A stretch of DNA of 64,000 nucleotides. Source: Parachryseolinea silvisoli (GTDB lineage: Bacteria > Bacteroidota > Bacteroidia > Cytophagales > Cyclobacteriaceae). Shown piece by piece: positions 1 to 64,000 of the stretch. Below the pieces are notes generated by a model. It searched no databases. It saw nothing but the letters and a program-made list of their open reading frames with translations, and was not told the DNA's origin. Where the stretch lies: NCBI RefSeq assembly GCF_021190955.1, contig NZ_JAIOAO010000005.1, positions 1 to 64,000 of the forward strand, given 5' to 3'. Made by a program: the position numbers and the translations under genes. Position 1 is the stretch's first letter, and every line of letters begins with the position of its first letter.

Positions 1-99
1 GTCCCCGGTTTAGACCACGCGGTATGCGCTTCAATACTCCGCCGAACCACCCAGGGAATCGGTGCGAAGAACCTTCCTCCCGGATCAGTCTTAAGATAA
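1..99 (+). CDS. Small secreted Cys protein, C-terminal part (cut by window edge)
   Basis: Only the last 32 codons and a TAA stop are in the window. The encoded tail is identical, residue for residue, to the C-terminus of the next gene, and the DNA is identical over the same stretch up to the last base of the stop (TAA here, TAG there). The tail carries the fourth cysteine of the family (sequence HAVC). The two genes are therefore a tandem duplication on the same strand. Function unknown; see the entry at 146. Confidence 0.8.
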   Translation, partial: VPGLDHAVCASILRRTTQGIGAKNLPPGSVLR

Positions 100-145
100 G
101 TTCTTATCCCTAAATAAATTTCCTAAATAATTAACAAACAAATCT

Positions 146-460
146 ATGAAAACAATCATTTTTCGATTTCTTGCCGTCGTGGTAGCTTTTGCTGGTGCAG
201 CAGCTACTGTCAGTGCCGTCGCCCCGGGACAAGCTCACATTAGATATATAGCTCCTGGCGAAACAGAAACAACTTGCTCAACAGTAAACTTCCAATGTAC
301 ACCCGCAGGACAATTTGCTTGTCAGGTAAGCGTTGTCGTTGGGTCAAATCCGCCTGTCAACGTCCCCGGTTTAGACCACGCGGTATGCGCTTCAATACTC
401 CGCCGAACCACCCAGGGAATCGGTGCGAAGAACCTTCCTCCCGGATCAGTCTTAAGATAG
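146..460 (+). CDS. Small secreted four-cysteine protein (DUF6520-like)
   Basis: A 104-residue protein. Residues 1-24 form a clear signal peptide (basic start, hydrophobic core, AXA-like end near VSA). The mature part has four cysteines spaced C-x6-C-x7-C-x21-C, a pattern shared with the small genes at 27278, 27578, 28102 and 28948. It resembles the short Bacteroidota proteins grouped as DUF6520, but that assignment is from memory and tentative. It follows a near-identical copy (1-99) by 46 bp and ends convergent to an M16 peptidase-SusD-SusC operon, suggesting it may be a substrate or ligand of that system. No enzyme motif is visible. After the fourth Cys the tail is longer than in its relatives and is rich in Arg, Gly and Pro. 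Confidence 0.75.
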   Translation: MKTIIFRFLAVVVAFAGAAATVSAVAPGQAHIRYIAPGETETTCSTVNFQCTPAGQFACQVSVVVGSNPPVNVPGLDHAVCASILRRTTQGIGAKNLPPGSVLR

Positions 461-488
461 GTTACTGATAAATTAGTGGATCTTTGAT

Positions 489-524
489 TATAGGGGTAGT
501 AAAACTAATATCACTACCCCTATA
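489..524. terminator. Perfect 12-bp stem between convergent genes
   Basis: The arms TATAGGGGTAGT and ACTACCCCTATA are perfectly complementary around a 12-base AT-rich loop. The hairpin lies between the stop of the small secreted gene (460) and the stop of the convergent M16 gene (570), where a bidirectional terminator is expected. There is no long T tract on either side, so factor-independent termination is plausible but not proven. Confidence 0.5.
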
Positions 525-569
525 CATACTCATCCTAGAAAACTCCCTGAACCTCATACTACGTATAAT

Positions 570-3443
570 CTAATTCATAATGATATCATCCGAACTAAGA
601 GAAAAAATTATCGGTTCACTCAGATTCAATCGCTGTACGATCCTCACTATGTCCGACTGAGTTATCGAATCAATTATTAACGGGTAAGATAAAACTGTTC
701 GTAAATCTCTTCCATCAAGACTCATTTCGGATAAGTAATCAACCCAAAACGTCGGATCTTTCATCCGACTAACAACTTCAGAAAGAATTTGACTTTTCGA
801 CGAAATAAATATACCATTCTGTGTATCAACAGATTGCAACTTAACGAGTTCATTCTTGACAGCATTAATCGCCTGATTAGCATACCCAGACACACAATCG
901 AACGACACACCCAACAAATAGTTGTAGTTCGGAATATACCTATGCCTAACTGTAAAAGCATTTACGGTGTATGATAAGGCATCAACTGACCGTAATCTGT
1001 CCGACGCTACCCGCAGCAATACGCGCTCTAAAATTTCCATAGCAAAGTCACTTACAATTGTCGGTTCGCTAACTGATGGAAACCCGACCATTATTTTGGA
1101 GACACCACCAAATTTCCCTTTAAATATAAAACTATTTAATTCCTGCCGTTGATTGGCTCTGTTTTCGCTAGGACCACTATTGTGAATATTATTCTCTTCG
1201 AACCGAGGTATAGTCCCAACATATTTCAATATGATAGGAACAATAGAAACCGAATCAAATTTTCCACATATAATGACTGTGAGTTTTCCACTATTTTGAA
1301 AATTCCTTTTGAATAAAACTAACATTCTCTTCATATCAGCCATTTCTAACATTCGCTCAGTCGTTACAAAATCGCCAGAGAATTGAAATGCTTTAAGTAT
1401 GGAATTCTGAAAAATTTGAAGAGTATCAGACTCATTCCTTACTTTCTCAATTTCCCGCCTCTTCCTCTCCTTCCAATCTTCGAACGCATTGGGATCAATC
1501 TTCGGTGAATTAAAGGTTAAGTTAACCCCTTGCAACATTGTTTCAAGTTCCTCGTAATCAGACCTTCCCGAAATCACAAATCTATCGGGCTCAACTGAAT
1601 GTCCAAATCTGATGTCCTTTTTCTTAAGGAATGCTCTCCAGTTTGAACTATTATATGGGCCCAAACCACTATTCGAAACAACATCATCACCAAAAAAGAA
1701 CGATACCGAATCCATTTCACTCCCCTGATTAAACTGTATCGGCCCAATCACCTTAATGAATACCTTATCCGTCTCCCGCAACATAGGTTTCAATATCACA
1801 TTAACTCCATTGGACAATTTCAATGTTGATACGCGAGTAGAATCATCATATGACTTACGTAAAACGCGAACACCAGCAGTATCAATGCTGGATACATACT
1901 TGCCGTTCATCAGCGGAATAGAAGCGTGGTTACTTGTATCTTTAGGCATCACAAAAGGCGTTTTTTTTGCCGATTTAGACGCAATAATCCACCTCTTCGC
2001 CTCCGACCTTTGCACCATCTTCGGATATTTCTTGTCATCAACAAAAAAACCTACCACTCTATTGTTATTTAAATCAATACTGCTAAAATAGATATTAACA
2101 TCGTCGACAGTCGTTGATTCGAAAATACGGCTATAAAACCTACGTTTCACCGCCGGTGAAACCATCTCGCTTCCAGTTTCAAAATTATCCTCATAGTCAC
2201 GGACAAATGATTCTATCGACCCTATATCACTCAAAAAGTCATTCTTTATCTTATTTTTTGCCGCAACCAATTCGCTCTCAGAAAATCCGTCACGCTGAGC
2301 GCGATGCATTTCTCCTAAACAGCTAACAAACTTCTCCTTCAGATCCCTGCTACCTTGAGACCTGATATCCACCATTAGTCCAGCCAAAGGACGTCCATAA
2401 TTAAACAAACGGTTCCTAAAACCAAAAATAAAATCAAGGCTACTCCGTTTCGTTAAATCATTTTTCATTCTAGTTTGAAGCAAATCAGCGATTAGCTGAT
2501 TTAATACTAAATACTCAAAATCATCATATCGTCTTATGGAGCGCGAGCGCATTTTAAATAAAATCGTACAATGCCCCGCTTCCTTTTCCTCATCAGAGGG
2601 AAATATTTCAATGCTGTTACCACCAGAAAGAATAGCTGCCTTTTGGGGGCCAGAATCCCTCACTTTCTCACGGCCTGGGATTGTACCAAAAACATCTTTA
2701 ACTTTACTACTAATAATCCCGGGGTCCAGATCACCAACGATAATTATAGCTTCCAAATCTGGACGATACCACGTATCACGAAATTTGATTAACGCACCTC
2801 TCTCAATTTTATCGCCGTTAGCCTGCTTATCCTGCAAAATCCTGCCACTATGATTACCGTCCCCGATGGCGTTAGCGATGAAATCTAATGAACTCCCGAG
2901 CGACATTCTCCCCATTCCCCGCTCCTGAGATACAATCCTCTTTTCGCGTTCGACATTGATAGAATCCAAATTGATCACGCCGCTGGCCCACTCTTGAATG
3001 AGTTCTAAACAGAAATCTACTAAACCAGGATCACTGCCGGGAATCGTGAAAATATATTCGGTCTTACCATAATCGGTGACTGCATTATAATCTACCCCCA
3101 GCAAAAGGCCACGACCTTCAAGCTCTTTTCTAAGTTGTGGATATCTACTTGTTGATCTTGCTGCCAAATGCTCCAATATATGAGCTGCCTCAAGTTGATT
3201 GGGTTCTTCTTGCTCAAATCCAGCTCTAACGATAAATCGAATCTCAATTTTCTTCTGCAGGCTATCAACCTTTCGAACATAGTAGCAGAAACCGTTATCA
3301 AGTTTACCGTACTCTAGTAACGAATCTCTAGGTAACAGCACATCACTCGAGGGAACAAACCCCTGGGACCTACACGGCAGCAAACCTAAGTTGAAGAACA
3401 AACATATTACAACAAAAACGAAACCACATATTTTTTCCGACAT
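570..3443 (-). CDS. M16 family zinc metallopeptidase (insulinase-like), exported
   Basis: A 957-residue two-lobed M16 protein with an N-terminal hydrophobic signal (residues 1-27, ending near CRSQG). The inverted zinc motif HxxEH is present as HILEH at residues 88-92. The downstream acidic ligand is most likely E174 in the segment EREKRIVSQE. The second half repeats the fold without an active-site motif (segments around 'LKLSNGVNVILKP' and 'KIMVGFPS'), as usual for M16. The family cleaves peptides inside a closed chamber, here probably in the periplasm or at the outer membrane. It is the last gene of a minus-strand operon after SusC and SusD (60 bp gap to SusD), facing the small secreted Cys genes. 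Peptides would be the logical substrate; which ones is inference. The DNA is AT-rich compared with most of the window. Confidence 0.9.
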   Translation of the reverse strand: MSEKICGFVFVVICLFFNLGLLPCRSQGFVPSSDVLLPRDSLLEYGKLDNGFCYYVRKVDSLQKKIEIRFIVRAGFEQEEPNQLEAAHILEHLAARSTSRYPQLRKELEGRGLLLGVDYNAVTDYGKTEYIFTIPGSDPGLVDFCLELIQEWASGVINLDSINVEREKRIVSQERGMGRMSLGSSLDFIANAIGDGNHSGRILQDKQANGDKIERGALIKFRDTWYRPDLEAIIIVGDLDPGIISSKVKDVFGTIPGREKVRDSGPQKAAILSGGNSIEIFPSDEEKEAGHCTILFKMRSRSIRRYDDFEYLVLNQLIADLLQTRMKNDLTKRSSLDFIFGFRNRLFNYGRPLAGLMVDIRSQGSRDLKEKFVSCLGEMHRAQRDGFSESELVAAKNKIKNDFLSDIGSIESFVRDYEDNFETGSEMVSPAVKRRFYSRIFESTTVDDVNIYFSSIDLNNNRVVGFFVDDKKYPKMVQRSEAKRWIIASKSAKKTPFVMPKDTSNHASIPLMNGKYVSSIDTAGVRVLRKSYDDSTRVSTLKLSNGVNVILKPMLRETDKVFIKVIGPIQFNQGSEMDSVSFFFGDDVVSNSGLGPYNSSNWRAFLKKKDIRFGHSVEPDRFVISGRSDYEELETMLQGVNLTFNSPKIDPNAFEDWKERKRREIEKVRNESDTLQIFQNSILKAFQFSGDFVTTERMLEMADMKRMLVLFKRNFQNSGKLTVIICGKFDSVSIVPIILKYVGTIPRFEENNIHNSGPSENRANQRQELNSFIFKGKFGGVSKIMVGFPSVSEPTIVSDFAMEILERVLLRVASDRLRSVDALSYTVNAFTVRHRYIPNYNYLLGVSFDCVSGYANQAINAVKNELVKLQSVDTQNGIFISSKSQILSEVVSRMKDPTFWVDYLSEMSLDGRDLRTVLSYPLIIDSITQSDIVRIVQRLNLSEPIIFSLSSDDIIMN

Positions 3444-3503
3444 ACAAATTCAATCTGTTTTCAATCATATAAAAGAAGCTCACCAAAGCGCCATCACCAC
3501 CGG

Positions 3504-4889
3504 TCAATACCCAGGGTTTTGCCGGACTAACCTAGGATTCCTCAAAAATTCGCTATCCGGAATTGGATACAGTTTATCGTCCTTCGTAAACAATTCCTTT
3601 TCTTGAGATAAAACTTCCTCGGCCTTATTTCGTCTTTTTAAATCAAACCACCGATGTCCCCACTCAGTGACTAGCTCTATCCTGCGTTCGTTATCGATGT
3701 AACTCAAAACCTCCAATTTTGACACCGAATGTACATCCAACAGACCAGCGCGGCGCCGAATTGCATTAATATCAGACAATGCCCCTGCATCACCTTCGAG
3801 CTTATCCTGCATAGCTCTTGCTTCAGCTCGAATAAGATATTGTTCTGCCAATCTCAACACCATCGAATACTCAGCTAGGGGTTCCGACGATTTGTCTTGC
3901 TTATACTTACAAGGGTAGAAAATTGTATCGCCCTCGACAACTAGGGTATCAATCCATCTATTGATACGCATGTCTCCCGGTTCGGTGGACGACATAAACC
4001 CGTCGTTTATTACATTATAGTATGCTACATTATCAGGCGAAAATACACTAGCCTCATTTGTTGATCCATTATTCCCGTCAGAAATGGGCCTCAACTGCCA
4101 TATCGACTCCGAGCTATTTTTTAAAAAGACCTCATCCACCGCAACTTCAAGATTATACATCTCACTGTTTTGTATGACGTTAGTGGACATCTCCTCCGCC
4201 ATAGACCAATTATTCAAATACAAATAGACACGCGCAGAAAGTGCAAATGCAGAAAATCTATTCGGTCTTATTCGTTCATTCGATAGGGCTGCATATTCTG
4301 AAGAAAGTAACTCTCCTGCTTTAGCTAAATCGGACAAAATCTGATCATAAACTTCCGAGACATCAGTTCTGCCAATAGCTGAGTTGACTTTGTAATCCGT
4401 TGAGAGAGTCAATGGAATATCTCCAAACAGATTAATCAAATAAAAGTTACAAAATGCTCGAATAAAAAACACCTCTCCCAGTAACTGACTTTTGACTGAC
4501 TCCGATAACTCGTCTGAATGCTGAATTCCTTCAATCACAGTATTCGCTTGGTAAATTGCTTTATACAGAGAGACCCAAAGATATTTCACATAAACATTAT
4601 TGGGCTTTACCTCTGTCTCCTCGAATTCCACGCTATACATATCATACTTAGGATTATTCACCAGTTCATCCGAAGATAGCCCCGATAAACTAGATATGCT
4701 ATATTCACTACCGCTTGAGAAAGCCAGTACCGATAGCATATCACTGTATATACCAAGAACTACCGCAGTTGCCGTTACATCGTCTGCGAAAACGACCGAG
4801 CTCTCTATTTTCGATTTTGGAGGATCAACATCCAAAAAGCCAGAACAAGAAGTAATCAAAAAAAAGGCAAATGGAAATAAAACTTTCAT
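3504..4889 (-). CDS. RagB/SusD family outer-membrane lipoprotein
   Basis: A 461-residue SusD-like lipoprotein. It has a short lipoprotein signal with lipobox LITSC (Cys about residue 15), followed by the family's typical start (FLDVDPPKS). TPR-type helices are suggested by the segments YKAIYQANTVIEG and FFIRAFCNFYLINLFGDIP. The C-terminal signature RRIELVTEWGHRWFDLKR is typical of SusD. It should form the lid of the SusC barrel encoded 44 bp upstream and bind the substrate at the cell surface. It is clearly similar to the SusD at 31618 (shared FxDVDxPK start, YQAN, NLFGD, STDYxVN segments), placing both transporters in one subfamily. The substrate is unknown; the M16 peptidase neighbour suggests peptides rather than glycans. 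Confidence 0.93.
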   Translation of the reverse strand: MKVLFPFAFFLITSCSGFLDVDPPKSKIESSVVFADDVTATAVVLGIYSDMLSVLAFSSGSEYSISSLSGLSSDELVNNPKYDMYSVEFEETEVKPNNVYVKYLWVSLYKAIYQANTVIEGIQHSDELSESVKSQLLGEVFFIRAFCNFYLINLFGDIPLTLSTDYKVNSAIGRTDVSEVYDQILSDLAKAGELLSSEYAALSNERIRPNRFSAFALSARVYLYLNNWSMAEEMSTNVIQNSEMYNLEVAVDEVFLKNSSESIWQLRPISDGNNGSTNEASVFSPDNVAYYNVINDGFMSSTEPGDMRINRWIDTLVVEGDTIFYPCKYKQDKSSEPLAEYSMVLRLAEQYLIRAEARAMQDKLEGDAGALSDINAIRRRAGLLDVHSVSKLEVLSYIDNERRIELVTEWGHRWFDLKRRNKAEEVLSQEKELFTKDDKLYPIPDSEFLRNPRLVRQNPGY

Positions 4890-4933
4890 AAGTTAATTAT
4901 CTATAGGATGTATTCATTTATTTACTTTGAAAA

Positions 4934-7900
4934 TCAAAAGCTGGCCTGAAGCCCATAAGTAATCATTCTCAGTTGGGGAAGAGATCTCGCGCCAGTTTCG
5001 GGATCTAAGCCTATAAAATTCGTAATTGTCCATAGGTTCTGTCCTTGAACAAATACGTTAAGCTGTTTCATATTTAACTTATCAAGTAGCGTACTAGGTA
5101 ACTTATAGGTAACAGACATTGTCTTAAGCCTAATAAAGGAAGCGTCTACGGTATTGTAGTTACTGGACCGAACTTGGGTATATTCATTATACAAAGTAAA
5201 GTCTGTTGAGAACTTTGCAATATCTGTTATATCGCCATCATTTTCCCAACGATTCATGACCTCAATCGGTTGATTTCCGATAAACATACCAGGGTAATCA
5301 TTATATATGCTTGTACCATTTCGTTTGCAATACTGAAACAAAAGAGACAATTCAAACTGGCCATACCGAATAGTATTTACAACACCACCGTAATATTTAT
5401 CCACAAGCGCACTTCCAAATCGGCCGTCATCAACGTAGTTAATTGCACCGTCTCCACTTAAGTCATCAATAACGTGTTGCCCGGTCTGAGGATTGACTCC
5501 ACTCCATACATACTGATACTGGATTGCAAGCGGCTCCCCAACCTTATAAGTTTTAGAATAAGGAGAATCTTCTATACCGGGAAAAGAGATGAGTTCATTT
5601 TTGGGAACCGTAAGATTAATAGATGTAGTCCAATCAAACCTCTTCGATCTTATATTTTGGCTTTGCAAAACAAATTCCAAACCGCGATTCTCAACTGTCG
5701 CATTAAAATTAGTCAATATAAAATCAAACCCTGTTGTCGTCGGCAACTGATAATTCACAAGTTGATTCGAAGACCTGTTTTTGTAGTAGGTCGCCAGAAC
5801 AGAAAATCTATCATCTAACAATCGAATTTCTAAAGAGCTCTCTAGTTTGGCGGTAACTTCCCACTTAAAGTCCCTATTGAAGAGGCCGTTTGGTGTTAAA
5901 GTGGTAGAATTTTGATATCTTGAGTCGCCGATCCGAAATAGGTTGTAATATTGGTAATCCCCTATCTGATCATTGCCAGTTTTTCCATAGCTAATTCGGA
6001 GTTTACCTAGACTCAGAAATTTGAGTTTATCTCTCAAAAACGATTCATTTGAAAATATCCAGGCTGCGCCTACTGCACCAAAATTACCAAATTGGTTACC
6101 TGGACCAAATCGTGAAGAACCGTCTCTTCTACCTGTAAAATTTACAAAATATTTATCATCATAATTATATCCAAGTCGCGCAAATGATGCCATATATCTA
6201 TATTGGTTATTATCATCCGCCGAATACGTATATGATCGCGCACCTCTCAGTGTATTTAGTAAGACATCTGAGGCGTAGCCCGTGGCATTTACAGCTACCC
6301 ACCTCGTATCATTTCCTTGAAAAGTACCGCCCACCAGCGCATCAAAAGAGTGATACCCCAGTCGCTTAGAATAATTTAACTGTGGCTCGATTATCCAAGA
6401 CGTCCTTCTATTATCGCTAAACATAGCTGATCCCGTGGAGTTGGCCCCTCTGTTAATCGGCGGTATAGTAACTATTGGCGTTCTTATAATTTCATCACCA
6501 TTTGTATCTGTATATCCAAGGCTTGCACTTAAATCTAATCCATTCACAATCCTGTATTTAAGGTTTGCGTTGGCAACTAGTGTGCTAAGCTTAGATTCAT
6601 TTACTTTCAATAGCTCAACCATTGGATTTGTAAATGAAGCGAGCTTAAATGTGCCATAGTCAATAATTTCCCAGTTTAAGCTACCGTCATCGTTGTATAG
6701 TCTGGGTGCCACAGGCGACAGTGATAACGCGCTTTCTACAATTCTTGAAAGATTGGCAATCGTATTATTATTAACTCCATAGTTTACAGCGAAATCAACC
6801 GAAAGTCGACCTTCAGTTGGACGGTAGTTAAAATTAAAGCTTGCACTTGCTCGGCTAAAGCGAAGGTCGTCTGACATAAATGATGTTTCGTCATGATATG
6901 CGCCACCAATCCGAAAAGAAGCTATCCCACCTAATCCAGAGGAGATGCTCCCTTGAAAATCACTTATCTTCGCTGATCCTGATAACAACTCATCCTGCCA
7001 GTCAGTATATCTTGTGGTATCCCACTGCGTCATATCATAATCAAATTGGCCTGGCGTTGCATTTGCATTTCGAAAGGCTTCACGACGCATTTCTAGATAT
7101 TGCTGATGATTTAGAAGATCAACTTTATTTGAAATCCTCCCAACACCTCCGTAAGCGCCGATATCGACACTCAAGTGATCCGAGCTTCTTCCTTTTTTTG
7201 TAGTGACCAATATAACACCATTCGCTCCCCTAGACCCGTAAATAGCCGTCGCGTCTGCATCTTTTAAAACTTCTATACTTTCAATGTTATCGGGATTCAA
7301 ATTAGACAGTGGATCTATACCCATTGCATAAAGGCCCGATTGCGATTGCAAGGGACTTGAATCAACTATAACCCCATCAATCACATACAAGGGATATCCT
7401 CCATCAGACCGAAGGCTATTCTCACCCCTGATTCGAATCCTTGGAGCAGCTCCCGGAGCTCCATTCTGTGGGTTTACCTCTAGACCCGCTACCCGCCCCT
7501 GCAAAGAAAGCAAAGGGCTAGTAACAGGCTGTCTCTCTATATCTTTAGATAATATCTTGACGATGTTGGACGTTGTTGTCCTTTCTTGTGTTTTATAGTA
7601 CCCGCCAACTTCGACCATGTCTAGTGTCCTGGCGTCTTCTTCGAGAATTTGATCTATTGTTGTCCTGTTGCCAATCAATATTTCAACTGTTTTATACCCA
7701 ATAAATGAAAAAATAAGCCAATCATTAGAACCTGCGTCTATAGTATAGATACCATCCACATCAGTCGTTGTCCCGTTTGTTGTGCCGCGAATTACCACGT
7801 TCACACCGGCCATCGGATTTCCCAAAATATCTTTCACGACGCCAGTAACTGTTGATATGCCTTTATTGGATTTTCCTTTTAGCTTAAAAACTGATATCGT

Positions 7901-8281
7901 TCTATTTGATCTCAAATATCCTAAATCGCTTTCACCTATTGCAACATCAAGAACTTCTCGTACGCTTTTAGTTCCTGGTGATATGCTAATGTCATTAAAT
8001 CGATCCACCACGTCGGGAGAAAAGACAAATAAAAAACTTGTCTGTCTTTCGATCTGCGCGAAAATCAACCGCAATGAAATATGTTGAGCCTCGATGCTCA
8101 CGTAGGTATTTTCGATCGTTTGGCTATGTACTGACTCAGCCTTCAGCAGATGAAGAGCCAGGGTAACGATTAACATCAGGCATGCCGTTGATACGCGCAT
8201 AATTTTTCTTAAGTGTGGGATTCGAGCAAAAGCGTTGACAAGCCTTATGCCATCTTCCCAAGTTCGGGTAAAGTTTCTCAT
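4934..8281 (-). CDS. SusC/RagA TonB-linked outer-membrane receptor with STN domain
   Basis: A TonB-dependent SusC transporter of 1115 residues from the chosen start. In order: a short N-tail and membrane or signal segment (MRVSTACLMLIVTLALHLL), an STN (secretin/TonB N-terminal) domain just after it, a carboxypeptidase-like CarbD domain (GVVKDILGNPMAGVNVVIRG), a plug with GxYK and IxRGxNSLR motifs and the classic ADATAIYGSRGANGVILVTTKKG, then the beta-barrel. The STN domain normally relays to a FecR anti-sigma factor, but none is adjacent here. An in-frame ATG 54 bp upstream (8335) would put the start inside a perfect inverted repeat at 8325-8354, so 8281 is preferred. It shares subfamily motifs (MRREAFxN, WDTTRYTDWQ) with the SusC at 33052. 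AT-rich, possibly horizontally acquired. Confidence 0.93.
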   Translation of the reverse strand: MRNFTRTWEDGIRLVNAFARIPHLRKIMRVSTACLMLIVTLALHLLKAESVHSQTIENTYVSIEAQHISLRLIFAQIERQTSFLFVFSPDVVDRFNDISISPGTKSVREVLDVAIGESDLGYLRSNRTISVFKLKGKSNKGISTVTGVVKDILGNPMAGVNVVIRGTTNGTTTDVDGIYTIDAGSNDWLIFSFIGYKTVEILIGNRTTIDQILEEDARTLDMVEVGGYYKTQERTTTSNIVKILSKDIERQPVTSPLLSLQGRVAGLEVNPQNGAPGAAPRIRIRGENSLRSDGGYPLYVIDGVIVDSSPLQSQSGLYAMGIDPLSNLNPDNIESIEVLKDADATAIYGSRGANGVILVTTKKGRSSDHLSVDIGAYGGVGRISNKVDLLNHQQYLEMRREAFRNANATPGQFDYDMTQWDTTRYTDWQDELLSGSAKISDFQGSISSGLGGIASFRIGGAYHDETSFMSDDLRFSRASASFNFNYRPTEGRLSVDFAVNYGVNNNTIANLSRIVESALSLSPVAPRLYNDDGSLNWEIIDYGTFKLASFTNPMVELLKVNESKLSTLVANANLKYRIVNGLDLSASLGYTDTNGDEIIRTPIVTIPPINRGANSTGSAMFSDNRRTSWIIEPQLNYSKRLGYHSFDALVGGTFQGNDTRWVAVNATGYASDVLLNTLRGARSYTYSADDNNQYRYMASFARLGYNYDDKYFVNFTGRRDGSSRFGPGNQFGNFGAVGAAWIFSNESFLRDKLKFLSLGKLRISYGKTGNDQIGDYQYYNLFRIGDSRYQNSTTLTPNGLFNRDFKWEVTAKLESSLEIRLLDDRFSVLATYYKNRSSNQLVNYQLPTTTGFDFILTNFNATVENRGLEFVLQSQNIRSKRFDWTTSINLTVPKNELISFPGIEDSPYSKTYKVGEPLAIQYQYVWSGVNPQTGQHVIDDLSGDGAINYVDDGRFGSALVDKYYGGVVNTIRYGQFELSLLFQYCKRNGTSIYNDYPGMFIGNQPIEVMNRWENDGDITDIAKFSTDFTLYNEYTQVRSSNYNTVDASFIRLKTMSVTYKLPSTLLDKLNMKQLNVFVQGQNLWTITNFIGLDPETGARSLPQLRMITYGLQASF

Positions 8282-8324
8282 AGAGTAGTTGGATAGATTA
8301 TTAGGTAGGTCTTTGGTTATGATC

Positions 8325-8354
8325 GCTGGATACAAGCTGCAACTTGTATCCAGC
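8325..8354. promoter_or_regulatory. Perfect 12-bp inverted repeat upstream of SusC
   Basis: GCTGGATACAAG is followed after six bases by CTTGTATCCAGC. It lies 44 bp before the chosen SusC start. It could be an operator, or a hairpin in the mRNA leader. The half-site ATACAAG recurs in the palindrome at 8701. Confidence 0.5.
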
Positions 8355-9454
8355 TAAGGGTTAACCCGAAGGGACGTAAGAAGTGTTTCGATTGTAAGCC
8401 ATAGTGATAGTTAGGTTTAAGTCTAAAGGCTACGCCTTGCTGCTGGAAGCGATCAATCCTTCAACCCTCTGCAGGCGCTCTCCGAGCACTGCAGTACCGT
8501 TTAGAATTCGCACTAGATCGTTTGCAAAGGATGCGTCCATGTTTTAGCAGAGAAATAAGGTTGGACAATTGAACACAGTAGACGCATAAGTTTCTAAGCA
8601 CGACGCGACCGGTATATCTACTGGCAACAGAGTGCTGGAGTTGGTTTCACAGGTTTTTTCGATTGGGTACAGAAGTGTTTAAAATTCTGCAGTCCACCTG
8701 CTTGTATACAAGAGACGCGGAGACGTATAAAGTATAAGAAAAGTTTCCCGATCCGACTTAAAAAAGAAAGATTCTATGGCAGGGCTATGTATCTGGCTTT
8801 TATTGGGTTAGGTGTTTATCCATGTTAAATGTCTCCTTTGTCGTAACACAACGACAACATTAACGGGGCGATTCTTAACAAATAGGATAAACACCATTAG
8901 CCCCGTCATCACCTTATCGAACGTATATAACAGTTTATATATCTAAACATGCCCAAAGTTAAGGGCATGCGGTCCGATAGGCACAAGGGTCCGCTTCGCC
9001 TGCACAATAAAAAATCTCCACCTTCCGCGCACATCCGCCCGCCAGCCTCCAGGTAGTATTTTTTAATGGCAGCCCTTGCACCTATCTCCCCGATCCCTTT
9101 AAGCATGGCCATGTTTAAATATATATTTCGTGTCCGCGTCGGTGGCTGGTGGCTGTCGGCGGGCGTCTTGCTTCTTTGGCGTGTTGCGCCGTTTAAAGTG
9201 GTCATCGTTCGTTCTTCCTTCCGGGAGGTTTCCATTCGGGTCCTTTGGCTCCGTTTCGCAGTTTCAGAGCTACCTTTTTAGCAGGCTTTCTAGCGCTCTT
9301 AGCTCCGTCTCGGGGCTAAGAGCCAGTGCCGATCTTACGATAGTCCCGATCCCCATCGGGGGTTGGGTCCCTCAGAATCTGACACGAACACTCCGCAAGA
9401 ATCGGGTGGTGATCCGAGACCTTATCATAGACCTTTACAAAAAAAATCATCCAC
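8355..9454. other. Gene-poor stretch of about 1.1 kb
   Basis: No convincing gene was found. A 108-codon open frame on the minus strand (8909-9235) has an ungene-like composition and no recognisable motif. The stretch holds the palindrome at 8701 and a hairpin at 9295-9323 (arms GCTCTTAGC and GCTAAGAGC). It separates the AT-rich SusCD module from GC-richer DNA, so it may be the scar of an insertion boundary. Confidence 0.5.
8701..8712. promoter_or_regulatory. 12-bp palindrome CTTGTATACAAG
   Basis: A perfect palindrome whose half-site (CTTGTA/TACAAG) matches both arms of the inverted repeat at 8325-8354. It lies about 350 bp further upstream of the SusC gene. A possible second site for the same DNA-binding protein; no such protein was identified in the window. 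Confidence 0.35.
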
Positions 9455-10207
9455 ATGGGAAAGTTAACCAATAAAACAGCATTCATCACCGGCGGCACCA
9501 GCGGCATCGGACTCGCTACCGCACAAGATTTCATCAACGAAGGCGCACGCGTCATCATCACCGGCAGGCACTCCGAAACACTAAACCAAACCGTAGCGTC
9601 GCTCGGTCCTAACGCCTTTAGCATTGCCTGCGACAATGGTAAGATGTCCGACATACTGCAACTCCCGGAACGCATCAAAGCTATAACGCCCGCGCTGGAT
9701 ATCGTCTTCGCCAACGCCGGCTACGGCCGGTTTGCTCCGGTCGGCGGGGTCACCGAAGCCATGTTCGACGAGCTTTTCAACGTGCTGGTAAAAGGCACCT
9801 TCTTCACCGTACAACAACTGTTACCGCTACTACGCGAAGGCAGCTCGATCATCTTCAACACGTCTGTCGTAACCGCATACGGCAGCCAAAACGCGAGCAT
9901 CTACTCCGCTGCAAAAGCCGCTGTACAATCACTCACAAAAAACCTGGCCGCAGACCTGACGGCACAAAAGATTCGCGTGAATTCCGTTAGCCCGGGGTAT
10001 ACAGAAACAGATATATTTAACAAAACGGGCTTTACGGCGGAACAGATCACGGGGGCGAAAGACTATATAACGCCGCTCCTACCGTACAAACGTTTTGGAA
10101 CAGCAATGGAAGTTGCCAAGGCAGTCTCGTTTTTAGCCAGCGATGATGCGTCGTATATACACGGTGCCGAGATCGTCGTAGACGGTGGCTACTCTGTTAT
10201 TCGTTAA
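9455..10207 (+). CDS. Short-chain dehydrogenase/reductase (SDR)
   Basis: A 250-residue classical SDR oxidoreductase. The N-terminal Rossmann motif is TGGTSGIG (residues about 11-18), the NAG-type motif appears as ANAGYG, and the catalytic pair sits in IYSAAKAA (Y-x3-K), preceded by the conserved Ser in NTSVVTA. The C-terminus ends with the usual SDR close (SYIHGAEIVVDGGYS). Length is typical. These enzymes reduce or oxidise carbonyl/alcohol groups with NAD(P)H; the substrate cannot be told. It stands alone, with no operon partner on its strand within 390 bp. The residue after the Rossmann beta2 strand is Arg (ITGRHS), which favours NADP(H) by family knowledge. Confidence 0.93.
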   Translation: MGKLTNKTAFITGGTSGIGLATAQDFINEGARVIITGRHSETLNQTVASLGPNAFSIACDNGKMSDILQLPERIKAITPALDIVFANAGYGRFAPVGGVTEAMFDELFNVLVKGTFFTVQQLLPLLREGSSIIFNTSVVTAYGSQNASIYSAAKAAVQSLTKNLAADLTAQKIRVNSVSPGYTETDIFNKTGFTAEQITGAKDYITPLLPYKRFGTAMEVAKAVSFLASDDASYIHGAEIVVDGGYSVIR

Positions 10208-10601
10208 ACAATTTCAATACAGTGTCCCGAGGGTGGCGTCAAGATGCCAGTTTCACCTGGGCTCCTGCCTTCCTGGTTTCAGGCTTGAACCAGGGATGTT
10301 CTACTCCTATTAAAGCGTAGATCATCCGTGGTTCATCCGTGGAACATCTATGGAGGAACCCTGTGGCAGACTCGAAGGATCCCCGGCGAAGCATGCCCTT
10401 TTTTCGTCCTGGCTTCGACCCGCCTCGCAACTCCTCACCCCTCCTGGGGACACCCAAATTCCATTTTTTCAAACAAACGAAATTTGATTCAAAACCACCT
10501 GTCAAAACTGATCCAACAGGTGATTAACACGTGATTACCAAAAACCGCCACCGGCCGTTTCCCAATTGTTCGTATCTTTAACCCTGGCGATAATCTAACC
10601 T
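10208..10601. other. Intergenic region, nothing clear
   Basis: Between the SDR gene and the first large secreted protein. Open frames here are short and of poor coding quality. The last 45 bases before the ATG at 10602 contain TTGTTCGTATCTTTA, which loosely resembles a -7 box, but no confident promoter can be assigned. Confidence 0.4.
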
Positions 10602-13600
10602 ATGCAACGTTATGCAACCCGCTACTCCGTTATGCGGATCGTGGCACTCTTGTCATTGATTTCATTCCACGCTTTCTCTCAGGGCGACCAGGACCTTCGA
10701 TTTATTGAAAACAAGGGCCAATGGGATAAAAAACATGATTTTCAAGCCCGGGTGCCGGGCGGACGCCTCGGCGTCTCGGCTACAGGCTTTTCCATTCTCC
10801 TCCTCGATATGGAAGAGCTGGAACACCGCCACCTGGAAAGCCATGGCAAAATCGAGGAATCCAGCGGGCATGGAACCGATGCCCCCATCGACGGCCATTA
10901 TTTTCAAATCAACCTCCTGGGCTCCAACCCGAACACGAAACCCATTGCCGAAACCCCGCTCGAGGGCTACGACAACTACTTCCTGGGCGCCGATTCCCGC
11001 CAGTGGGTCCGCAAAGCGATGGCCTACGCCACTGTGCTGTACCCCGACGTCTACCCGGGCATCGATTTTCGCGTGTCGTCCCTGGGTACAAACCTCAAAT
11101 ACGACTTTATCGTCAGACCGGGCGCCGATCCGTCGCAGATCAGGCTGCAGTACGACGGCACCTTCGGCGTGGAGCAAGAAGAAGATGCCCTGGTGATCAA
11201 AACGGCCGTAGGATCACTCACCGAAGAGAAACCCTATTGTTACCAGGCCAACGGTAAGGCCAATGAAACCGTACCCAGCGCCTACACGCTGAACAACGAC
11301 ATCGTTTCCTTCCGTTTCCCGGCCGACTACGACGCATCTCGCACCCTGGTGATCGACCCGCTGCTGATTTTCTCCACGTACTCCGGCTCCACCGCCGACA
11401 ACTGGGGCAGCACCGCCACCCCCGGCGAGCATGGTACGCTCTATTCCGCCGGCATTACGCGTGTACTCAATGGAGTAGGATTCTTTCCGGCCACGACCGG
11501 AGCCTACCAGACCACCAACAAGGGTGGGTTCGACATGGCCATCATTAAGTATGATTCGGCCGGGACGAAGTTTCTGTATGCCACCCACCTGGGCGGCTCC
11601 GGCAACGACTCGCCGCAAAGCCTCGTCGTCGACGAAGTCTCCGGTGATTTGCTGGTGCTGGGCATCTCCAGCTCGGACAACTTCCCCACCAGCGCCGGCG
11701 GCTACGACAAAACATTCAACTTCGGCACCGAGGTGCTCAACGGCGTCCTCAATACACGCGATAAGTGGGACATCGTCATCACCCGCTTCTCCCCCGACGG
11801 AACCCAGCTGATCGGGTCGACGTTCCTGGGCGGCACCGACAACGACGGACTGAACATCTCCAAAGCCCGTGGCGGCCCGCTGGTGGTAAACTATGGCGAC
11901 GAAATGCGCGGCGACATCATGACCGATGCGGCCGGAAATGTATACATCGCCTCCGTGACCAGCTCCAGCGACTTTCCCGTCCCCGGCGGCTTCGACCAAT
12001 CGTACAACGGCGGCCTCAGCGACGGCGTGGTGACCAAGCTGGCGCCCGACCTGTCGTCCATCCTCTGGTCCACGTACATCGGTGGCGCCGGCACCGACGC
12101 CGCCTATTCCCTCAAATTCGACAAAGCCAAAAACATCGTACTCGGCGGCGGCACGAGCAGTGCCGACTTCCCCGCCACGCCCGGCGCCTATCAAGCCACC
12201 TTCAACGGTATCGTCGACGGCTGGATCGCCCGGCTGTCAGCCGATGGCAGCAATCTGATGCAGGCCACCTTTACCGGCACGACGTCCTTCGACCAGGTAT
12301 ATTTCGTCGACCTCAACGAAGAGGGCGACGTTTTTTGCTACGGCCAGACCGCCGGCCACATGCCGGTAACCGCCAACGTGTTTAACAACCCCAACAGCGG
12401 CCAGTTCTTACAGCGGTTTTCACCGGACCTCAGTACACGCAAGTTCTCGACGATATTCGGATCGGCATCGCCCAGCGGGCTCGTGATCCCGAACATCTCG
12501 CCGACCGCGTTCCTGGTAAACGCCTGCGACAACATCTACATGGCCGGTTGGGGCGGTGATATTAATTCCACCGCGGGCTATTGGCAAAGTAATACCAACG
12601 GTATGACCGTCACACCGGATGCGCAGCAACCGGCCACCACCGGCTCGGATTTCTATTTCATCGTGCTGAACGGCGACGCCACGGAGCTGGTATACTCCAC
12701 ATACCTCGGTGGCACATCGTCAAAAACACACGTCGACGGAGGCACCTCCCGCTTCGACAAACACGGCATCGTCTACCATGCCGTGTGCTCGGGATGTACT
12801 TCCGGCAACAGTGCCGGACCCCGGCCCACCTCCGACTTCCCCACGACGCTGAATGCCAAGTCGCGGGTAAACCGCAGTAATAACTGTAACAACGCCGCCT
12901 TCAAATTCGACCTGTCCACGCTGCGCGCGAACTTCGACACCAACAACCTGGACCTGACCATGCCCGGGTATAACAACGTCTGCTTCCCGGAACAGATCCT
13001 GTTCCAGAACCTCAGCACGGGCGGTAAAACCTTCATCTGGGATTTTGACGACGGCACCATCGTGACCCGACAAAAAAACGAGCCCCGGAATGTCATACAC
13101 CAGTTCAACGAAGAAGGCGACTACCATGTCAAGCTGAAGATCAACGACCTCAGCACCTGCGCCCAGTCGGACTCGATCACTAAAGTCATCCATTATTTCA
13201 AACCCAACATCTTCGTAGGCGACGACGGCAAGGTGTGTACCGGGCAGAGCTTTCAGCTCACGGCCAGCGGCGGCGAGACCTATACCTGGACGAGTGAGGA
13301 CGGAACGTTCACCTCCGACGCCCCCTCCCCCGTGGTCACACCGGCCAATGCCATGACATACTACGTCACGGTAGTCGACGACGACGGCTGTACAAAAAGC
13401 GATACGGTATACGTCAACCTGATCCCGTATGTATACGCCCGCTTCGAAACGTATGACGTGAACCTCGATCATCCCGGCTACAACGAGATTTGCGCTCCGG
13501 ATGTCATACAGCTAAAAAACCTGAGCGAGAACGGCAAGCACTTTGTGTGGACCTTTAACGACGGCACCGTGCCCCTCGCGACCGATGACATGGCTCCGTT

Positions 13601-14450
13601 CGTGCACGGGTTCGAGCGGCCCGGCACCTACAACATCAAACTGAAAGCGGTCAACGAGAACACCTGTAACAAAGCCGATTCCATCATAAAAACCATCCGC
13701 TACTACCGCGAGCAGATCGAGGTCGGCCCCGGCGGGGAAATCTGCGAAGGCACAACGTTCCGACTCACGGCATCCGGCGGCAATGTATATACCTGGACTG
13801 CCGCCGACGGCACGTTTACTTCGCCCGGCGCCTCCCCCACCGTGCAACCGAAACAGAGCACGCGATATTACCTTACCGCGACCGACCCCCACGGCTGCGT
13901 GGGGAAAGATACCGTGGACGTATTCGTGGAAGACCGCGTGACCTTACACTGGGAGCATCAGCTCCTGGCCAACTGCGTGGGACGCCCCTCACTGTCCGTC
14001 GAGAACCTGACACCACCGGCCGAGGATGTGGCGTTTCTCTTCGACTTTGGCGACGGCTTCCAATCGGCCGACACGAAGATCAATCACGTATACGAAAACG
14101 ACGGCGTGTATACCATCAAACTGAGTGCCCGGAAGAAAATCTGCTATGCCGAAGAGACAGTGCAGTTCCCGTTCTACTCCCTCCGCATCCCCAACATGTT
14201 TACGCCCGAAGGCTCGCCCGGCTACAACGACCGGTTCGAGATCGGCTTTGGCGGCGACATGCTCGATCCCGCCGGCATCGGCCTCCCGGTACACCTCTCC
14301 GTATTCGACCGATGGGGTCGGAAAGTATTTGAGTCGTCGGACTATAAAAACGATTGGGACGGACACAACGTGGTCGGCGGCGTGTATTTCATCCACGTCC
14401 AGGTCGGTGATATGGCGTCGTGTAAAAACTGGTTGCACATAATGAAATAA
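10602..14450 (+). CDS. Giant secreted DUF7948/SBBP/PKD protein with CHU_C T9SS type B signal
   Basis: A 1282-residue exported protein. A signal peptide (about 1-27, ending HAFSQG) is followed by a DUF7948-type segment starting FIENKGQWDKK. Next comes a long run of SBBP-like beta-propeller repeats, with recurring phrases such as STYLGG, TFLGG and STYIGGAG (about residues 250-750). Two PKD-type repeats around FIWDFDDGT and FVWTFNDGT follow, with a third shorter one near FLFDFGDGF. The end (IPNMFTPEG ... VFDRWGRKVFESSDYKNDWDG ... GVYFIHVQ) is the gliding-motility-associated C-terminal domain used as a type B T9SS signal. It is probably a cell-surface or released adhesin-like protein. The stop lies four bases before the start of the next gene, so they are likely co-transcribed. 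Confidence 0.9.
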   Translation: MQRYATRYSVMRIVALLSLISFHAFSQGDQDLRFIENKGQWDKKHDFQARVPGGRLGVSATGFSILLLDMEELEHRHLESHGKIEESSGHGTDAPIDGHYFQINLLGSNPNTKPIAETPLEGYDNYFLGADSRQWVRKAMAYATVLYPDVYPGIDFRVSSLGTNLKYDFIVRPGADPSQIRLQYDGTFGVEQEEDALVIKTAVGSLTEEKPYCYQANGKANETVPSAYTLNNDIVSFRFPADYDASRTLVIDPLLIFSTYSGSTADNWGSTATPGEHGTLYSAGITRVLNGVGFFPATTGAYQTTNKGGFDMAIIKYDSAGTKFLYATHLGGSGNDSPQSLVVDEVSGDLLVLGISSSDNFPTSAGGYDKTFNFGTEVLNGVLNTRDKWDIVITRFSPDGTQLIGSTFLGGTDNDGLNISKARGGPLVVNYGDEMRGDIMTDAAGNVYIASVTSSSDFPVPGGFDQSYNGGLSDGVVTKLAPDLSSILWSTYIGGAGTDAAYSLKFDKAKNIVLGGGTSSADFPATPGAYQATFNGIVDGWIARLSADGSNLMQATFTGTTSFDQVYFVDLNEEGDVFCYGQTAGHMPVTANVFNNPNSGQFLQRFSPDLSTRKFSTIFGSASPSGLVIPNISPTAFLVNACDNIYMAGWGGDINSTAGYWQSNTNGMTVTPDAQQPATTGSDFYFIVLNGDATELVYSTYLGGTSSKTHVDGGTSRFDKHGIVYHAVCSGCTSGNSAGPRPTSDFPTTLNAKSRVNRSNNCNNAAFKFDLSTLRANFDTNNLDLTMPGYNNVCFPEQILFQNLSTGGKTFIWDFDDGTIVTRQKNEPRNVIHQFNEEGDYHVKLKINDLSTCAQSDSITKVIHYFKPNIFVGDDGKVCTGQSFQLTASGGETYTWTSEDGTFTSDAPSPVVTPANAMTYYVTVVDDDGCTKSDTVYVNLIPYVYARFETYDVNLDHPGYNEICAPDVIQLKNLSENGKHFVWTFNDGTVPLATDDMAPFVHGFERPGTYNIKLKAVNENTCNKADSIIKTIRYYREQIEVGPGGEICEGTTFRLTASGGNVYTWTAADGTFTSPGASPTVQPKQSTRYYLTATDPHGCVGKDTVDVFVEDRVTLHWEHQLLANCVGRPSLSVENLTPPAEDVAFLFDFGDGFQSADTKINHVYENDGVYTIKLSARKKICYAEETVQFPFYSLRIPNMFTPEGSPGYNDRFEIGFGGDMLDPAGIGLPVHLSVFDRWGRKVFESSDYKNDWDGHNVVGGVYFIHVQVGDMASCKNWLHIMK

Positions 14451-14454
14451 GCAC

Positions 14455-17400
14455 ATGCGCAGACGAATCCTCTTACTCGTAGTCTTGAGCATTTCCCTGG
14501 CAGGACACAGCCAGGCGCAACGCAATGCACGCACCGTGACCACGGCCATCGGCACACCGGATACAGGCGCCGACAACCTCTATTATACCAACCCGCAGGA
14601 GCCACCCCGCGCCATCGAATTTAAGAAAGGCACCGTGACCGCGGCGCAGTTCCTGGCCGGCATCCACCGGTACCTGGGCGTTCCCGCCGACTTCACATTC
14701 GCGGAAGCAGAATCCAACACCGACAAGCTCGGCATGCGGCACCACCTGCTGCAACAATACTACAAAGGCATGGCTGTCGAAGGCATGGACTACCGCGTGC
14801 ATGAAAGGGATGGCTTCGCCGTCTCCGCTAACGGTAAGGCCGTACGGAACATGGCCCTGAATACACACACGACACTCAGCGAAGAGCAGGCCTACCGGCT
14901 CGCGGTACAACAGCTGCAGGCCGGCGCCCCCACGCCGCAGCCTGGACGAAAGCTGATTGTATCCAAAGGCTTCACGTTCGCCCCGGAAAGCTTTGCCGTC
15001 GCCTTTCAATTCGACCTCGACGTATCGCTCGTGGAACGGTGGCGCGTTTCGATCGACGCCCGCACCGGCGAGATCATCAACAGGGTAAGCCTGGTCAACA
15101 CCTGTGGACACGAAGAGCCGCCGGCGCCGCCGTATCTCCTCGGCACCGGCCTGACGAACTATAACGGCAACCAGACCATTCGCATCGAACAAACGGCCAG
15201 TGGCACACGGCTGGTGGGACAGACCGCGCACGGCGGCCTGCTCGGTACCTACGACCACCGCAATCAGTCCGTCACGCCCCTCCTATACGGCTTTCCCGCC
15301 TCAGTCTCTGATGTCACGTCTACCAGCACCAATTATACGGGCTCGACCCGGTTGAAGGCCGCCGTGTCCGTACAGTGGGCCGCCGAGCAAGCGTTTGAAT
15401 ATTACTTTCAACGGCATGGCCGCAACAGCTTCGACAACCGCGGCGGCAAGATCACCTCTTACGTGCACGTGGACGTGGGGTTGGACAACGCCTTTTGGAA
15501 CGGCAAGCTCCTGGCCTTTGGCGACGGCAGCCGCTACAACACCCTGGTGGAGCTGGACGTCGTGAGCCACGAGCTGACCCACGGTGTAACGCAGTATGAA
15601 GCGGCCCTTCAATACGCTAACGAGCCCGGCGCCCTCAACGAATCGTTCTCCGACATCATGGCCAAGGCGGTAGAGTTCCACAGCCTCGGTGCAACCGCCA
15701 CCTGGCAAATGGGCGCGCACCTGACCGGCGGTGGCCTGCGCGATTTCAGCAATCCCAACATCAAAAACCAACCCGACACCTACCAGGGCGATTTGTGGTA
15801 TACCGGTACCGGCGACAACGGCGGTGTACACTATAACTCCGGTGTACAAAACTTTTGGTTTTACCTGTTATGCAACGGCGGCAGCGGCGTAAACGATCAC
15901 GACTCCGCGTACGCCGTAAACGCCATCGGCATGGACGCCGCCGTCAACATCAGCTACCGGAACCTGACCGAATACCTGGGCCCCTTGTCCGATTACCTCG
16001 ACAGCCGCCTCGGCTCCATGCTGGCAACGGCTGATCTATACGGTAAAAATTCCGCCACGTACCGGGAAGTAGACAAGGCCTGGGACGCCGTGGGCGTCAT
16101 CGACGAGCCCACCGTCACCAGCCTCGAGCCCTACGACATCACCGCCACCACCGCGAAGATTCGGGGCGCCCTGATTCCCCGCGGCGACACCGTCCGCTAT
16201 TATTTTGAGTACGGCAAAACCCCGGCGCTCGGCGGCACATCGTCGGAGTATACTTATACCGACAAGGTGCAAGGCATTGTCACCGGCCTGCAGCCCTCGA
16301 CCAAATACTATGTCCGGATGGTTGTCACCAACGAGCATGGAAGGTCGTATTCTACCGTCACCAATTTTACGACGATCGCGCCGGCACCGCTGGTAAAGAT
16401 TCTCGAGACGTTGGACGTCACCGAAACAACGGCCACGCTGTACGGTCAGGTAAACCCCAACAGCCTGCCCACGTCGTTTTATTTTGAATACGGACCCACA
16501 ACGGCCCTGGGCATGACCACACCGGTATACCCCGCCGGAGACACAACGGAGTTCATCAACGTTTCCGCCGGTGTCACCGGACTGACATCCCGCACAACCT
16601 ATTATTACCGGATGGTTGCCGTCAATGGGTATTCCACCGCCACAACGGGGTCGGTACGCTTTTTCACCGCGGCAAAACCGGTTGTCAGCGCATTCACGCC
16701 CGTCACCGCGCCCATCGGCGCTACCGTAACAATCACCGGCCGCAACTTTAACACAACACCCGGAAACACCCAGGTGAGCTTTGGCGCCACCCGCGCCGAG
16801 ATCCTGACAGCCGGCGCTACGCAACTGGAAGTGAAGGTTCCCGCCGGGGCATCCCTCGGGCCCATCGCCGTCCTGGATCTCCAGTCCGGCCTGGCCACCG
16901 AATCGGTACGCGAATTTGTCCCGACGTTCACCGGCAGCTTTTCTACGGGCAATCTGCAACTGGCCGTCGGCTTTAATGACTTAAGCATGTATCGCCCCAT
17001 CGTACAGGACCTGGACGGCGACCACCGTCCCGACATCATCGGCGGCACCAGCCAGGGCTTCAGAATATTTCAAAATGTACACCAGGGAGGTGACATCACC
17101 CCCGCATCCTTTTTGCGCACCACGACAACCGTATCCGATTTCACCAGCATCTACCTCTACGTAGCGGACCTGGACGGCAACGGTCTGGCGGATGTCGTGG
17201 GCGAGTATCAAAACGGTCTGCGCATCTACCCCAACCGATCCGTGCCGGGCTATATATTTCTGGGGGAGCCCCTCGACGTACCCATCGGAAATTTTTACCA
17301 CCTGGCGCTGCGTGACTTCGACGGCGACGGACGCATCGACATCACCTACACGCACTACGCGGCGGGAAGCTATCGGTTAACGGTCCTACGCAATCAGAAT

Positions 17401-19545
17401 CCCACCGGATCGCTCGTGGCGGAAAACTTCCGCCCCCTCTACAGCATGCCCCTCCCCTATGAGCCGTACACGATCGCCACGCCGGACCTCAACAACGACG
17501 GCGCCCCCGAGCTGCTGATCGGGTCAACCGACCAAAGCGTGCTGTGGATGCTCCGCAATGACAGCCGTCCGGGAACATTTGCCTTCAGCCAAATCATCAC
17601 GACAGACCCGGCCCGCGGCAGGTTTGCCCGGTATACCGCCAGCGACCTGAATGCCGACGGCTGGAAAGATGTGGTACTCTATACCTCCAATCTGGAGGGC
17701 AAGGTGGCCGTGTGGGAGAACAAAGGCACCACGCCCCCGATCACCCTCGCGCCCCCGGTACCCCTACTGGATAACTATGCCGAAGATGACCTCCAACCGG
17801 GTGACCTCGACGGCGACGGCAAGCCGGACCTCCTGGTCGGCACCGACAAACGCGAGCTCCGGTTACTGCGAAACAAAAGCGCAGCCGGCAGTCCCTTTTC
17901 AGATACGTCCTTTGAACAACTGGGCCCCTGGGGCACGGTGATCCGCGAGTCCGAAACCGTCGAGCAAAGACTCGCCATCAACGACCTCAACGGCGACGGC
18001 CGGCCGGAAGTCATTAATTCCCTGGCCTACTATTACGGTCCGCACGACGGCTACATCTTCGAGATCTGGCAGAACGACACGGATCCCTGCCTGGATCCCA
18101 CGCTGGTAAAGATGGAGGTAACAAACACCACCGCGAAGATCCTGCTGCCCGCCAATACCACCTTCGATCAGTACGAAATAGAGTACAGCCCCCGCGCCAA
18201 CGATTGGTACGAGGTATACTCCACCACGATCAATAATCTGTCCCCCGGGTACCCGTACCGGTTCCGCTTCCGGGCCACCTGCGGCGTCGGCTATACCGCC
18301 TATCACTATATAGATTTTACCACGGACTGCCTCGACCCGAACAACGTTAGCCTGGCCACCATCGGCGTCAACCAGGTCACGCTGCAAGCGCCGGATCTCA
18401 GGCAGTATGAAGTGGAGTACTCGCTCGCCGGCAAAAACGCATGGATAACGCTTCCCGATTATTACAATACCATCTATTCGCTGAAAGCCGGCACACACTA
18501 CGACCTGCGTGTCCGGGGACGCTGCACTGTGCCCGGCCCATACCGCACCCTGCAATTCACCACCCTTTGTCCTTCGCTCACGGCCCTTGCCGTCACCGAC
18601 ATCACCTTCAACAGCGCGACGATCACCGGCCTCAGCAATTACGCGAGCGAAGCCACGGTAGAATACAGCGCCGACAATCTCCGCTGGACACCCGTCGGCG
18701 GGAACTTGTTTCTGTACCCGCTCGTTCCCGGGACACACTACTCCGTGCGGGCCAAACTGAACTGCACCGACATGGCCTCTGACTTTATTACCAAAGAATT
18801 CACCACCCCCTGTCCCGAAGTATTCTCCCTCTCCGCCAACGCCATTACACCCTTTGGCGCCGGGATCAGTTGGTACGATCCCTCTAACGCGGACCACTAC
18901 ACTGTACGGTATACCCTTTCAACAGGCGCGACAACCACCACAGAAACACGCGAGCCATACATCTACCTGGAAGGCTTCGCCCCGGGCACCCGCGTGACCG
19001 TAGATGTGGCGCCGCCTTGTATTGCCACGCCCACCTACACTACAATAACGTTTAACACACTCTGTTATACCCCCGACCGCATAACCGCCAACGACGTCAC
19101 CCACACCTCTGTCGAGCTCTCGTGGACAGCTGATTTCTCCACCGTCCCGTACATCGTCGATTATGCTATTGTCGGAACCAACGCCTGGCAGACCATCCAC
19201 ACCGAAGAAGCGCACATCACACTCCCCGACCTGCGCCCCGGCGGCAACTATGAAGTCCGCGTTCGCATCCACTGCCTGGATCAACCGGCAAACTATGCGC
19301 ATACCTACATCCAAACACCGCTCTACGAAAAAACAGTATACTTCCCGAACCCGACCGATGGCAACGTCACGATCCACCCCGCTAAAAATCTGATCGGCAA
19401 CCATTTCATTCTTTGCGATAATCTGGGCAGAATCATCGCCAGCGGCGCATTGCCGGACTACACGATCGATTTGTCAACCTTCTCGCCGGGCATGTACCTG
19501 TTAAAGATCGAAGGCGAAGAGCCGATGAAGATCAATAAACTTTAA
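14455..19545 (+). CDS. Secreted M4 (thermolysin-like) metallopeptidase with FG-GAP, FnIII-like and T9SS domains
   Basis: A 1696-residue secreted protease. Signal peptide 1-21; an FTP/PepSY-type propeptide to about residue 215; then the M4 catalytic domain. Zinc motif HELTH lies at 372-376, the third ligand E396 is in NESFSD, and the catalytic His is H459 in GGVHYNSG, so the enzyme should be active. After the catalytic domain come two FnIII-like repeats (about 560-740), an IPT/TIG domain (SAFTPVTAPIGATVTITGRNF), FG-GAP/VCBS repeats with DLDGDGKPD-type calcium loops (about 840-1210), several FnIII-like repeats with conserved Cys, and a type A T9SS tail (YFPNPTDGN ... YLLKIEGEE). M4 enzymes cleave before hydrophobic residues; this one probably digests extracellular protein. 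Confidence 0.95.
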   Translation: MRRRILLLVVLSISLAGHSQAQRNARTVTTAIGTPDTGADNLYYTNPQEPPRAIEFKKGTVTAAQFLAGIHRYLGVPADFTFAEAESNTDKLGMRHHLLQQYYKGMAVEGMDYRVHERDGFAVSANGKAVRNMALNTHTTLSEEQAYRLAVQQLQAGAPTPQPGRKLIVSKGFTFAPESFAVAFQFDLDVSLVERWRVSIDARTGEIINRVSLVNTCGHEEPPAPPYLLGTGLTNYNGNQTIRIEQTASGTRLVGQTAHGGLLGTYDHRNQSVTPLLYGFPASVSDVTSTSTNYTGSTRLKAAVSVQWAAEQAFEYYFQRHGRNSFDNRGGKITSYVHVDVGLDNAFWNGKLLAFGDGSRYNTLVELDVVSHELTHGVTQYEAALQYANEPGALNESFSDIMAKAVEFHSLGATATWQMGAHLTGGGLRDFSNPNIKNQPDTYQGDLWYTGTGDNGGVHYNSGVQNFWFYLLCNGGSGVNDHDSAYAVNAIGMDAAVNISYRNLTEYLGPLSDYLDSRLGSMLATADLYGKNSATYREVDKAWDAVGVIDEPTVTSLEPYDITATTAKIRGALIPRGDTVRYYFEYGKTPALGGTSSEYTYTDKVQGIVTGLQPSTKYYVRMVVTNEHGRSYSTVTNFTTIAPAPLVKILETLDVTETTATLYGQVNPNSLPTSFYFEYGPTTALGMTTPVYPAGDTTEFINVSAGVTGLTSRTTYYYRMVAVNGYSTATTGSVRFFTAAKPVVSAFTPVTAPIGATVTITGRNFNTTPGNTQVSFGATRAEILTAGATQLEVKVPAGASLGPIAVLDLQSGLATESVREFVPTFTGSFSTGNLQLAVGFNDLSMYRPIVQDLDGDHRPDIIGGTSQGFRIFQNVHQGGDITPASFLRTTTTVSDFTSIYLYVADLDGNGLADVVGEYQNGLRIYPNRSVPGYIFLGEPLDVPIGNFYHLALRDFDGDGRIDITYTHYAAGSYRLTVLRNQNPTGSLVAENFRPLYSMPLPYEPYTIATPDLNNDGAPELLIGSTDQSVLWMLRNDSRPGTFAFSQIITTDPARGRFARYTASDLNADGWKDVVLYTSNLEGKVAVWENKGTTPPITLAPPVPLLDNYAEDDLQPGDLDGDGKPDLLVGTDKRELRLLRNKSAAGSPFSDTSFEQLGPWGTVIRESETVEQRLAINDLNGDGRPEVINSLAYYYGPHDGYIFEIWQNDTDPCLDPTLVKMEVTNTTAKILLPANTTFDQYEIEYSPRANDWYEVYSTTINNLSPGYPYRFRFRATCGVGYTAYHYIDFTTDCLDPNNVSLATIGVNQVTLQAPDLRQYEVEYSLAGKNAWITLPDYYNTIYSLKAGTHYDLRVRGRCTVPGPYRTLQFTTLCPSLTALAVTDITFNSATITGLSNYASEATVEYSADNLRWTPVGGNLFLYPLVPGTHYSVRAKLNCTDMASDFITKEFTTPCPEVFSLSANAITPFGAGISWYDPSNADHYTVRYTLSTGATTTTETREPYIYLEGFAPGTRVTVDVAPPCIATPTYTTITFNTLCYTPDRITANDVTHTSVELSWTADFSTVPYIVDYAIVGTNAWQTIHTEEAHITLPDLRPGGNYEVRVRIHCLDQPANYAHTYIQTPLYEKTVYFPNPTDGNVTIHPAKNLIGNHFILCDNLGRIIASGALPDYTIDLSTFSPGMYLLKIEGEEPMKINKL

Positions 19546-19562
19546 TAGCCCTTTCTGGTTCG

Positions 19563-19622
19563 AGTCTTCCGACCGAAGGGAGGGCGACTCGGACCCAGTA
19601 TGGTGACAGTCTGCAGACTGTC
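19563..19622. repeat. Dispersed intergenic hairpin repeat, copy 1
   Basis: Starts with a 24-base block (19563-19586) that recurs exactly at 58717-58740. It is followed by an 18-bp perfect palindrome (19605-19622, GACAGTCTGCAGACTGTC). It lies 18 bp after the stop of the M4 peptidase gene and may help terminate it. The second copy is also followed by an AGTCT/AGACT hairpin. Confidence 0.55.
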
Positions 19623-19904
19623 GGCATCCAGCGCAGCGCCGATGCCACCCCCGGTCACCACAAAGCCACACTACCATCGCTTAAACCAAAATAATGTTTC
19701 CCCAAAATTTATACTTCTCCGCCAAAGTAGGCTCTTAGTTATAGACCCATTTATAGTTCTTTTAAACAAATAGCACATCTTTTATTATACCTTACTACAG
19801 CAACCGTCTCTTAAGTAAAGAGAGACGCCTGGGTAGAAAGCTTATTGTTCAGCAGGTATATCACGCGATTCTCCATTTCATCGACAAGTCTAATCTACTT
19901 AACC

Positions 19905-20705
19905 ATGAGAAGCGGAAACGGGGATGTGCCGGGCATCGGTAAAAGCTGGCGTGTGAAGGGATGGGTAAAACGAGTTATCGCAACAATACTTTTAGTTACA
20001 AACCTGTTGACCAATTCGGTCTTTTTTCTTCCGTCGGTCAGCGACCGCACGGTCATGCATGGCTATTCACTTTTTACATTGCCTGATGGAACGGACGGCG
20101 TCGTACTCGCCGGAAGCACCGTAAGCTTCACACCCGACTTCGACAAATTATACCGCGAAGCGACAATGACCGGCGACGGTTTTTTTCGTGTGCACTCCAC
20201 GGATAAGATGTTCGTACTGCATTGTGAAGGCGGCCTGGTCATTCGCACACACGCCAGTACGTTTCAGGTGAGGTCTGTGCCGGGCGATCAGGGAAAGATG
20301 CGCGTGCTCGTGGGAAGCGAGAGCGTGGAGATTACGGATCTTTCCGGAAGATCCCTCGGCTATTTCGGCGCGGCGGAAGAAGCGATTATCGATTTGGAAA
20401 CAAAAGATATCACGCGAAAACAATACGACGAGATCTTCATAAGCGACCTCAACATACGGCCCATCTTGCGCGTTGAGCGCATGACGCTGGCCGACGCCGC
20501 AACCAAGCTCGAAGACCACTTCAATGTCGACATCCAGGTAGACCGCGCAATTCGCGGCTATCTGATCGACGCTACCTTTGCCGCCGACATCACCATTTCC
20601 GAAGCCCTCGAGGCCATCAGGCTCTCCAACCGCGACAAAAAAGTAGTGTACAAAATCACCTCCGATGGCGACGGTAAGATCCGGCGGGTGACCATCAGTC
20701 GTTAG
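19905..20705 (+). CDS. FecR-like protein lacking an anti-sigma domain
   Basis: A 266-residue protein from the ATG at 19905; an upstream in-frame ATG at 19845 would add 20 residues of unlikely composition. A single membrane segment lies near residues 23-42 (VIATILLVTNLLTNSVFFL). The periplasmic part resembles the FecR domain (LPDGTDGVVLAGSTVSFTPDF, where classic FecR has LPDGSxVxLNxxSxL), then a DUF4974/STN-like C-terminal unit (MTLADAATKLEDHFNVDIQVD ... ISEALEAIRLSN). Unlike usual FecR proteins there is no 80-100-residue cytoplasmic anti-sigma module, only about 22 residues before the membrane. No sigma factor or receptor is adjacent. It may be a truncated FecR paralogue with a different signalling role. 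Confidence 0.7.
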   Translation: MRSGNGDVPGIGKSWRVKGWVKRVIATILLVTNLLTNSVFFLPSVSDRTVMHGYSLFTLPDGTDGVVLAGSTVSFTPDFDKLYREATMTGDGFFRVHSTDKMFVLHCEGGLVIRTHASTFQVRSVPGDQGKMRVLVGSESVEITDLSGRSLGYFGAAEEAIIDLETKDITRKQYDEIFISDLNIRPILRVERMTLADAATKLEDHFNVDIQVDRAIRGYLIDATFAADITISEALEAIRLSNRDKKVVYKITSDGDGKIRRVTISR

Positions 20706-20708
20706 TCA

Positions 20709-21614
20709 TCAACTATTTTTTTCGTATGCCACCGGCATCGTCTTTTCACTTTGGGCCAACACGCGCGTTACATCGGTAACATTGCCGGTAAACGGCCCCG
20801 ACGCCTCCATCTTTAAGCTGGCCATCGCCGCGGCAAACTCGCCCGCATCCTGTAACGACGCGCCACGAATACGCTGACACAAGTATCCCGCCATGTAGGT
20901 ATCTCCGCAACCCGTGGCATCCACCACGGCCCGCGGGACGTAGGCCGGTACATCATAGAATGTGTTATCGTGATACAGAATAGAGCCCTGGCTGCCGAGC
21001 GTGATAATAACTTCCGAGACACCCCAGTCGGCCAACATCCGTGCGCCGACCCGCGGATCGGACTGCCCGGTCAGTACTTCCATTTCATGCTCGTTGGCTT
21101 TCAACATACTGATATACGGCAAGGCTTCAATTTTGTCCTCCCAGTCAATGGGAATCACCTGCTGATCTTCCACCTTCCGCAGAAACCCCTGCACATCCAG
21201 CGACACCTTGCCCTGCTTCGACAACGCGCGAATCAGCTCGGTCGACATATCGTGTGCCAGCAGCGGGCCGAGATGATACACGCGCGCAGGTATGGCGAGC
21301 ACCGGTTCGACCGCAAACGGATCCGCTACCCGCAACACGCGCTGCGTGCGATGATCCATGTTGCCGGTATATTTATTCTCAAAATAAACGGTATGCGCGC
21401 TGGGCAACACCGTCACCGCGATCCCCTGCACCCGCAGCGTGTCTACATACGACAGTTCGGACTTGCCCACGGCCGTTATCAGCTGAAACGTTGCCTCCAG
21501 CGTGCGGATAGCATTGGCAAAATAAAAGGCCGTGCCCCCCGCCATGTGTAGCTCGGTTTGCGGTGTAATGACCTTATCGAGCGTTATGTGCCCGATGCAG
21601 CAGATATCGTACAT
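20709..21614 (-). CDS. PfkB family sugar/nucleoside kinase
   Basis: A 301-residue ribokinase-like kinase. The start at 21614 gives the natural beginning MYDICCIGHITLDKV; an upstream ATG at 21680 adds 22 residues that do not fit the family. The N-terminal PfkB region AGGTAFYFANAIRTL is present. The C-terminal signature DATGCGDTYMAGYL carries the catalytic Asp and anion hole. The family phosphorylates sugars or nucleosides using ATP in the cytoplasm. The substrate is not predictable; a Cys stands where many PfkB proteins have Ala in DTAGAGD, a common variant. It ends 3 bp from the convergent FecR-like gene and follows the methyltransferase gene on the same strand after about 115 bp. Confidence 0.88.
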   Translation of the reverse strand: MYDICCIGHITLDKVITPQTELHMAGGTAFYFANAIRTLEATFQLITAVGKSELSYVDTLRVQGIAVTVLPSAHTVYFENKYTGNMDHRTQRVLRVADPFAVEPVLAIPARVYHLGPLLAHDMSTELIRALSKQGKVSLDVQGFLRKVEDQQVIPIDWEDKIEALPYISMLKANEHEMEVLTGQSDPRVGARMLADWGVSEVIITLGSQGSILYHDNTFYDVPAYVPRAVVDATGCGDTYMAGYLCQRIRGASLQDAGEFAAAMASLKMEASGPFTGNVTDVTRVLAQSEKTMPVAYEKNS

Positions 21615-21730
21615 AGTCCTGAAAGATGATAAACGCTGCAAAAGTAAAAGAAAGGTTGTCGCCCGCAATACCGGCAACAACCTTCCAGATACGAGTGCAC
21701 GGAACCTGGCCGCTGTATCGTTTGCGAGCG

Positions 21731-22546
21731 TTACTTCACACCCGCGGCGAGCATAATATGCGGGCTCAACGCCAGCAGATCCGGGTCAGCCTCCGTGCGC
21801 CGCACCAGCTCCAGCAACCGTTGCCGCTTCTCCGGATGCGCCCAGCTCTCAAAGTACCGCTGGTCCAGCCAGGCAATGCCCTCGACCGCCACAACCTCCT
21901 CCACCGTAAACCCCGCCATCTCAAACTCTTCCCGTAACCCGGCTGGCCGGTGAAAGAACGACCGCGGCAGCACTCCCGGCATGCCGGGGGGCGGATAATG
22001 CTCGCCGTTTGCCAGCGACTGCAAACACATCCGAAAAACATCCGGATCATGGATCATCCCGGTCTGCAAGGCAGCCAGCACCGAGGCCGCATGGGTAATA
22101 GCAAACCCCAACACGACTCCCCCAACGCGAAGCACCCGCTGGGCTTCATATAAAGCCCGCTGGCGGTCTTCCGCATCCTGGAGATGGTAGAGTGGCCCAT
22201 GCAGCATGACGACGTCCACAGCGCCTTTGGGCAGCGGCAGCCGCCGGGCCTCGCCCAGTACACAAGCGAAGGTACGCCTGGCGTGGGCGGCCTTCCGGCG
22301 GGCGAGGTCAACGTGGCGTGGTACGGGGTCGATCAACGTGACGGCATGCCCCAGGGACGACAGCCAGCGGGCATAGTGGCCGGTCCCCCCGCCCACATCG
22401 GCAATGCGACAGGGATAATCAGGCAGGTGCCGGGCGATGAGGGCTTTATTGCGTTCAAGCTCCAGCGGACCCAGGCCTACCTGGAGGCGGGTGTCTTCGG
22501 AGCTTTGAGTATAAAAATCGAGAATAGCGTTGTCGATGAGCGACAT
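21731..22546 (-). CDS. Class I SAM-dependent methyltransferase
   Basis: A 271-residue methyltransferase of the ubiE/methyltransf_11-25 type. SAM-binding motif I is IADVGGGTGHYARWL (about residues 46-60). The acidic end of strand beta2 is VTLIDPVPRH, and motif IV appears as GAVDVVMLHGPLYHL, followed by LRVGGVVLGF. Length and order are standard. Substrate unknown. It lies on the same strand as the PfkB kinase gene and may be co-transcribed with it, but the 115-bp gap leaves that open. Confidence 0.88.
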   Translation of the reverse strand: MSLIDNAILDFYTQSSEDTRLQVGLGPLELERNKALIARHLPDYPCRIADVGGGTGHYARWLSSLGHAVTLIDPVPRHVDLARRKAAHARRTFACVLGEARRLPLPKGAVDVVMLHGPLYHLQDAEDRQRALYEAQRVLRVGGVVLGFAITHAASVLAALQTGMIHDPDVFRMCLQSLANGEHYPPPGMPGVLPRSFFHRPAGLREEFEMAGFTVEEVVAVEGIAWLDQRYFESWAHPEKRQRLLELVRRTEADPDLLALSPHIMLAAGVK

Positions 22547-22601
22547 GTTCGTTCAGTAAAAATATACATAGATTTTTAAGGCTCGCAGCGGAAAGGCCGC
22601 G

Positions 22602-22633
22602 AGAAAAAGGGCCGTTGCTGAGATGCCGCAACG
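22602..22633 (-). terminator. Likely factor-independent terminator after FecR
   Basis: Read on the minus strand, the stem CGTTGC/GCAACG (22613-22633) is followed by GGCCCTTTTTC. It lies downstream of the FecR gene that ends at 22807 and before the methyltransferase gene starts (22546). A second stem (CCTGCC/GGCAGG) lies just upstream. The T run is short. Confidence 0.45.
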
Positions 22634-22806
22634 ACCTGCCTACGCCGAAGCTATGGCAGGCACAGGTATATTTTTACTAAGCTCTGTTGATGGAACCAAG
22701 GTAGGGAAAATTTGACAGACTTCTAGCCACCTGAAGGCACACAAAATAATAAAGACAACAAAACTAAAACATCATACTATATCCTCTCCCAAGGGATATT
22801 TTAGAA

Positions 22807-24087
22807 CTACTGACACCCTCTTCCATAAAACTCCAGCACACCATTTTTCTGCTGCCGATGCTCCAGCTGCGGAAGCAGCTTCTCCAGCGTATTCACAACG
22901 TGCTCCAGCTTCACCTGGTCATCCTGGAACATCGCCGTTACATCACAGTTGTTCACACTTGCGGCGACCGCAATTTTTGTCTGAAAGCGTGCTTCCATCA
23001 ACTGCGCAGCGCTGTCAAGGGTAATCCCGTCAAACACCAGCATATCGTCCGTCCAACGCAGGGCATAGGCGGGATCGATCGTGGTCACCATCGCACGATG
23101 CGTGCGCGTGTCGACAATGAGCTGCTGCCCCGCCGTGATCTCACCATGTACATATTGATCGCTGCTCACGCGCACGCGGCCGCGCGTAACGGTCACGACA
23201 ACAACGGGCTGCCCGGTAAAGGCCTCCACGTTAAAGGCTGTGCCGAGCACCTGGAGGGTCACCCCTTGTGTGTATATGACGAACGGATGCGCTGCATCGT
23301 GCGCGATATCGAAATATGCCTCCCCTTCCAGGACCACCTCGCGTGCATACCCTTGCGTAAAGCTCGGGCTGTAGCACAGGCGGCTTTGATTGTTGAGGGT
23401 GACCGCGCTGTGGTCGGGCAATCGTAAAAATTGTTTGTCTTCAAAGACTTCGGCGCCAACGGCGCATTGCCGGCTGATCGGTGCCGGCGCGGTACCCAAA
23501 GGCCAGAGATTGAACAGCCACGAAGCCAGCATCAATAAGCCGGCCACCGCCGCAGCGATCATAAGACCCTGCGCGCGGTTGATCGGCAATGGTTGGGGCT
23601 CCATAATATTGTTCCAGACACGTTCGCGGCGTTTGGCCGCACGGCGTGCTTCCAGCGGTGTCAAAGGTTGAATGTGGGGATCGTCCAGCCTGGCCATGAT
23701 CTCGCGGTAAAAGGCCTCGCCGATAATCTCGTCGTCCGGGCGGATCTCGTCCGGGTCGCCAACCGACAGGATGCTATAAAGTTGGTCGCGTTCGGCGGCG
23801 GTACTGTTTTCGGGAAAACGATCGACAATTTCCTCGGTCAGCGTGCGCGCTTCCTTCATGCGGTCCCACACGCGCTCACGCGCAAGAATAGCCTGGCGCT
23901 CTTCTGCGCGGGGTATAGCGCCTTGCGGATTTTCGATGCGGTGCCGCGCCTCACGGTATAGCTCCGCGCCCATGGCCTGGTCGGCCGAGCCGGAGGCCAG
24001 CAAGATATATACCCGATCGCGCTCGGCGGGCGTGGCAGTGTCGTCCAGGAAACGACGCACCAGGTCTTCCATCGATATATTTTCCAT
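22807..24087 (-). CDS. FecR family protein with duplicated N-terminal module
   Basis: A 426-residue FecR protein. The N-terminus holds two tandem copies of an anti-sigma-like helical unit: copy 1 about residues 6-78 (DLVRRFLDDTATPAERDRVYILL ... ERVWDRMKE), copy 2 about 83-163 (EIVDRFPENSTAAERDQLYSIL ... RERVWNNIME). One membrane segment follows (GLMIAAAVAGLLMLASWLF), then the FecR domain (LPDHSAVTLNNQSRLCYSP, GEAYFDIAHDAAHPFVI, VLGTAFNVEAF) and a DUF4974 C-terminus ending in GRGCQ. FecR proteins relay a signal from an outer-membrane STN domain to an ECF sigma factor. Here no sigma factor or SusC is adjacent. The next gene upstream (24368) is another FecR with a single copy of the N-module. 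Confidence 0.9.
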   Translation of the reverse strand: MENISMEDLVRRFLDDTATPAERDRVYILLASGSADQAMGAELYREARHRIENPQGAIPRAEERQAILARERVWDRMKEARTLTEEIVDRFPENSTAAERDQLYSILSVGDPDEIRPDDEIIGEAFYREIMARLDDPHIQPLTPLEARRAAKRRERVWNNIMEPQPLPINRAQGLMIAAAVAGLLMLASWLFNLWPLGTAPAPISRQCAVGAEVFEDKQFLRLPDHSAVTLNNQSRLCYSPSFTQGYAREVVLEGEAYFDIAHDAAHPFVIYTQGVTLQVLGTAFNVEAFTGQPVVVVTVTRGRVRVSSDQYVHGEITAGQQLIVDTRTHRAMVTTIDPAYALRWTDDMLVFDGITLDSAAQLMEARFQTKIAVAASVNNCDVTAMFQDDQVKLEHVVNTLEKLLPQLEHRQQKNGVLEFYGRGCQ

Positions 24088-24367
24088 AAACGCAGGACTT
24101 CTCCAGGTGCCCTGTAAACCTCGTTTTTTGCTTACAATGCGGTCGTTATAAATTTCTGATGCAGATCAGAAACACCTCTACACCCAACGATCAGGGATAT
24201 GATCCTGTAGTGCACACCGTTCGGCCTCAGCCTGTTCTTCATCAATAACCCAGGCAAAATGTAACTATTTTCCGACATTTCAAACGTAGTATATATATAA
24301 ATATCCGGGAAATGTAGCGGCATTCCCTGTTAACGGATAGGATACCGGATCGCGCGTATGCGCAACA

Positions 24368-25432
24368 TTAATATTGACGGCAACCGCTGTGCAATACCAC
24401 CACTTTGCGGGCAGCATCGTACGTATAACCTTTTTTCTGCACGTTGGTGGTATACAATTTCATGACCGCCGTCAATACCGCATCCAGATCATCGGACGGG
24501 TAAAATGCCGCCGTAAACGGTTCACATTGTTTCAACGACTCCTGCTCAAATTGAACATCCACCGAAAACCGCTCCTCGAGCATGCGTGCCGCAGCTTCCA
24601 TCTTCATATTCTTAAACACTACCAGGTGCTGCCGCCAGATGGCCGAGTTATGGTCGATCGCCTGTTTACGGGCCTTCTTGGTCTCCATGTTAATGATCAG
24701 CGCCTCGCCCGGCGCCACCTTGCCATACGATTTCCCCTCCGCAACATGGCGTACTTCCACCAGTCCGCGTGTCACCGCAACTTCCGCCTCGCGATGGTCG
24801 CGGAACGTGCGCACGTTAAACGACGTGCCCAGCACGTGCGTGGAAATGGTCGCAGTCTGTACGACAAAGGGATGCGCCGGATCGTGCTGAACATCAAAGA
24901 ACGCTTCGCCGTCGAGCTTCACCACACGCTCTTTTTTACCAAAGTCGGCCGCATTGAATTGCAGCTCGCTTCCCGGTTTGAGCACCACAATGCTGCCGTC
25001 GGGCAGGAAGATCGGCTGCTTACCCTGGTAAACCTTCAGGGCGGTAAGGACCGAGCCGGGAAGGACATCGGTATGACTCGATTTGCGGAAGGCCCAGCTG
25101 CCGACCACCAGCAGGGTAACGATACAGGCCGCGGCCACCTGCAGGTGCCACGGCTCGATCCAACGCCGTTTGGCCCGGGGCTGAATGATCTTTTTATAGA
25201 CGCGCCTGCGGACGCTGTCACCGCGGCGGCGTTCGGCGGCCGGAATATAGTGGGATGTCGGGTCGTCGAAATAGCCCATAAAGCGGCGATCGAGCTCGAT
25301 GCGCAAAAGCTCCTCGACGTTTCCGGTGTTGGTACGCAGCATGGTCAAAATCTCTTCACGCTCTTCGCGCCTGAGGTTATTGTCCAAAAAGCGACGTACC
25401 AGGTCTAATGTTGCTGCCTCCTCTGTTTCCAT
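24368..25432 (-). CDS. FecR family protein (no adjacent sigma factor)
   Basis: A 354-residue FecR. The cytoplasmic N-module (LDLVRRFLDNNLRREEREEIL ... RRRVYKKIIQP) matches the units in the FecR proteins at 22807 and 36423. A membrane helix follows (WHLQVAAACIVTLLVVGSWAF), then the FecR domain (LPDGSIVVLKPGSELQF, GEAFFDVQHDPAHPFVV, VLGTSFNVRTF) and a DUF4974 unit ending VVLHSGCRQY. It lies upstream of the duplicated-module FecR on the same strand with a 280-bp gap. The gap contains an AT-rich patch but no gene I can support. It is predicted to be a cytoplasmic-membrane anti-sigma or co-regulator; its partner is not in this window. Confidence 0.9.
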   Translation of the reverse strand: METEEAATLDLVRRFLDNNLRREEREEILTMLRTNTGNVEELLRIELDRRFMGYFDDPTSHYIPAAERRRGDSVRRRVYKKIIQPRAKRRWIEPWHLQVAAACIVTLLVVGSWAFRKSSHTDVLPGSVLTALKVYQGKQPIFLPDGSIVVLKPGSELQFNAADFGKKERVVKLDGEAFFDVQHDPAHPFVVQTATISTHVLGTSFNVRTFRDHREAEVAVTRGLVEVRHVAEGKSYGKVAPGEALIINMETKKARKQAIDHNSAIWRQHLVVFKNMKMEAAARMLEERFSVDVQFEQESLKQCEPFTAAFYPSDDLDAVLTAVMKLYTTNVQKKGYTYDAARKVVVLHSGCRQY

Positions 25433-26175
25433 TGCTTACAGGGCGTTGCGGGGGAGCCCTGCCCCAGGTTTTACGATCAGATAACTCCTTTCAGTATGCG
25501 AATCCCTCGAAAAAGCGCACGATCAACACAACCGAACCCACCAATCCATTATGGTTCTTTGATAGAGACACTCGTACGAAGGGCTGGTATAAGAAGAATA
25601 GGGTGGTATTTTGGGGGACTTCCGGCCAACGGCTGGTTTTGCCCTATCAATGCCCAAACCCTATAAGTATAGTAACCTAAATCTATACTTTCCGCCGGCC
25701 ATTTTCAAGTCTTATACTATTTTCCGAAAGGCACCTGCTCATGGATGCCTGAACAAAGCCTGGCCTTTTCGCATTCTCAAATGGCCTTTTGTTGTGCGGA
25801 AATACCCCGGTTTTAGCAAAATGCTCCCGCGAACGTAAACTTTCGTCAACATTCAGGAAACAATACACTGTATCTTCACCGTATGGTTAGCCCTGCCGCA
25901 GGCGGCGGCAGCAAAGCGAAGCCTACCGGTGATACTCGTACAACCGGATGAAAATAGTTGGTTAGAAGTCCCTTATGATTGATCGTAACTACAATGTGGC
26001 TTTACTTCCTAACCAACCAGCAGGCAAACGCAGGGGTCCGTACGACAGGAGCGATGTGCTCTGAATGTACTCGTTGAAATTTAGAATAACTGCTTCACGA
26101 ATACGGATCCCCTTTTGCTTGCTTCAGCCGTTACGGGTCATTGGGCTAAATAGACAACCAAAACGCCATCCTACT
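25433..26175. other. Non-coding stretch between FecR and the small Cys genes
   Basis: About 740 bp with no supported gene. It is divergent control space for the FecR gene (minus) and the first small secreted gene of the cluster (plus). It includes copy A of the repeated promoter element (25816-25878) and a GC-rich hairpin-prone patch just after it (GCCGCAGGCGGCGGC). Confidence 0.5.
25816..25878 (+). promoter_or_regulatory. Repeated promoter element, copy A
   Basis: Begins GCAAAATGCTCCCGC, then CGAACGTAAAC, TCAACATTC and a TATCTTCA box, with 16 bases between ATTC and TATC. The same order and spacing occur at 27185 and 27973. It lies 298 bp before the first small secreted gene at 26176. The 5' block is unusually well conserved and may be an activator site. 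It differs from the other copies in having ATTC where they have TTTG or ATTG. Confidence 0.5.
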
Positions 26176-26439
26176 ATGAAGAAGAACGCCATGCTCCCGA
26201 CCGTCGCGTTTGCGATCGCCATCGCCGGTAGCCTTTATGCCTCGACTTTACCCAACATCACAGGCTATGCGCGCAAGCCCGACGGCTCGATCCTGGAAGT
26301 CTCGATCACCGACGAATGTCGCTTAAACGAACCAGTCTGGTGTGTGGCGTTCGTAGGAGGCAATGCATATCAGTACATCTATCGCACCTATTCCGCTGCC
26401 GTGGCGCAAGACGCTACCCAGCAACTGAAGCACCATTGA
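26176..26439 (+). CDS. Small secreted protein, two-cysteine variant
   Basis: An 87-residue protein from the ATG at 26176, where the natural signal peptide starts (KKNAMLPTVAFAIAIAGSLYAS). Longer in-frame starts back to 26065 are possible but not natural. The mature part has only two cysteines, spaced C-x7-C (ECRLNEPVWC), matching the inner pair of the four-cysteine family; the outer pair is absent. Followed by a hairpin at 26495. No enzymatic motif. It is grouped with the other small exported proteins by position, size, signal peptide and the C-x7-C unit. Confidence 0.65.
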   Translation: MKKNAMLPTVAFAIAIAGSLYASTLPNITGYARKPDGSILEVSITDECRLNEPVWCVAFVGGNAYQYIYRTYSAAVAQDATQQLKHH

Positions 26440-26494
26440 ATTCATTAACCCCTACCCTTTAGATATATCCCTTAACCTAAACTAACCCCTGCTC

Positions 26495-26525
26495 GGCCGT
26501 CCTTCCCGTAATCGGGAGGGGCGGC
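26495..26525 (+). terminator. GC-rich hairpin after small secreted gene
   Basis: CCCG/CGGG around TAAT, extended by GCCG/CGGC with internal mismatches. Located 55 bp after the stop at 26439. No T tract follows, so the terminator role is weakly supported. Confidence 0.3.
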
Positions 26526-26660
26526 TTGCAGGCCGGGGTTACCGGCCGACTCGTCCCGGCATGTGTTGCAGGGTATTGCCACAGCTTCGTCCGGCGATCT
26601 TTACTTTTTTAATATTGCCCTGTTCATTAAGAGCGTGAAAACATGCGATAGTATAAGTCA

Positions 26661-27020
26661 TCAACACCCGGTCACAGAGTCCGTCGCAAAAACAATACGC
26701 GCACCATTCCGGGCATCGATAATTCCCACACAGCCGTCTACCTCCTCTCTGATAAATCGCTCGCCGCCATCGCCAAACCGCGATTTAAGGCGTTCGAAAA
26801 AATAGTCTGTAAAGACGCCCAGCGGCACCGGACAAACCGCACCTGTCGTCCAGGTGAGCTCAACGATCCGCGCGCCGTTTTCCTCCTGGTCTGTATCGTG
26901 CCCGGTCTCCATGTTTACCAACGCCACGCCGATATTCAGCCCATCCTCCTCCAGCACATCCGCAAAGTCATGAATAGCCTCTTCCGACGAGGCCATCGCC
27001 TTAATTTGATAGGATTCCAT
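26661..27020 (-). CDS. Hypothetical acidic cytoplasmic protein
   Basis: A 119-residue protein from the ATG at 27020 (MESYQIKAMASSEEAIHDF); an ATG 33 bp upstream is also in frame. No signal peptide, no membrane segment. Composition looks like a real folded protein with alternating strand and helix, rich in Glu and Asp (DVLEEDGLNIGVALVNMETG ... YFFERLKSRFGDGGERFI). I do not recognise the family. It lies between the small exported genes on the opposite strand. It could be an unrelated gene or a cytoplasmic partner of the cluster. Confidence 0.55.
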   Translation of the reverse strand: MESYQIKAMASSEEAIHDFADVLEEDGLNIGVALVNMETGHDTDQEENGARIVELTWTTGAVCPVPLGVFTDYFFERLKSRFGDGGERFIREEVDGCVGIIDARNGARIVFATDSVTGC

Positions 27021-27184
27021 ATGTGAAAAGATTACAGGAACAGACGTCTTCAACTACCGAAGACAGTCCCGGGGAACTACAAGCCAGACAGAGCCTGCAG
27101 CGCTGCTACTCTCCTATAAGAGCGTAAGGCGATGCGTTGGTACAAGTAAAATAATACATTTCTCGACGAATGTATACCCGCACC

Positions 27185-27247
27185 GCAAAATGCTCCCGCA
27201 AACGTAAAATTTTGTTGGTTTTGGGGAAGGATACAGCGGTATATTTC
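27185..27247 (+). promoter_or_regulatory. Repeated promoter element, copy B
   Basis: GCAAAATGCTCCCGC is followed by AAACGTAAAA, TTTTGTTGG, TTTTGGGGAA and the box TATATTTC. From TTTG (27220) to TA there are 16 bases, exactly as in the other two copies. TATATTTC differs from the Bacteroidota -7 consensus TAnnTTTG only in its last base. The small secreted gene starts 30 bp after the box, which supports a real promoter. Confidence 0.6.
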
Positions 27248-27277
27248 CTTCATATATAAACCTAAACCCCGTTTCCT

Positions 27278-27532
27278 ATGAAAAATCTTATGCTCGTGAC
27301 CACCGCATTTCTGTTTTCCATCCTTTTGATCGCACACCAGATGCAATCCGCACCCGTTCCGCCTCCCCGCTATGCGCATAATCCCACAACAGGAGCATGC
27401 CAGGAAGTATCCGCACCAGGTTGCAACCCGTCAGGCGCGGTGCGCTGCACGGTACTCCTGGACGGAGTCTCAGCACTCGTTTATAGTCCTCTGACGGAAA
27501 CGCGGTGCGCATTAGCCTTGTACAAGAATTAA
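27278..27532 (+). CDS. Small secreted four-cysteine protein
   Basis: An 84-residue protein with a signal peptide (KNLMLVTTAFLFSILLIAHQMQSA). The mature part begins with a proline-rich PVPPPRYAH segment, then four cysteines C-x7-C-x7-C-x19-C (GACQ ... PGCN ... VRCTV ... TRC). The CNPSGAVRCTV block is the family's most conserved part. It is first of a two-gene unit with the paralogue 45 bp downstream; both begin with the same MKNLMLV. It follows promoter element B directly. Tentatively DUF6520-like; function unknown. Confidence 0.75.
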   Translation: MKNLMLVTTAFLFSILLIAHQMQSAPVPPPRYAHNPTTGACQEVSAPGCNPSGAVRCTVLLDGVSALVYSPLTETRCALALYKN

Positions 27533-27577
27533 TTCGCAGGTATCGCCTGCAACGACTTATCAGGTAACCCTTTCACT

Positions 27578-27847
27578 ATGAAAAATCTCATGTTAGTAAT
27601 GCTCGCCCTTGTCATTTCAGTTGCCTCGGTGCTGTATACACAGTCGCATCCGCTTCCTCCGCCGCATTTTTATGGATATGATCCTGACACGCTTAAATGC
27701 ACCAAGGGTGACATCGAAGGCACGTGTGGCGATGGAACAGCGGTGCGGTGTACCGTCACGATCGATGAATACTTCGGAATCCCAGCATTCGACCATAAGG
27801 TTGGTAGTAATGTCTGTATGTACCCTTCCTTCCGGGCCTCAAATTAA
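27578..27847 (+). CDS. Small secreted four-cysteine protein
   Basis: An 89-residue paralogue of its neighbour. Signal peptide 1-22, proline-rich HPLPPPHFYG, then C-x8-C-x7-C-x21-C with the core GTCGDGTAVRCTVTI and the phrase FGIPAFDHK. This phrase and the DPDTLKC block are almost repeated in the gene at 28948, so those two are the closest pair. Probably co-transcribed with 27278 and ended by the strong terminator at 27852. Confidence 0.75.
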   Translation: MKNLMLVMLALVISVASVLYTQSHPLPPPHFYGYDPDTLKCTKGDIEGTCGDGTAVRCTVTIDEYFGIPAFDHKVGSNVCMYPSFRASN

Positions 27848-27851
27848 TAGT

Positions 27852-27884
27852 AAAAAGCCTGACCTTCCGATCAGGCTTTTTTTT
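27852..27884 (+). terminator. Strong factor-independent terminator
   Basis: AAAAAGCCTGA and TCAGGCTTTTTTTT form a stem around CCTTCCGA, followed by T residues. It lies 4 bp after the stop at 27847, closing the two-gene small-protein unit. Confidence 0.9.
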
Positions 27885-27972
27885 GCCCTCTCCTATATTA
27901 ATTTCCCCAATCCTAAATAGGTTTTCACTGAATTTTCCACAAAATACATTCGATTTTGTCCGTTTAAAGGAA

Positions 27973-28033
27973 AAAATGCTCCCGATAAGCTAAAAGATTG
28001 TCAACATTGGGGAAACTCTTATAACCAACTTTG
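27973..28033 (+). promoter_or_regulatory. Repeated promoter element, copy C
   Basis: AAAATGCTCCCG is followed by ATAAGCTAAAA, TTGTCAACATTGGGGAAA and the box CAACTTTG. ATTG (28006) to the box is 16 bases as in copies A and B. The phrase TCAACATT is shared with copy A and GGGGAA with copy B. It lies 68 bp before the small secreted gene at 28102. Confidence 0.55.
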
Positions 28034-28101
28034 TTTACCCTTGGAGCCCGAACCAGGGTATGTTTAAATAAACCTGTTACACATTAAACCCCCTGATAAT
28101 T

Positions 28102-28392
28102 ATGAAACTATCTAATCTCCTGATTGTCTCATCGGCCTTTTCACTGGCTATCGCCGGAACGGCCATGAATTATGCGCAAAAAGACGAAGTCCTTCTTCGC
28201 ATTGTAGCGACAGATCCCGACAGCATATGCCGGGTCTTCCCGGAAACGATCGAAGACAACTGCGCCCTGTTGAACACCGGCCCTCAGTGCTCGGTGTGGT
28301 ACGAAGAAGACGGAACAGCCGACGTCTTGCTGGCATATATTACTCCGTTGGCATTGCCACTTTGTGCGCTGCCGTTACGAACACGGAATTAA
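28102..28392 (+). CDS. Small secreted four-cysteine protein, divergent member
   Basis: A 96-residue protein with a signal peptide (KLSNLLIVSSAFSLAIAGTAMNYA). Four cysteines are spaced C-x10-C-x8-C-x24-C, slightly wider than in its relatives, and the proline-rich start is missing. The central block is acidic (VWYEEDGTAD). First gene of a plus-strand run with the MauE-like protein 24 bp downstream, which links these small proteins with a redox membrane protein. Function unknown. Confidence 0.7.
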   Translation: MKLSNLLIVSSAFSLAIAGTAMNYAQKDEVLLRIVATDPDSICRVFPETIEDNCALLNTGPQCSVWYEEDGTADVLLAYITPLALPLCALPLRTRN

Positions 28393-28416
28393 AAATTTGC
28401 TATCTTCACCAGGCCT

Positions 28417-28851
28417 ATGAATCGTTACAAATTAATAGACCTCGCGGTTTTTCTGTTGATCATTCTATTTACCTATGCAGCGCTCAGTAAGCTGCTGGAG
28501 TACGACAAGTTTACCGTCCAACTGTCGCAATCTCCGCTGCTGACGGCGTTTGCCGGTACCGTGGCCTGGGCCATTCCGGCGTTAGAGATCGTACTGGCGG
28601 TGCTGGTATCTATACCACGCATGCGTCTGTACGGTCTTTATGGCTCGTATACCCTCATGGTTATTTTTACGGCCTATATTGTTGCCATTACCCGGTTCAG
28701 CGACTATGTACCCTGCTCGTGCGGGGGCGTATTACAAAAGCTCGGCTGGACTGAACACCTCATCTTTAACCTGTTCTTTGTTGCACTCTGTGGCATCGCC
28801 ATTGTGTTACAGGTGCACAAAGAGCACAATCCTTCACCCGTCGCAACCTAA
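28417..28851 (+). CDS. MauE/DoxX family redox-associated membrane protein
   Basis: A 144-residue integral membrane protein with four predicted helices (LIDLAVFLLIILFTYAAL, LTAFAGTVAWAIPALEIVLAVLVSI, YGSYTLMVIFTAYIVAI, LIFNLFFVALCGIAIVLQV). Between helices 3 and 4 is VPCSCGG, the cysteine pair typical of MauE/DoxX redox proteins. In methylamine utilisation MauE is needed for correct disulfide formation in a periplasmic subunit; related proteins pass electrons between quinones or cytoplasmic thiols and periplasmic thioredoxins. Here it sits among small exported proteins with four cysteines and near a TlpA thioredoxin, so a role in their disulfide formation is a reasonable inference. Confidence 0.85.
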   Translation: MNRYKLIDLAVFLLIILFTYAALSKLLEYDKFTVQLSQSPLLTAFAGTVAWAIPALEIVLAVLVSIPRMRLYGLYGSYTLMVIFTAYIVAITRFSDYVPCSCGGVLQKLGWTEHLIFNLFFVALCGIAIVLQVHKEHNPSPVAT

Positions 28852-28947
28852 GGCCACAGGCCCTTTGTACGTTATCAAAACAGACCCGACGGACAAGCCG
28901 AAAACCGTAAACAGAGTAGGCGATTATTTACCTAACTTCTTACCTGT

Positions 28948-29244
28948 ATGAAAAAGTCATCCTTTTTATTGCCTGCCGCCGGCTTTACGATCGCCGTCGG
29001 TTGTGCACTCGCACCGCGGCCCATGCCTGCTCCTTTTTATGGCATCGATCCCGATACGAAAGCCTGCACGCTCGGTGCCATCGAAGGCACGTGTAATACC
29101 GGAACAGCGGTGCGGTGTACGGTGACAATCGGTTCAAATTTTGGCATTCCGGCATTTGACAACAAGAGTGGTACCATGTGTACCACCCCGGTGTTCCGAC
29201 CCGGCTCCGTGCCCCCACCACCCGACACGCTTACCCTAAAATAA
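28948..29244 (+). CDS. Small secreted four-cysteine protein, possible lipoprotein
   Basis: A 98-residue protein. N-terminal hydrophobic signal with AVGCAL, which could be a lipobox (Cys about residue 19), so this copy may be membrane-anchored, unlike its relatives. The mature part has C-x8-C-x7-C-x20-C with core GTCNTGTAVRCTVTI and FGIPAFDNK, nearly the same as the gene at 27578. The tail is proline-rich (SVPPPPDTL). It stops 3 bp before the next gene, so the two are co-transcribed and probably translationally coupled. Confidence 0.75.
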   Translation: MKKSSFLLPAAGFTIAVGCALAPRPMPAPFYGIDPDTKACTLGAIEGTCNTGTAVRCTVTIGSNFGIPAFDNKSGTMCTTPVFRPGSVPPPPDTLTLK

Positions 29245-29247
29245 CGC

Positions 29248-30345
29248 ATGGGATATAGTTTTTCTGCTCCGCCCCTGAGGCGGGTGTACCGTACCCTGGT
29301 AGTCCTGACGCTGGGCGGCATGTTCAGCGTCTGGATTCTCTACCTCATTGCAAACCAGGTGAACCACCGTGACAACGGTTTTGTCCGCTTGTTTCCACCG
29401 CACCCGGTTTTGCCGACTTCGCATGTACTTCCATTGCAGTATAACTCCTATTACCTGGCGGGACACGCCGGCGATACCCTATACCTGGGCAACATCACCG
29501 CCCCCTTTCACGTGGTGGCGGTGCACCAGAACCTGGTCGACACCCAATACGTGCGCATCCGCTTACGCTATCCCCTGGAACGGCTCAAACGCTTAACACT
29601 CTCAATCGACTCTCCTTATTTTTATCTCATGGATGGCATTGCCCCCTCGCTGTTTCGCGGATACATAGGTCAATGGGAAGCAACCAAGTTTATGTATGAC
29701 AGTACATACTTCACCGAAGCAGTACCCGTCGGCCCTTCCTCCTTGATTGTACGGGCGGTGATGGCCAATCGCGAGTATGCGTTGGGGCGGCAGAGTGCCA
29801 CCCTGCCCCACATTCGCTTCGACACCACTATTTTGCAAAAGCAAATCGATGGACTGTTCTGTACCGATGGCATACTTCAGTATGATCGCCGCCAACACGG
29901 TTTGTTATACCTCTACCATTACCGGAACGAATACATTCGCTTTGACACCAACCTGCATGTATTGGAGCGCGGACGCACCATCGATACCACGTCACGCGCA
30001 CAGATCAAGGTTGGTTCCTACTCAAAAGGATCTACCATTACCATGGCAGCACCACCGGTAATGGTCAACTACGAGAGCTCCGTCGCAGGAAAGTATTTAT
30101 TCGTACGCTCAGGGCTGCGGGCCAGCAATGAAACCGAAGAGATGTTTCGGGATGCGTTCGTGATCGACGTATACGATCTCACGCTGGAACCCCGTGAACG
30201 CTACAAGTTCAGTTTCTACCTGTATAACCATGGCACGGAAAAACTCAAGTCGTTTCGGGTATATGGCCGCACGCTGTATGCGCTGTATGACCACTATCTG
30301 ACATCGTATACTTTTAACGACCGGTATTTTCCGCCCGGTCATTAA
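29248..30345 (+). CDS. Unknown membrane-anchored periplasmic protein
   Basis: A 365-residue protein with a short basic N-tail, one membrane helix (LVVLTLGGMFSVWILYLIA, about 18-36) and a long, beta-rich extracytoplasmic domain. Phrases such as DTLYLGNITAPFHVVAV, HGLLYLYHYRNEYIRFDTNLHVL and SFRVYGRTLYALYDHYL suggest beta-propeller-like blades, but I cannot name a family. Coupled to the small Cys gene (3 bp gap) and near the MauE-like gene. Its 3' end overlaps the convergent TlpA gene by 32 bp. Proteins with this placement may be chaperones or scaffolds for the redox pathway; that is inference only. Confidence 0.75.
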   Translation: MGYSFSAPPLRRVYRTLVVLTLGGMFSVWILYLIANQVNHRDNGFVRLFPPHPVLPTSHVLPLQYNSYYLAGHAGDTLYLGNITAPFHVVAVHQNLVDTQYVRIRLRYPLERLKRLTLSIDSPYFYLMDGIAPSLFRGYIGQWEATKFMYDSTYFTEAVPVGPSSLIVRAVMANREYALGRQSATLPHIRFDTTILQKQIDGLFCTDGILQYDRRQHGLLYLYHYRNEYIRFDTNLHVLERGRTIDTTSRAQIKVGSYSKGSTITMAAPPVMVNYESSVAGKYLFVRSGLRASNETEEMFRDAFVIDVYDLTLEPRERYKFSFYLYNHGTEKLKSFRVYGRTLYALYDHYLTSYTFNDRYFPPGH

Positions 30346-31615
30346 TGACCAGCACGTCTACAATTCGGTCGGCCAATTGTAGCGACAGGCCGTGCGGCGC
30401 CAGCGCGTGCCGTAAGGCGTCGATGTCATACACATTGACCGTGAGGTTAATCCCACCGATACGTCGGCGATAATTCGTCTCGTCTACAAAGGGATACGAC
30501 AGGATTCCATAACGCGTCATCTCTTCTAAATATTCGATTACGTCGGTAACGGTCACTCTGTTCACCTGAAAGTCAGCATCGGTTATATTCAGCGTATGTC
30601 CACCCTCGGTATAGCGCAACCGGGTGGTGTCGGTCACGGTCAGCACCAGGCAACTCCTCACCCGTTTTTCCCAGTGTGTCTGCCAGGGAAACTGCCCCTG
30701 CAAGTCATGCCGCATGCGGGCCTGCAATTCGGCCAACGTGGTCGGACGGCCCGAGACCAGCTCATAACAATGATAGGACGCTGTATCTCCATGCGGAAAA
30801 GGTCCCCCCTGAATATATACTGAATCACGGCTAGCGAGCTTTACCCGGCTTGCCGGTATAAACCGGAGATGGCCATACCGGCCGTACACCTGGCTATACG
30901 CGTAACGGTATAATTCACGCGGAGGAAAATTTACCACGCGCATAAAATATCCCATCTCCGGTATCGCAAAAGCATCCATAGAGGATTGGGTGCCACGGCG
31001 ATACGCGGAAAACGTGCTTTGCCAAAGCACCCGGTCATCCGGCGCCTCGACGATAGCATCGGTTTGGCGCTCGTATATCTCTTTTTGAGGCATGTTGTTT
31101 TTACCAGCCAGCATCGCTTCAATATTGGAGGCGTTGAGTTGACTACCTTCTGTAATCGATCGGACGACGCCGGCGGCATCTACCCACACAATGTGCGGTA
31201 CTGTCGACACATCAAACAGCTTCAATAGTGCCCGGTCTTGACATACGGTCGGAATGGTGAGATCGACAATGCCCGCGCTTCGTCTCTTCTCTATCAACGG
31301 TCGCACGACCGATTCGTTCTGCCAGGGGTTCACCAGCAGGATCTGTATTTTTCCGGCAAACTGCTCTTGCAGATGCTCGAGCTTGGGCCAGGATTCCACA
31401 CAGGATGTGCAACCAATACTCCAGAAATCCAGCAGCAATAGCTTACCCCGGAAGTCTGACGCACGGGCTGTCGTGGTAGGGTGATTGATTACGTGAATGA
31501 ATGTATACTCGGGGAGTTTATCGCCGACCTTCACGGGTATACCAGCCCGCACCGGCGTCAAAATGCAAGCGATCATGCAAAGGGTACACAGCAGATACGC
31601 GCCTCGCTGTCTCAT
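30314..31615 (-). CDS. TlpA/ResA-type periplasmic thioredoxin with extra C-terminal region
   Basis: A 433-residue exported protein. Signal peptide 1-24 (LLCTLCMIACILTPVRA), then a TlpA-like thioredoxin domain with LLLDFWSIGCTSC; the redox pair is C69-T-S-C72. The cis-Pro region is VSTVPHIVWV. After about residue 170 follows an approximately 260-residue C-terminal region with no cysteine pair except one isolated Cys or two, ending in a part reminiscent of STN-like or TIGR03435-type folds (LPFVD... region LTVNVYDIDALRHALAPHGLSLQL). It likely reduces or isomerises disulfides. It follows SusD by 2 bp, in an operon with SusD-SusC, and faces the small Cys proteins. Confidence 0.88.
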   Translation of the reverse strand: MRQRGAYLLCTLCMIACILTPVRAGIPVKVGDKLPEYTFIHVINHPTTTARASDFRGKLLLLDFWSIGCTSCVESWPKLEHLQEQFAGKIQILLVNPWQNESVVRPLIEKRRSAGIVDLTIPTVCQDRALLKLFDVSTVPHIVWVDAAGVVRSITEGSQLNASNIEAMLAGKNNMPQKEIYERQTDAIVEAPDDRVLWQSTFSAYRRGTQSSMDAFAIPEMGYFMRVVNFPPRELYRYAYSQVYGRYGHLRFIPASRVKLASRDSVYIQGGPFPHGDTASYHCYELVSGRPTTLAELQARMRHDLQGQFPWQTHWEKRVRSCLVLTVTDTTRLRYTEGGHTLNITDADFQVNRVTVTDVIEYLEEMTRYGILSYPFVDETNYRRRIGGINLTVNVYDIDALRHALAPHGLSLQLADRIVDVLVINDRAENTGR

Positions 31616-31617
31616 AA

Positions 31618-33042
31618 TCAGTTAGTATATCCTTCATTCTGCGGCTCCAGCTTACGGTTTTTTCGAATCTCCCCTTCCGGCACCGGATAGAGGACGTCTG
31701 TTGCATCCCACGTCTTGCCTTCGATGCCGCTGAGGACAGCGCCCGCCGCTCCGGTGCGAATCAGGTCGAACCAACGATGCCCTTCGGTAAATAGCTCGAC
31801 ACGACGCTCCTGCGCGACACGCTCCAGCACCAGGTCTTGCGTCCACGCAATGCCCAGATCTGCCAGGCGTGGTAATCCGGCGCGTACACGGATCACGTCC
31901 AGATCGGCGATGGCCCCGTCGAAGTCACCCAGATGTGCCCGCGCTTCCGCGCGGATCAGGTATTGCTCCGCCAGTCGGAATTCGATGTGATATTCAAGTC
32001 CTCCCCCCTCTTCCACTTTCGTATACAGATACCGGTATTTATAAGGGTAATAAATCATATCCGTGCCATCGAGTGTTGTTATGCCGATCCATTGCGTACG
32101 GACATCATCGGGTTCCATCGCTTCTAACACGGTGGGCCGGAGGTAAACGTCGTTCAGTGTCTGGAACACCTGCGCTTCCCAGGTGCCGGCGAACGTACTG
32201 ATTAAAATCTGTTTTACCTGCCAGATCGCTTCGCGACTGTCGTAGTTAAAGACCGCGTCGGGCGCGGGTAGCTCGAATAACTCCGCACGCGCGATTACGC
32301 TGTCGGCTTCCCTTGCCGCCTGACTCCACCGGTTGCGGTATAAGGCCATCCGTGCGCACAGCGCATGCGCCGCCGAGGTTGTGGGCAGAGTACGTTCTTC
32401 TTCGTAAGACGTCTCAAAATCTCGCGGTAACAATCTTGACGCCTGCTCCAGATCCCATTCAATCAACGCATAGATGGAATCGACCGGTTCCCGTTGTAGC
32501 GTGAGATTCACACGATAGTCTGTGCTGGTTACTTTCGGCAAGTCTCCAAAGAGGTTGACCAGGTAAAAGTAGCACAGGGCGCGTACAAAGTGGGCCTGTC
32601 CCTGCAACGAGCGACGTACGGGAGCACTCACCCCTTCGCTGTTCGCCAGGCCTTCCAACACATCATTGGCCTGGTAAATAAACTTATATCCCGGCTGCCA
32701 TAGATAGTTCAACAGGTAAAATTCCCCGGCAGATAGCTGATTTTCTTCAAACCCGCCATAAGAATAAAGGGCCGAATTCGTAAACTCATCGGCCGAGAGT
32801 CCCGTCAGCATCTGTATACCGGCGCTGTTAAAGTAGGGAAGCTCGGTCATCTTGGCATAGATGCCGACCACAGACGCGGTAGCCGTGGCGTCGTCCCGGT
32901 AGACCGAAGGGCCGGTAACTTCTGTCTTAGGTGTATCTACATCCACAAAGTCGGCACATGCCGTAGCCAACAGGACCGGCAACACCAGAACCAGCAGATT
33001 ATATCCGGTGCGGCGAAAGGATAACGATGTATCTGTATTCAT
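31618..33042 (-). CDS. RagB/SusD family outer-membrane lipoprotein
   Basis: A 474-residue SusD homologue. The signal contains LLATAC as lipobox (Cys about residue 29), followed by ADFVDVDTPKTEV. TPR-like segments (YKFIYQANDVLEGL, AHFVRALCYFYLVNLFGDLP) and the C-terminal VELFTEGHRWFDLIRTGA are clear. It is close to the SusD at 3504 and far from the SusD at 40597, so the first two represent one substrate subfamily. It forms a tight unit with SusC (9-bp gap) and TlpA (2-bp gap). It should act as the surface lid of the SusC transporter. Substrate unknown; the neighbourhood points to peptides or small proteins. Confidence 0.93.
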   Translation of the reverse strand: MNTDTSLSFRRTGYNLLVLVLPVLLATACADFVDVDTPKTEVTGPSVYRDDATATASVVGIYAKMTELPYFNSAGIQMLTGLSADEFTNSALYSYGGFEENQLSAGEFYLLNYLWQPGYKFIYQANDVLEGLANSEGVSAPVRRSLQGQAHFVRALCYFYLVNLFGDLPKVTSTDYRVNLTLQREPVDSIYALIEWDLEQASRLLPRDFETSYEEERTLPTTSAAHALCARMALYRNRWSQAAREADSVIARAELFELPAPDAVFNYDSREAIWQVKQILISTFAGTWEAQVFQTLNDVYLRPTVLEAMEPDDVRTQWIGITTLDGTDMIYYPYKYRYLYTKVEEGGGLEYHIEFRLAEQYLIRAEARAHLGDFDGAIADLDVIRVRAGLPRLADLGIAWTQDLVLERVAQERRVELFTEGHRWFDLIRTGAAGAVLSGIEGKTWDATDVLYPVPEGEIRKNRKLEPQNEGYTN

Positions 33043-33051
33043 AGCGTTGTA

Positions 33052-36000
33052 TTAAAAAGTAACCTGTATACCCGCAGCGACCGATCGCAACGGCGGCAAT
33101 GATAGGGGCTGTGCATTTTCCGGATCGTACCCGATATAGTCGGTAAAGGTTAGTAAGTTCTGACCCTGTACATACAACCGCAGCTTTTGCAGGTGCAGCC
33201 GGTGCAAGAACGCATCGGTAAAATTATAGGACAGCGAGGCCGTCTTTAATCGGATAAACGAGCCGTCTACCACGATGCCATCCGACCCTGTACGATAGGT
33301 GATCCATGGGTTTCCACCGGAAGCATTTTGAGAAAATCGTTGGACGTCGGTAACATCGCCATCCTGACGCCAGCGCCCCATGACCTCTGTAGGCTGGTTG
33401 GATGAACGACCTCCCGCCAGACCAGGCCAGGACCGCATATACGAAAACGCGGTCTGATCGACAAACTGCACTAGAAAATCAAGGCGGAAGGCACCGTATG
33501 TAATCGTATTCTGTATACCTCCAAAACAGCGTACGCCAAGATCGCGGGTTAACTGCAGGTCTTCGGAATCATACGATCCGCTGTCATCCCTGTCGTCAAA
33601 TGTATACAAGCCTGTTGCCGGATCGACACCTGTCGAATGGAAACGTTTTATGAGTCCCATGGACTTTCCGGTCACGTAGGTGTCGGCATATTCTGAGTTT
33701 GCCAGGTCATCGTACTGCACCAGCCGCGATCGTGGGAAGGATACATTCACCGATGCAGACCAGTTGAGCTTGTCGTTCGCCACGGGAACGGCATTGACCA
33801 ATAACTCCAAACCCGAGTTTTGTACGACTGCCGGCTGATTGTCCACAATAGAGGAGAACCCGGTATAATCCGGAAGGTTCCTGCCCACCAGCTGCTCAGA
33901 CGTGCGGTTTCGATACACGGCAGCATCGACCATCAGCCGGTTATTCCAAACCCCGACGTTCAGCCCTACTTCAAGCTTGACGGTCTTTGGCCACGAATAC
34001 CGCGGATTATACAGACGTACGGGATAGATCGAGGCTTGACTCGGATATTGGTAGTCGGTAGGTTTGGACGTAGACAAAAACTGATAATCTCCAATCTGAT
34101 CACTTCCCGATGTGCCCGCGCTGGCACGAATCTTTCCAAACGACAGCCAGGGCAAGCTGTTGCCAATGAAGGACTCTTGTGTGAAGATCCAGCCAGCCCC
34201 TACCGCGGCGAACGTCGAAAGCTGATTGTCGGGCCCGAACCGGCTGGAAGCATCGCGCCGGGCGGTCAGGTTGATAATATACCGCTTGTCCCAGTTCACA
34301 TTTAACCGCCCAAACAGGGCGTTGTATTTATACTGTGCGTACACGGGTTCCTGCACGGTCACCTCCCCCGCGAGGTTAAGATTTTCCAGCCAGGCATCGC
34401 TCTCGAAACCCTCCGCGACCAGCGTGGTGCTCTCCTTGAGAGATCGTAGGAACGTGGTACCCACAAATGCCTTCACTTCGGCTTTACGCCAATGCGTCAA
34501 ATACTCCACCTGCGGCTCGGCCAGCCACGTCGTGACTTGCGGCCGCGCCGTAGCGGTGGAACCCGTGCGAAATTGTAGGGACGTATTTTGGCTTGCAATG
34601 GGTATGACCGAAACCTGGCGCATGTCCACGTAAGTATACCCAACATCGGTCTTGATCGACAATCCTTTCACTACCTCATACCCCACGCCTACGCGGGTGA
34701 CAAGGGTGTTGGCATCGCTCTCAAAAGACTGTAATAACTGCGCGTAGGGATTGCCCCAGGTGGCCCCCGGCTGCCAGTTCAGGTCACCTTCGGCGGTATA
34801 AATTGGCGGCGCAATCGGTACGAGTGAGATAGCATCGAGCGTCAGATCACTGGCCGGTTGCTTATTGTTGTCACGGGTATAATTCGCCGACAACTCCAAC
34901 CGTAACTTGTCATTGTTGGATTTATGCGTGAGGGTAAACAAGGCAGCACCCCGCGTGTAACCCAGATCAAAACCTTTCGGAAATACGCTGCCTTCGCGGT
35001 AGTACGTACCACCGAAGAGGAAACGCGTGCGCTTTTCACCGCCGCTAATCGTCAGGCTGGCATTGGTGACACGGGCCCGGCCGCCGATGAGCTCTTTCTG
35101 CCAGTCTGTATACCGTGTTGTATCCCACCGCATCAAGTCGCGGGCATTCGTGGGCGTCATGGTCACGCCATCGTTTTTAAAGGCTTCCCGCCGCATGGTT
35201 AAATACTGCTGCGTGTTAAGCAGGTCCATCTTATGCGGCACTTCGTTAAACCCGGTATACACGTTCATATCTACCCGCGTATCCCCGGTCGCTCCCCGCC
35301 GCGTGGTAATCAGCACCACGCCATTCGCCCCAAGGGCACCGTATATTGCAGTGGCATCGGCATCCTTCAACACGTCGATGCGCTCGATGGCATTGGGATT
35401 AATCGTGGCCAACGGGCTGGCATCCACTCCCAGAATGTTCCCGCTTACCCAAGCTGACGAATATGATGTCGAAGGAAAAGGCACGCCATCAATAATATAC
35501 AACGGCGTATTGTATTCATCGCGTAAATTATTCCTTCCCCGCACGGCGATATTATATCCTGAGCCAGGAATACCCGACACCTGCTGTATGTATACGCCGG
35601 CCATACGGCCCTGCATCGCCTGCAAAGGATTGTAAATCGTTTGTCCCTGAATATCTTTTTCCGTCATGCTGGAAATATTCCCCACCGACTCCTTTTTATC
35701 CACTTTATAATATCCGGCGTTGATGGATACGGCCTCGAGCTGCGTCGGCTCGAGCTCCACATCAAACTTCGTCGTATTGTCTACTTTGATCTCCCGCGGC
35801 AACAGCGATGTAAACGAGAATACCAACACGTCGTCACTCAGGGCGTCAAGCTCGAACTGCCCGTTTTTATCCGTTTGGGTCACGCGGTCTGTACCTTTTA
35901 CCAGCACATTCACCATCTCCAACGGCTCATGGGTTCCCCGCTCCGTAACACGTCCCCGCACCTTCAACAGCACCGGCTTCTTAAACACAATAATATTCCG

Positions 36001-36318
36001 GTTACTCTCCGTAAAATCCAGGTACGTTCCCACCAACACACTATCCAACGCCTGCGCCACGGTAAACCGCCCCTCCGGCACCTGTACATCCTTATATACA
36101 TCCACCAACCCGGGTTGGTACACAAACAGCAAGCCCGTCTTCTGCTGGATCTGCCGGAAGGCCTGGGCCAGTGGCATCTTGCGTGCTGTCAGTGTAACAT
36201 AGGTGGTTTGAAGTGCATCCTGCCCGTGTACGGTGACCGTGGCGGTCATCAGCGTACACCAGGTAAGGGCTGTAACAACAGTAAAGAAGCGCATAGGGGT
36301 AATAGCGTTTTTTACCAC
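33052..36318 (-). CDS. SusC/RagA TonB-linked outer-membrane receptor with STN domain
   Basis: A 1088-residue receptor (an ATG at 36294, MRFFTVV, is a possible alternative start). Signal segment ends near VHGQ. An STN domain (MPLAQAFRQIQQKTGLLFVYQ ... FTVAQALDSVLVGTYLDF) is followed by a CarbD domain (GRVTERGTHEPLEMVNVLVKG), then the plug with IRxx-type NIAVRGRNNLRDE and ADATAIYGALGANGVVLITTRRG, then the barrel. Motifs MRREAFKN and WDTTRYTDWQ match the SusC at 4934. Its STN domain could signal to the FecR encoded 105 bp upstream, although no ECF sigma factor lies in this operon. It transports an unknown ligand using TonB energy. Confidence 0.93.
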   Translation of the reverse strand: MVKNAITPMRFFTVVTALTWCTLMTATVTVHGQDALQTTYVTLTARKMPLAQAFRQIQQKTGLLFVYQPGLVDVYKDVQVPEGRFTVAQALDSVLVGTYLDFTESNRNIIVFKKPVLLKVRGRVTERGTHEPLEMVNVLVKGTDRVTQTDKNGQFELDALSDDVLVFSFTSLLPREIKVDNTTKFDVELEPTQLEAVSINAGYYKVDKKESVGNISSMTEKDIQGQTIYNPLQAMQGRMAGVYIQQVSGIPGSGYNIAVRGRNNLRDEYNTPLYIIDGVPFPSTSYSSAWVSGNILGVDASPLATINPNAIERIDVLKDADATAIYGALGANGVVLITTRRGATGDTRVDMNVYTGFNEVPHKMDLLNTQQYLTMRREAFKNDGVTMTPTNARDLMRWDTTRYTDWQKELIGGRARVTNASLTISGGEKRTRFLFGGTYYREGSVFPKGFDLGYTRGAALFTLTHKSNNDKLRLELSANYTRDNNKQPASDLTLDAISLVPIAPPIYTAEGDLNWQPGATWGNPYAQLLQSFESDANTLVTRVGVGYEVVKGLSIKTDVGYTYVDMRQVSVIPIASQNTSLQFRTGSTATARPQVTTWLAEPQVEYLTHWRKAEVKAFVGTTFLRSLKESTTLVAEGFESDAWLENLNLAGEVTVQEPVYAQYKYNALFGRLNVNWDKRYIINLTARRDASSRFGPDNQLSTFAAVGAGWIFTQESFIGNSLPWLSFGKIRASAGTSGSDQIGDYQFLSTSKPTDYQYPSQASIYPVRLYNPRYSWPKTVKLEVGLNVGVWNNRLMVDAAVYRNRTSEQLVGRNLPDYTGFSSIVDNQPAVVQNSGLELLVNAVPVANDKLNWSASVNVSFPRSRLVQYDDLANSEYADTYVTGKSMGLIKRFHSTGVDPATGLYTFDDRDDSGSYDSEDLQLTRDLGVRCFGGIQNTITYGAFRLDFLVQFVDQTAFSYMRSWPGLAGGRSSNQPTEVMGRWRQDGDVTDVQRFSQNASGGNPWITYRTGSDGIVVDGSFIRLKTASLSYNFTDAFLHRLHLQKLRLYVQGQNLLTFTDYIGYDPENAQPLSLPPLRSVAAGIQVTF

Positions 36319-36422
36319 CTGGCGATACGCCAGGTGCAGGTACCGTAACTCAGGAAAAAATTGCAGTGGCTGGATGGATTACGGCTGCAACCGCAAAAAA
36401 AACACTAAAAAAGTAGAACAGG

Positions 36423-37550
36423 CTAACGGCAACTGCCATCTTCCAGCGTTACTTTCCGGCCGTCATCACTGACCTGATAACGCATGCCATACGCTTGCGC
36501 TACCGCGCCAATGACATCTTCCAGCGGCGCCGCGTCCGAGAAGGTGGCAGTAAGCGGACAGTCTTTCAACGACTGCCGCTGCAACACGACTTCGACACCG
36601 TAAACATCATGGATATCGCGCAACACTTCTTCGAGACGGGTGTCTTCAAAGGTCAAAAACCGCTTGCGCCAATCTTCGGTCTGGTCGAGGTTGGCTTCCT
36701 GCACGAGAAATTCGTGGGTATCGAGCGCGATGGAGATCTGCTCGTGCGGGCGCACCAGACTGTATACTTCTTCTTCACTGCCGACCTGCACCAGGCCGCG
36801 CATGACCGTAACCTTCACGTTGTTTGCACCGGGATACGCGCGTACATTAAAGGCGGTGCCCAGCACTTTCACGGTAATGCCGTTCGCATGAATGATAAAC
36901 GGCTTCTTGGGGTCGTGGTGTACATCGAAATAGGCCTCCCCGCGCAGGGTCACTTCGCGGTGGTCATCACCAAAAGTATGGGCCACCTGCAGCTCCGTGC
37001 CTTTGTTTAAGGTCACGGCGGTCTTGTCGGACAGCCGTACAAAATGTTTACCGGTATACAACGTAAAGTCGGCTGCGGGCTTCTCCGTCTCCGAAGGTGC
37101 CGGCCCGGTGGTACGCCCGGCGATCCGATCGCTGTCGCTGTGCTGGGTCAGCCACCAAAAGGCGACCACGGCGATCAGCGCCGCGACGGTGGCCGCGACC
37201 AGGTAAATACGTTTAAATTCGGGTTGGGGCCGGAAGTGGATGATCTCTTCGATAATATCATTGTCACCCTGGGGGGTCGGTTGGGCATGCATCACCGGCA
37301 TACGTCCCTCCAGGATCTCCTCGGGACCGCGGCGGGCACGGGCTTCTGTCACTTCGCCGGGGGCGACGCCGCTCGTGCTATAGAGACCAAAAGGGTTATC
37401 CAGATTCTTGCGCTGCAAGCGATAGAGCTCCTTCTGCATGATCTCATCGATCACATCGGTTTCCAATAACCGGTTAACTTCATCGCGCTCCCGGGCAGTG
37501 GCGGTACCTTCCAGAAAGCGTTTAACCAACTCGTGTAATCTCTTCTGCAT
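36423..37550 (-). CDS. FecR family protein (no adjacent sigma factor)
   Basis: A 375-residue FecR. N-module (LHELVKRFLEGTATARERDEVNRLL) of the same type as in the proteins at 22807 and 24368, followed by a long low-complexity linker, then a membrane helix (IYLVAATVAALIAVVAFWWL). FecR domain: LSDKTAVTLNKGTELQV, GEAYFDVHHDPKKPFII, VLGTAFNVRAY. DUF4974 unit ends VTLEDGSCR. First gene of the minus-strand operon leading to SusC-SusD-TlpA, so it should read the STN signal of that receptor. In the usual Bacteroidota arrangement a sigma factor precedes FecR; here 330 bp of non-coding DNA lies there. Confidence 0.9.
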   Translation of the reverse strand: MQKRLHELVKRFLEGTATARERDEVNRLLETDVIDEIMQKELYRLQRKNLDNPFGLYSTSGVAPGEVTEARARRGPEEILEGRMPVMHAQPTPQGDNDIIEEIIHFRPQPEFKRIYLVAATVAALIAVVAFWWLTQHSDSDRIAGRTTGPAPSETEKPAADFTLYTGKHFVRLSDKTAVTLNKGTELQVAHTFGDDHREVTLRGEAYFDVHHDPKKPFIIHANGITVKVLGTAFNVRAYPGANNVKVTVMRGLVQVGSEEEVYSLVRPHEQISIALDTHEFLVQEANLDQTEDWRKRFLTFEDTRLEEVLRDIHDVYGVEVVLQRQSLKDCPLTATFSDAAPLEDVIGAVAQAYGMRYQVSDDGRKVTLEDGSCR

Positions 37551-37880
37551 AAGACGCAGACTTATATTGCGGGAGTCTGCAGCCGTGTTTTATATCATAC
37601 AATTCCAATCACCTGTCACCTAATCATATCACGCACGCGCACATTCCTGACAGTCAAATGAACCGATACATCGATCCATAGATAAGACCCCGGCGGGGTA
37701 TACTGGTATAAGAAATTTAAGAAAAAATTCGGTCTTTTTGCAAACGTCTGTTAAATCTCGGGAAAACCATGATAAAAAATCACTTCGATAGTATATTTTA
37801 CCAACTTTATACAGCAAATTAGTTACAGAAAACGTAACAATCTTGAGTTTTAAGGAAATATATCTTTACTCAAGATCACA
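37551..37880. other. Control region upstream of FecR
   Basis: Non-coding, AT-rich in its second half. It holds the promoter-like sequence at 37712-37744. The sigma factor usually found before a FecR gene is missing from both strands. No other signal seen. Confidence 0.45.
37712..37744 (-). promoter_or_regulatory. Putative promoter of FecR-SusC-SusD-TlpA operon
   Basis: On the minus strand TTTG is followed after 21 bases by TAAATTTC, near the Bacteroidota consensus TTTG-N19-21-TAnnTTTG (one mismatch in the last position). It would give a leader of about 160 bases before FecR at 37550. Confidence 0.4.
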
Positions 37881-38327
37881 TTATGACGGCATAACGACCG
37901 GTTTCTGCTTCTTTGCCGTTTTCTTCGAAAAAAGCGCTTTAAACCAATTCCGCTTGGGTGCCGGCGGCGGGGTCTCCTTGTGCAGCGTGCGCCACCCGCT
38001 CAATTCAAACAATACCGCCGCATCGCGCGACGCCCACACCGGGGTCTCGAGATTGCGGTAGAAAGTATAGATAAAGTTGTGGCCTTTGCGCTGCACGGTA
38101 TCCTGCCCCTTGCGGGTATATAAAATCACGTGGTCGTTCTGCTTTACATCGCACGGTTGAAACCAATGGGTTTGCATCACCTGGTTGGAAATATATTTCT
38201 CGTGGCGGTAATTCGAATCGGATACCAGGAAATACATCAGGTTGCAATCCTCCAGCACGGTAAACTCGATCCGCTCGGTTTCCAGCCCGGAGTCTGCGAT
38301 ATAATCCATCTTCATTTTCATAAGCAA
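37881..38327 (-). CDS. Hypothetical protein
   Basis: A 148-residue protein without signal or membrane helix. Several Met codons lie at the start (MLMKMKMDYIAD), so the true start may be up to 18 bases downstream of 38327. The C-terminus is basic (KRNWFKALFSKKTAKKQKP). The core looks like a mixed alpha/beta domain with aromatic residues (HNFIYTFYRNLETPVW). No family recognised. It is separated by 25 bp from the next hypothetical protein on the same strand, so the two are likely co-transcribed. Confidence 0.6.
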   Translation of the reverse strand: MLMKMKMDYIADSGLETERIEFTVLEDCNLMYFLVSDSNYRHEKYISNQVMQTHWFQPCDVKQNDHVILYTRKGQDTVQRKGHNFIYTFYRNLETPVWASRDAAVLFELSGWRTLHKETPPPAPKRNWFKALFSKKTAKKQKPVVMPS

Positions 38328-38352
38328 AGCCCGTTATACAGTCCTATAGATT

Positions 38353-38796
38353 TTATGATTCCAATGCTTCCCGCAGCGACTCCACGTAGCCGATGTCCAG
38401 TCGTTGAAAGGCTGCCGCCGGATGATCCCGGAAAAGTGCCTCCTTGCCCAGCCCGGCCGCCGTCCGGAACGCCGCGTACACAGGCAACAGCTTGCGGTGG
38501 CGCGTCACGCCATACGTCAACATGGTTGCCTTCCACGTCAAAAAATACCATTCCATCGAAGGCTGGTGGTAGACCATCAGCTTGCGTTTGTCAAAAACGA
38601 CGGTGGTCACTTGCCCTTCCCGGACCTGGTCCATCTCGACCACTTTCTGGAAGATTATCTGAAACACCATCAGGGGAATATACGTCGACATCGCCCGCAC
38701 CACCACCGTGTCGGGATGCCCGGCGACCGTGCAGATGTCGGCCTGCGGGTAACGGCGTACAATCGTCAATGAATATCCGTCTACTTGCTCGTACAT
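38353..38796 (-). CDS. Hypothetical protein
   Basis: A 147-residue protein with no signal peptide. It starts MYEQVDGYSLTIVRRYPQ, looks like an alpha/beta domain and has a segment DIGYVESLREALES at the end. No family recognised. Same strand as its neighbours: 20 bp after the MFS exporter gene and 25 bp before the other hypothetical gene, which suggests a small operon. Confidence 0.6.
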   Translation of the reverse strand: MYEQVDGYSLTIVRRYPQADICTVAGHPDTVVVRAMSTYIPLMVFQIIFQKVVEMDQVREGQVTTVVFDKRKLMVYHQPSMEWYFLTWKATMLTYGVTRHRKLLPVYAAFRTAAGLGKEALFRDHPAAAFQRLDIGYVESLREALES

Positions 38797-38816
38797 GACT
38801 CTAAAACCTTCTAAAG

Positions 38817-40052
38817 TTAACGTTTTTTTCCTTCGATGTTGGGTAACAGCCCGGTCACGATACCGATCAACGGCAGAAAGGCACAGAGCTGAAACACATA
38901 ACCAATGCTGGTCAGGTCGGCCAGCCGGCCCAGCACCGCCGAGCCCAGTCCGCCCATGCCGAACGCAAAGCCAAAGAACAGCCCCGCAATCATGCCCACC
39001 TTGCCCGGCATTAGCTCCTGCGCATACACCAGGATGGCCGAAAAAGCCGAGGCAATGATAAACCCGATGATCACCGACAGCACCACCGTCCAGACCAGCG
39101 GCACATACGGCAACGCCAGCGTAAAAGGCGCCGCCCCCAGGATCGAGATCCAGATGATATACTTCCGCCCGAAGCGGTCGCCCAGCGGGCCGCCCAGCAA
39201 CGTTCCCGCCGCCACGGCCGCCAGGAATATAAACAGGTACACCTGCGACTGTTGCACCGGGAGCTTGAACTTATCGATCAGAAAGAACGTGAAATAGTTG
39301 GTCATGCTGGCCATGTAGAAATACTTCGAAAAGATCAGCACCAGCAAAATGCCGATGGCGAAGAACACCTGGCGCCGCGTGAATCCCGGACGCAAATCGC
39401 CCACCGCGGCCGCCGCCTTCTTGGCCCGCAGGAAGAGGTGCCCCTTGTACCAGTCCCCTATTTTCCAGAGGATCACCATCGCCAGCAATGCCGCCACCGA
39501 AAACCACAACACGTGCACCTGCCCGTGCGGCACCACGATCAGCGCCGCCAGCAGAGGCCCCAGGGCACTGCCGGCATTGCCACCCAGCTGAAACACCGAC
39601 TGCGCCAGTCCACGCCGTCCACCGGACGCCAAATGCGCCACCCGCGAAGATTCGGGGTGAAACACCGACGACCCCATGCCGATCAGCGCCACCGACACCA
39701 GCACCCAGCCAAAACTGGACGCAAATGCCAGGGCTACCAACCCGATCAGGGTAAAGCCCATACCGACCGACAGCGAATAAGGTCGCGGCGTGCGATCCGT
39801 ATAAAAGCCCACAAACGGCTGCAACAGCGACGCCGTAAGCTGGAACGTAAGCGTAATCAAACCGATTTGAGTAAACGACAGGTGGAAGCTGTCCTTGATC
39901 AGCGGGTACACCGCCGGAATCACGGCCTGCATCATGTCGTTGAGCAGGTGTGAAAAGCTAATCGTAAAAAGAATCGAAAAAACCGTCTTTTGGGCCGCCT
40001 CCGCACTACCTGTCGGATTCGCCGCTGTAGAAATCTCTGCCATCCGTTCCAT
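38817..40052 (-). CDS. MFS transporter, fosmidomycin resistance (Fsr) type
   Basis: A 411-residue inner-membrane protein with 12 predicted helices. Family-typical start: SFSHLLNDMMQAVIPAVYPLIKD and QPFVGFYTDRTPRP, with the Fsr-like motif GMGSSVFHPESSRVAHLASGGRRG. A second-half MFS loop motif is GGPLGDRFGRKY. Fsr relatives export fosmidomycin and other small molecules by proton antiport; the actual substrate here is not known. Possibly in an operon with the two hypothetical genes downstream. It is unrelated to the SusCD loci by any visible feature. Confidence 0.9.
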   Translation of the reverse strand: MERMAEISTAANPTGSAEAAQKTVFSILFTISFSHLLNDMMQAVIPAVYPLIKDSFHLSFTQIGLITLTFQLTASLLQPFVGFYTDRTPRPYSLSVGMGFTLIGLVALAFASSFGWVLVSVALIGMGSSVFHPESSRVAHLASGGRRGLAQSVFQLGGNAGSALGPLLAALIVVPHGQVHVLWFSVAALLAMVILWKIGDWYKGHLFLRAKKAAAAVGDLRPGFTRRQVFFAIGILLVLIFSKYFYMASMTNYFTFFLIDKFKLPVQQSQVYLFIFLAAVAAGTLLGGPLGDRFGRKYIIWISILGAAPFTLALPYVPLVWTVVLSVIIGFIIASAFSAILVYAQELMPGKVGMIAGLFFGFAFGMGGLGSAVLGRLADLTSIGYVFQLCAFLPLIGIVTGLLPNIEGKKR

Positions 40053-40082
40053 ACCGGGGGCAAAAATACACGTTTCGGCGGG

Positions 40083-40466
40083 TTAGCCCTCCATTTCCGA
40101 TTCTTCCTTTTTTACCAGAATCCGCTCTTTTTTCAGGTCAATCCGGATTATGGCGTACAGGCTCATATAGATGTTGGCGATCCAGACCAGGGCAAAGCCG
40201 GCCAGGATATAGCCGCGCCAGTCGGGCAGCAACAGGTGGAAGCGGGTGAAGAACAGGGCGCCGATAGTCACATAGTGGCTAAAGCAGTACTCGCAGGTGA
40301 AAAGGTAGAAGAACTTCCGGGTTACGAGCATCCGGCTTTCCTTGCTGCGCCGCACGCAATATTCGTGCGGTTCGTGAAAGATCTCCTCGTGGGTAACGGT
40401 CCAGGCCACACAGGCGATGGGCAGTGGGAGGACAAAAAGCCAGATGAGCTGGGTGTATAGATCCAT
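40083..40466 (-). CDS. Small membrane protein, conserved-looking hypothetical
   Basis: A 127-residue protein with three predicted membrane helices (LIWLFVLPLPIACVAWTV, HYVTIGALFFTRFHLLL, YILAGFALVWIANIYMSLYAI). Two Cys in YLFTCEYCFSHY form a CxxC pair just before the second helix, possibly a metal or redox site. The C-terminus is charged (KKERILVKKEESEMEG). I cannot name the family. It lies 30 bp upstream of the MFS gene on the same strand and may be co-transcribed. Confidence 0.65.
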   Translation of the reverse strand: MDLYTQLIWLFVLPLPIACVAWTVTHEEIFHEPHEYCVRRSKESRMLVTRKFFYLFTCEYCFSHYVTIGALFFTRFHLLLPDWRGYILAGFALVWIANIYMSLYAIIRIDLKKERILVKKEESEMEG

Positions 40467-40522
40467 GGAGCCAGGTTTTTCAAGCTGTGTGGGGTAAAAA
40501 ACTCTGCCTGGCCATCCTAAAA

Positions 40523-40556
40523 AATAAAGGCTGTCTGTTTCCAGGCAGCCTTTATT
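40523..40556 (-). terminator. Factor-independent terminator of the SusC-SusD operon
   Basis: A long stem (AATAAAGGCTGTCTG with CAGGCAGCCTTTATT, one G-T pair) around TTTC. On the minus strand it is followed by a T run (TTTATTTTTTAGG). It lies 41 bp after the SusD stop at 40597. Confidence 0.88.
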
Positions 40557-40596
40557 AGATCGACATCAAGTTCTTATGTCAACGTTTCAGGACACG

Positions 40597-42255
40597 TTAT
40601 TTAATATAACCGTCGTTTTGATCGAGGTTCGGGTTCAGTGTTCGCTGGCGTTGCGGCACGGCAAAGAGTTCACGCGTGATGGCCGTCGGCGCGTGATCCC
40701 ACCAGGATGCAGTGGTGAATTTACCAAAACGGATCAGGTCCTGACGGCGGAAGCCTTCGAAGATAAACTCGCGGCCTCTTTCGGCCAGAAGCTCGTCCAG
40801 GGTCAGCGTGGCGATGGTATACGCATGGGTCGGCCAGGTATCATCGGTGAACGCACGTTTCTTACACGTGTTGATCAGATCGACAGCGTCCTGGTTGGCG
40901 ATGTTTCCGTTCTTACGCATCAACGCCTCTGCTTTTGCAAAATAGATCCAGGTAAGGCGGTATACATTCCAATCTGTACTGTTATAGAATGGATTACCAT
41001 TAGCAGCACTGACTGTTGGCGCCACGCCCAGTTTGTATTTATTGAAACGAACGCCACTATTCTCTTCACCGTTCAGCATGTTAGAGACCAAATTTTCAGG
41101 ATCTGTTCCATTCGCCTCGGCCTCTTTGTTTTTGCGAATGTTATCGACGAAAACAAGCGGTTGGTTGGCATACTCGTAACGGCCCTGTACAGGCGTATCG
41201 GTGGTACCATACTTGTATTGAGGACCTTCCAGCAACCATTCGGTTTTACGAAGGTCGTCATCATTGTATGTAGTATATACTCCCGGAACGAGCACTACGC
41301 CGTCGTTACCATCGCGGGTTCCACCATAAATGGCTTTTTGATCAAAATAAAAGAAGTCGGCGGGGAATGGCGGCGCATTATTGGACGTTTGCGTGTTGTA
41401 TGTAATGGCAAACAACACTTCCTTCGACTTATGATTGTCGGGCTTGAATTGATCCGTGATGTTGGGATCAAGCTCCATCGCACCGTTCTGACCACCGGCG
41501 GCACTGCTGATAAGCTTATCGGCCGCCGCGATACAATCGTCCCAACGCGGGGTACCCGTCCATTTTTCTGCATTGAGATACAATTCTACTAACATAGCAT
41601 AGCCCCCGGCTTGCGACATCCGGCCTGCCATGGCCGCGGACAGCGGTGGAACGTTATTGATGTTATCCAGGATCTCCTTTTCGATGTAAGCGAAAACCTC
41701 GGCGCGTGAACGCGTTTTAGGGCTGACTTCGCCTATGCTGGCAGGAATCGGCACATTACCCCACAAGTCCATGATCTTGAGATAGTGAAGCGCACGCAGC
41801 AGTTTAAGCTCGCCGATAAAGGCGGCTTTTTCCGCTTCGGTGATGCCCATCTGCTCGATGCTTCTCTTCTCGAGATTGTCAATGGGGTCGGTGCATAGAC
41901 CCAGGCCCCACCACATTAAACGCCAGGGCCCCCAAACCACGTCATCATCTTCCGTCCACGTGTGGTAGTGCAGGCGAACCCATTGAAAACCATCCTGACC
42001 GTGAATACCTTTTACGGGCCAGGCCAACTGATCCGCCGAAAGCTCGGATACACGCCACCAGCCTACCTGCCCGGAGGAGGTAATCCACGCGGAGGCATGG
42101 GTATAGGGGCGCAACACGGCAGACAACACTTCATTTTTATTGCCATAGAATTCGTCTGTGACAATCGTATCGTACATGTTCTCTTCGAGATCGGTGCAGG
42201 CATTGGCACTTATTACGAGCAGCGCCAATACATAGTATTTGAAATATTTCTTCAT
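40597..42255 (-). CDS. RagB/SusD family outer-membrane lipoprotein
   Basis: A 552-residue SusD from the ATG at 42255 (MKKYFKYYVLALLVISANAC); an in-frame ATG 27 bp upstream is less natural. Lipobox SANAC. It is longer and of another subfamily than the SusD proteins at 3504 and 31618: the N-terminal part contains the Trp-rich stretch GQVGWWRVSELSADQLAW. The end REFIFEGFRRQDLIRFGKF is the classic SusD signature. Works with the SusC encoded 13 bp upstream. Such long SusD proteins often serve glycans, but no glycoside hydrolase is nearby, so the substrate is open. Confidence 0.93.
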   Translation of the reverse strand: MKKYFKYYVLALLVISANACTDLEENMYDTIVTDEFYGNKNEVLSAVLRPYTHASAWITSSGQVGWWRVSELSADQLAWPVKGIHGQDGFQWVRLHYHTWTEDDDVVWGPWRLMWWGLGLCTDPIDNLEKRSIEQMGITEAEKAAFIGELKLLRALHYLKIMDLWGNVPIPASIGEVSPKTRSRAEVFAYIEKEILDNINNVPPLSAAMAGRMSQAGGYAMLVELYLNAEKWTGTPRWDDCIAAADKLISSAAGGQNGAMELDPNITDQFKPDNHKSKEVLFAITYNTQTSNNAPPFPADFFYFDQKAIYGGTRDGNDGVVLVPGVYTTYNDDDLRKTEWLLEGPQYKYGTTDTPVQGRYEYANQPLVFVDNIRKNKEAEANGTDPENLVSNMLNGEENSGVRFNKYKLGVAPTVSAANGNPFYNSTDWNVYRLTWIYFAKAEALMRKNGNIANQDAVDLINTCKKRAFTDDTWPTHAYTIATLTLDELLAERGREFIFEGFRRQDLIRFGKFTTASWWDHAPTAITRELFAVPQRQRTLNPNLDQNDGYIK

Positions 42256-42268
42256 TGCGTTTGTCCTT

Positions 42269-45200
42269 TTAGAATCCGACATTAAGACCTACCATAAACG
42301 AGCGTGTGCTGGGGTACGGGCCGCGGCCGTCAACGCCCGGGGCAACACCGGTGTCTTGCACAAAGTCAGGATCATTGCCTTTGTATTTGGTCATGATGGC
42401 CAGGTTCTGGCCTGCTACATATACACGCAGGCTACGGATGTAGTTGGACGACTGGAGATCAAATTTATAGCCGAGGGCTACTTCATCCAGTTTGAAGAAG
42501 TTACCGTTTTCAAGATAATAGTCAGAATACTGGTAGGTATCATTCAGCTGAGCATGCTCTTCAAATGCGCTATTCAACAAATTACCCCCTGTGAACGCTT
42601 TTGTACCATAGCTCATTTCCATGGTATTGAGGATTTGATAGTCGAAGCGGCCACGCATGAACACGCGCAGGTCGAATCGCTTGTAGATAAAGGTGTTCGT
42701 CCACGACAGGTAATATTTCGGAATGCCATTACCGATAATAGCGTAGTCAGATTGATTCGGATCAGCTGAATTGGCAATGTCTGCTGCACGCGCTACGCTG
42801 CCGTCGCGTTTATAGAACAACCACTTACCATCTTCTGTAAAGCCGGCGAAGCGCTTGCCGTAGAACGCACCGATGGCACCGCCCTCGAATGTACGGATGG
42901 CGTCGCCCAACGCACCGGCACCGCCAATCGGAGCAAAGGTTCGGAAGTTAACTTTATAGATATCATCGGAGAATTTCTGCATTTTATTTGACGCATGGCT
43001 GGCCGCAAGATCCATTTTCCACTGGAAATTCGCCTTACTCATCACCGTACCGCTTAAGGTCAACTCGATACCATTCGTGGCAATGGTACCCACGTTGGCA
43101 TTGATCACGTCCGTAATATAGGCTGGCAGCTGGGAGTTATAGCTCCCGATCAGGTCTACTGTGCGACGGTTGTACACATCGATCATACCGGTTAACCTGT
43201 TGTTGAACAGGGCGAAATCCAGACCAAAGTTCCATTCTTGTTTCTTCTCCCAGCGCAAGTTGGGGTTGGGATTGCGACTGGGTCCATAGGTTTGTCTCCA
43301 CACGCCGTCCGGATATCCATAGTTATTACCGGTAGAGAGCGTAACCTTCGAAGCATAGTTCGCAAAGCCGGCATTACCGGTTACACCATACCCTACGCGC
43401 AATTTCAAGTCATCCAAGAATCCAAAATCCTGCATGAATTCTTCGCGGCTGATGTTCCAGCCTACCGAGGCAGCGGGGAAGTTACCCCATTTGTTATTCG
43501 CGCCGAAACGTGACGAACCCTCGCGGCGCAGGATAAATTGCGCCATGTATTTATCATTAAACGCGTAGTTTACGCGGCCGAAGAATGCAATGAGCGTGTT
43601 ATCGTTTTTTAAGCTGCTCATCAAAGCCTTGCCCAGGGCGTTCGCGCTACCATTGACGAGGGAGTTGTCTTCCCAACGGTCATTGATGAATCCGGCGTTC
43701 TCGGCCTTAAAACCCTCATTGACTTCGTAACGCCAGCTGTACCCGCCTAACAGCGTAACGTTGTGATGCGTAGCAAACTTACGCGTATAATCGATCGTAG
43801 GTTCGAATGCATACTTAATAGACTGCTCGGTGTTTTTCTGAGCATAACCACCATTCCGCCATTCTGCCGTGCCGTTCTCTACTGAGTATTCAGAAGCGCG
43901 CAATCTGTAAATACCGTCAATCCAATAATTGCGTTGTACCGCGCCAAACAAAGATCCTTTTAATCCAGGGATGGGCTCGATGCTGATTTTACCATCGATT
44001 GACGTGGTTTGCTGTTGACGATCAGAAGTTTCCTGCTCCAGACGGGCAAGCTCATTGGTATTGGTGGGTTCGAAATACCACGTGCCATCGTCATTTTTAT
44101 ACCGGCTTGTCGGGTTGCGTACCAACACACTTTCCCAACCACCGCCGGTAATCTGGGTATCCACATTACCACCGCCGAGCAGGTTGGCTTCGTTAAAATT
44201 TGTAGCCAGGTTGATGGACGCTAACAGTTTACCGTCAAACGCCTTTTGGTTGAGATTGAATCGCAAGCCATATTGTTCGCGGCTGTTTTCGCGGGCAATA
44301 CCTTGAAGATCCTGATACGTAAGACTCGCGCGATAGTTTGTATTTTCGGTACCACCCGAAAGTGCCAGGTTGTGATATTGCGACAGGTTATCCTGATTGA
44401 CAATCTCGTCAAAGCCATCCACCGAAAATCCAAAATCGGTGGGTGTTCCGGGAAGCTCGTTGGCCGCCAATCTTGCGCGGTACTGACCGGCCGTCATAAA
44501 ATCAGGCCTGCGTTGAACATATTCTCTTCGGAAGTAAGTAGCATAGTCGATGGTCGCCGCCCCTGCTTTTCCTTTTTTAGTCGTTACTAATATTACACCG
44601 CCGTTGGCTTGCGTGCCATAGATCGCGGCGGCCGAACCGTCTTTTAAAACATCGATCGACTCGATATCGTCCTGCTGTAACAGATCGAGGTTGCCACCGG
44701 GTATACCATCGATGATGACGAGGGGTGCTCTGGATCCGTCGATGGACGTTACACCACGAATGGAAAGCGATACGGAACTGTTGGGATTCGAGCCCTGCAC
44801 ACGGGTTACCGTAAGGCCCGCTACTTTACCTTGTACAAGATCCATCGCGTTACGGGCGCCGGTCTGGCGAAATTGATCTGCCTTTACCGTGGCAACAGAC
44901 GAGGTTATCTCAGCGCGCTTTTGCGTGCCATACCCTACCACCACGATTTCACTCAGCGACGTGATATCGGGCTGCATTTGTACTTCAATCGTCGTACGGT
45001 TCATGATCGGCACTTCCTGGGTGGAATAGCCGATGAATGAAAACACCAGCGTACCATTGCCATCGGGCGCCTCGAGGGTATACCGCCCGGCCGCGTCGGT
45101 CACCACGCCGATGGTGGTGCCTTTGACAACCACGTTCACACCCGGCATGTCTTCGCCGAGCTCGGAAAAAACGCGGCCTGTAATGCTAAATACGTTTGAT

Positions 45201-45661
45201 GTCACCGTCGCGCCGTCGGCCTGCCGCAGGTCGGCTGCATGATCGGCATGGCGGGAATGATCTTGAGATGCTGCCTGGTTACGCGAGAGGCGATCCTGAA
45301 CTTCCGGTGTGATGTTCGAGTTCGCTTTTTCGAGAATAACATAGATGTTATCTACTTTCTTGTAAGTCAGTCCAACAGGCGTAAGAATGCTTTCCAGAAT
45401 TTCTTCGATGGTGGCGCCTTCCGTGACAGAGGCGTTCACCACAACGAGTTGGATATCCTTACTGTTGAACATGAAGTAAATGCCACGCTTGTCGCGTAAT
45501 TCCTGCATTACCTTCTTAAGCGGTTTGTAGACCGCCTTCTTCGCTTTCTCTCCGTGCAGGGTCTGCGACGCAGAGGCATAAACTTCTTGTGCTTGCACCA
45601 GGCTGAAACAGCCCGTAGCGACAAACGCAAGGAGCAAACTTAAAAGTAGAGCTCTTTTCAT
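42269..45661 (-). CDS. SusC/RagA TonB-linked outer-membrane receptor with STN domain
   Basis: A 1130-residue receptor. Signal peptide 1-24, STN domain about 45-110 (PLKKVMQELRDKRGIYFMFN ... IEEILESILTPVGLTYKKVDN), a His/Asp-rich linker (DHSRHADHAADL), a CarbD domain (GRVFSELGEDMPGVNVVVKGT), the SusC motif VVVGYGTQKRAEITSSVATV, a plug with SIRGVTSIDGSRAPLVIIDG and GSAAAIYGTQANGGVILVTTKKG, then the barrel. It belongs to a classical sigma-FecR-SusC-SusD unit; the STN domain should signal through FecR at 45689 to the ECF sigma factor at 46949. Substrate unknown. Confidence 0.95.
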   Translation of the reverse strand: MKRALLLSLLLAFVATGCFSLVQAQEVYASASQTLHGEKAKKAVYKPLKKVMQELRDKRGIYFMFNSKDIQLVVVNASVTEGATIEEILESILTPVGLTYKKVDNIYVILEKANSNITPEVQDRLSRNQAASQDHSRHADHAADLRQADGATVTSNVFSITGRVFSELGEDMPGVNVVVKGTTIGVVTDAAGRYTLEAPDGNGTLVFSFIGYSTQEVPIMNRTTIEVQMQPDITSLSEIVVVGYGTQKRAEITSSVATVKADQFRQTGARNAMDLVQGKVAGLTVTRVQGSNPNSSVSLSIRGVTSIDGSRAPLVIIDGIPGGNLDLLQQDDIESIDVLKDGSAAAIYGTQANGGVILVTTKKGKAGAATIDYATYFRREYVQRRPDFMTAGQYRARLAANELPGTPTDFGFSVDGFDEIVNQDNLSQYHNLALSGGTENTNYRASLTYQDLQGIARENSREQYGLRFNLNQKAFDGKLLASINLATNFNEANLLGGGNVDTQITGGGWESVLVRNPTSRYKNDDGTWYFEPTNTNELARLEQETSDRQQQTTSIDGKISIEPIPGLKGSLFGAVQRNYWIDGIYRLRASEYSVENGTAEWRNGGYAQKNTEQSIKYAFEPTIDYTRKFATHHNVTLLGGYSWRYEVNEGFKAENAGFINDRWEDNSLVNGSANALGKALMSSLKNDNTLIAFFGRVNYAFNDKYMAQFILRREGSSRFGANNKWGNFPAASVGWNISREEFMQDFGFLDDLKLRVGYGVTGNAGFANYASKVTLSTGNNYGYPDGVWRQTYGPSRNPNPNLRWEKKQEWNFGLDFALFNNRLTGMIDVYNRRTVDLIGSYNSQLPAYITDVINANVGTIATNGIELTLSGTVMSKANFQWKMDLAASHASNKMQKFSDDIYKVNFRTFAPIGGAGALGDAIRTFEGGAIGAFYGKRFAGFTEDGKWLFYKRDGSVARAADIANSADPNQSDYAIIGNGIPKYYLSWTNTFIYKRFDLRVFMRGRFDYQILNTMEMSYGTKAFTGGNLLNSAFEEHAQLNDTYQYSDYYLENGNFFKLDEVALGYKFDLQSSNYIRSLRVYVAGQNLAIMTKYKGNDPDFVQDTGVAPGVDGRGPYPSTRSFMVGLNVGF

Positions 45662-45688
45662 TTAGGTTTAGGGGGGTTAAAGGTTTAT

Positions 45689-46738
45689 TTACTCAATCAA
45701 AATCCGGTCTCGTCGTCGGATAAACTTCCGGTCGAATACGGTCGATAAGGCGCTCAACAGCGTCTCCAGATTGTTCGTGGGAACAACGCCGGTGATCTCC
45801 ACGTCCGCCAGCGGTTGATTTTTGATCTCAACCTGCAGGCCATACGTTTCCCGTATGCGAACGGCAATCTCCTCGAGTGTGAGTCCGTCCAGTATCCATA
45901 CATGATCTTTCCACGCGCTATATACCTTGGGGTTTACGGTTTCGTGCCGAAGCTCCTTGCTTCCGGAAACTTCCACCTTATCACCAGGTTTCATCGCGAT
46001 ATATTGATCATCTACAGCTAATTCGATTCTTCCTTCGTTGAGCACGACGGTTGTTTTATCCCGTTGCGACACGGTAAACTCAGTACCGACTACGTTAACA
46101 TCCAGGGAACTGGTGTGTACGGTAAATTTGTACCGGCGCGATACGTCGGCCGGATTCGTTTTTTTACGAACCTCAAAATAGGCCTCGCCGCGGAGCCACA
46201 CTTCGCGGTCGCTGTCCCAATCGTCGCTAAGCTCGAGTCTGGAATTGGCGTTCAGCACCACGAGCGATCCGTCGGGCAATTCGATTTGGCTAGTCTCACC
46301 ATACTGCGTTTCGTACACCACCGGACCGTGTAAGAAGATATAGGCAGGTATCGCGATGACCAGTACCAGCGCCGACACGATGCCGGCTCTGCGCAACCAA
46401 CGAACAGAGGAGTACGTACGCCGGGGCAATTCTCTGGCGGGCGCCGGTACAGGAGGTCTGTCAACGGTTTGAGCATTGCTGGCCTTGATACGCTCCCATA
46501 CATCCTGGGCCATGGCGTGCGCTTCCGGTGCCATGTTGAAATCGATTTCTTGCACCAGGGCGCGTGCTTCTTCTACGACCTGTCGTTTATGGGGATGGTC
46601 GTTGAGCCATGTTGCCCAATGCTGTGCCTGTTGCGGGCTGGAATTCTTTACCCACTGCACAAAATCCTTATCGGCAGCAAAATCTTCCACCGAATAGTTT
46701 TCGTAATTCATGTCAGGCGTAGGACGGTTCTCGTTCAT
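45689..46738 (-). CDS. FecR family anti-sigma factor
   Basis: A 349-residue FecR. A short cytoplasmic region with helical segments (FVQWVKNSSPQQAQHWATWLNDHPHKRQVVEEARALV), membrane helix GIVSALVLVIAIPAYIFLH, FecR domain (ELPDGSLVVLNANSRLELS, GEAYFEVRKK, VVGTEFTVSQ) and a DUF4974 end (DGLTLEEIAVRIRETYGLQVEI). It lies between ECF sigma (211 bp upstream) and SusC (27 bp downstream), the standard order for transport-coupled regulation. Its N-module differs from that of the three FecR proteins without neighbouring sigma factors. Confidence 0.93.
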   Translation of the reverse strand: MNENRPTPDMNYENYSVEDFAADKDFVQWVKNSSPQQAQHWATWLNDHPHKRQVVEEARALVQEIDFNMAPEAHAMAQDVWERIKASNAQTVDRPPVPAPARELPRRTYSSVRWLRRAGIVSALVLVIAIPAYIFLHGPVVYETQYGETSQIELPDGSLVVLNANSRLELSDDWDSDREVWLRGEAYFEVRKKTNPADVSRRYKFTVHTSSLDVNVVGTEFTVSQRDKTTVVLNEGRIELAVDDQYIAMKPGDKVEVSGSKELRHETVNPKVYSAWKDHVWILDGLTLEEIAVRIRETYGLQVEIKNQPLADVEITGVVPTNNLETLLSALSTVFDRKFIRRRDRILIE

Positions 46739-46948
46739 GGTTTCATGTTGTTAAAGGGTGATGGATTAGTTTTTTACCAGGCGCTTTAAAGAAATTTTTA
46801 AAATAGTTATCCTGCCCGGGCCTATAGCGGTCAGGATAAGCGCTTTAAACTCGACAATAATGGAGCACGTCGCCAGGATGGGAATAGATTTATTTCCCAG
46901 ATTGGTCTAAAAATCTCAGAAAAGAAAAAAGTTTTATGAAAGTGGAGT

Positions 46949-47551
46949 CTATTCGAGAAAAATCGGCAAACGGTGTGTTTCCGTACTGCCCAGTTCCCTG
47001 CGCAGGGTCTGTATGGCGGTATGGATCTGATTATAGACCGTGCGTATACTTAACGACATGATGGCGGCTATCTCCTCATACTCTAACTTACTGAAATACA
47101 ACAAATAGATTGCTTCCTTTTGCCTGGGCGGGAGATTTTCAATAGCCTCTGCCAACCGGCGGTTTTTCGCGATGCTGGTTTCGGCTTCGATCATATTGAC
47201 TTCCTGGGAGGCGGTCGCAAGCTCATCATGATGGTAACTATCCGCCACCGCGCGCGATTCCTGGGCAGCCTTGCTTTGCTTCTCCAGCACCTCGATGACA
47301 CGCCTGCGCAATGACTTGAACAAGTAATACTTAATAGCATTGGTGTCACCCAGCGTTGCGCGATGCTGGAATACGTAAACAAAAAGATCGTGAACACAGT
47401 CTTCTACCAGCTGGCGGTTTCGCACGATGTGAAGACCGTAGCTGAATAGCTCGCGTGCATGGCGATTATAGATGAATTCGTAAGCATGGTCGTCCCCTCC
47501 TTTAAAGGCTCTCCATATTTCACGATCCGTGCTCGACGAGTAAATATTCAT
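46949..47551 (-). CDS. ECF-type RNA polymerase sigma factor
   Basis: A 200-residue sigma-70 family protein. Region 2: YEFIYNRHARELFSYGLHIV ... VEDCVHDLFVYVFQ. Region 4: LPPRQKEAIYLLYFSKLEYEEIAAIMSLSIRTVYNQIHTAIQTLRRELG, with the helix-turn-helix. Size and pattern fit the Bacteroidota SusCD-linked ECF group. It should activate the FecR-SusC-SusD genes downstream when released by FecR. No clear promoter was assigned before it. Confidence 0.93.
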   Translation of the reverse strand: MNIYSSSTDREIWRAFKGGDDHAYEFIYNRHARELFSYGLHIVRNRQLVEDCVHDLFVYVFQHRATLGDTNAIKYYLFKSLRRRVIEVLEKQSKAAQESRAVADSYHHDELATASQEVNMIEAETSIAKNRRLAEAIENLPPRQKEAIYLLYFSKLEYEEIAAIMSLSIRTVYNQIHTAIQTLRRELGSTETHRLPIFLE

Positions 47552-47750
47552 AGAATAATGAAAGCCGGGCTTACTTTCTGTGTGTCAAAAACAACACTTA
47601 TTCTAGCAATATATACAAAACAATGAATCTGTCAAGTAATCGTCCGCATCAACTTGTTATTTCAGGCTCACCTGCACAACAAGTTTCTCAACCCTGAAAT
47701 CTTTCGGCGAACAATTCATCTCTTCGGCCAGCATCCAACATGAATCAACC

Positions 47751-47799
47751 AAAAAAAGTGTGAGCACGACGAAAAAGAATACCCGTATCGCGCTCACAC
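47751..47799 (-). terminator. Factor-independent terminator of cysteine desulfurase
   Basis: GTGTGAGC (47758-47765) pairs with GCTCACAC (47792-47799). On the minus strand the stem is followed directly by TTTTTTTGG. It ends the gene that stops at 47811. The loop is 26 bases. Confidence 0.75.
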
Positions 47800-47810
47800 G
47801 GTGCACGATA

Positions 47811-48947
47811 TTATGCGGGTATACAACAAAGTTGCTCGAGCGCCCGTACCGCCTGATCGATGTCTTCCACGGTGTTGAAGCGGCTAAACGAAAACCGTAC
47901 GGAAGCACCTTTACAGGAAGGATACAACGCCTTTAACACGTGCGACCCTCCTGGCTCTCCGCTCGAGCACGCGCTGCCCCCGGATGCCGAGATTCCCTGT
48001 TGATCGAGATTAAACAGCAGTTGCCCGCTCTCATCACACTCCGGCAAACAAACATTCAGAATAGTATATAAGCTCCGCTTCAAATCTTCCGAGTCTCCAT
48101 GAAAGCTCACACCCGGAATCGCTTCGCGTAGTTGCGCGGTCATACGCAACTTCAATGCGCGGATATGGCGTGCATGTGCATCCATGTCGCGGTACGCCAG
48201 CTCCAGCGCTTTGGCCATGCCTACGACGCCATATACATTCTCCGTACCCCCACGCATGTTGCGTTCCTGGGCGCCGCCGTGAATGAACGGCTCGATACGT
48301 TTCTTCTTCCGCACAAACATAAAGCCCACGCCTTTCGGCCCATGAAACTTATGCGCGCCGGCGGTCATGCCGTCTACTTTTAAGCGGCTCAGGTCGTGGC
48401 GAAGGTGACCAACCGTCTGGACAGTATCCGAATGAAACCATGCGTTATAGTAATGACAAAGCTCCCCTGCCCGCTCGATGTCCAGCAGGTTACCGATCTC
48501 GTTATTTGCATGCATCAGCGACACCACGGCATGCGGATTTTCTTTCAGCAACGTTTCGAGATCGTCCAGATTGATATGCCCTTTCTCGTCGAGCGTAACA
48601 TGATGCAGCTTAAACCAGCCCTGACGCGCCAGCACTTCCAACGTATGGCTTACTGCATGATGCTCGATCGGCGAGGTGATAACATGCTGCACGCCGTGCA
48701 CCTGGATCGCACCGCGCAGCAAAGCATTGTCGGCCTCGGTACCACCGGAGGTAAAGACGATCTCGCCGGGCTCGGCGTTAAGCAGCGATGCGATCTGCTG
48801 ACGCGCGGACTCCAGCGCGGCACGCGTTTTACGGCCATGGCTGTGGGTAGACGAAGGGTTGCCGAAGTCATTCAGCATATAGGGCTTCATGGCCTCGAAT
48901 ACCTCGGGGTCGAGCGGCGTGGTGGCCGCGTTATCCAAATAGATCAT
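47811..48947 (-). CDS. Cysteine desulfurase (NifS/IscS family)
   Basis: A 378-residue PLP enzyme. Typical start MIYLDNAATTPLDPEV, PLP-pocket segments TSGGTEADN and EHHAVSH, PLP lysine K200 in TAGAHKFHGPKGVG, and the active-site cysteine C327 in SGGSACSSGEPGGSHVL. The extended loop with the Cys is of the IscS/NifS type. The enzyme takes sulfur from L-cysteine to form a persulfide for Fe-S clusters and tRNA thiolation. It is a lone gene here with no iscU, iscR or mnmA neighbours in view. Confidence 0.95.
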   Translation of the reverse strand: MIYLDNAATTPLDPEVFEAMKPYMLNDFGNPSSTHSHGRKTRAALESARQQIASLLNAEPGEIVFTSGGTEADNALLRGAIQVHGVQHVITSPIEHHAVSHTLEVLARQGWFKLHHVTLDEKGHINLDDLETLLKENPHAVVSLMHANNEIGNLLDIERAGELCHYYNAWFHSDTVQTVGHLRHDLSRLKVDGMTAGAHKFHGPKGVGFMFVRKKKRIEPFIHGGAQERNMRGGTENVYGVVGMAKALELAYRDMDAHARHIRALKLRMTAQLREAIPGVSFHGDSEDLKRSLYTILNVCLPECDESGQLLFNLDQQGISASGGSACSSGEPGGSHVLKALYPSCKGASVRFSFSRFNTVEDIDQAVRALEQLCCIPA

Positions 48948-49301
48948 AGACAGTTTTTTGGGTTAATGAGCAGGTTAAATTTACACGCGGCACAGCAACG
49001 CAACCGGCGTCGTCAGAAACTTTATTTTATCGCGCTATATAGTTTGGTATTAAACCGGGTAAAGAAATTTTCGTCTCTCGCATAGTATTAGATCAAATTT
49101 TATGCGGCAATTTTTTGCGACGTTAGCATACCGGATTAATCGTGTATCCAACACGTTTGCGGCCACAGGTGTTGCCGCTTAATAACTGTACCCCGCCATT
49201 CAATAATCGCTTTTCACATTTTTCTGCGGGATACCGACCATTGCGCCGTAGCTGGCCTTTGATCGAATTGTGTTCTCTTTTCTCAACCAAAAAAACACAC
49301 T
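48948..49301. other. Divergent intergenic region, nothing clear
   Basis: Separates cysteine desulfurase (minus) from the secreted metzincin (plus). AT-rich middle part (49021-49130). No gene or strong hairpin was found, and no consensus promoter pair fits well. Confidence 0.4.
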
Positions 49302-51695
49302 ATGAAGTTTTCTTTTACAAAATTGACCTGCGCAGCATTTCTCCTGCTCGCGGGAATTACAGCTGGAGCCCAGGATAAAGTATCGCTGGGCACGGTATCC
49401 GCATTGAAGAAATCGTTGGTGCCTGGCGCCGGCCAGCGGGGCGCGGCTTCGCTGCAGGCGGCCCTGCCTGGCCGTGCAGGGGTGCAGCTCAACATCAACC
49501 ACCGCAGCCAGCAGACCAGCGACGACATCATGCTCATCGGAAGCATTCAGGATCAACAGAACAGCACGTTTTTCCTGCACATCCAAAACAACACCTTGCG
49601 CGGGAACATCATCCTGAAAGATCAGCGTGTAGCCTACGAGTACATTTCCGATGCCGCCGGCAATGCTTACCTGCAAGCCAAGGACATCGACAAAGTATTG
49701 TGCCTCGACTATACGCGTCCCACAAAACCGGAAGCCCGTGCCGCAGCCAGTGAGCCCGGTCCGGTAGCAATGGCGTTGAACAACTTACAAAGCCTGCCCG
49801 GCGCCAACGCCGTGGTATTCCTCGACTTCGATGGTTACAACATGCCGGCCGGCACCGGCTGGAACAACGGTAATCCCATCAACGCCGCTGCGTCGGGCAT
49901 GTCCGATGCGGCTGTACAAGAAACCTGGGAAGTGATCAGCGAAGATTTCCGTCCTTACAACATCAACATTACCACCAGCGAAACGGTCTACAACTCGTAC
50001 GCGGTAAACCGTCGCCAGCGTTGCGTCTTCACACCGACAAACACCGCCGCTCCCGGCGCCGGTGGCGTGGCCTTCGTGGGTGGCTTCGGCTACCAGGACT
50101 GGCCATGCTGGGTATTTGTGCTCAGCGGCAAAGGTGGCGGTGAAGCCGGTGCACACGAGATCGGCCACACCGTAGGCCTCGGCCACGACGGCCGCACCAA
50201 CCCCAGCGAGGGCTACTTCGCCGGCCACGGCGACTGGGCTCCGATCATGGGCGTAGGCTACTACGAGCCGATCACCCAATGGAGCAAAGGCGAATACAAC
50301 GCTGCCAACAACAAGGAAGACGACCTGACCGTCATGACGCGCTTCATCCAATTCCGCAACGATGACCACGGCAACGCCTCCAATGCGGCTACCGCATTGG
50401 CCGCCGACGCAGCCGGCACCCTGTCCGCACGCACCGGCCTGATCGAGCGCACCGCCGACGTCGACTTCTTCTCGTTCAACACCGGCACAGGCTCCATATC
50501 CCTGGACATCAACACCGTATCACGTCACGGCGACCTGGACGTACTCGTACGCCTCTACGAAGGTGCCTCGGGTGCACAGATCGGCACCTTCAACGGCACG
50601 GGGCTGAACACACACCTCGACGCTAACCTCACGGCGGGCGTATACTATATTTCCGTAGACGGCACCGGCGCGGGCGACCCCGCCACCAACGGCTACTCCG
50701 ACTACGCCTCCCTGGGCAGCTATACCATCACCGGTCGCATTGTACCATCTACCGGTACCAACGGTGTGGCCACCTTCTATAAAGATTGTAACTACGGCGG
50801 CTATGCGGTATCCCTGCCCGAAGGCAACTACCTCGTAACAGACCTCCAAGCCCGCGGCATTGTGAACGACGACATCTCGTCGCTGCGTGTACAAGCCGGC
50901 TACCAGGTAACCTTGTATCTGGATAACAACTACACCGGCACGACGGTCGTGAAGACAGCCGATGACGCCTGTCTCGTAGACGACAACTTCAACGACCTGG
51001 CCAGCTCCGTTCGCATTGCACGCACCGCCGGTGCCAGCACCGTGATCGAAGCCGAAAGCTTTACGTCTATGTCGGGCGTTACCAACGAGGCTTGCTCGGA
51101 AGGCGGCCAGAGCGTAGGGTACATCGAAACGGGTGACTGGATGGCCTACAGCGGCGTCTCCTTCCCTACCGCCGGCACCTATACCATCGAGTATCGTGTC
51201 GCCAGCGAGTCGACCGGAGGACAACTTTCCGTGGATATCAATGCGGGCGCCACGGTATTGGGCTACCGCGACATCCCCGCCACCGGCGGCTGGCAGAACT
51301 GGACTACCGTATCACACACGGTAACCGCACCGGCAGGCACCTATAGCCTGGGTCTCTACGCACAAAGCGGCGGCTGGAACATCAACTGGATCCGTATCAC
51401 GCGCACGGGTGCCGCGGCGACAACCTTTGCCACCACCACCCCGTCGGGCACCTCCGCTGCCCGGGAGCTATCCTCCGTGCAGGTATACCCCAACCCGGTA
51501 CGCAACGTCCTGACCGTAACGGCATGGGACGGTGGTGACCAGGGCAAGGCCCGCATCGTAGACCAAAACGGTAAAACGACTGAGCTGCAGCTCCAGAACA
51601 ATTCCGCCGACGTATCGGCGCTGAAGCCGGGCCTGTACATCCTCCAGCTCCAAAACGGCGCAAAACGCGAAGTGAAGAAGTTCATCAAAGAATAA
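49302..51695 (+). CDS. Secreted metzincin-type metallopeptidase with CBM and T9SS tail
   Basis: A 797-residue secreted protein. Signal peptide 1-23; the catalytic domain has the metzincin zinc motif HEIGHTVGLGH (H285, H289, H295) with E286, and a likely Met-turn in APIMGVGYY. It is followed by a pre-peptidase C-terminal type domain (DVDFFSFNTGTGSISLDIN), a beta/gamma-crystallin-like domain (TFYKDCNYGGYAVSLPEGNY), a CBM6/35-type carbohydrate-binding module (VIEAESFTSM ... GYIETGDWMAYSGV ... WNINWIRI), and a type A T9SS tail (VQVYPNPVRN ... GLYILQLQNG). It probably degrades proteins outside the cell, with binding to a polysaccharide or matrix. No operon partner. Confidence 0.93.
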   Translation: MKFSFTKLTCAAFLLLAGITAGAQDKVSLGTVSALKKSLVPGAGQRGAASLQAALPGRAGVQLNINHRSQQTSDDIMLIGSIQDQQNSTFFLHIQNNTLRGNIILKDQRVAYEYISDAAGNAYLQAKDIDKVLCLDYTRPTKPEARAAASEPGPVAMALNNLQSLPGANAVVFLDFDGYNMPAGTGWNNGNPINAAASGMSDAAVQETWEVISEDFRPYNINITTSETVYNSYAVNRRQRCVFTPTNTAAPGAGGVAFVGGFGYQDWPCWVFVLSGKGGGEAGAHEIGHTVGLGHDGRTNPSEGYFAGHGDWAPIMGVGYYEPITQWSKGEYNAANNKEDDLTVMTRFIQFRNDDHGNASNAATALAADAAGTLSARTGLIERTADVDFFSFNTGTGSISLDINTVSRHGDLDVLVRLYEGASGAQIGTFNGTGLNTHLDANLTAGVYYISVDGTGAGDPATNGYSDYASLGSYTITGRIVPSTGTNGVATFYKDCNYGGYAVSLPEGNYLVTDLQARGIVNDDISSLRVQAGYQVTLYLDNNYTGTTVVKTADDACLVDDNFNDLASSVRIARTAGASTVIEAESFTSMSGVTNEACSEGGQSVGYIETGDWMAYSGVSFPTAGTYTIEYRVASESTGGQLSVDINAGATVLGYRDIPATGGWQNWTTVSHTVTAPAGTYSLGLYAQSGGWNINWIRITRTGAAATTFATTTPSGTSAARELSSVQVYPNPVRNVLTVTAWDGGDQGKARIVDQNGKTTELQLQNNSADVSALKPGLYILQLQNGAKREVKKFIKE

Positions 51696-51699
51696 CCCT

Positions 51700-51803
51700 G
51701 CCTGCCGGCAGGCCCAAACCCTAACACACAGTGTGAGTGTGAGCGCGAGAGCGAAGAAAACCAGTGTGCTCGTGTTCGCTCTCACGCTCACACTGGTTTA
51801 GCC
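51700..51803. repeat. Palindrome plus GTGTGAG inverted repeat after metzincin gene
   Basis: A 14-bp palindrome GCCTGCCGGCAGGC (51700-51713) is followed by a long imperfect inverted repeat: left arm 51729-51756 (CAGTGTGAG, GAGAGCGAA), right arm about 51778-51800 (TTCGCTCTCACGCTCACACTGG). A related right-arm-like copy lies at about 51868-51894. It is placed to terminate the gene ending at 51695, although there is no T run. The GTGTGAGC word also forms the terminator at 47758. Confidence 0.5.
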
Positions 51804-51983
51804 GCCCTTCTTGTATCCTGGCTCCCTTCGATTGCTCCCTCATTCGACGCCAGGACGCAAGAGGGCGTTCGCTCTCACTCCACACTCACACTGATTTGTG
51901 CAATCCGTCATTCTGCCAGGAAAACATACCTCATCCCTACGCCCGACCGGAAAACGCCTGTTTTCAGCCCTATCTTTCCCGGC

Positions 51984-52382
51984 ATGAACCAACCGTCTAA
52001 AATTGCTTTCTTCTGGGTGCTTATTGGCATGTGTTACGTGCTGCACGGATATTATGAACTAACCGCCATCCGCTATGGTGTCCCGATCCTGTTGCCTGGC
52101 CATACTGCCGGGGGCATACCGCTCAATCTGCATGTCATGCGCATCGTGCTGGAAATTGGGTCGCTGTTGATTGGTACGCTTACGGTGCTGAGCTTCAACC
52201 GGCCGTTTCAGTGGTTTTCGTTTGTGTGGGCAATGTTCCTGTGCCTGTTAAACGGCGCCCACCTGGCGATGACCGTGGCCCGCAACTACACCGACTACAC
52301 CCAGCTTGCCCTCCTGACCTTCATCTTCTTCGTCAACGTGCTGCTTGTGCTGGAGCTACGTGTCTCGAAAGGTCAACCGTAG
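51984..52382 (+). CDS. Small four-helix membrane protein, unknown
   Basis: A 132-residue protein with four predicted membrane helices (IAFFWVLIGMCYVLHGYYEL, LHVMRIVLEIGSLLIGTLTVL, FSFVWAMFLCLLNGAHLAMTV, LALLTFIFFVNVLLVLELRV). The C-terminus is a short cytoplasmic tail (SKGQP). No family recognised and no catalytic motif. It is convergent to the phytase gene, with 17 bp between the stops. A role with its neighbours is not supported. Confidence 0.7.
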   Translation: MNQPSKIAFFWVLIGMCYVLHGYYELTAIRYGVPILLPGHTAGGIPLNLHVMRIVLEIGSLLIGTLTVLSFNRPFQWFSFVWAMFLCLLNGAHLAMTVARNYTDYTQLALLTFIFFVNVLLVLELRVSKGQP

Positions 52383-52399
52383 GCCGTAGGGTCAGGCGT

Positions 52400-53461
52400 T
52401 TACCACAAATCCTCCCACCGGTAAAACTGAAACGTTTTATCATCACTCATCGCCACAAACATGCCCCGCGGAAATCCCGGCAACCCCACGCTGGTCACAT
52501 CACTGCCATCGCTTTCCACGGTAGACGTGTTTACGATCCGCAGCAATGGATGCTCGTGTGGACTGGAGGCTGTGCCTTCGCGTGGAAAAATCTGAAACCG
52601 ACGTGCTTGCTGATCCGACACGAGAATATATCCCTTGCCATCGGCTTGCTTATAGATCGAGATACCTTCGTGATTGTCGGCAAAGCCGGTGGTTGCAAAG
52701 AGCGCCAGCTCGCGCGTGGTACTGTCGGGATGCGCGTAATACTTGCGTATTCCGACGCCTTCGTCCGAACAGTATAGATAGCCCAATTCATTGTCGACGG
52801 CGATAGACTCAATCTCATTCTTCCCGCTATAAACCCCAACCTTTCGCACCAGCGTACCGGTTACTACACCCTGCCCGTTGTCTCCCAACCGGTATTGCCA
52901 AAGATACGTACCATTGGTCGGGCCGGTCTTGCGGCCTACGATCGCGTAGATCGCGCCCGTGGTGGGGTCGGTATAGAGCGCAATGCCCATTGGCGCGCGC
53001 AGGGAATCGCCGTCAAAGACCGGAATGCCGCCACCATCGATGGCCTGCATGGCGGGTACGCTGAAGACGCGAATCGAGTTGGTGTTGCGCTCCGTGCAAA
53101 CGGCGATGTCCGTCTTTTGGCCCGCCACGGTTAAGCCGTAGGCTACGTCGACATTGTTCGGCCTGCGGATGTCGTGAACAGTCTTGCCCGGCACCTCGTG
53201 GCCTTGCAGGTCAAATACATACAGGGCACCGTCGCCCGTGTCGCCGCCTTTGTCCGTGCCGATGACCAGGCTTTGTGCAGGGTCGGCGGGATTGATCCAA
53301 ATGGCCGGGTCGTCGCTGTCGTGCCGCACGGAGTCCGAGGCAAAGACGGGCTTTACCACGGCCAGGGTATCGGCTCCAGCGGGAGTGAATGCCTTCCTGG
53401 GCTGGCACGCCAGCCCAAGAAAACAGATGTATAGGATTAGGTATGGTGTATTATGGCGCAT
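52400..53461 (-). CDS. Beta-propeller phytase (lipoprotein)
   Basis: A 353-residue protein. The signal contains CFLGLAC, a lipobox, so it is likely anchored in the outer membrane. The mature part matches six-bladed beta-propeller phytases: DSDDPAIWINPADPAQSLVIGTDKGGDTGDGALYVFDLQG, RRPNNVDVAYGL, NEIESIAVDNELGYLYCSDEGVGIRKY, and NHEGISIYKQADGKGYILVSDQ. These Asp/Glu-rich loops bind calcium, which activates the enzyme and bridges to phytate. It releases phosphate from phytate (inositol hexakisphosphate). It is the last gene of a sigma-FecR-TonB receptor-lipoprotein-phytase series on the minus strand. Confidence 0.93.
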   Translation of the reverse strand: MRHNTPYLILYICFLGLACQPRKAFTPAGADTLAVVKPVFASDSVRHDSDDPAIWINPADPAQSLVIGTDKGGDTGDGALYVFDLQGHEVPGKTVHDIRRPNNVDVAYGLTVAGQKTDIAVCTERNTNSIRVFSVPAMQAIDGGGIPVFDGDSLRAPMGIALYTDPTTGAIYAIVGRKTGPTNGTYLWQYRLGDNGQGVVTGTLVRKVGVYSGKNEIESIAVDNELGYLYCSDEGVGIRKYYAHPDSTTRELALFATTGFADNHEGISIYKQADGKGYILVSDQQARRFQIFPREGTASSPHEHPLLRIVNTSTVESDGSDVTSVGLPGFPRGMFVAMSDDKTFQFYRWEDLW

Positions 53462-53467
53462 ACAGGC

Positions 53468-54508
53468 TTAGTCTTTCTCAAACATAAAAGTTACGCCGTT
53501 AGCATCGCGGAAGAGTTCTTCACCCTCGGCAAAGTTATCTTCATCCACCAGCGTAAAGAAACGGATCGAGAGTGTCTCGCCTTCGTCATCGAGCGCGTAT
53601 TCGGCTTCTGCCAGGAAGTCCAGCTCATCCGCTACCAAACCGTTATCACCGAGGATGGGATGGCTGCCTTCAAATTCCAGCGCACCGTCTTCAGCATCAT
53701 ACTCGGCTTCGATCTCGATCACGTTGTTTTCAGTCTCGGTCTCCGATTCGCCGTCTTCACAGGTAGTAACCTCTTCAGTCTCTGCCAGCTCCAGCACAAA
53801 CTTCATTTCTTCAAACTCAAATTCGGCGGTGACCTTACCCGTGATGTCCTCAAACGAAAGCGCTTCCAGGTCCGGATTTACCGGACCGAACATGGCCTTA
53901 AACTGCTCAAACGCTTCTTCCGAGCTGATCTCCAGTTCCCATTCACCTGCAACGTCGTTGTCCAGCACCTCATATTCGAATGCACGCGGCGAACCAAGCA
54001 ATACCGCCTCCGTGGTCTTCAAATTCGAAAACACCACCGTAAAACCACCTTCGGTATCCTCCGCGCCCGGCAAGGTCAACACCACCTCAAACGACTCGGG
54101 CACAGTGCCCAGATCAGCGTCCGGTGCGATCGTGATCGTACCGCTCAGGCCATCGGCCGAGGCCGTAAACGCCAGCTCCCGCGCATAGGTGCAGTCGTCG
54201 AGCGCTACTTCGTATACCACTTTGTCTATCGCTACGACACCTTCCATCGTACCCGCCAGGTCTTCGATGGTGTAGTCCAAGGTTATCGTGGTGGACGGCA
54301 GCGTTGTGCCGGGCAGGTAGTCGGCGAACTTGATCTCGATGTCGTAGTCTTCGGCATCGGCCAGGTCGGCGCCTTCTTCGGCGTCGAGCACGAGCTGCAG
54401 CGGGAAGTTGTCATCGTGTGGAGTTTCTTCGAGCGAGTTGTCTACACACCCAGGAATCAGGGTGAGTGTGAGTGCGAAGAGCGAAGCGTGGATAGTATGT
54501 TTTTTCAT
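53468..54508 (-). CDS. Very acidic unknown lipoprotein in phytase locus
   Basis: A 346-residue protein from the ATG at 54508 (MKKHTIHASLFALTLTLIPGC); lipobox IPGC. The mature part is extremely rich in Glu and Asp (for example LVLDAEEGADLADAEDYDIEIK and CEDGESETETENNVIEIEAEYDAEDG) and mostly beta-strand. Calx-beta-like or calcium-binding beta-sandwich repeats are possible (TVPESFEVVLTLPGAED resembles such repeats), but I cannot prove a family. It lies 6 bp before the phytase gene and 19 bp after the TonB receptor gene, so it is surely in the same operon. It could gather calcium or act as surface partner of the receptor. Confidence 0.75.
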   Translation of the reverse strand: MKKHTIHASLFALTLTLIPGCVDNSLEETPHDDNFPLQLVLDAEEGADLADAEDYDIEIKFADYLPGTTLPSTTITLDYTIEDLAGTMEGVVAIDKVVYEVALDDCTYARELAFTASADGLSGTITIAPDADLGTVPESFEVVLTLPGAEDTEGGFTVVFSNLKTTEAVLLGSPRAFEYEVLDNDVAGEWELEISSEEAFEQFKAMFGPVNPDLEALSFEDITGKVTAEFEFEEMKFVLELAETEEVTTCEDGESETETENNVIEIEAEYDAEDGALEFEGSHPILGDNGLVADELDFLAEAEYALDDEGETLSIRFFTLVDEDNFAEGEELFRDANGVTFMFEKD

Positions 54509-54527
54509 AGTCAATGGCATTGTGGGG

Positions 54528-57500
54528 TTAAAGGTCGAATTTCACACCGGCGCGTGTCCACCACGAGTAAAACTCACGTTGGATGTAGTGCGATTCGTTG
54601 CCCTGGTATACTTCGAACGGTTGATTCGTCAGGTTGAGGAACTCCGCAAAGAAGCGGATGCGCGGAGTGATGGTCACTGTCGCCGTCGCATCGAGCTGCA
54701 GGCGATCTTTTACATACAGGTCTTCGCTGGCATCGCCGCCGATCTCACTAATATACTCACCATTGAAGTTCCCCGACAGGCGCACGTTCACGCGGCCCAG
54801 CGCATACGCCAGCGACAGGTTGCCCATGTGACGCGCCTGTCCCGGCAAACGGATTTCCTCTTTGTCCTCCGGATTCTCACGCGACTGAATCCGGGCGTTC
54901 GACGAGGTCATGGTATAATTCGCGTATACGCTCAACCCTTTCAAAACGCCCGGCAGGAACGTGAGGTTCTGCTGGTACGCCACTTCAAAGCCGAAGAGAT
55001 CAGCGCTTTCGCCATTCTGCGCTTGCGTCAGGCGGATCATTTCCCCTTGCGAGCCCGGGTATACATTCGAGTCAAAGTTACGGCTGAAGATAAAGTCGCC
55101 GAGCTTCTTATAGAACACGCCACCCGACAGGATCCCCACCGTACCGAAGTATTTCTCCGCCAACACGTCTACGTTTGTCGCCGACACCGGCTTCAGTTTC
55201 GAATTGCCGATGGTGCCTTCCCCCTCATTGATATTGATCTCTTGCGCCGGAACGATGTCACTGAAATTCGGACGCGCATAGCTGCGCGTAATCGCGGCAC
55301 GCAGGTTCAGGTCTTCGTTCAGCTTATACTTCACGTGCAGCTGCGGCAGCAGGAAGCCATAATTACGACCGCCCTTTTCCGGAAGGATCTCTTCTTCGTT
55401 TATGACATTGAACGACGTATACGACACATCCGTATACTCATACCGCACACCACCCAACAACATCAGCTTGTCGCGTTGAATACGCGTCATCACATACCCG
55501 GCATATACATCTTCGCTGGCCGTATACGCTTCGGCAGCTTCCGTCGCCAGCTTGTCGTCTACCGACAGCTCGAAGTCCTGGCGGTTGTTGTTAAAGAAAC
55601 GCACAAACTTTTCGGAATCCGCGTGCGGATTCATGTTATAGCGACCATCCAGAAACTTCTTATTATAGTCGCCACCCGAATATTGATCGAGCGTCAGATC
55701 GTTCGCCCCCGTGTAGCCAAAGACATTTTCCGTGATCTCATACGACTTCTCTTTCAAACGCACCTTCCCGCCAAACTTGAGCAAACCATCGCTCTCGCCA
55801 GCCTTGTAGGGCACACCGACGTTAAACTTCGCCGTCTTATTGCGATCCTTCGCATAGGTATTGCCCATCGTTACTTCGTCAAACGCGTAACGCGTGTTGT
55901 CGAGGTAAGCGTTGGTGCGCTGTGCGTTCGGTTGATCGTTGAGCGTGATCGTCGGAAAATCGGGGTCGCTGTCAAAGTCGATCGACAGTTGATCGACCTC
56001 GCTCACACTGCCCACTTCAATGTCGAACGGAGTGTCCTGAATGGCTTCGGAGAACGACGCTTCGTAGTCGAGGTTAAAGCCGGTAAAGGTATGTTTGGCG
56101 CCCAGGTTGTAACTGACGACGTATTGCTTTTCAAGGCGATCTTTCGTCAGGCGCTCGATGGCGTTGTCTTCAAACGGCGAATCATCCGCGTTCGGCACAA
56201 AGATATAGCGGCCGCGGACCTCGCGATCGGTAAACCGGTTGTACAACGTGCGGAAGTACAGGCTGTGTTGTTCGTTCACGTTGTAATCGATCGTGCTGCT
56301 CAGACCCGTACGCGTGCGTGACAAAGCATAGTCCCGCAGCTCGAGGTCGTTGCCGTCGCGCTCCCAGTCCTCCGAGCCCCGCTCGGTGGCGTAATAACTG
56401 CCGTTGAGCATGACGCCCAGCTTGTTGCCCAGGAAGCGGCGGCTCAGCTCCAGCGAACCCTGAAAATTCGTCTTCCCGCTGATGTTGTTATACCCCGCCA
56501 GCGCCGACGAACTGATATTCAATTCCTCCGACTGCGCCGTACGCGTCACCAGGTTTACCGAACCACCGATGGCGTCGCCGTCCATGTCGGGCGTGATCGC
56601 TTTGCTGACTTCAATCGACGCCAGCTGATCGGCCGGCACGGCATCCAGCGCTACATACCGCACACCCGCTTCCGGCGAGGGAATCTGCTCACCGTTAATA
56701 CTGATGTTGGTAAACTGCGGGGCCAGGCCCCGCACGAGCACGTAGCGCCCTTCGCCCTGGTCGCGTTCGATGTTCACGGCGGGAACACGCTGCAACGCTT
56801 CGGCTACGTTCGGGTCTGGAAAACGGCCGATCTGGTCGGCGCTCACGACGTTGCGAATGTTGTCGGCGGTTTTCTGCTGGTTCAACGCACGTTGCTGACC
56901 TTGCAATACACCCGTGATGGTCACAAACTGCAGTTGCGTAATATCGCTCACCATCTTAAAGTTTAGCTCGATGGCGCCATCCTCTGGTACCGTGACCATC
57001 TCCGAATACGTGCGATAACCAATGTAGGTCACTTCCACTTCTGCCTCGCCCGCCGGCACACGCAACATAAACTCGCCATTCACATCGGTGGTCGTACCGT
57101 TGCTGGTACCCTTTTGATATACAGTCGCGCCGGGCAGCACCGTTTTCAACTGGTCATCGAGCACGCGGCCACGCACCACACCCACGCGGGCAGCACGGGG
57201 TAACGCGATCGGCGCGGCCTTCACCAGCAATTGCTCGTCGAGCTGTTTGATCTGAAGGTTTGCCTGCGCCGCGACTACCTCGAGCAACACGCCGAGGTTT
57301 TGATACGGCCCGTGCAACGTCAGCCGTCGCGCCAGGTCGATTCGGCGGCTGCTATAGGTGAAGGTAAAATCGGTACGGTCCTCGATGATTGTAAAAAGCT
57401 CCTTCAACGAAGTGTTCTGGACGTCCACCTGGATCCGAACCTGGTAAATGTCCTGCGCCGCAGCCGCGCCGGCGGGCAGCGCATGCAGCGTAAGCCACGA

Positions 57501-57575
57501 CAACAGAAGCCCGGCCAATACCGGTCGCCACCCGCGGGAAGCCGCGTGTCGTAGTGCTTGTAAATGTGTAGCCAT
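54528..57575 (-). CDS. TonB-dependent outer-membrane receptor (STN and CarbD domains)
   Basis: A 1015-residue receptor from the ATG at 57575 (MATHLQALRHAASRG); an in-frame ATG at 57608 would overlap the FecR gene. Signal segment, then STN (VRIQVDVQNTSLKELFTIIEDRTDFTF), CarbD (GRVLDDQLKTVLPGATVYQKGT) and a plug typical of the long TonB receptors: IGRFPDPNVAEALQRVPAVNIERDQGEGRYVLVRGLAPQFTNISINGEQIPSPE. The barrel follows and ends in an aromatic residue pattern (WWTRAGVKFDL). It has no SusD partner. The STN domain links it to FecR at 57601 and the ECF sigma factor at 58825. It probably takes up phytate or an inositol phosphate, inferred from the phytase gene downstream. Confidence 0.92.
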   Translation of the reverse strand: MATHLQALRHAASRGWRPVLAGLLLSWLTLHALPAGAAAAQDIYQVRIQVDVQNTSLKELFTIIEDRTDFTFTYSSRRIDLARRLTLHGPYQNLGVLLEVVAAQANLQIKQLDEQLLVKAAPIALPRAARVGVVRGRVLDDQLKTVLPGATVYQKGTSNGTTTDVNGEFMLRVPAGEAEVEVTYIGYRTYSEMVTVPEDGAIELNFKMVSDITQLQFVTITGVLQGQQRALNQQKTADNIRNVVSADQIGRFPDPNVAEALQRVPAVNIERDQGEGRYVLVRGLAPQFTNISINGEQIPSPEAGVRYVALDAVPADQLASIEVSKAITPDMDGDAIGGSVNLVTRTAQSEELNISSSALAGYNNISGKTNFQGSLELSRRFLGNKLGVMLNGSYYATERGSEDWERDGNDLELRDYALSRTRTGLSSTIDYNVNEQHSLYFRTLYNRFTDREVRGRYIFVPNADDSPFEDNAIERLTKDRLEKQYVVSYNLGAKHTFTGFNLDYEASFSEAIQDTPFDIEVGSVSEVDQLSIDFDSDPDFPTITLNDQPNAQRTNAYLDNTRYAFDEVTMGNTYAKDRNKTAKFNVGVPYKAGESDGLLKFGGKVRLKEKSYEITENVFGYTGANDLTLDQYSGGDYNKKFLDGRYNMNPHADSEKFVRFFNNNRQDFELSVDDKLATEAAEAYTASEDVYAGYVMTRIQRDKLMLLGGVRYEYTDVSYTSFNVINEEEILPEKGGRNYGFLLPQLHVKYKLNEDLNLRAAITRSYARPNFSDIVPAQEININEGEGTIGNSKLKPVSATNVDVLAEKYFGTVGILSGGVFYKKLGDFIFSRNFDSNVYPGSQGEMIRLTQAQNGESADLFGFEVAYQQNLTFLPGVLKGLSVYANYTMTSSNARIQSRENPEDKEEIRLPGQARHMGNLSLAYALGRVNVRLSGNFNGEYISEIGGDASEDLYVKDRLQLDATATVTITPRIRFFAEFLNLTNQPFEVYQGNESHYIQREFYSWWTRAGVKFDL

Positions 57576-57600
57576 TGTTTTTTTGGTTAGGTATATAAGA

Positions 57601-58608
57601 TTATTCACAGCCTTTTCCGGTTAAGGTTACTATATTGTTACGCAGGGTATATTGAATGCCGATCGAGTAGGCCATAGCCTTCAGTACTTTTTCCAGCGGT
57701 TGATTCGTGTAGCGTCCTGTGATGACACAGCGCCGCAGCGCGACATTTTCCAATACCACACGCACGCCATAGGCCGCCTGCAATTTCTTCGCGGCCTCTT
57801 CCAGCGACAAGTCTTCAAAGACCAGCACCCGCTGCATCCACGCGAGCTCAGCCACAAGATCTGCTTTGCCTTCGCGGGCGGTATGGTGGCGTATATCATA
57901 GACGAGCTGATCGTCTGGCAACAGGATATGCCCCTCATTACCATGGCGCACGTGTACCTTTCCCGTTGCCACACTCACGGTAATGGCATCTGCCCGGCTG
58001 CGCACATTGAACGACGTGCCCAGTACTTGCGTGGTGAGCGCGCCGGTGTGGATCATAAAGGGATGCGCCTCGTCGCGGGCGACCGAAAAGAATGCTTCTC
58101 CTTCCAGGTATACTTCACGTGTGGCGCTGGTAAAGGTAGCGGGATAGCGCAGGAGCGAGTTTGCGTTTAAGGTCACGACCGTGCCGTCGGCCAATGTAAC
58201 GGCCTGCTGCCCGCCCGTCGTGCTGCTAACACGATAAGCAACTTCCCCGGGCTGTGGCGCGGAACGGAATGTATAGAAATAGATGCCTAAACCGGCGGCA
58301 ATGAACAGCGCCAGCGACGCCGCGAGCTTCCACCACGTGAGCGATACGGTGCGCGCTTCGGCAGGCTCGGTCCGTGCCTGGTCGTAGGCATCAATGCGCC
58401 GATTGAGCTTCTCCAGCGCCGGAGAAAGATGGAAGGCTTTATTATACGGAAGCTTCTGCTCCCACGCCGTCACCCATTCGTGAAACAACTGTTGGTGCCG
58501 TTCGTCGGCAGCGACCCAATCAAACAGAGCTTCCTGTTCGGCGGGTGTGGCCTCGCGCGACAGGTATCGGATAATAAGGTGTTCGGGTACTGAACTTTCC
58601 ATAGGCAT
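57601..58608 (-). CDS. FecR family anti-sigma factor
   Basis: A 335-residue FecR. N-module PEHLIIRYLSREATPAEQEALFDWVAADERHQQLFHEWVTAWEQ, membrane helix LAASLALFIAAGLGIYFYTF, FecR domain (LADGTVVTLNANSLLRYP, GEAFFSVARDEAHPFMI, VLGTSFNVRSR), then DUF4974 (LSLEEAAKKLQAAYGVRVVL) ending NIVTLTGKGCE. Typical sigma-linked type. It passes the STN signal of the TonB receptor (25 bp downstream) to the ECF sigma factor encoded upstream. Confidence 0.93.
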   Translation of the reverse strand: MPMESSVPEHLIIRYLSREATPAEQEALFDWVAADERHQQLFHEWVTAWEQKLPYNKAFHLSPALEKLNRRIDAYDQARTEPAEARTVSLTWWKLAASLALFIAAGLGIYFYTFRSAPQPGEVAYRVSSTTGGQQAVTLADGTVVTLNANSLLRYPATFTSATREVYLEGEAFFSVARDEAHPFMIHTGALTTQVLGTSFNVRSRADAITVSVATGKVHVRHGNEGHILLPDDQLVYDIRHHTAREGKADLVAELAWMQRVLVFEDLSLEEAAKKLQAAYGVRVVLENVALRRCVITGRYTNQPLEKVLKAMAYSIGIQYTLRNNIVTLTGKGCE

Positions 58609-58716
58609 AGTGGGTCGATACTATACTCTGGAAGAGTGGGTTTTACGGGCCACCCCACTATGTCGGGATATTATGAAAACATTAAGGGTTTGTTACCAAC
58701 AATGGCATCTGGCGCA

Positions 58717-58792
58717 AGTCTTCCGACCGAAGGGAGGGCGTTCCGATAGCTATCGGAATGTGCCTGCACCTGGTGCCAGTCTTCAGACTGGC
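58717..58792. repeat. Dispersed intergenic hairpin repeat, copy 2
   Basis: Block 58717-58740 is identical to 19563-19586. It is followed by an 18-bp palindrome TTCCGATAGCTATCGGAA (58741-58758) and the hairpin GCCAGTCT/AGACTGGC (58775-58792), a relative of the palindrome in copy 1. It lies between sigma factor and FecR genes. Confidence 0.55.
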
Positions 58793-58824
58793 GTGGAGGG
58801 AACGTCGTGACCTGGGCGACCATA

Positions 58825-59457
58825 CTACAACAGCGAAAACGCAGTAACAAAATCCATCGCTACAAAGAAGAGTGCCAACCCATATTGCCGGATAGCCGTG
58901 CGCAGCAAGCTCAGCGCTTTAACCAACTGGTTCTCCACCGTTTTTTCGGATATGCTCAGGATCTCGCCGATCTCGCGATAGGTCAGGGCTTCCATGCGGC
59001 TCATGAGAAAGATCTGGCGGCAACGGGGGGGCAGCGTATCCACGGCGGCATCGATGTGCTGGCGCAGCTCGTGGTAGGCCAGTGTGGTTTCGGGATCGCG
59101 GACGTCGGGCAAGGTTTCGGCCAGGCGCGCGTCGTCGACATCTTCGAATTCCGGTGTGCGGGCGCGCAGGGTCGCAAGGGCCGCATGGCGCACGGATGTA
59201 TAGAGGTACGCCTTCAGATTTTTTTCAATGGAGAGCTGGTGACGGCTGCGCCACAGGGTAAAGAATACGTCGGAGACGGCTTCTTCCGCTTCGTCGGTGC
59301 GACGCAGGTAGGTAAAGGCAAAACCACAAAGCTTCTGGTAATATTGCGCAAAAAGCGCGTTTAACGCTACACGATCATCGGCTCGGATGCGTTGAAAAAG
59401 CGCAATATCGTGATCGGGGGATTGCACAGGCGGGTGAGCGCAAAGGTCACATCCCAT
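58825..59457 (-). CDS. ECF-type RNA polymerase sigma factor
   Basis: A 210-residue sigma-70 family protein. Region 2: LFAQYYQKLCGFAFTYLRRTDEAEEAVSDVFFTLW. Region 4: TLPPRCRQIFLMSRMEALTYREIGEILSISEKTVENQLVKALSLLR. The C-terminus is unusually hydrophobic (GLALFFVAMDFVTAFSLL), which may be a membrane-associated tail or a small lipid-facing helix. First gene of the phytase locus. It should drive expression of FecR, TonB receptor, lipoprotein and phytase. Confidence 0.93.
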   Translation of the reverse strand: MGCDLCAHPPVQSPDHDIALFQRIRADDRVALNALFAQYYQKLCGFAFTYLRRTDEAEEAVSDVFFTLWRSRHQLSIEKNLKAYLYTSVRHAALATLRARTPEFEDVDDARLAETLPDVRDPETTLAYHELRQHIDAAVDTLPPRCRQIFLMSRMEALTYREIGEILSISEKTVENQLVKALSLLRTAIRQYGLALFFVAMDFVTAFSLL

Positions 59458-59526
59458 CGTACCGTCAACAAGCTCAGCGTATTATGAAATCATCAATTTT
59501 TTTCGGGCGTGCTAGCCCTATCTTGT

Positions 59527-59534
59527 TATTTTTG
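59527..59534 (+). promoter_or_regulatory. Consensus -7 box TATTTTTG just before MBL gene
   Basis: A perfect TAnnTTTG match that ends 4 bases before the chosen ATG at 59539. If used, the mRNA would begin at or near the start codon (leaderless). No clear TTTG-type -33 element stands at the ideal distance, so the claim is moderate. Confidence 0.35.
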
Positions 59535-59538
59535 TGTC

Positions 59539-60432
59539 ATGTCGCTTTTTACCGCTTCCCTCAACTCCGGCAGTAACGGAAACTGCTACTACGTAGGCAA
59601 TGCGGAGGAAGCTGTGCTGATCGACGCCGGCATCTCCTGCCGCGAAGTGGAGCGCCGCATGACACGCCTGGGCCTGACGATGCGCAGCGTAAAAGCGATC
59701 TTTATCTCACACGAGCATTCCGACCACATCAACGGCGTACACAAACTGTCGGCCCGCTATCGCCTGCCCGTGTACGTCACGCCGCGCACGTGCCGGGAAG
59801 GCCGCCTCACGCTGTCCGAAGATTGTGTTCAAACTTTCCAGGCCTTCACCCCCATCACCATCGGCAACCTTTCCATCACGGCCTTTCCGAAGCTGCACGA
59901 TGCCTGTGATCCGCATAGCTTTATCGTGCGGTGCGGCGAAGTGACCGTCGGCGTCTTTACCGACCTGGGATTGCCCTGCGAACACCTCATTCATTATTTC
60001 CAGCAATGCCACGCCGCATTCCTGGAAGCCAACTACGACGAAGAAATGCTGGAGCGCGGACGGTATCCGTTTTTTCTAAAGAACCGCATCCGCGGCGGCC
60101 TCGGCCACCTCTCCAATACACAAGCACTGAAGTTGTTTACGGAATACCGGCCACCGTTTATGAGCCACTTGTTTTTATCGCACTTATCCAAAGACAATAA
60201 CCGCCCCGAGCTCGTACACGACCTCTTTCGCCGCGAAGCAGGGGCTACGGAAATTGTCGTGGCTTCGCGTTACGTCGAGACGCCGGTATATCACATTACC
60301 AGTACCGCGACACATGCGGCAACCCTGGCAGGCCCGCCCCGGGCAGGTTCAAACTATACTGTAAACAATTCACCGTTCGTGGCGCGGATACCAGCGCCGC
60401 CCGCTAAACCGAATCAGCTGTCGCTTTTCTGA
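59539..60432 (+). CDS. MBL-fold metallo-hydrolase (YycJ-like)
   Basis: A 297-residue metallo-beta-lactamase fold protein from the ATG at 59539 (MSLFTASLNSGSNGNCYYVG), the typical YycJ/WalJ-type start. Metal motif HEHSDH in FISHEHSDHINGVH, with further ligands in FPKLHDACDPHSF, FTDLG, and SHLSKDNNRPE near the end. Relatives are two-metal phosphodiesterases acting on DNA or RNA. It is convergent to the ABC permease operon (48 bp between stops) and has no co-transcribed neighbour. An ATG 30 bp upstream is in frame but less natural. Confidence 0.88.
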   Translation: MSLFTASLNSGSNGNCYYVGNAEEAVLIDAGISCREVERRMTRLGLTMRSVKAIFISHEHSDHINGVHKLSARYRLPVYVTPRTCREGRLTLSEDCVQTFQAFTPITIGNLSITAFPKLHDACDPHSFIVRCGEVTVGVFTDLGLPCEHLIHYFQQCHAAFLEANYDEEMLERGRYPFFLKNRIRGGLGHLSNTQALKLFTEYRPPFMSHLFLSHLSKDNNRPELVHDLFRREAGATEIVVASRYVETPVYHITSTATHAATLAGPPRAGSNYTVNNSPFVARIPAPPAKPNQLSLF

Positions 60433-60479
60433 CATTTTTCCTTCAAACGATGCGAGGACATGGTGAGCGCATTCTCTTG

Positions 60480-61598
60480 CTAAGACGTTTTGCGATAGTT
60501 TACGATGGCCCACACGTTTAGTATCAGGGCGAAGGTGGCCACGATGGCGGCGGCAGGAAGTACATCCTGTGCCGTGCTGCCTTTGAGGATGATCATGCGC
60601 ATGACGGCAATGAGGTGTGTCACGGGGCTGGCATACGCCACGGCCCGGGCCCACGTGGGCATGCTGTCGAGCGGGGTGAAAAGGCCACCCAGGAGAATAA
60701 AGATCATCATGAAAAAGAATGTGATGAGCATGGCTTGTTGCTGTGTCTCGCAATAGGTGGAGATGAGCAGGCCCAAGCCGAGGATGGCCAGGAGGTATAG
60801 CGTTACGAATCCGTAAAGCAGCGGTATGCTGCCCATCGGCACAATGCCGTATACCACGCGCGCGACCAGTAGGCCCAGCGTAAAAACCACGTTGCCCAGC
60901 ACCCAGAAGGGTAACAGCTTGCCCAGGATAAAATAATGCTTTTTGATCGGTGACACGTTGATCTGCTCGATGGTGCCTACCTCCTTCTCCTGGACGATGT
61001 TCAGCGCGGATAAAAAGCCGCCGATCATGGTCACCAGCACGGCCAGTATGCCCGGCACCATAAATACGCGGTAGTTGAGAAAGGGGTTATACCAATACAC
61101 GGGTGCCACTTTCACGATGGGGGCTGCCGGAAAACGCCCCGGCTGGATCCATTGTACACGGATGGCGTTGTTATAGGTTTGCAGAATCGTCGTGATATAG
61201 GCAGCGCCCAGGCCCGCTTTGACGCCATTGATGGCGTTAACGGCGAGCGACAGGGTTTGCTGCCCGTCGCGCACCAACGCCCGCCCGAAGTGCGGCGGAA
61301 TCGTCAACACCACATCCGCACGATCGGCTTCCAGGAGCGCCTGCGCGTCGCGATACGACGCGGTATACCCCGTGAGCCGAAAATACCCGGAAGCCGTCAG
61401 CTGCTGCGCGAGGCGTTGTGCCTCCGGGGATCGGTCGTTGTCGACTATACAGAGGTTTATATTCTTCACCTCATAGTCTGCCGCCAGCGGCAGCACGATT
61501 AACTGAATGAGGGGCATGACAAGGACCACCGCCAGGATGGTACGATTGCGGAAGATCTGTTTAAACTCCTTCTGGAGTAAGAAAAATAACATACTCAT
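60480..61598 (-). CDS. ABC-2 type exporter permease (YbhR-like)
   Basis: A 372-residue inner-membrane permease: one helix near the N-terminus (ILAVVLVMPLIQLIVLPLA), a large extracytoplasmic loop to about residue 170, then five helices, with the conserved EKEVGTIEQINVSPIKKHYFILGKLLP. Overlaps the upstream permease gene by 4 bp (ATGA-type coupling). With the other permease and two ATPases it forms a multidrug-type ABC exporter similar to YbhFSR. Substrate unknown. Confidence 0.9.
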   Translation of the reverse strand: MSMLFFLLQKEFKQIFRNRTILAVVLVMPLIQLIVLPLAADYEVKNINLCIVDNDRSPEAQRLAQQLTASGYFRLTGYTASYRDAQALLEADRADVVLTIPPHFGRALVRDGQQTLSLAVNAINGVKAGLGAAYITTILQTYNNAIRVQWIQPGRFPAAPIVKVAPVYWYNPFLNYRVFMVPGILAVLVTMIGGFLSALNIVQEKEVGTIEQINVSPIKKHYFILGKLLPFWVLGNVVFTLGLLVARVVYGIVPMGSIPLLYGFVTLYLLAILGLGLLISTYCETQQQAMLITFFFMMIFILLGGLFTPLDSMPTWARAVAYASPVTHLIAVMRMIILKGSTAQDVLPAAAIVATFALILNVWAIVNYRKTS

Positions 61599-62701
61599 GC
61601 TAAGCGAATGTTAAAGCGTTTGACACTGATGATCAACCAGCCGGCGGTCATGCCGGCCAGGATAAGCGTTTCTTTCCACACAGCGGCAAATCCGAGGCCT
61701 TTGATCATGATCGACTTCACGATGATATAATACCATTTTGCGGGTACGAGGTTCGAGATCACCTGCAGTGGCACCGGCATATTCTCGATCGGAAACATAA
61801 ACCCGCTAAACAGAATGGTCGGCAGCAACATGCCCATCAGCGAGATCAACATGGCTACCTGCTGCGAGCTCGTCTGCACCGATATAAATATACCAAGCGA
61901 CAAACACGTCGTGATAAACAAAACACTCTCTGCCAGGAGCAAGAACAAATTGCCCTGTACCGGCACGCCGAGCGCCCACGTACTCAGCATCAGAATAGAT
62001 CCCACGTTGACCAGTGACAACAACAAGTATGGTACCGCCTTCGCCACGATCACCAGCACCGGCCGGAACGGCGATACCAACAGCACTTCCAGCGTACCCG
62101 TTTCTTTCTCCCGCACAATCGAGACCGCCGTCATCATGACGCAAACCAGCATCAGCACCAGTGCCATGACACCCGGCACGTAATTCGGCGCACCTTCCAG
62201 CTGCGGGTTATACAACATGCGCGTTTCGACGCGAATACCGTACGGAGGCGCCTGGACCCCGCGTTGCTCCGAGGCGTGGTCGTAGACGATGGCCGACACA
62301 TATTGCGTCAGCGTGTTGGCGGTATTAGGATCGGACGCATCGGCTATGATTTGTACGGTCGCCTCCTGTCCGTGTTGCCACCGCTCGTAAAACCTGGCAG
62401 GAAAGACCACAGCCACCTTGACGTCGCCGCGCCGGAAAGCAGCTTCCAGTGCTTTCGGCGACAACGCCACCTGGTCTACCTCGAAATACCGGCTGGCGTC
62501 TAACCGCGCGATCAGCGCCGTCGTGGCGACATCGCGACCGTGGTCGACGACCACCAGCCGGGCATTCTTTACTTCATTGCTCAGCGCAAAACCAAAAATC
62601 AGGATCTGCATGACAGGCATGCCAAACAGGATCAACAACGTGCGGCGGTCGCGCAGCACGTGTATAAATTCTTTCCGGATAAAAAGTGCCAGTTGTTGCA
62701 T
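61595..62701 (-). CDS. ABC-2 type exporter permease (YbhS-like)
   Basis: A 368-residue permease of the same family. N-terminal helix (LLILFGMPVMQILIFGFAL), a long periplasmic loop, then the conserved EKETGTLEVLLVSPFRPVLVIVAKAVPYL and further helices. It pairs with the downstream permease as the membrane half of the exporter. Starts 17 bp after the ATPase gene. Not a duplicate of its neighbour at DNA level, but a clear paralogue. Confidence 0.9.
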   Translation of the reverse strand: MQQLALFIRKEFIHVLRDRRTLLILFGMPVMQILIFGFALSNEVKNARLVVVDHGRDVATTALIARLDASRYFEVDQVALSPKALEAAFRRGDVKVAVVFPARFYERWQHGQEATVQIIADASDPNTANTLTQYVSAIVYDHASEQRGVQAPPYGIRVETRMLYNPQLEGAPNYVPGVMALVLMLVCVMMTAVSIVREKETGTLEVLLVSPFRPVLVIVAKAVPYLLLSLVNVGSILMLSTWALGVPVQGNLFLLLAESVLFITTCLSLGIFISVQTSSQQVAMLISLMGMLLPTILFSGFMFPIENMPVPLQVISNLVPAKWYYIIVKSIMIKGLGFAAVWKETLILAGMTAGWLIISVKRFNIRLA

Positions 62702-62718
62702 GACAATAGTAGGTTGTG

Positions 62719-63459
62719 TTATTCCCCCCGTTGCGCACCGCGCGCCAGGGTATAAAAGACGTCGTCCATCGAGGCCGCCCCGTACAGTTCCTTGAGTCGG
62801 CGGGGCGTATCGAGCGCGGCGAGCCGCCCATCCACCATGATCGAAACACGGTTACAATACTCCGCTTCGTCCATGTAGTGGGTCGTGACAAACACTGTGA
62901 TGCCCTGGGCGGCCGCGTGGTACAACAAGTCCCAGAACTGCCGCCGGGTAAACGGATCGACGCCCCCGGTAGGCTCGTCCAGGAATACGATCTTCGGATC
63001 GTGTAAGATCGCCACCGAAAAGGCCAGCTTCTGTTTCCATCCCAACGGCAGCGACCCGACATGTTTACCCGCCACATCGTGCAATCCCAGCCGTGTGAGC
63101 AACTGCTCCCGCTTCTCGCGCAACACAGGATTGCGCAGCCCATAGATGCCGCCAAAGAACGTGATGTTCTCTGCCACCGTCAGGTTTTCGTACAGCGAAA
63201 ACTTCTGACTCATATACCCGATGTTTTGTTTGACGTCCTCCGGATGTGTGGCCACGTCAAATCCTGCTACCTGTGCATGCCCCGACGAAGGTGTGGACAA
63301 CCCACAGAGCATCCGCATGGCCGTCGTCTTGCCCGCCCCATTCGCCCCGAGAAAACCAAAGATCTCTCCGCGCGCCACGTCGAACGTAATCGCGTCGGTC
63401 GCCACAAAGTCGCCAAAACGTTTCGTCAGCTTATCGGCTTGTATGATCGGTTGCGCCAT
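62719..63459 (-). CDS. ABC exporter ATP-binding protein (first YbhF-like half)
   Basis: A 246-residue ATPase. Walker A GANGAGKTT, Q-loop in YMSQKFSLYENLTV, signature LPLGWKQKLAFSVAI instead of LSGGQ, Walker B IVFLDEPTGGVDP, H-loop TTHYMDEAE. The altered signature matches one half of the fused two-domain YbhF ATPase by family knowledge. The preceding gene (63461) carries the canonical signature, so here the two halves are separate genes 1 bp apart. Confidence 0.92.
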   Translation of the reverse strand: MAQPIIQADKLTKRFGDFVATDAITFDVARGEIFGFLGANGAGKTTAMRMLCGLSTPSSGHAQVAGFDVATHPEDVKQNIGYMSQKFSLYENLTVAENITFFGGIYGLRNPVLREKREQLLTRLGLHDVAGKHVGSLPLGWKQKLAFSVAILHDPKIVFLDEPTGGVDPFTRRQFWDLLYHAAAQGITVFVTTHYMDEAEYCNRVSIMVDGRLAALDTPRRLKELYGAASMDDVFYTLARGAQRGE

Positions 63460-63460
63460 A

Positions 63461-64000
63461 TTAGTTTCGCTTCATCAGGTCCATAAAACAATCTTCGATG
63501 GTTGCGTCCGTCGCTTGCACTATAGCCTCCGGTAAGCCTGCGTCGCGGAGATACGCTTGTAACACGCCTTCCCCCAGCGTAGTCGTACCCGCGGCATGAG
63601 CCCATTCGCCAAAAGCATAACTACTGACAACGTCCGGGTGACCGGCAAGCCTTTGTAGCAACGCCGGCATCGGCGCGCCGCCGACGGCGTAGAGCGGGTG
63701 CGGATAGCCCGCACGTAAACCCTGCGGTGTGTCGACCGACAGGATGTGCCCTTGTTGGATCAGGGCGATCCGGTCGCAACGGGCCGCTTCGTCCATATAG
63801 GGCGTCGACACCAGGATGGTAATTCCCTCCGATCGCAACCGTCCCAGCATATCCCAAAACTCCTTGCGCGATACCGGGTCGACCCCTGTCGTCGGCTCGT
63901 CCAGGAAAAGCACCGTGGGCCGGTGGATCAACGCGCAGCACAACGCGAGCTTCTGTTTCATCCCCCCCGACAGTTTACCGGCACGCCGGTCCTTAAAGGG
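63461..64000 (-). CDS. ABC exporter ATP-binding protein (C-terminal part, cut by window edge)
   Basis: The open frame runs to the window edge and lacks its start; 179 residues are visible. Canonical signature LSGGMKQKLALCCAL, Walker B VLFLDEPTTGVDP, H-loop variant STPYMDEAARCD (Pro-Tyr where His is usual). A C-terminal extension after about 85 visible residues ends in CFMDLMKRN. The N-terminal part with Walker A lies beyond the right edge; an HlyD/YbhG membrane-fusion gene may follow there. The missing H-loop His could lower ATPase activity, leaving one competent site in the dimer. Confidence 0.85.
   Translation of the reverse strand, partial: PFKDRRAGKLSGGMKQKLALCCALIHRPTVLFLDEPTTGVDPVSRKEFWDMLGRLRSEGITILVSTPYMDEAARCDRIALIQQGHILSVDTPQGLRAGYPHPLYAVGGAPMPALLQRLAGHPDVVSSYAFGEWAHAAGTTTLGEGVLQAYLRDAGLPEAIVQATDATIEDCFMDLMKRN

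Follow-up and report, generated by a model that had tools for sequence, protein, structure and literature searches.

The left end of a contig of Parachryseolinea silvisoli raises the question of why a SusC-SusD pair and an M16 peptidase are encoded opposite genes for small four-Cys proteins. SusCD pairs have been studied mostly as glycan importers, and we know of no SusCD that serves a self-made, gene-encoded peptide. The original prediction was that the exported small protein is bound, cleaved or re-imported by these neighbors. Here, we analyzed a window of 64,000 nt (GCF_021190955.1, NZ_JAIOAO010000005.1, positions 1-64,000, forward strand) and the relatives of its loci in other genomes.

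A small four-Cys gene is convergent to M16-SusD-SusC at a contig break

The left locus contains the following features:

1-96, + strand, 3' end of a second copy of the small four-Cys gene (last 32 codons, truncated by the contig start)
146-460, + strand, intact small four-Cys gene (104 aa)
489-500/513-524, no strand, perfect 12-bp inverted repeat between the convergent sides, a putative terminator-like element
570-3443, - strand, M16 peptidase (957 aa, HILEH zinc motif; Pfam)
3504-4889, - strand, SusD-like protein of the linked subfamily (461 aa; Pfam, profile and tree)
4934-8335, - strand, SusC-like TonB-dependent transporter (1133-aa frame from TTG, start uncertain; Pfam)

Coordinates and Pfam matches confirm that the small gene on the plus strand is convergent to M16-SusD-SusC on the minus strand. 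The tandem four-Cys genes predicted at 1-460 do have four cysteines and are identical copies (the fragment is 100% identical to the intact gene over its 32 codons), but they amount to one intact gene and one fragment because the second copy is truncated by the contig end. Because the window from position 134 is matched by the final 127 bases of another contig (C12), the tandem array probably runs on across the assembly gap. The window begins at a contig break inside this array of identical four-Cys genes. The missing half of the left locus is apparently the end of C12, where the gene order is LanKC-like kinase/cyclase, MauE, Prop, and small genes. Prop has an N-terminal helix and a predicted beta-propeller but no Pfam family.

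A second locus in the window has the same layout with a complete set of genes:

26176-26439, + strand, small two-Cys protein (87 aa, from an ATG inside the ORF 26065-26439)
27278-27532, + strand, small four-Cys protein
27578-27847, + strand, small four-Cys protein
28102-28392, + strand, small four-Cys protein
28417-28851, + strand, MauE (PF07291) membrane protein with CxCGG motif
28948-29244, + strand, small four-Cys protein, barely above the DUF6520 cut-off (25.7 versus 25.4 bits)
29248-30345, + strand, Prop
30314-31615, - strand, TlpA-type thioredoxin with CTSC motif, in the position of the third operon gene, X (Pfam)
31618-33042, - strand, SusD (Pfam)
33052-36318, - strand, SusC (Pfam; STN at E 1.1e-5, under the Pfam cut-off)
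36423-37550, - strand, FecR-type anti-sigma factor, upstream of SusC (Pfam)

The module recurs across Bacteroidota

A module of a small Cys protein (mostly Pfam DUF6520), MauE, and Prop, convergent with SusC-SusD-X, recurs across Bacteroidota, and the convergent layout is kept in named loci of several families; it was not described in the open-licence PubMed Central literature that we searched by title and abstract. In the own genome, a convergent MauE lies within 8 kb on the same contig for four of the seven subfamily SusD proteins and for none of the 23 others (p 0.0013), with the left locus adding one across the gap, and 20 other SusCD loci lack the small gene, MauE, and Prop. Among the 73 of 78 named MauE loci with 6 kb of downstream sequence, Prop was present in 71, a small gene (HMM match or four-Cys pattern) in 72, a convergent SusD in 67, and all three in 66. 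Because the named loci are the best 79 of 493 MauE relatives, nearer kin are over-represented in these counts; of two loci that duplicate Dawidia soli contigs of G063, one (L056) was excluded from the 78 and the other (L069) was kept and scored as a failure. Class-wide, SusD-like (E≤1e-100) and MauE-like (E≤1e-12) proteins were each present in 10 of 198 genomes, with eight in common, the own genome included (hypergeometric 4e-11; 6e-10 without the own genome). Seven of the 13 SusD matches outside the own genome had MauE within 7 kb, and all seven pairs were convergent.

Anchored on SusD, 24 of 40 loci from 15 genomes had a convergent small gene/MauE/Prop within 8 kb, and 11 of the 15 genomes had at least one linked locus. 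The genomic link of SusCD with small-gene loci that had been proposed thus holds, and the subfamily is not one that mostly lacks a nearby small Cys gene. The remaining 16 loci (13 unlinked, two cut by contig ends, one doubtful) count against import of the small protein; three loci with a small gene and SusCD but no MauE or Prop within 8 kb (L025, L033, L039, two of them orthologous) were counted in its favor. On the SusD tree, the check suggested with the prediction, linkage was clustered (six changes versus a shuffled mean of 12.7, with 0 of 500 shuffles as low), and profile and tree together support the SusCD subfamily as a sequence grouping. The SusC and SusD motifs said to be common to the two window loci are present in both; however, the two SusC motifs are not diagnostic. 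Among 86 linked and 22 unlinked SusC, a WxxTRxTDWQ-like string occurs in 15 and 5, respectively, and an MRREA string in 26 and 5. WDTTRYTDWQ- and MRREA-like strings, being about equally common in unlinked SusC, were therefore abandoned as subfamily markers and replaced by profile and tree. FecR, considered as a marker of peptide loci, was likewise rejected because it lies directly 5' of SusC in 21 of 52 linked loci (those with enough upstream sequence) and in 11 of 19 unlinked ones.

The third gene encodes a peptidase or a thioredoxin

In 83 of the 90 SusD loci that have a small gene opposite (89 distinct loci, because L112 and L146 are the same), the product of X is either a TlpA-type thioredoxin or a peptidase (M16, S9, met-zincin, S8). 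M16 and TlpA aside, the class of X was assigned from phmmer matches to one or two representatives with Pfam annotation. Active-site motifs are kept in M16 (7/7), met-zincin (7/7), S8 (3/3), S9 (28/30), and TlpA (CxxC, 34/36). In the own genome, six of seven subfamily members have such an X versus none of 20 control genes downstream of other SusCD, among which seven encode a glycan enzyme, sulfatase, esterase, or SusE and six have no Pfam match; three control loci without a suitable next gene (L153, L159, L160) went unscanned and L028, L029, and L031 were added. The left locus does not resemble a glycan locus, as the gene beside SusD encodes an M16 peptidase and not a carbohydrate-active enzyme or SusE-like protein. 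Judged from these assignments, the identity of X would fit the predicted binding, cleavage or re-import of the small protein.

Top rows in the comparison of the window M16 with the PDB were 9ldy, 6b03/6brs/6b05, and PqqL (6ofs/6oft). We take 6b03/6brs/6b05, titled "putative zinc protease" in the PDB, to be FusC. These codes were not found in PMC6071955. The window SusC matched 8aa4 best, followed by RagA (6sli). We note that MauE, Prop, the LanKC-like gene across the gap, the TlpA of the second locus, and the range of X enzymes did not feature in the original prediction.

A model for recapture of a self-made peptide

The gene cluster suggests a cell that takes back and processes its own peptide. 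Specifically, we consider the chances evenly balanced that SusCD captures a disulfide-bonded peptide made with MauE and Prop and that this peptide undergoes cleavage or reduction once in the periplasm, in a Fus-like manner with self-encoded cargo. In production, the small DUF6520-like proteins with signal-like N-termini would be exported, and MauE, aided by the membrane-anchored Prop, would oxidize their cysteines to disulfides; in a few loci, apparently including the left locus across the gap, the LanKC-like kinase/cyclase may introduce a modification beforehand. In recapture, passage through the outer membrane would be provided by the convergent SusC-SusD. Once the peptide is in the periplasm, X would open it, either as a protease (M16 here; S9, met-zincin, or S8 at other loci) or, in the case of TlpA, by reducing its disulfides. 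In those linked loci that have a FecR gene next to SusC, an ECF sigma factor could be informed of the import. The peptide itself would then act as a signal or carrier made by the cell. We extend this reading more tentatively, and with less confidence, to a phylum-wide loop in which a disulfide-locked signal or cofactor carrier is released and regained through a private SusCD and an interchangeable unlocking enzyme.

Fus-type import systems (FusA/FusC of Pectobacterium, YddB/PqqL of E. coli) have, as here, a TonB-dependent transporter gene beside that of a ~920-aa M16, and the window M16 is related to FusC/PqqL (given our assignment of FusC). The transporter is not FusA-type but SusC/RagA-like and accompanied by SusD. 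In the excerpted text of PMC6793856, Fus-type systems import foreign ferredoxin, other proteases and perhaps a cytochrome c peroxidase-family redox enzyme replace FusC, and MauE and Prop, present here, are not mentioned for Fus clusters. These replacements resemble the S9/S8/zincin/TlpA substitutions at X, whereas the putative cargo here, unlike in Fus, is encoded next door. For RagAB, the SusCD peptide importer of Porphyromonas gingivalis that has the SusC/RagA family in common with our loci, we know of no paired Cys-peptide gene, MauE, or Prop. RagAB has been implicated in protein uptake (PMC11817032, in excerpt). The mau genes for methylamine dehydrogenase maturation (MauE/MauD) combine, as here, MauE of the same family (PF07291), a thioredoxin, a beta-propeller, and a small Cys protein. 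Here, the thioredoxin presumably has a MauD-like role. The small proteins, unlike those of mau clusters, match DUF6520 or no Pfam family, and no methylamine dehydrogenase subunit was among the matches in Pfam scans of neighbor genes. MauE has been speculated to aid disulfide formation (PMC7794033, in excerpt).

This widespread SusCD clade lies opposite small Cys proteins, has proteases or thiol reductases in place of glycan enzymes, and offers a role that can be tested both for DUF6520, on which we found no paper in the open-licence PubMed Central literature, and for a MauE clade. Were it re-imported, the peptide would be a candidate for peptide signaling in Bacteroidota or for the scavenging of cofactors by a peptide of the cell's own making.

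The small proteins are the most variable part of the module

The 104-aa window protein has cysteines at C44, C51, C59, and C81, a 23-residue tail past the fourth Cys, and an N-terminus that, judged by eye, resembles a signal peptide. Its AlphaFold model (pLDDT 76.5, pTM 0.49) has an N-terminal helix followed by short strands; a PDB fold search with this model gave nothing under E 1 and no convincing match, which counts against the import model, as does the fact that no exit route across the outer membrane was identified. The protein (146-457) matched no Pfam family at E≤0.01, the DUF6520 (PF20130) profile included, whereas that profile matched 68 of the 83 aligned small proteins in the same gene position, window protein included, at E≤0.01. 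It is DUF6520-like by its score of 36 bits (E 1.2e-9) against a family HMM whose input excluded both this protein and L041. Because our script required the four-Cys pattern, which 100 of the 120 small genes facing the 90 SusD loci fit, the invariance of the cysteines in the alignment is partly due to selection of the input.

The main alternative, which we regard as unlikely but worth serious consideration, is that the cargo of SusCD-X is a foreign protein or peptide and that the small Cys proteins are periplasmic accessories folded by MauE/Prop and never imported, acting as substrate chaperone, redox sensor, or importer regulator. SusCD-X operons without small genes exist, with M16 (L027), TlpA (L049, L050, L135), thioredoxin (L053), met-zincin (L139), and S8 (one L054 copy) as X, which counts against the import model, and the foreign cargo of Fus-type systems is a precedent. 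In addition, across 78 loci, peptide divergence followed Prop (partial r 0.48 given MauE) and not SusC (raw r 0.43, but 0.04 after accounting for Prop), unlike the expectation for a tight ligand-receptor pair, although these correlations are based on a poor small-protein alignment (~20% identity). A fixed subunit would, however, hardly be expected in two to five copies opposite one SusCD (19 of 90 loci) or be the most variable part (mean identity 20%, versus 31-49% for Prop, SusD, SusC, and MauE). M16 loci also have a distinct peptide form, though from few events: the per-locus maximum tail past Cys4 is 23-75 residues in nine M16 loci versus 7-24 in 65 others, with a p-value (1.3e-6) that is overstated because the SusD tree has only one or two independent changes. 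We therefore did not retain this association as independent statistical proof. The tenth M16 locus (L058) carries a two-Cys peptide. A rule pairing Prop with four-Cys and MauE alone with two-Cys peptides was also dropped, having exceptions in L032, L146, S8+TlpA loci, and others.

MauE, Prop, and LanKC-like genes

Returning to the self-made peptide, its putative oxidation machinery is well conserved: MauE is above the PF07291 cut-off at C12 as well as in the second window locus, CxCGG is kept in 98 of 102 MauE, and Prop and MauE are fused in many flavobacterial loci. Based on its model (pLDDT 92.7, pTM 0.88 for 29248-30345), Prop is predicted to be a membrane-anchored beta-propeller protein. 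A structure search returned various propellers, with DUF4221 (3s9j) second; the methylamine dehydrogenase heavy chain, considered as an identity for Prop, was absent among the best 50 of 1365 PDB matches and this identity was rejected.

Class III/IV lanthipeptide synthetases (LanKC/LanL) and the C12 protein have the same order of domains (RamC_N, kinase, LANC_like), but the C12 protein scores under the NCBIfam cut-offs (LanL 302/650 bits, LanKC 249/575 bits). The putative precursor also differs from those of class III/IV lanthipeptides in its Sec-like signal (by eye). Small proteins that are bacteriocin-like or RiPP antagonists, with SusCD-X protecting the producer by removing and destroying the product, are in our judgment improbable. 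In four loci (L009, L010, L037, L041), LanKC lies directly 5' of MauE, a LanB-type dehydratase gene lies 2.6 kb upstream in L059, and an ABC exporter-like gene lies upstream in L071; Streptomyces also has mauE homologues within candidate RiPP clusters (PMC7794033, in excerpt). By contrast, none of the 79 named loci had a LanKC-like match, and the Pfam scan for other RiPP enzymes covered 17 upstream genes of 14 loci. The small genes look to be under purifying selection: dN/dS, where defined, was 0.09-0.89 (pairs at least 50% identical) and always below 1, and the positive selection that we had considered for the peptides was not seen.

A coincidental association, in which MauE/DUF6520 clusters just happen to occupy the same genomic regions as SusCD operons, is very improbable and largely refuted by the linkage counts, for although one set is split in the own genome (small gene and SusCD at C5 1.00 Mb, small-Prop-MauE at 1.05 Mb) and a split set also occurs in Dawidia soli, the convergent layout holds in several families and in 7/7 class-wide pairs versus 0/20 other SusCD. 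The distant SusD of L031 is followed, 1.4 kb downstream and in the same orientation, by a weak MauE.

Small Cys genes and SusCD operons form a conserved module

The original prediction noted small Cys genes facing M16-SusD-SusC at positions 1-8335 of the window; this observation is correct, and the arrangement points to a conserved gene module. The first base of the window is also base 1 of its contig (C9; genome size, 7.9 Mb). Because a second contig, C12, ends within the same kind of small gene, the first 38 residues of which are identical, and its terminal 127 bases are matched in the window from position 134 on, the assembly break probably lies inside a tandem array of small genes, with the remainder of the locus on C12 (L009). 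Given this inferred C12-C9 adjacency, the order is a TlpA-like gene on the minus strand, LanKC-like, MauE (PF07291 membrane protein), and Prop (predicted membrane-anchored beta-propeller protein) on the plus strand, and then the small-gene array, which is faced by M16, SusD, and SusC; no FecR adjoins SusC.

Features at the contig break
Window 1-96: 3' end of an identical copy of the small gene
Window 146-460: small gene, 104-aa ORF with signal-peptide-like start and four cysteines
C12 13980-16664, +: LanKC-like gene
C12 16681-17112, +: MauE
C12 17109-18224, +: Prop

The other locus in the window, at 26-37.5 kb, has MauE and Prop among small genes, and this set is convergent with TlpA-SusD-SusC-FecR. 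Elsewhere in P. silvisoli, LanKC-MauE-Prop and two small genes face M16-SusD-SusC (L010), two small genes-Prop-MauE face FecR-SusC-SusD-M16 (L023), one small gene-Prop-MauE faces SusC-SusD-TlpA (L024), and a single small gene faces SusC-SusD (L025). No SusCD was seen beside the small-Prop-MauE set of L026, which lies ~43 kb away from L025, and L027 has M16-SusD-SusC-FecR without a small gene. The subfamily has seven SusD in this genome, six of which face a small gene.

The controls were 20 further SusCD loci from this genome, each covered over 6-6.5 kb, mainly on the downstream side of SusD; none had a match to the small HMM, MauE, or Prop. The next downstream gene, scanned in 17 of these loci plus L028, L029, and L031, was a peptidase or thioredoxin in 0/20 (Pfam; 6/20 without match at 1e-4), while M16 or TlpA adjoins 6/7 subfamily SusD (Fisher p 2.4e-5). 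The control genes were GH30, GH88, GH97, GH36, sulfatase, SASA esterase, or SusE in seven cases and other families in another seven. One exception in kind is L031 on C12, where a distant SusD is followed, 1.4 kb downstream and in the same orientation, by a weak MauE.

Distribution and evolution of the module

In the genus, SusD is present in 4/7 genomes and MauE in 5/7, with convergent pairing again at several places. Across the class (198 genomes), 10 genomes have SusD at E<=1e-100, 10 have MauE at E<=1e-12, and 8 have both. Outside P. silvisoli, a convergent MauE lies within 7 kb of 7/13 class SusD (G079, G086, two of G130, G166, G175, and G258) and is lacking for six (three of G179, one of G130, G239, and G209, whose contig stops 0.7 kb from SusD). 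Only 3 of 60 sampled family genomes, P. silvisoli included, have SusD at E<=1e-100; therefore, the clade is patchy. Searching genome contigs for MauE gave 79 named loci, the best of 493 relatives, in Flavobacteriaceae, Cytophagales, Pedobacter, Niastella, and others. Of 78 tested, 73 had 6 kb downstream, and these contained Prop (71), a small gene (72), a convergent SusD (67), or all three (66). MauE and Prop are fused into a single protein of ~500 aa in many loci of the Flavobacterium type. At L062:5116-9101 and L076:8961-9872, both flavobacterial, the genes immediately preceding MauE encode regulators (LytTR, histidine kinase, response regulator; AraC-type).

Anchoring on SusD (n=40: own genome 7, genus 8, G009 11, G047 1, class 13), we scored 24 loci as linked, i.e. 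with small gene/MauE/Prop convergent with SusCD within 8 kb, 13 as unlinked, two as cut, and one as doubtful. The linked state clusters on the SusD tree (6 changes vs. a shuffled mean of 12.7), and the predicted genomic link between small genes and SusCD is upheld. The closest relative of the window SusD among these 40, in Dawidia soli (L035), is only 52% identical; its neighbourhood matches that of the window (short-chain dehydrogenase, 80% identical; 1282-aa gene, 87%), there is no small gene, and a NACHT/GDPD gene (L035:7011-10769, 1252-aa) follows SusD in the place of M16. Thus, the import genes diverged or were exchanged much faster than the surrounding genes.

Small proteins and their candidate partners

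The four cysteines are invariant across 83 aligned small proteins, partly by selection of the pattern, and 68/83 match DUF6520. The small proteins are the most variable part of the module (mean pairwise identity 20% vs. Prop 31, SusD 41, SusC 44, and MauE 49) and, despite this variability, look to be under purifying selection. In the nine M16 loci with the four-Cys pattern, the per-locus maximum of the tail after Cys4 is 23-75 residues (the value of 75 comes from an odd copy in L037) vs. 7-24 in the other 65 loci, a pairing of M16 with long tails that represents 1-2 events on the SusD tree; the peptide of the tenth M16 locus, L058, is two-Cys.

The AlphaFold model of Prop (pLDDT 92.7) combines a helix at the N-terminus with a pattern of strands that, together with Foldseek (various propellers among the matches listed, DUF4221 second), we read as a predicted beta-propeller. 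Peptide divergence tracks Prop even with MauE accounted for (partial r 0.48), and this makes Prop the best candidate to touch the small peptide directly.

A LanKC-like protein is encoded directly upstream of MauE in L009, L010 (4312-6945), L037, and L041; the C12 copy has RamC_N, kinase, and LANC_like domains with scores under NCBIfam cut-offs. In L010, a gene with subtilase-like motifs recognized by eye (1034-2443) lies upstream of LanKC, as does a short stretch that nearly repeats its C-terminus (3460-3750). In L032, a stand-alone 302-aa protein kinase (10044-10952) occupies the place of LanKC between the small gene and MauE. A LanB-type lantibiotic dehydratase (L059:4371-7397; Bacteroidetes MAG) lies 2.6 kb upstream of MauE, and an ABC exporter-like gene (L071:6395-8092) upstream of MauE and small genes.

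The third gene and a possible import function

A small gene is faced by 90 loci, 89 of them distinct, and in these the third gene of the SusCD operon, X, encodes S9 (32), TlpA (29), M16 (9), met-zincin (7), S8+TlpA (5), M16+S8 (1), or an amidohydrolase/PD40 protein (1), with none in six; active-site motifs are mostly intact. Unrelated families sharing one job, opening a peptide, would be expected with a disulfide-bonded peptide as the cargo. Unlinked SusCD relatives also often retain a peptidase- or thioredoxin-type X, while some carry ABC transporter genes instead. Therefore, the peptide-processing character is a property of the wider SusCD clade, and by itself does not prove that the neighbouring small protein is the cargo. 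The ABC transporter genes follow SusD, in the place of the peptidase, in unlinked L136, L138, and L052 (PF00005; PF09822 and PF12679 in L136 and L138).

The Fus system, a TonB-dependent transporter with a periplasmic M16 protease, offers an analogy for the SusCD-X loci, and FusC may be replaced there by another protease or by a redox enzyme (PMC6793856). PMC7794033 notes MauE homologues in candidate RiPP clusters of Streptomyces. Open-licence PubMed Central yielded no description of a conserved small gene/MauE/Prop-SusCD-X module, and the pairing of Fus-like import and MauE with an adjoining putative cargo gene in Bacteroidota seems to be new. The mechanism originally proposed, in which the peptide may be bound, cleaved by M16, or re-imported by SusCD, is a plausible hypothesis.

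A FecR gene directly precedes SusC in 21/52 linked loci with room (all with long SusC) but also in 11/19 unlinked loci; therefore, signalling is possible in part of the linked loci and is not special to them. Upstream of its second small-gene cluster, the window has two further FecR-like genes in tandem (22807-24087 and 24368-25432).
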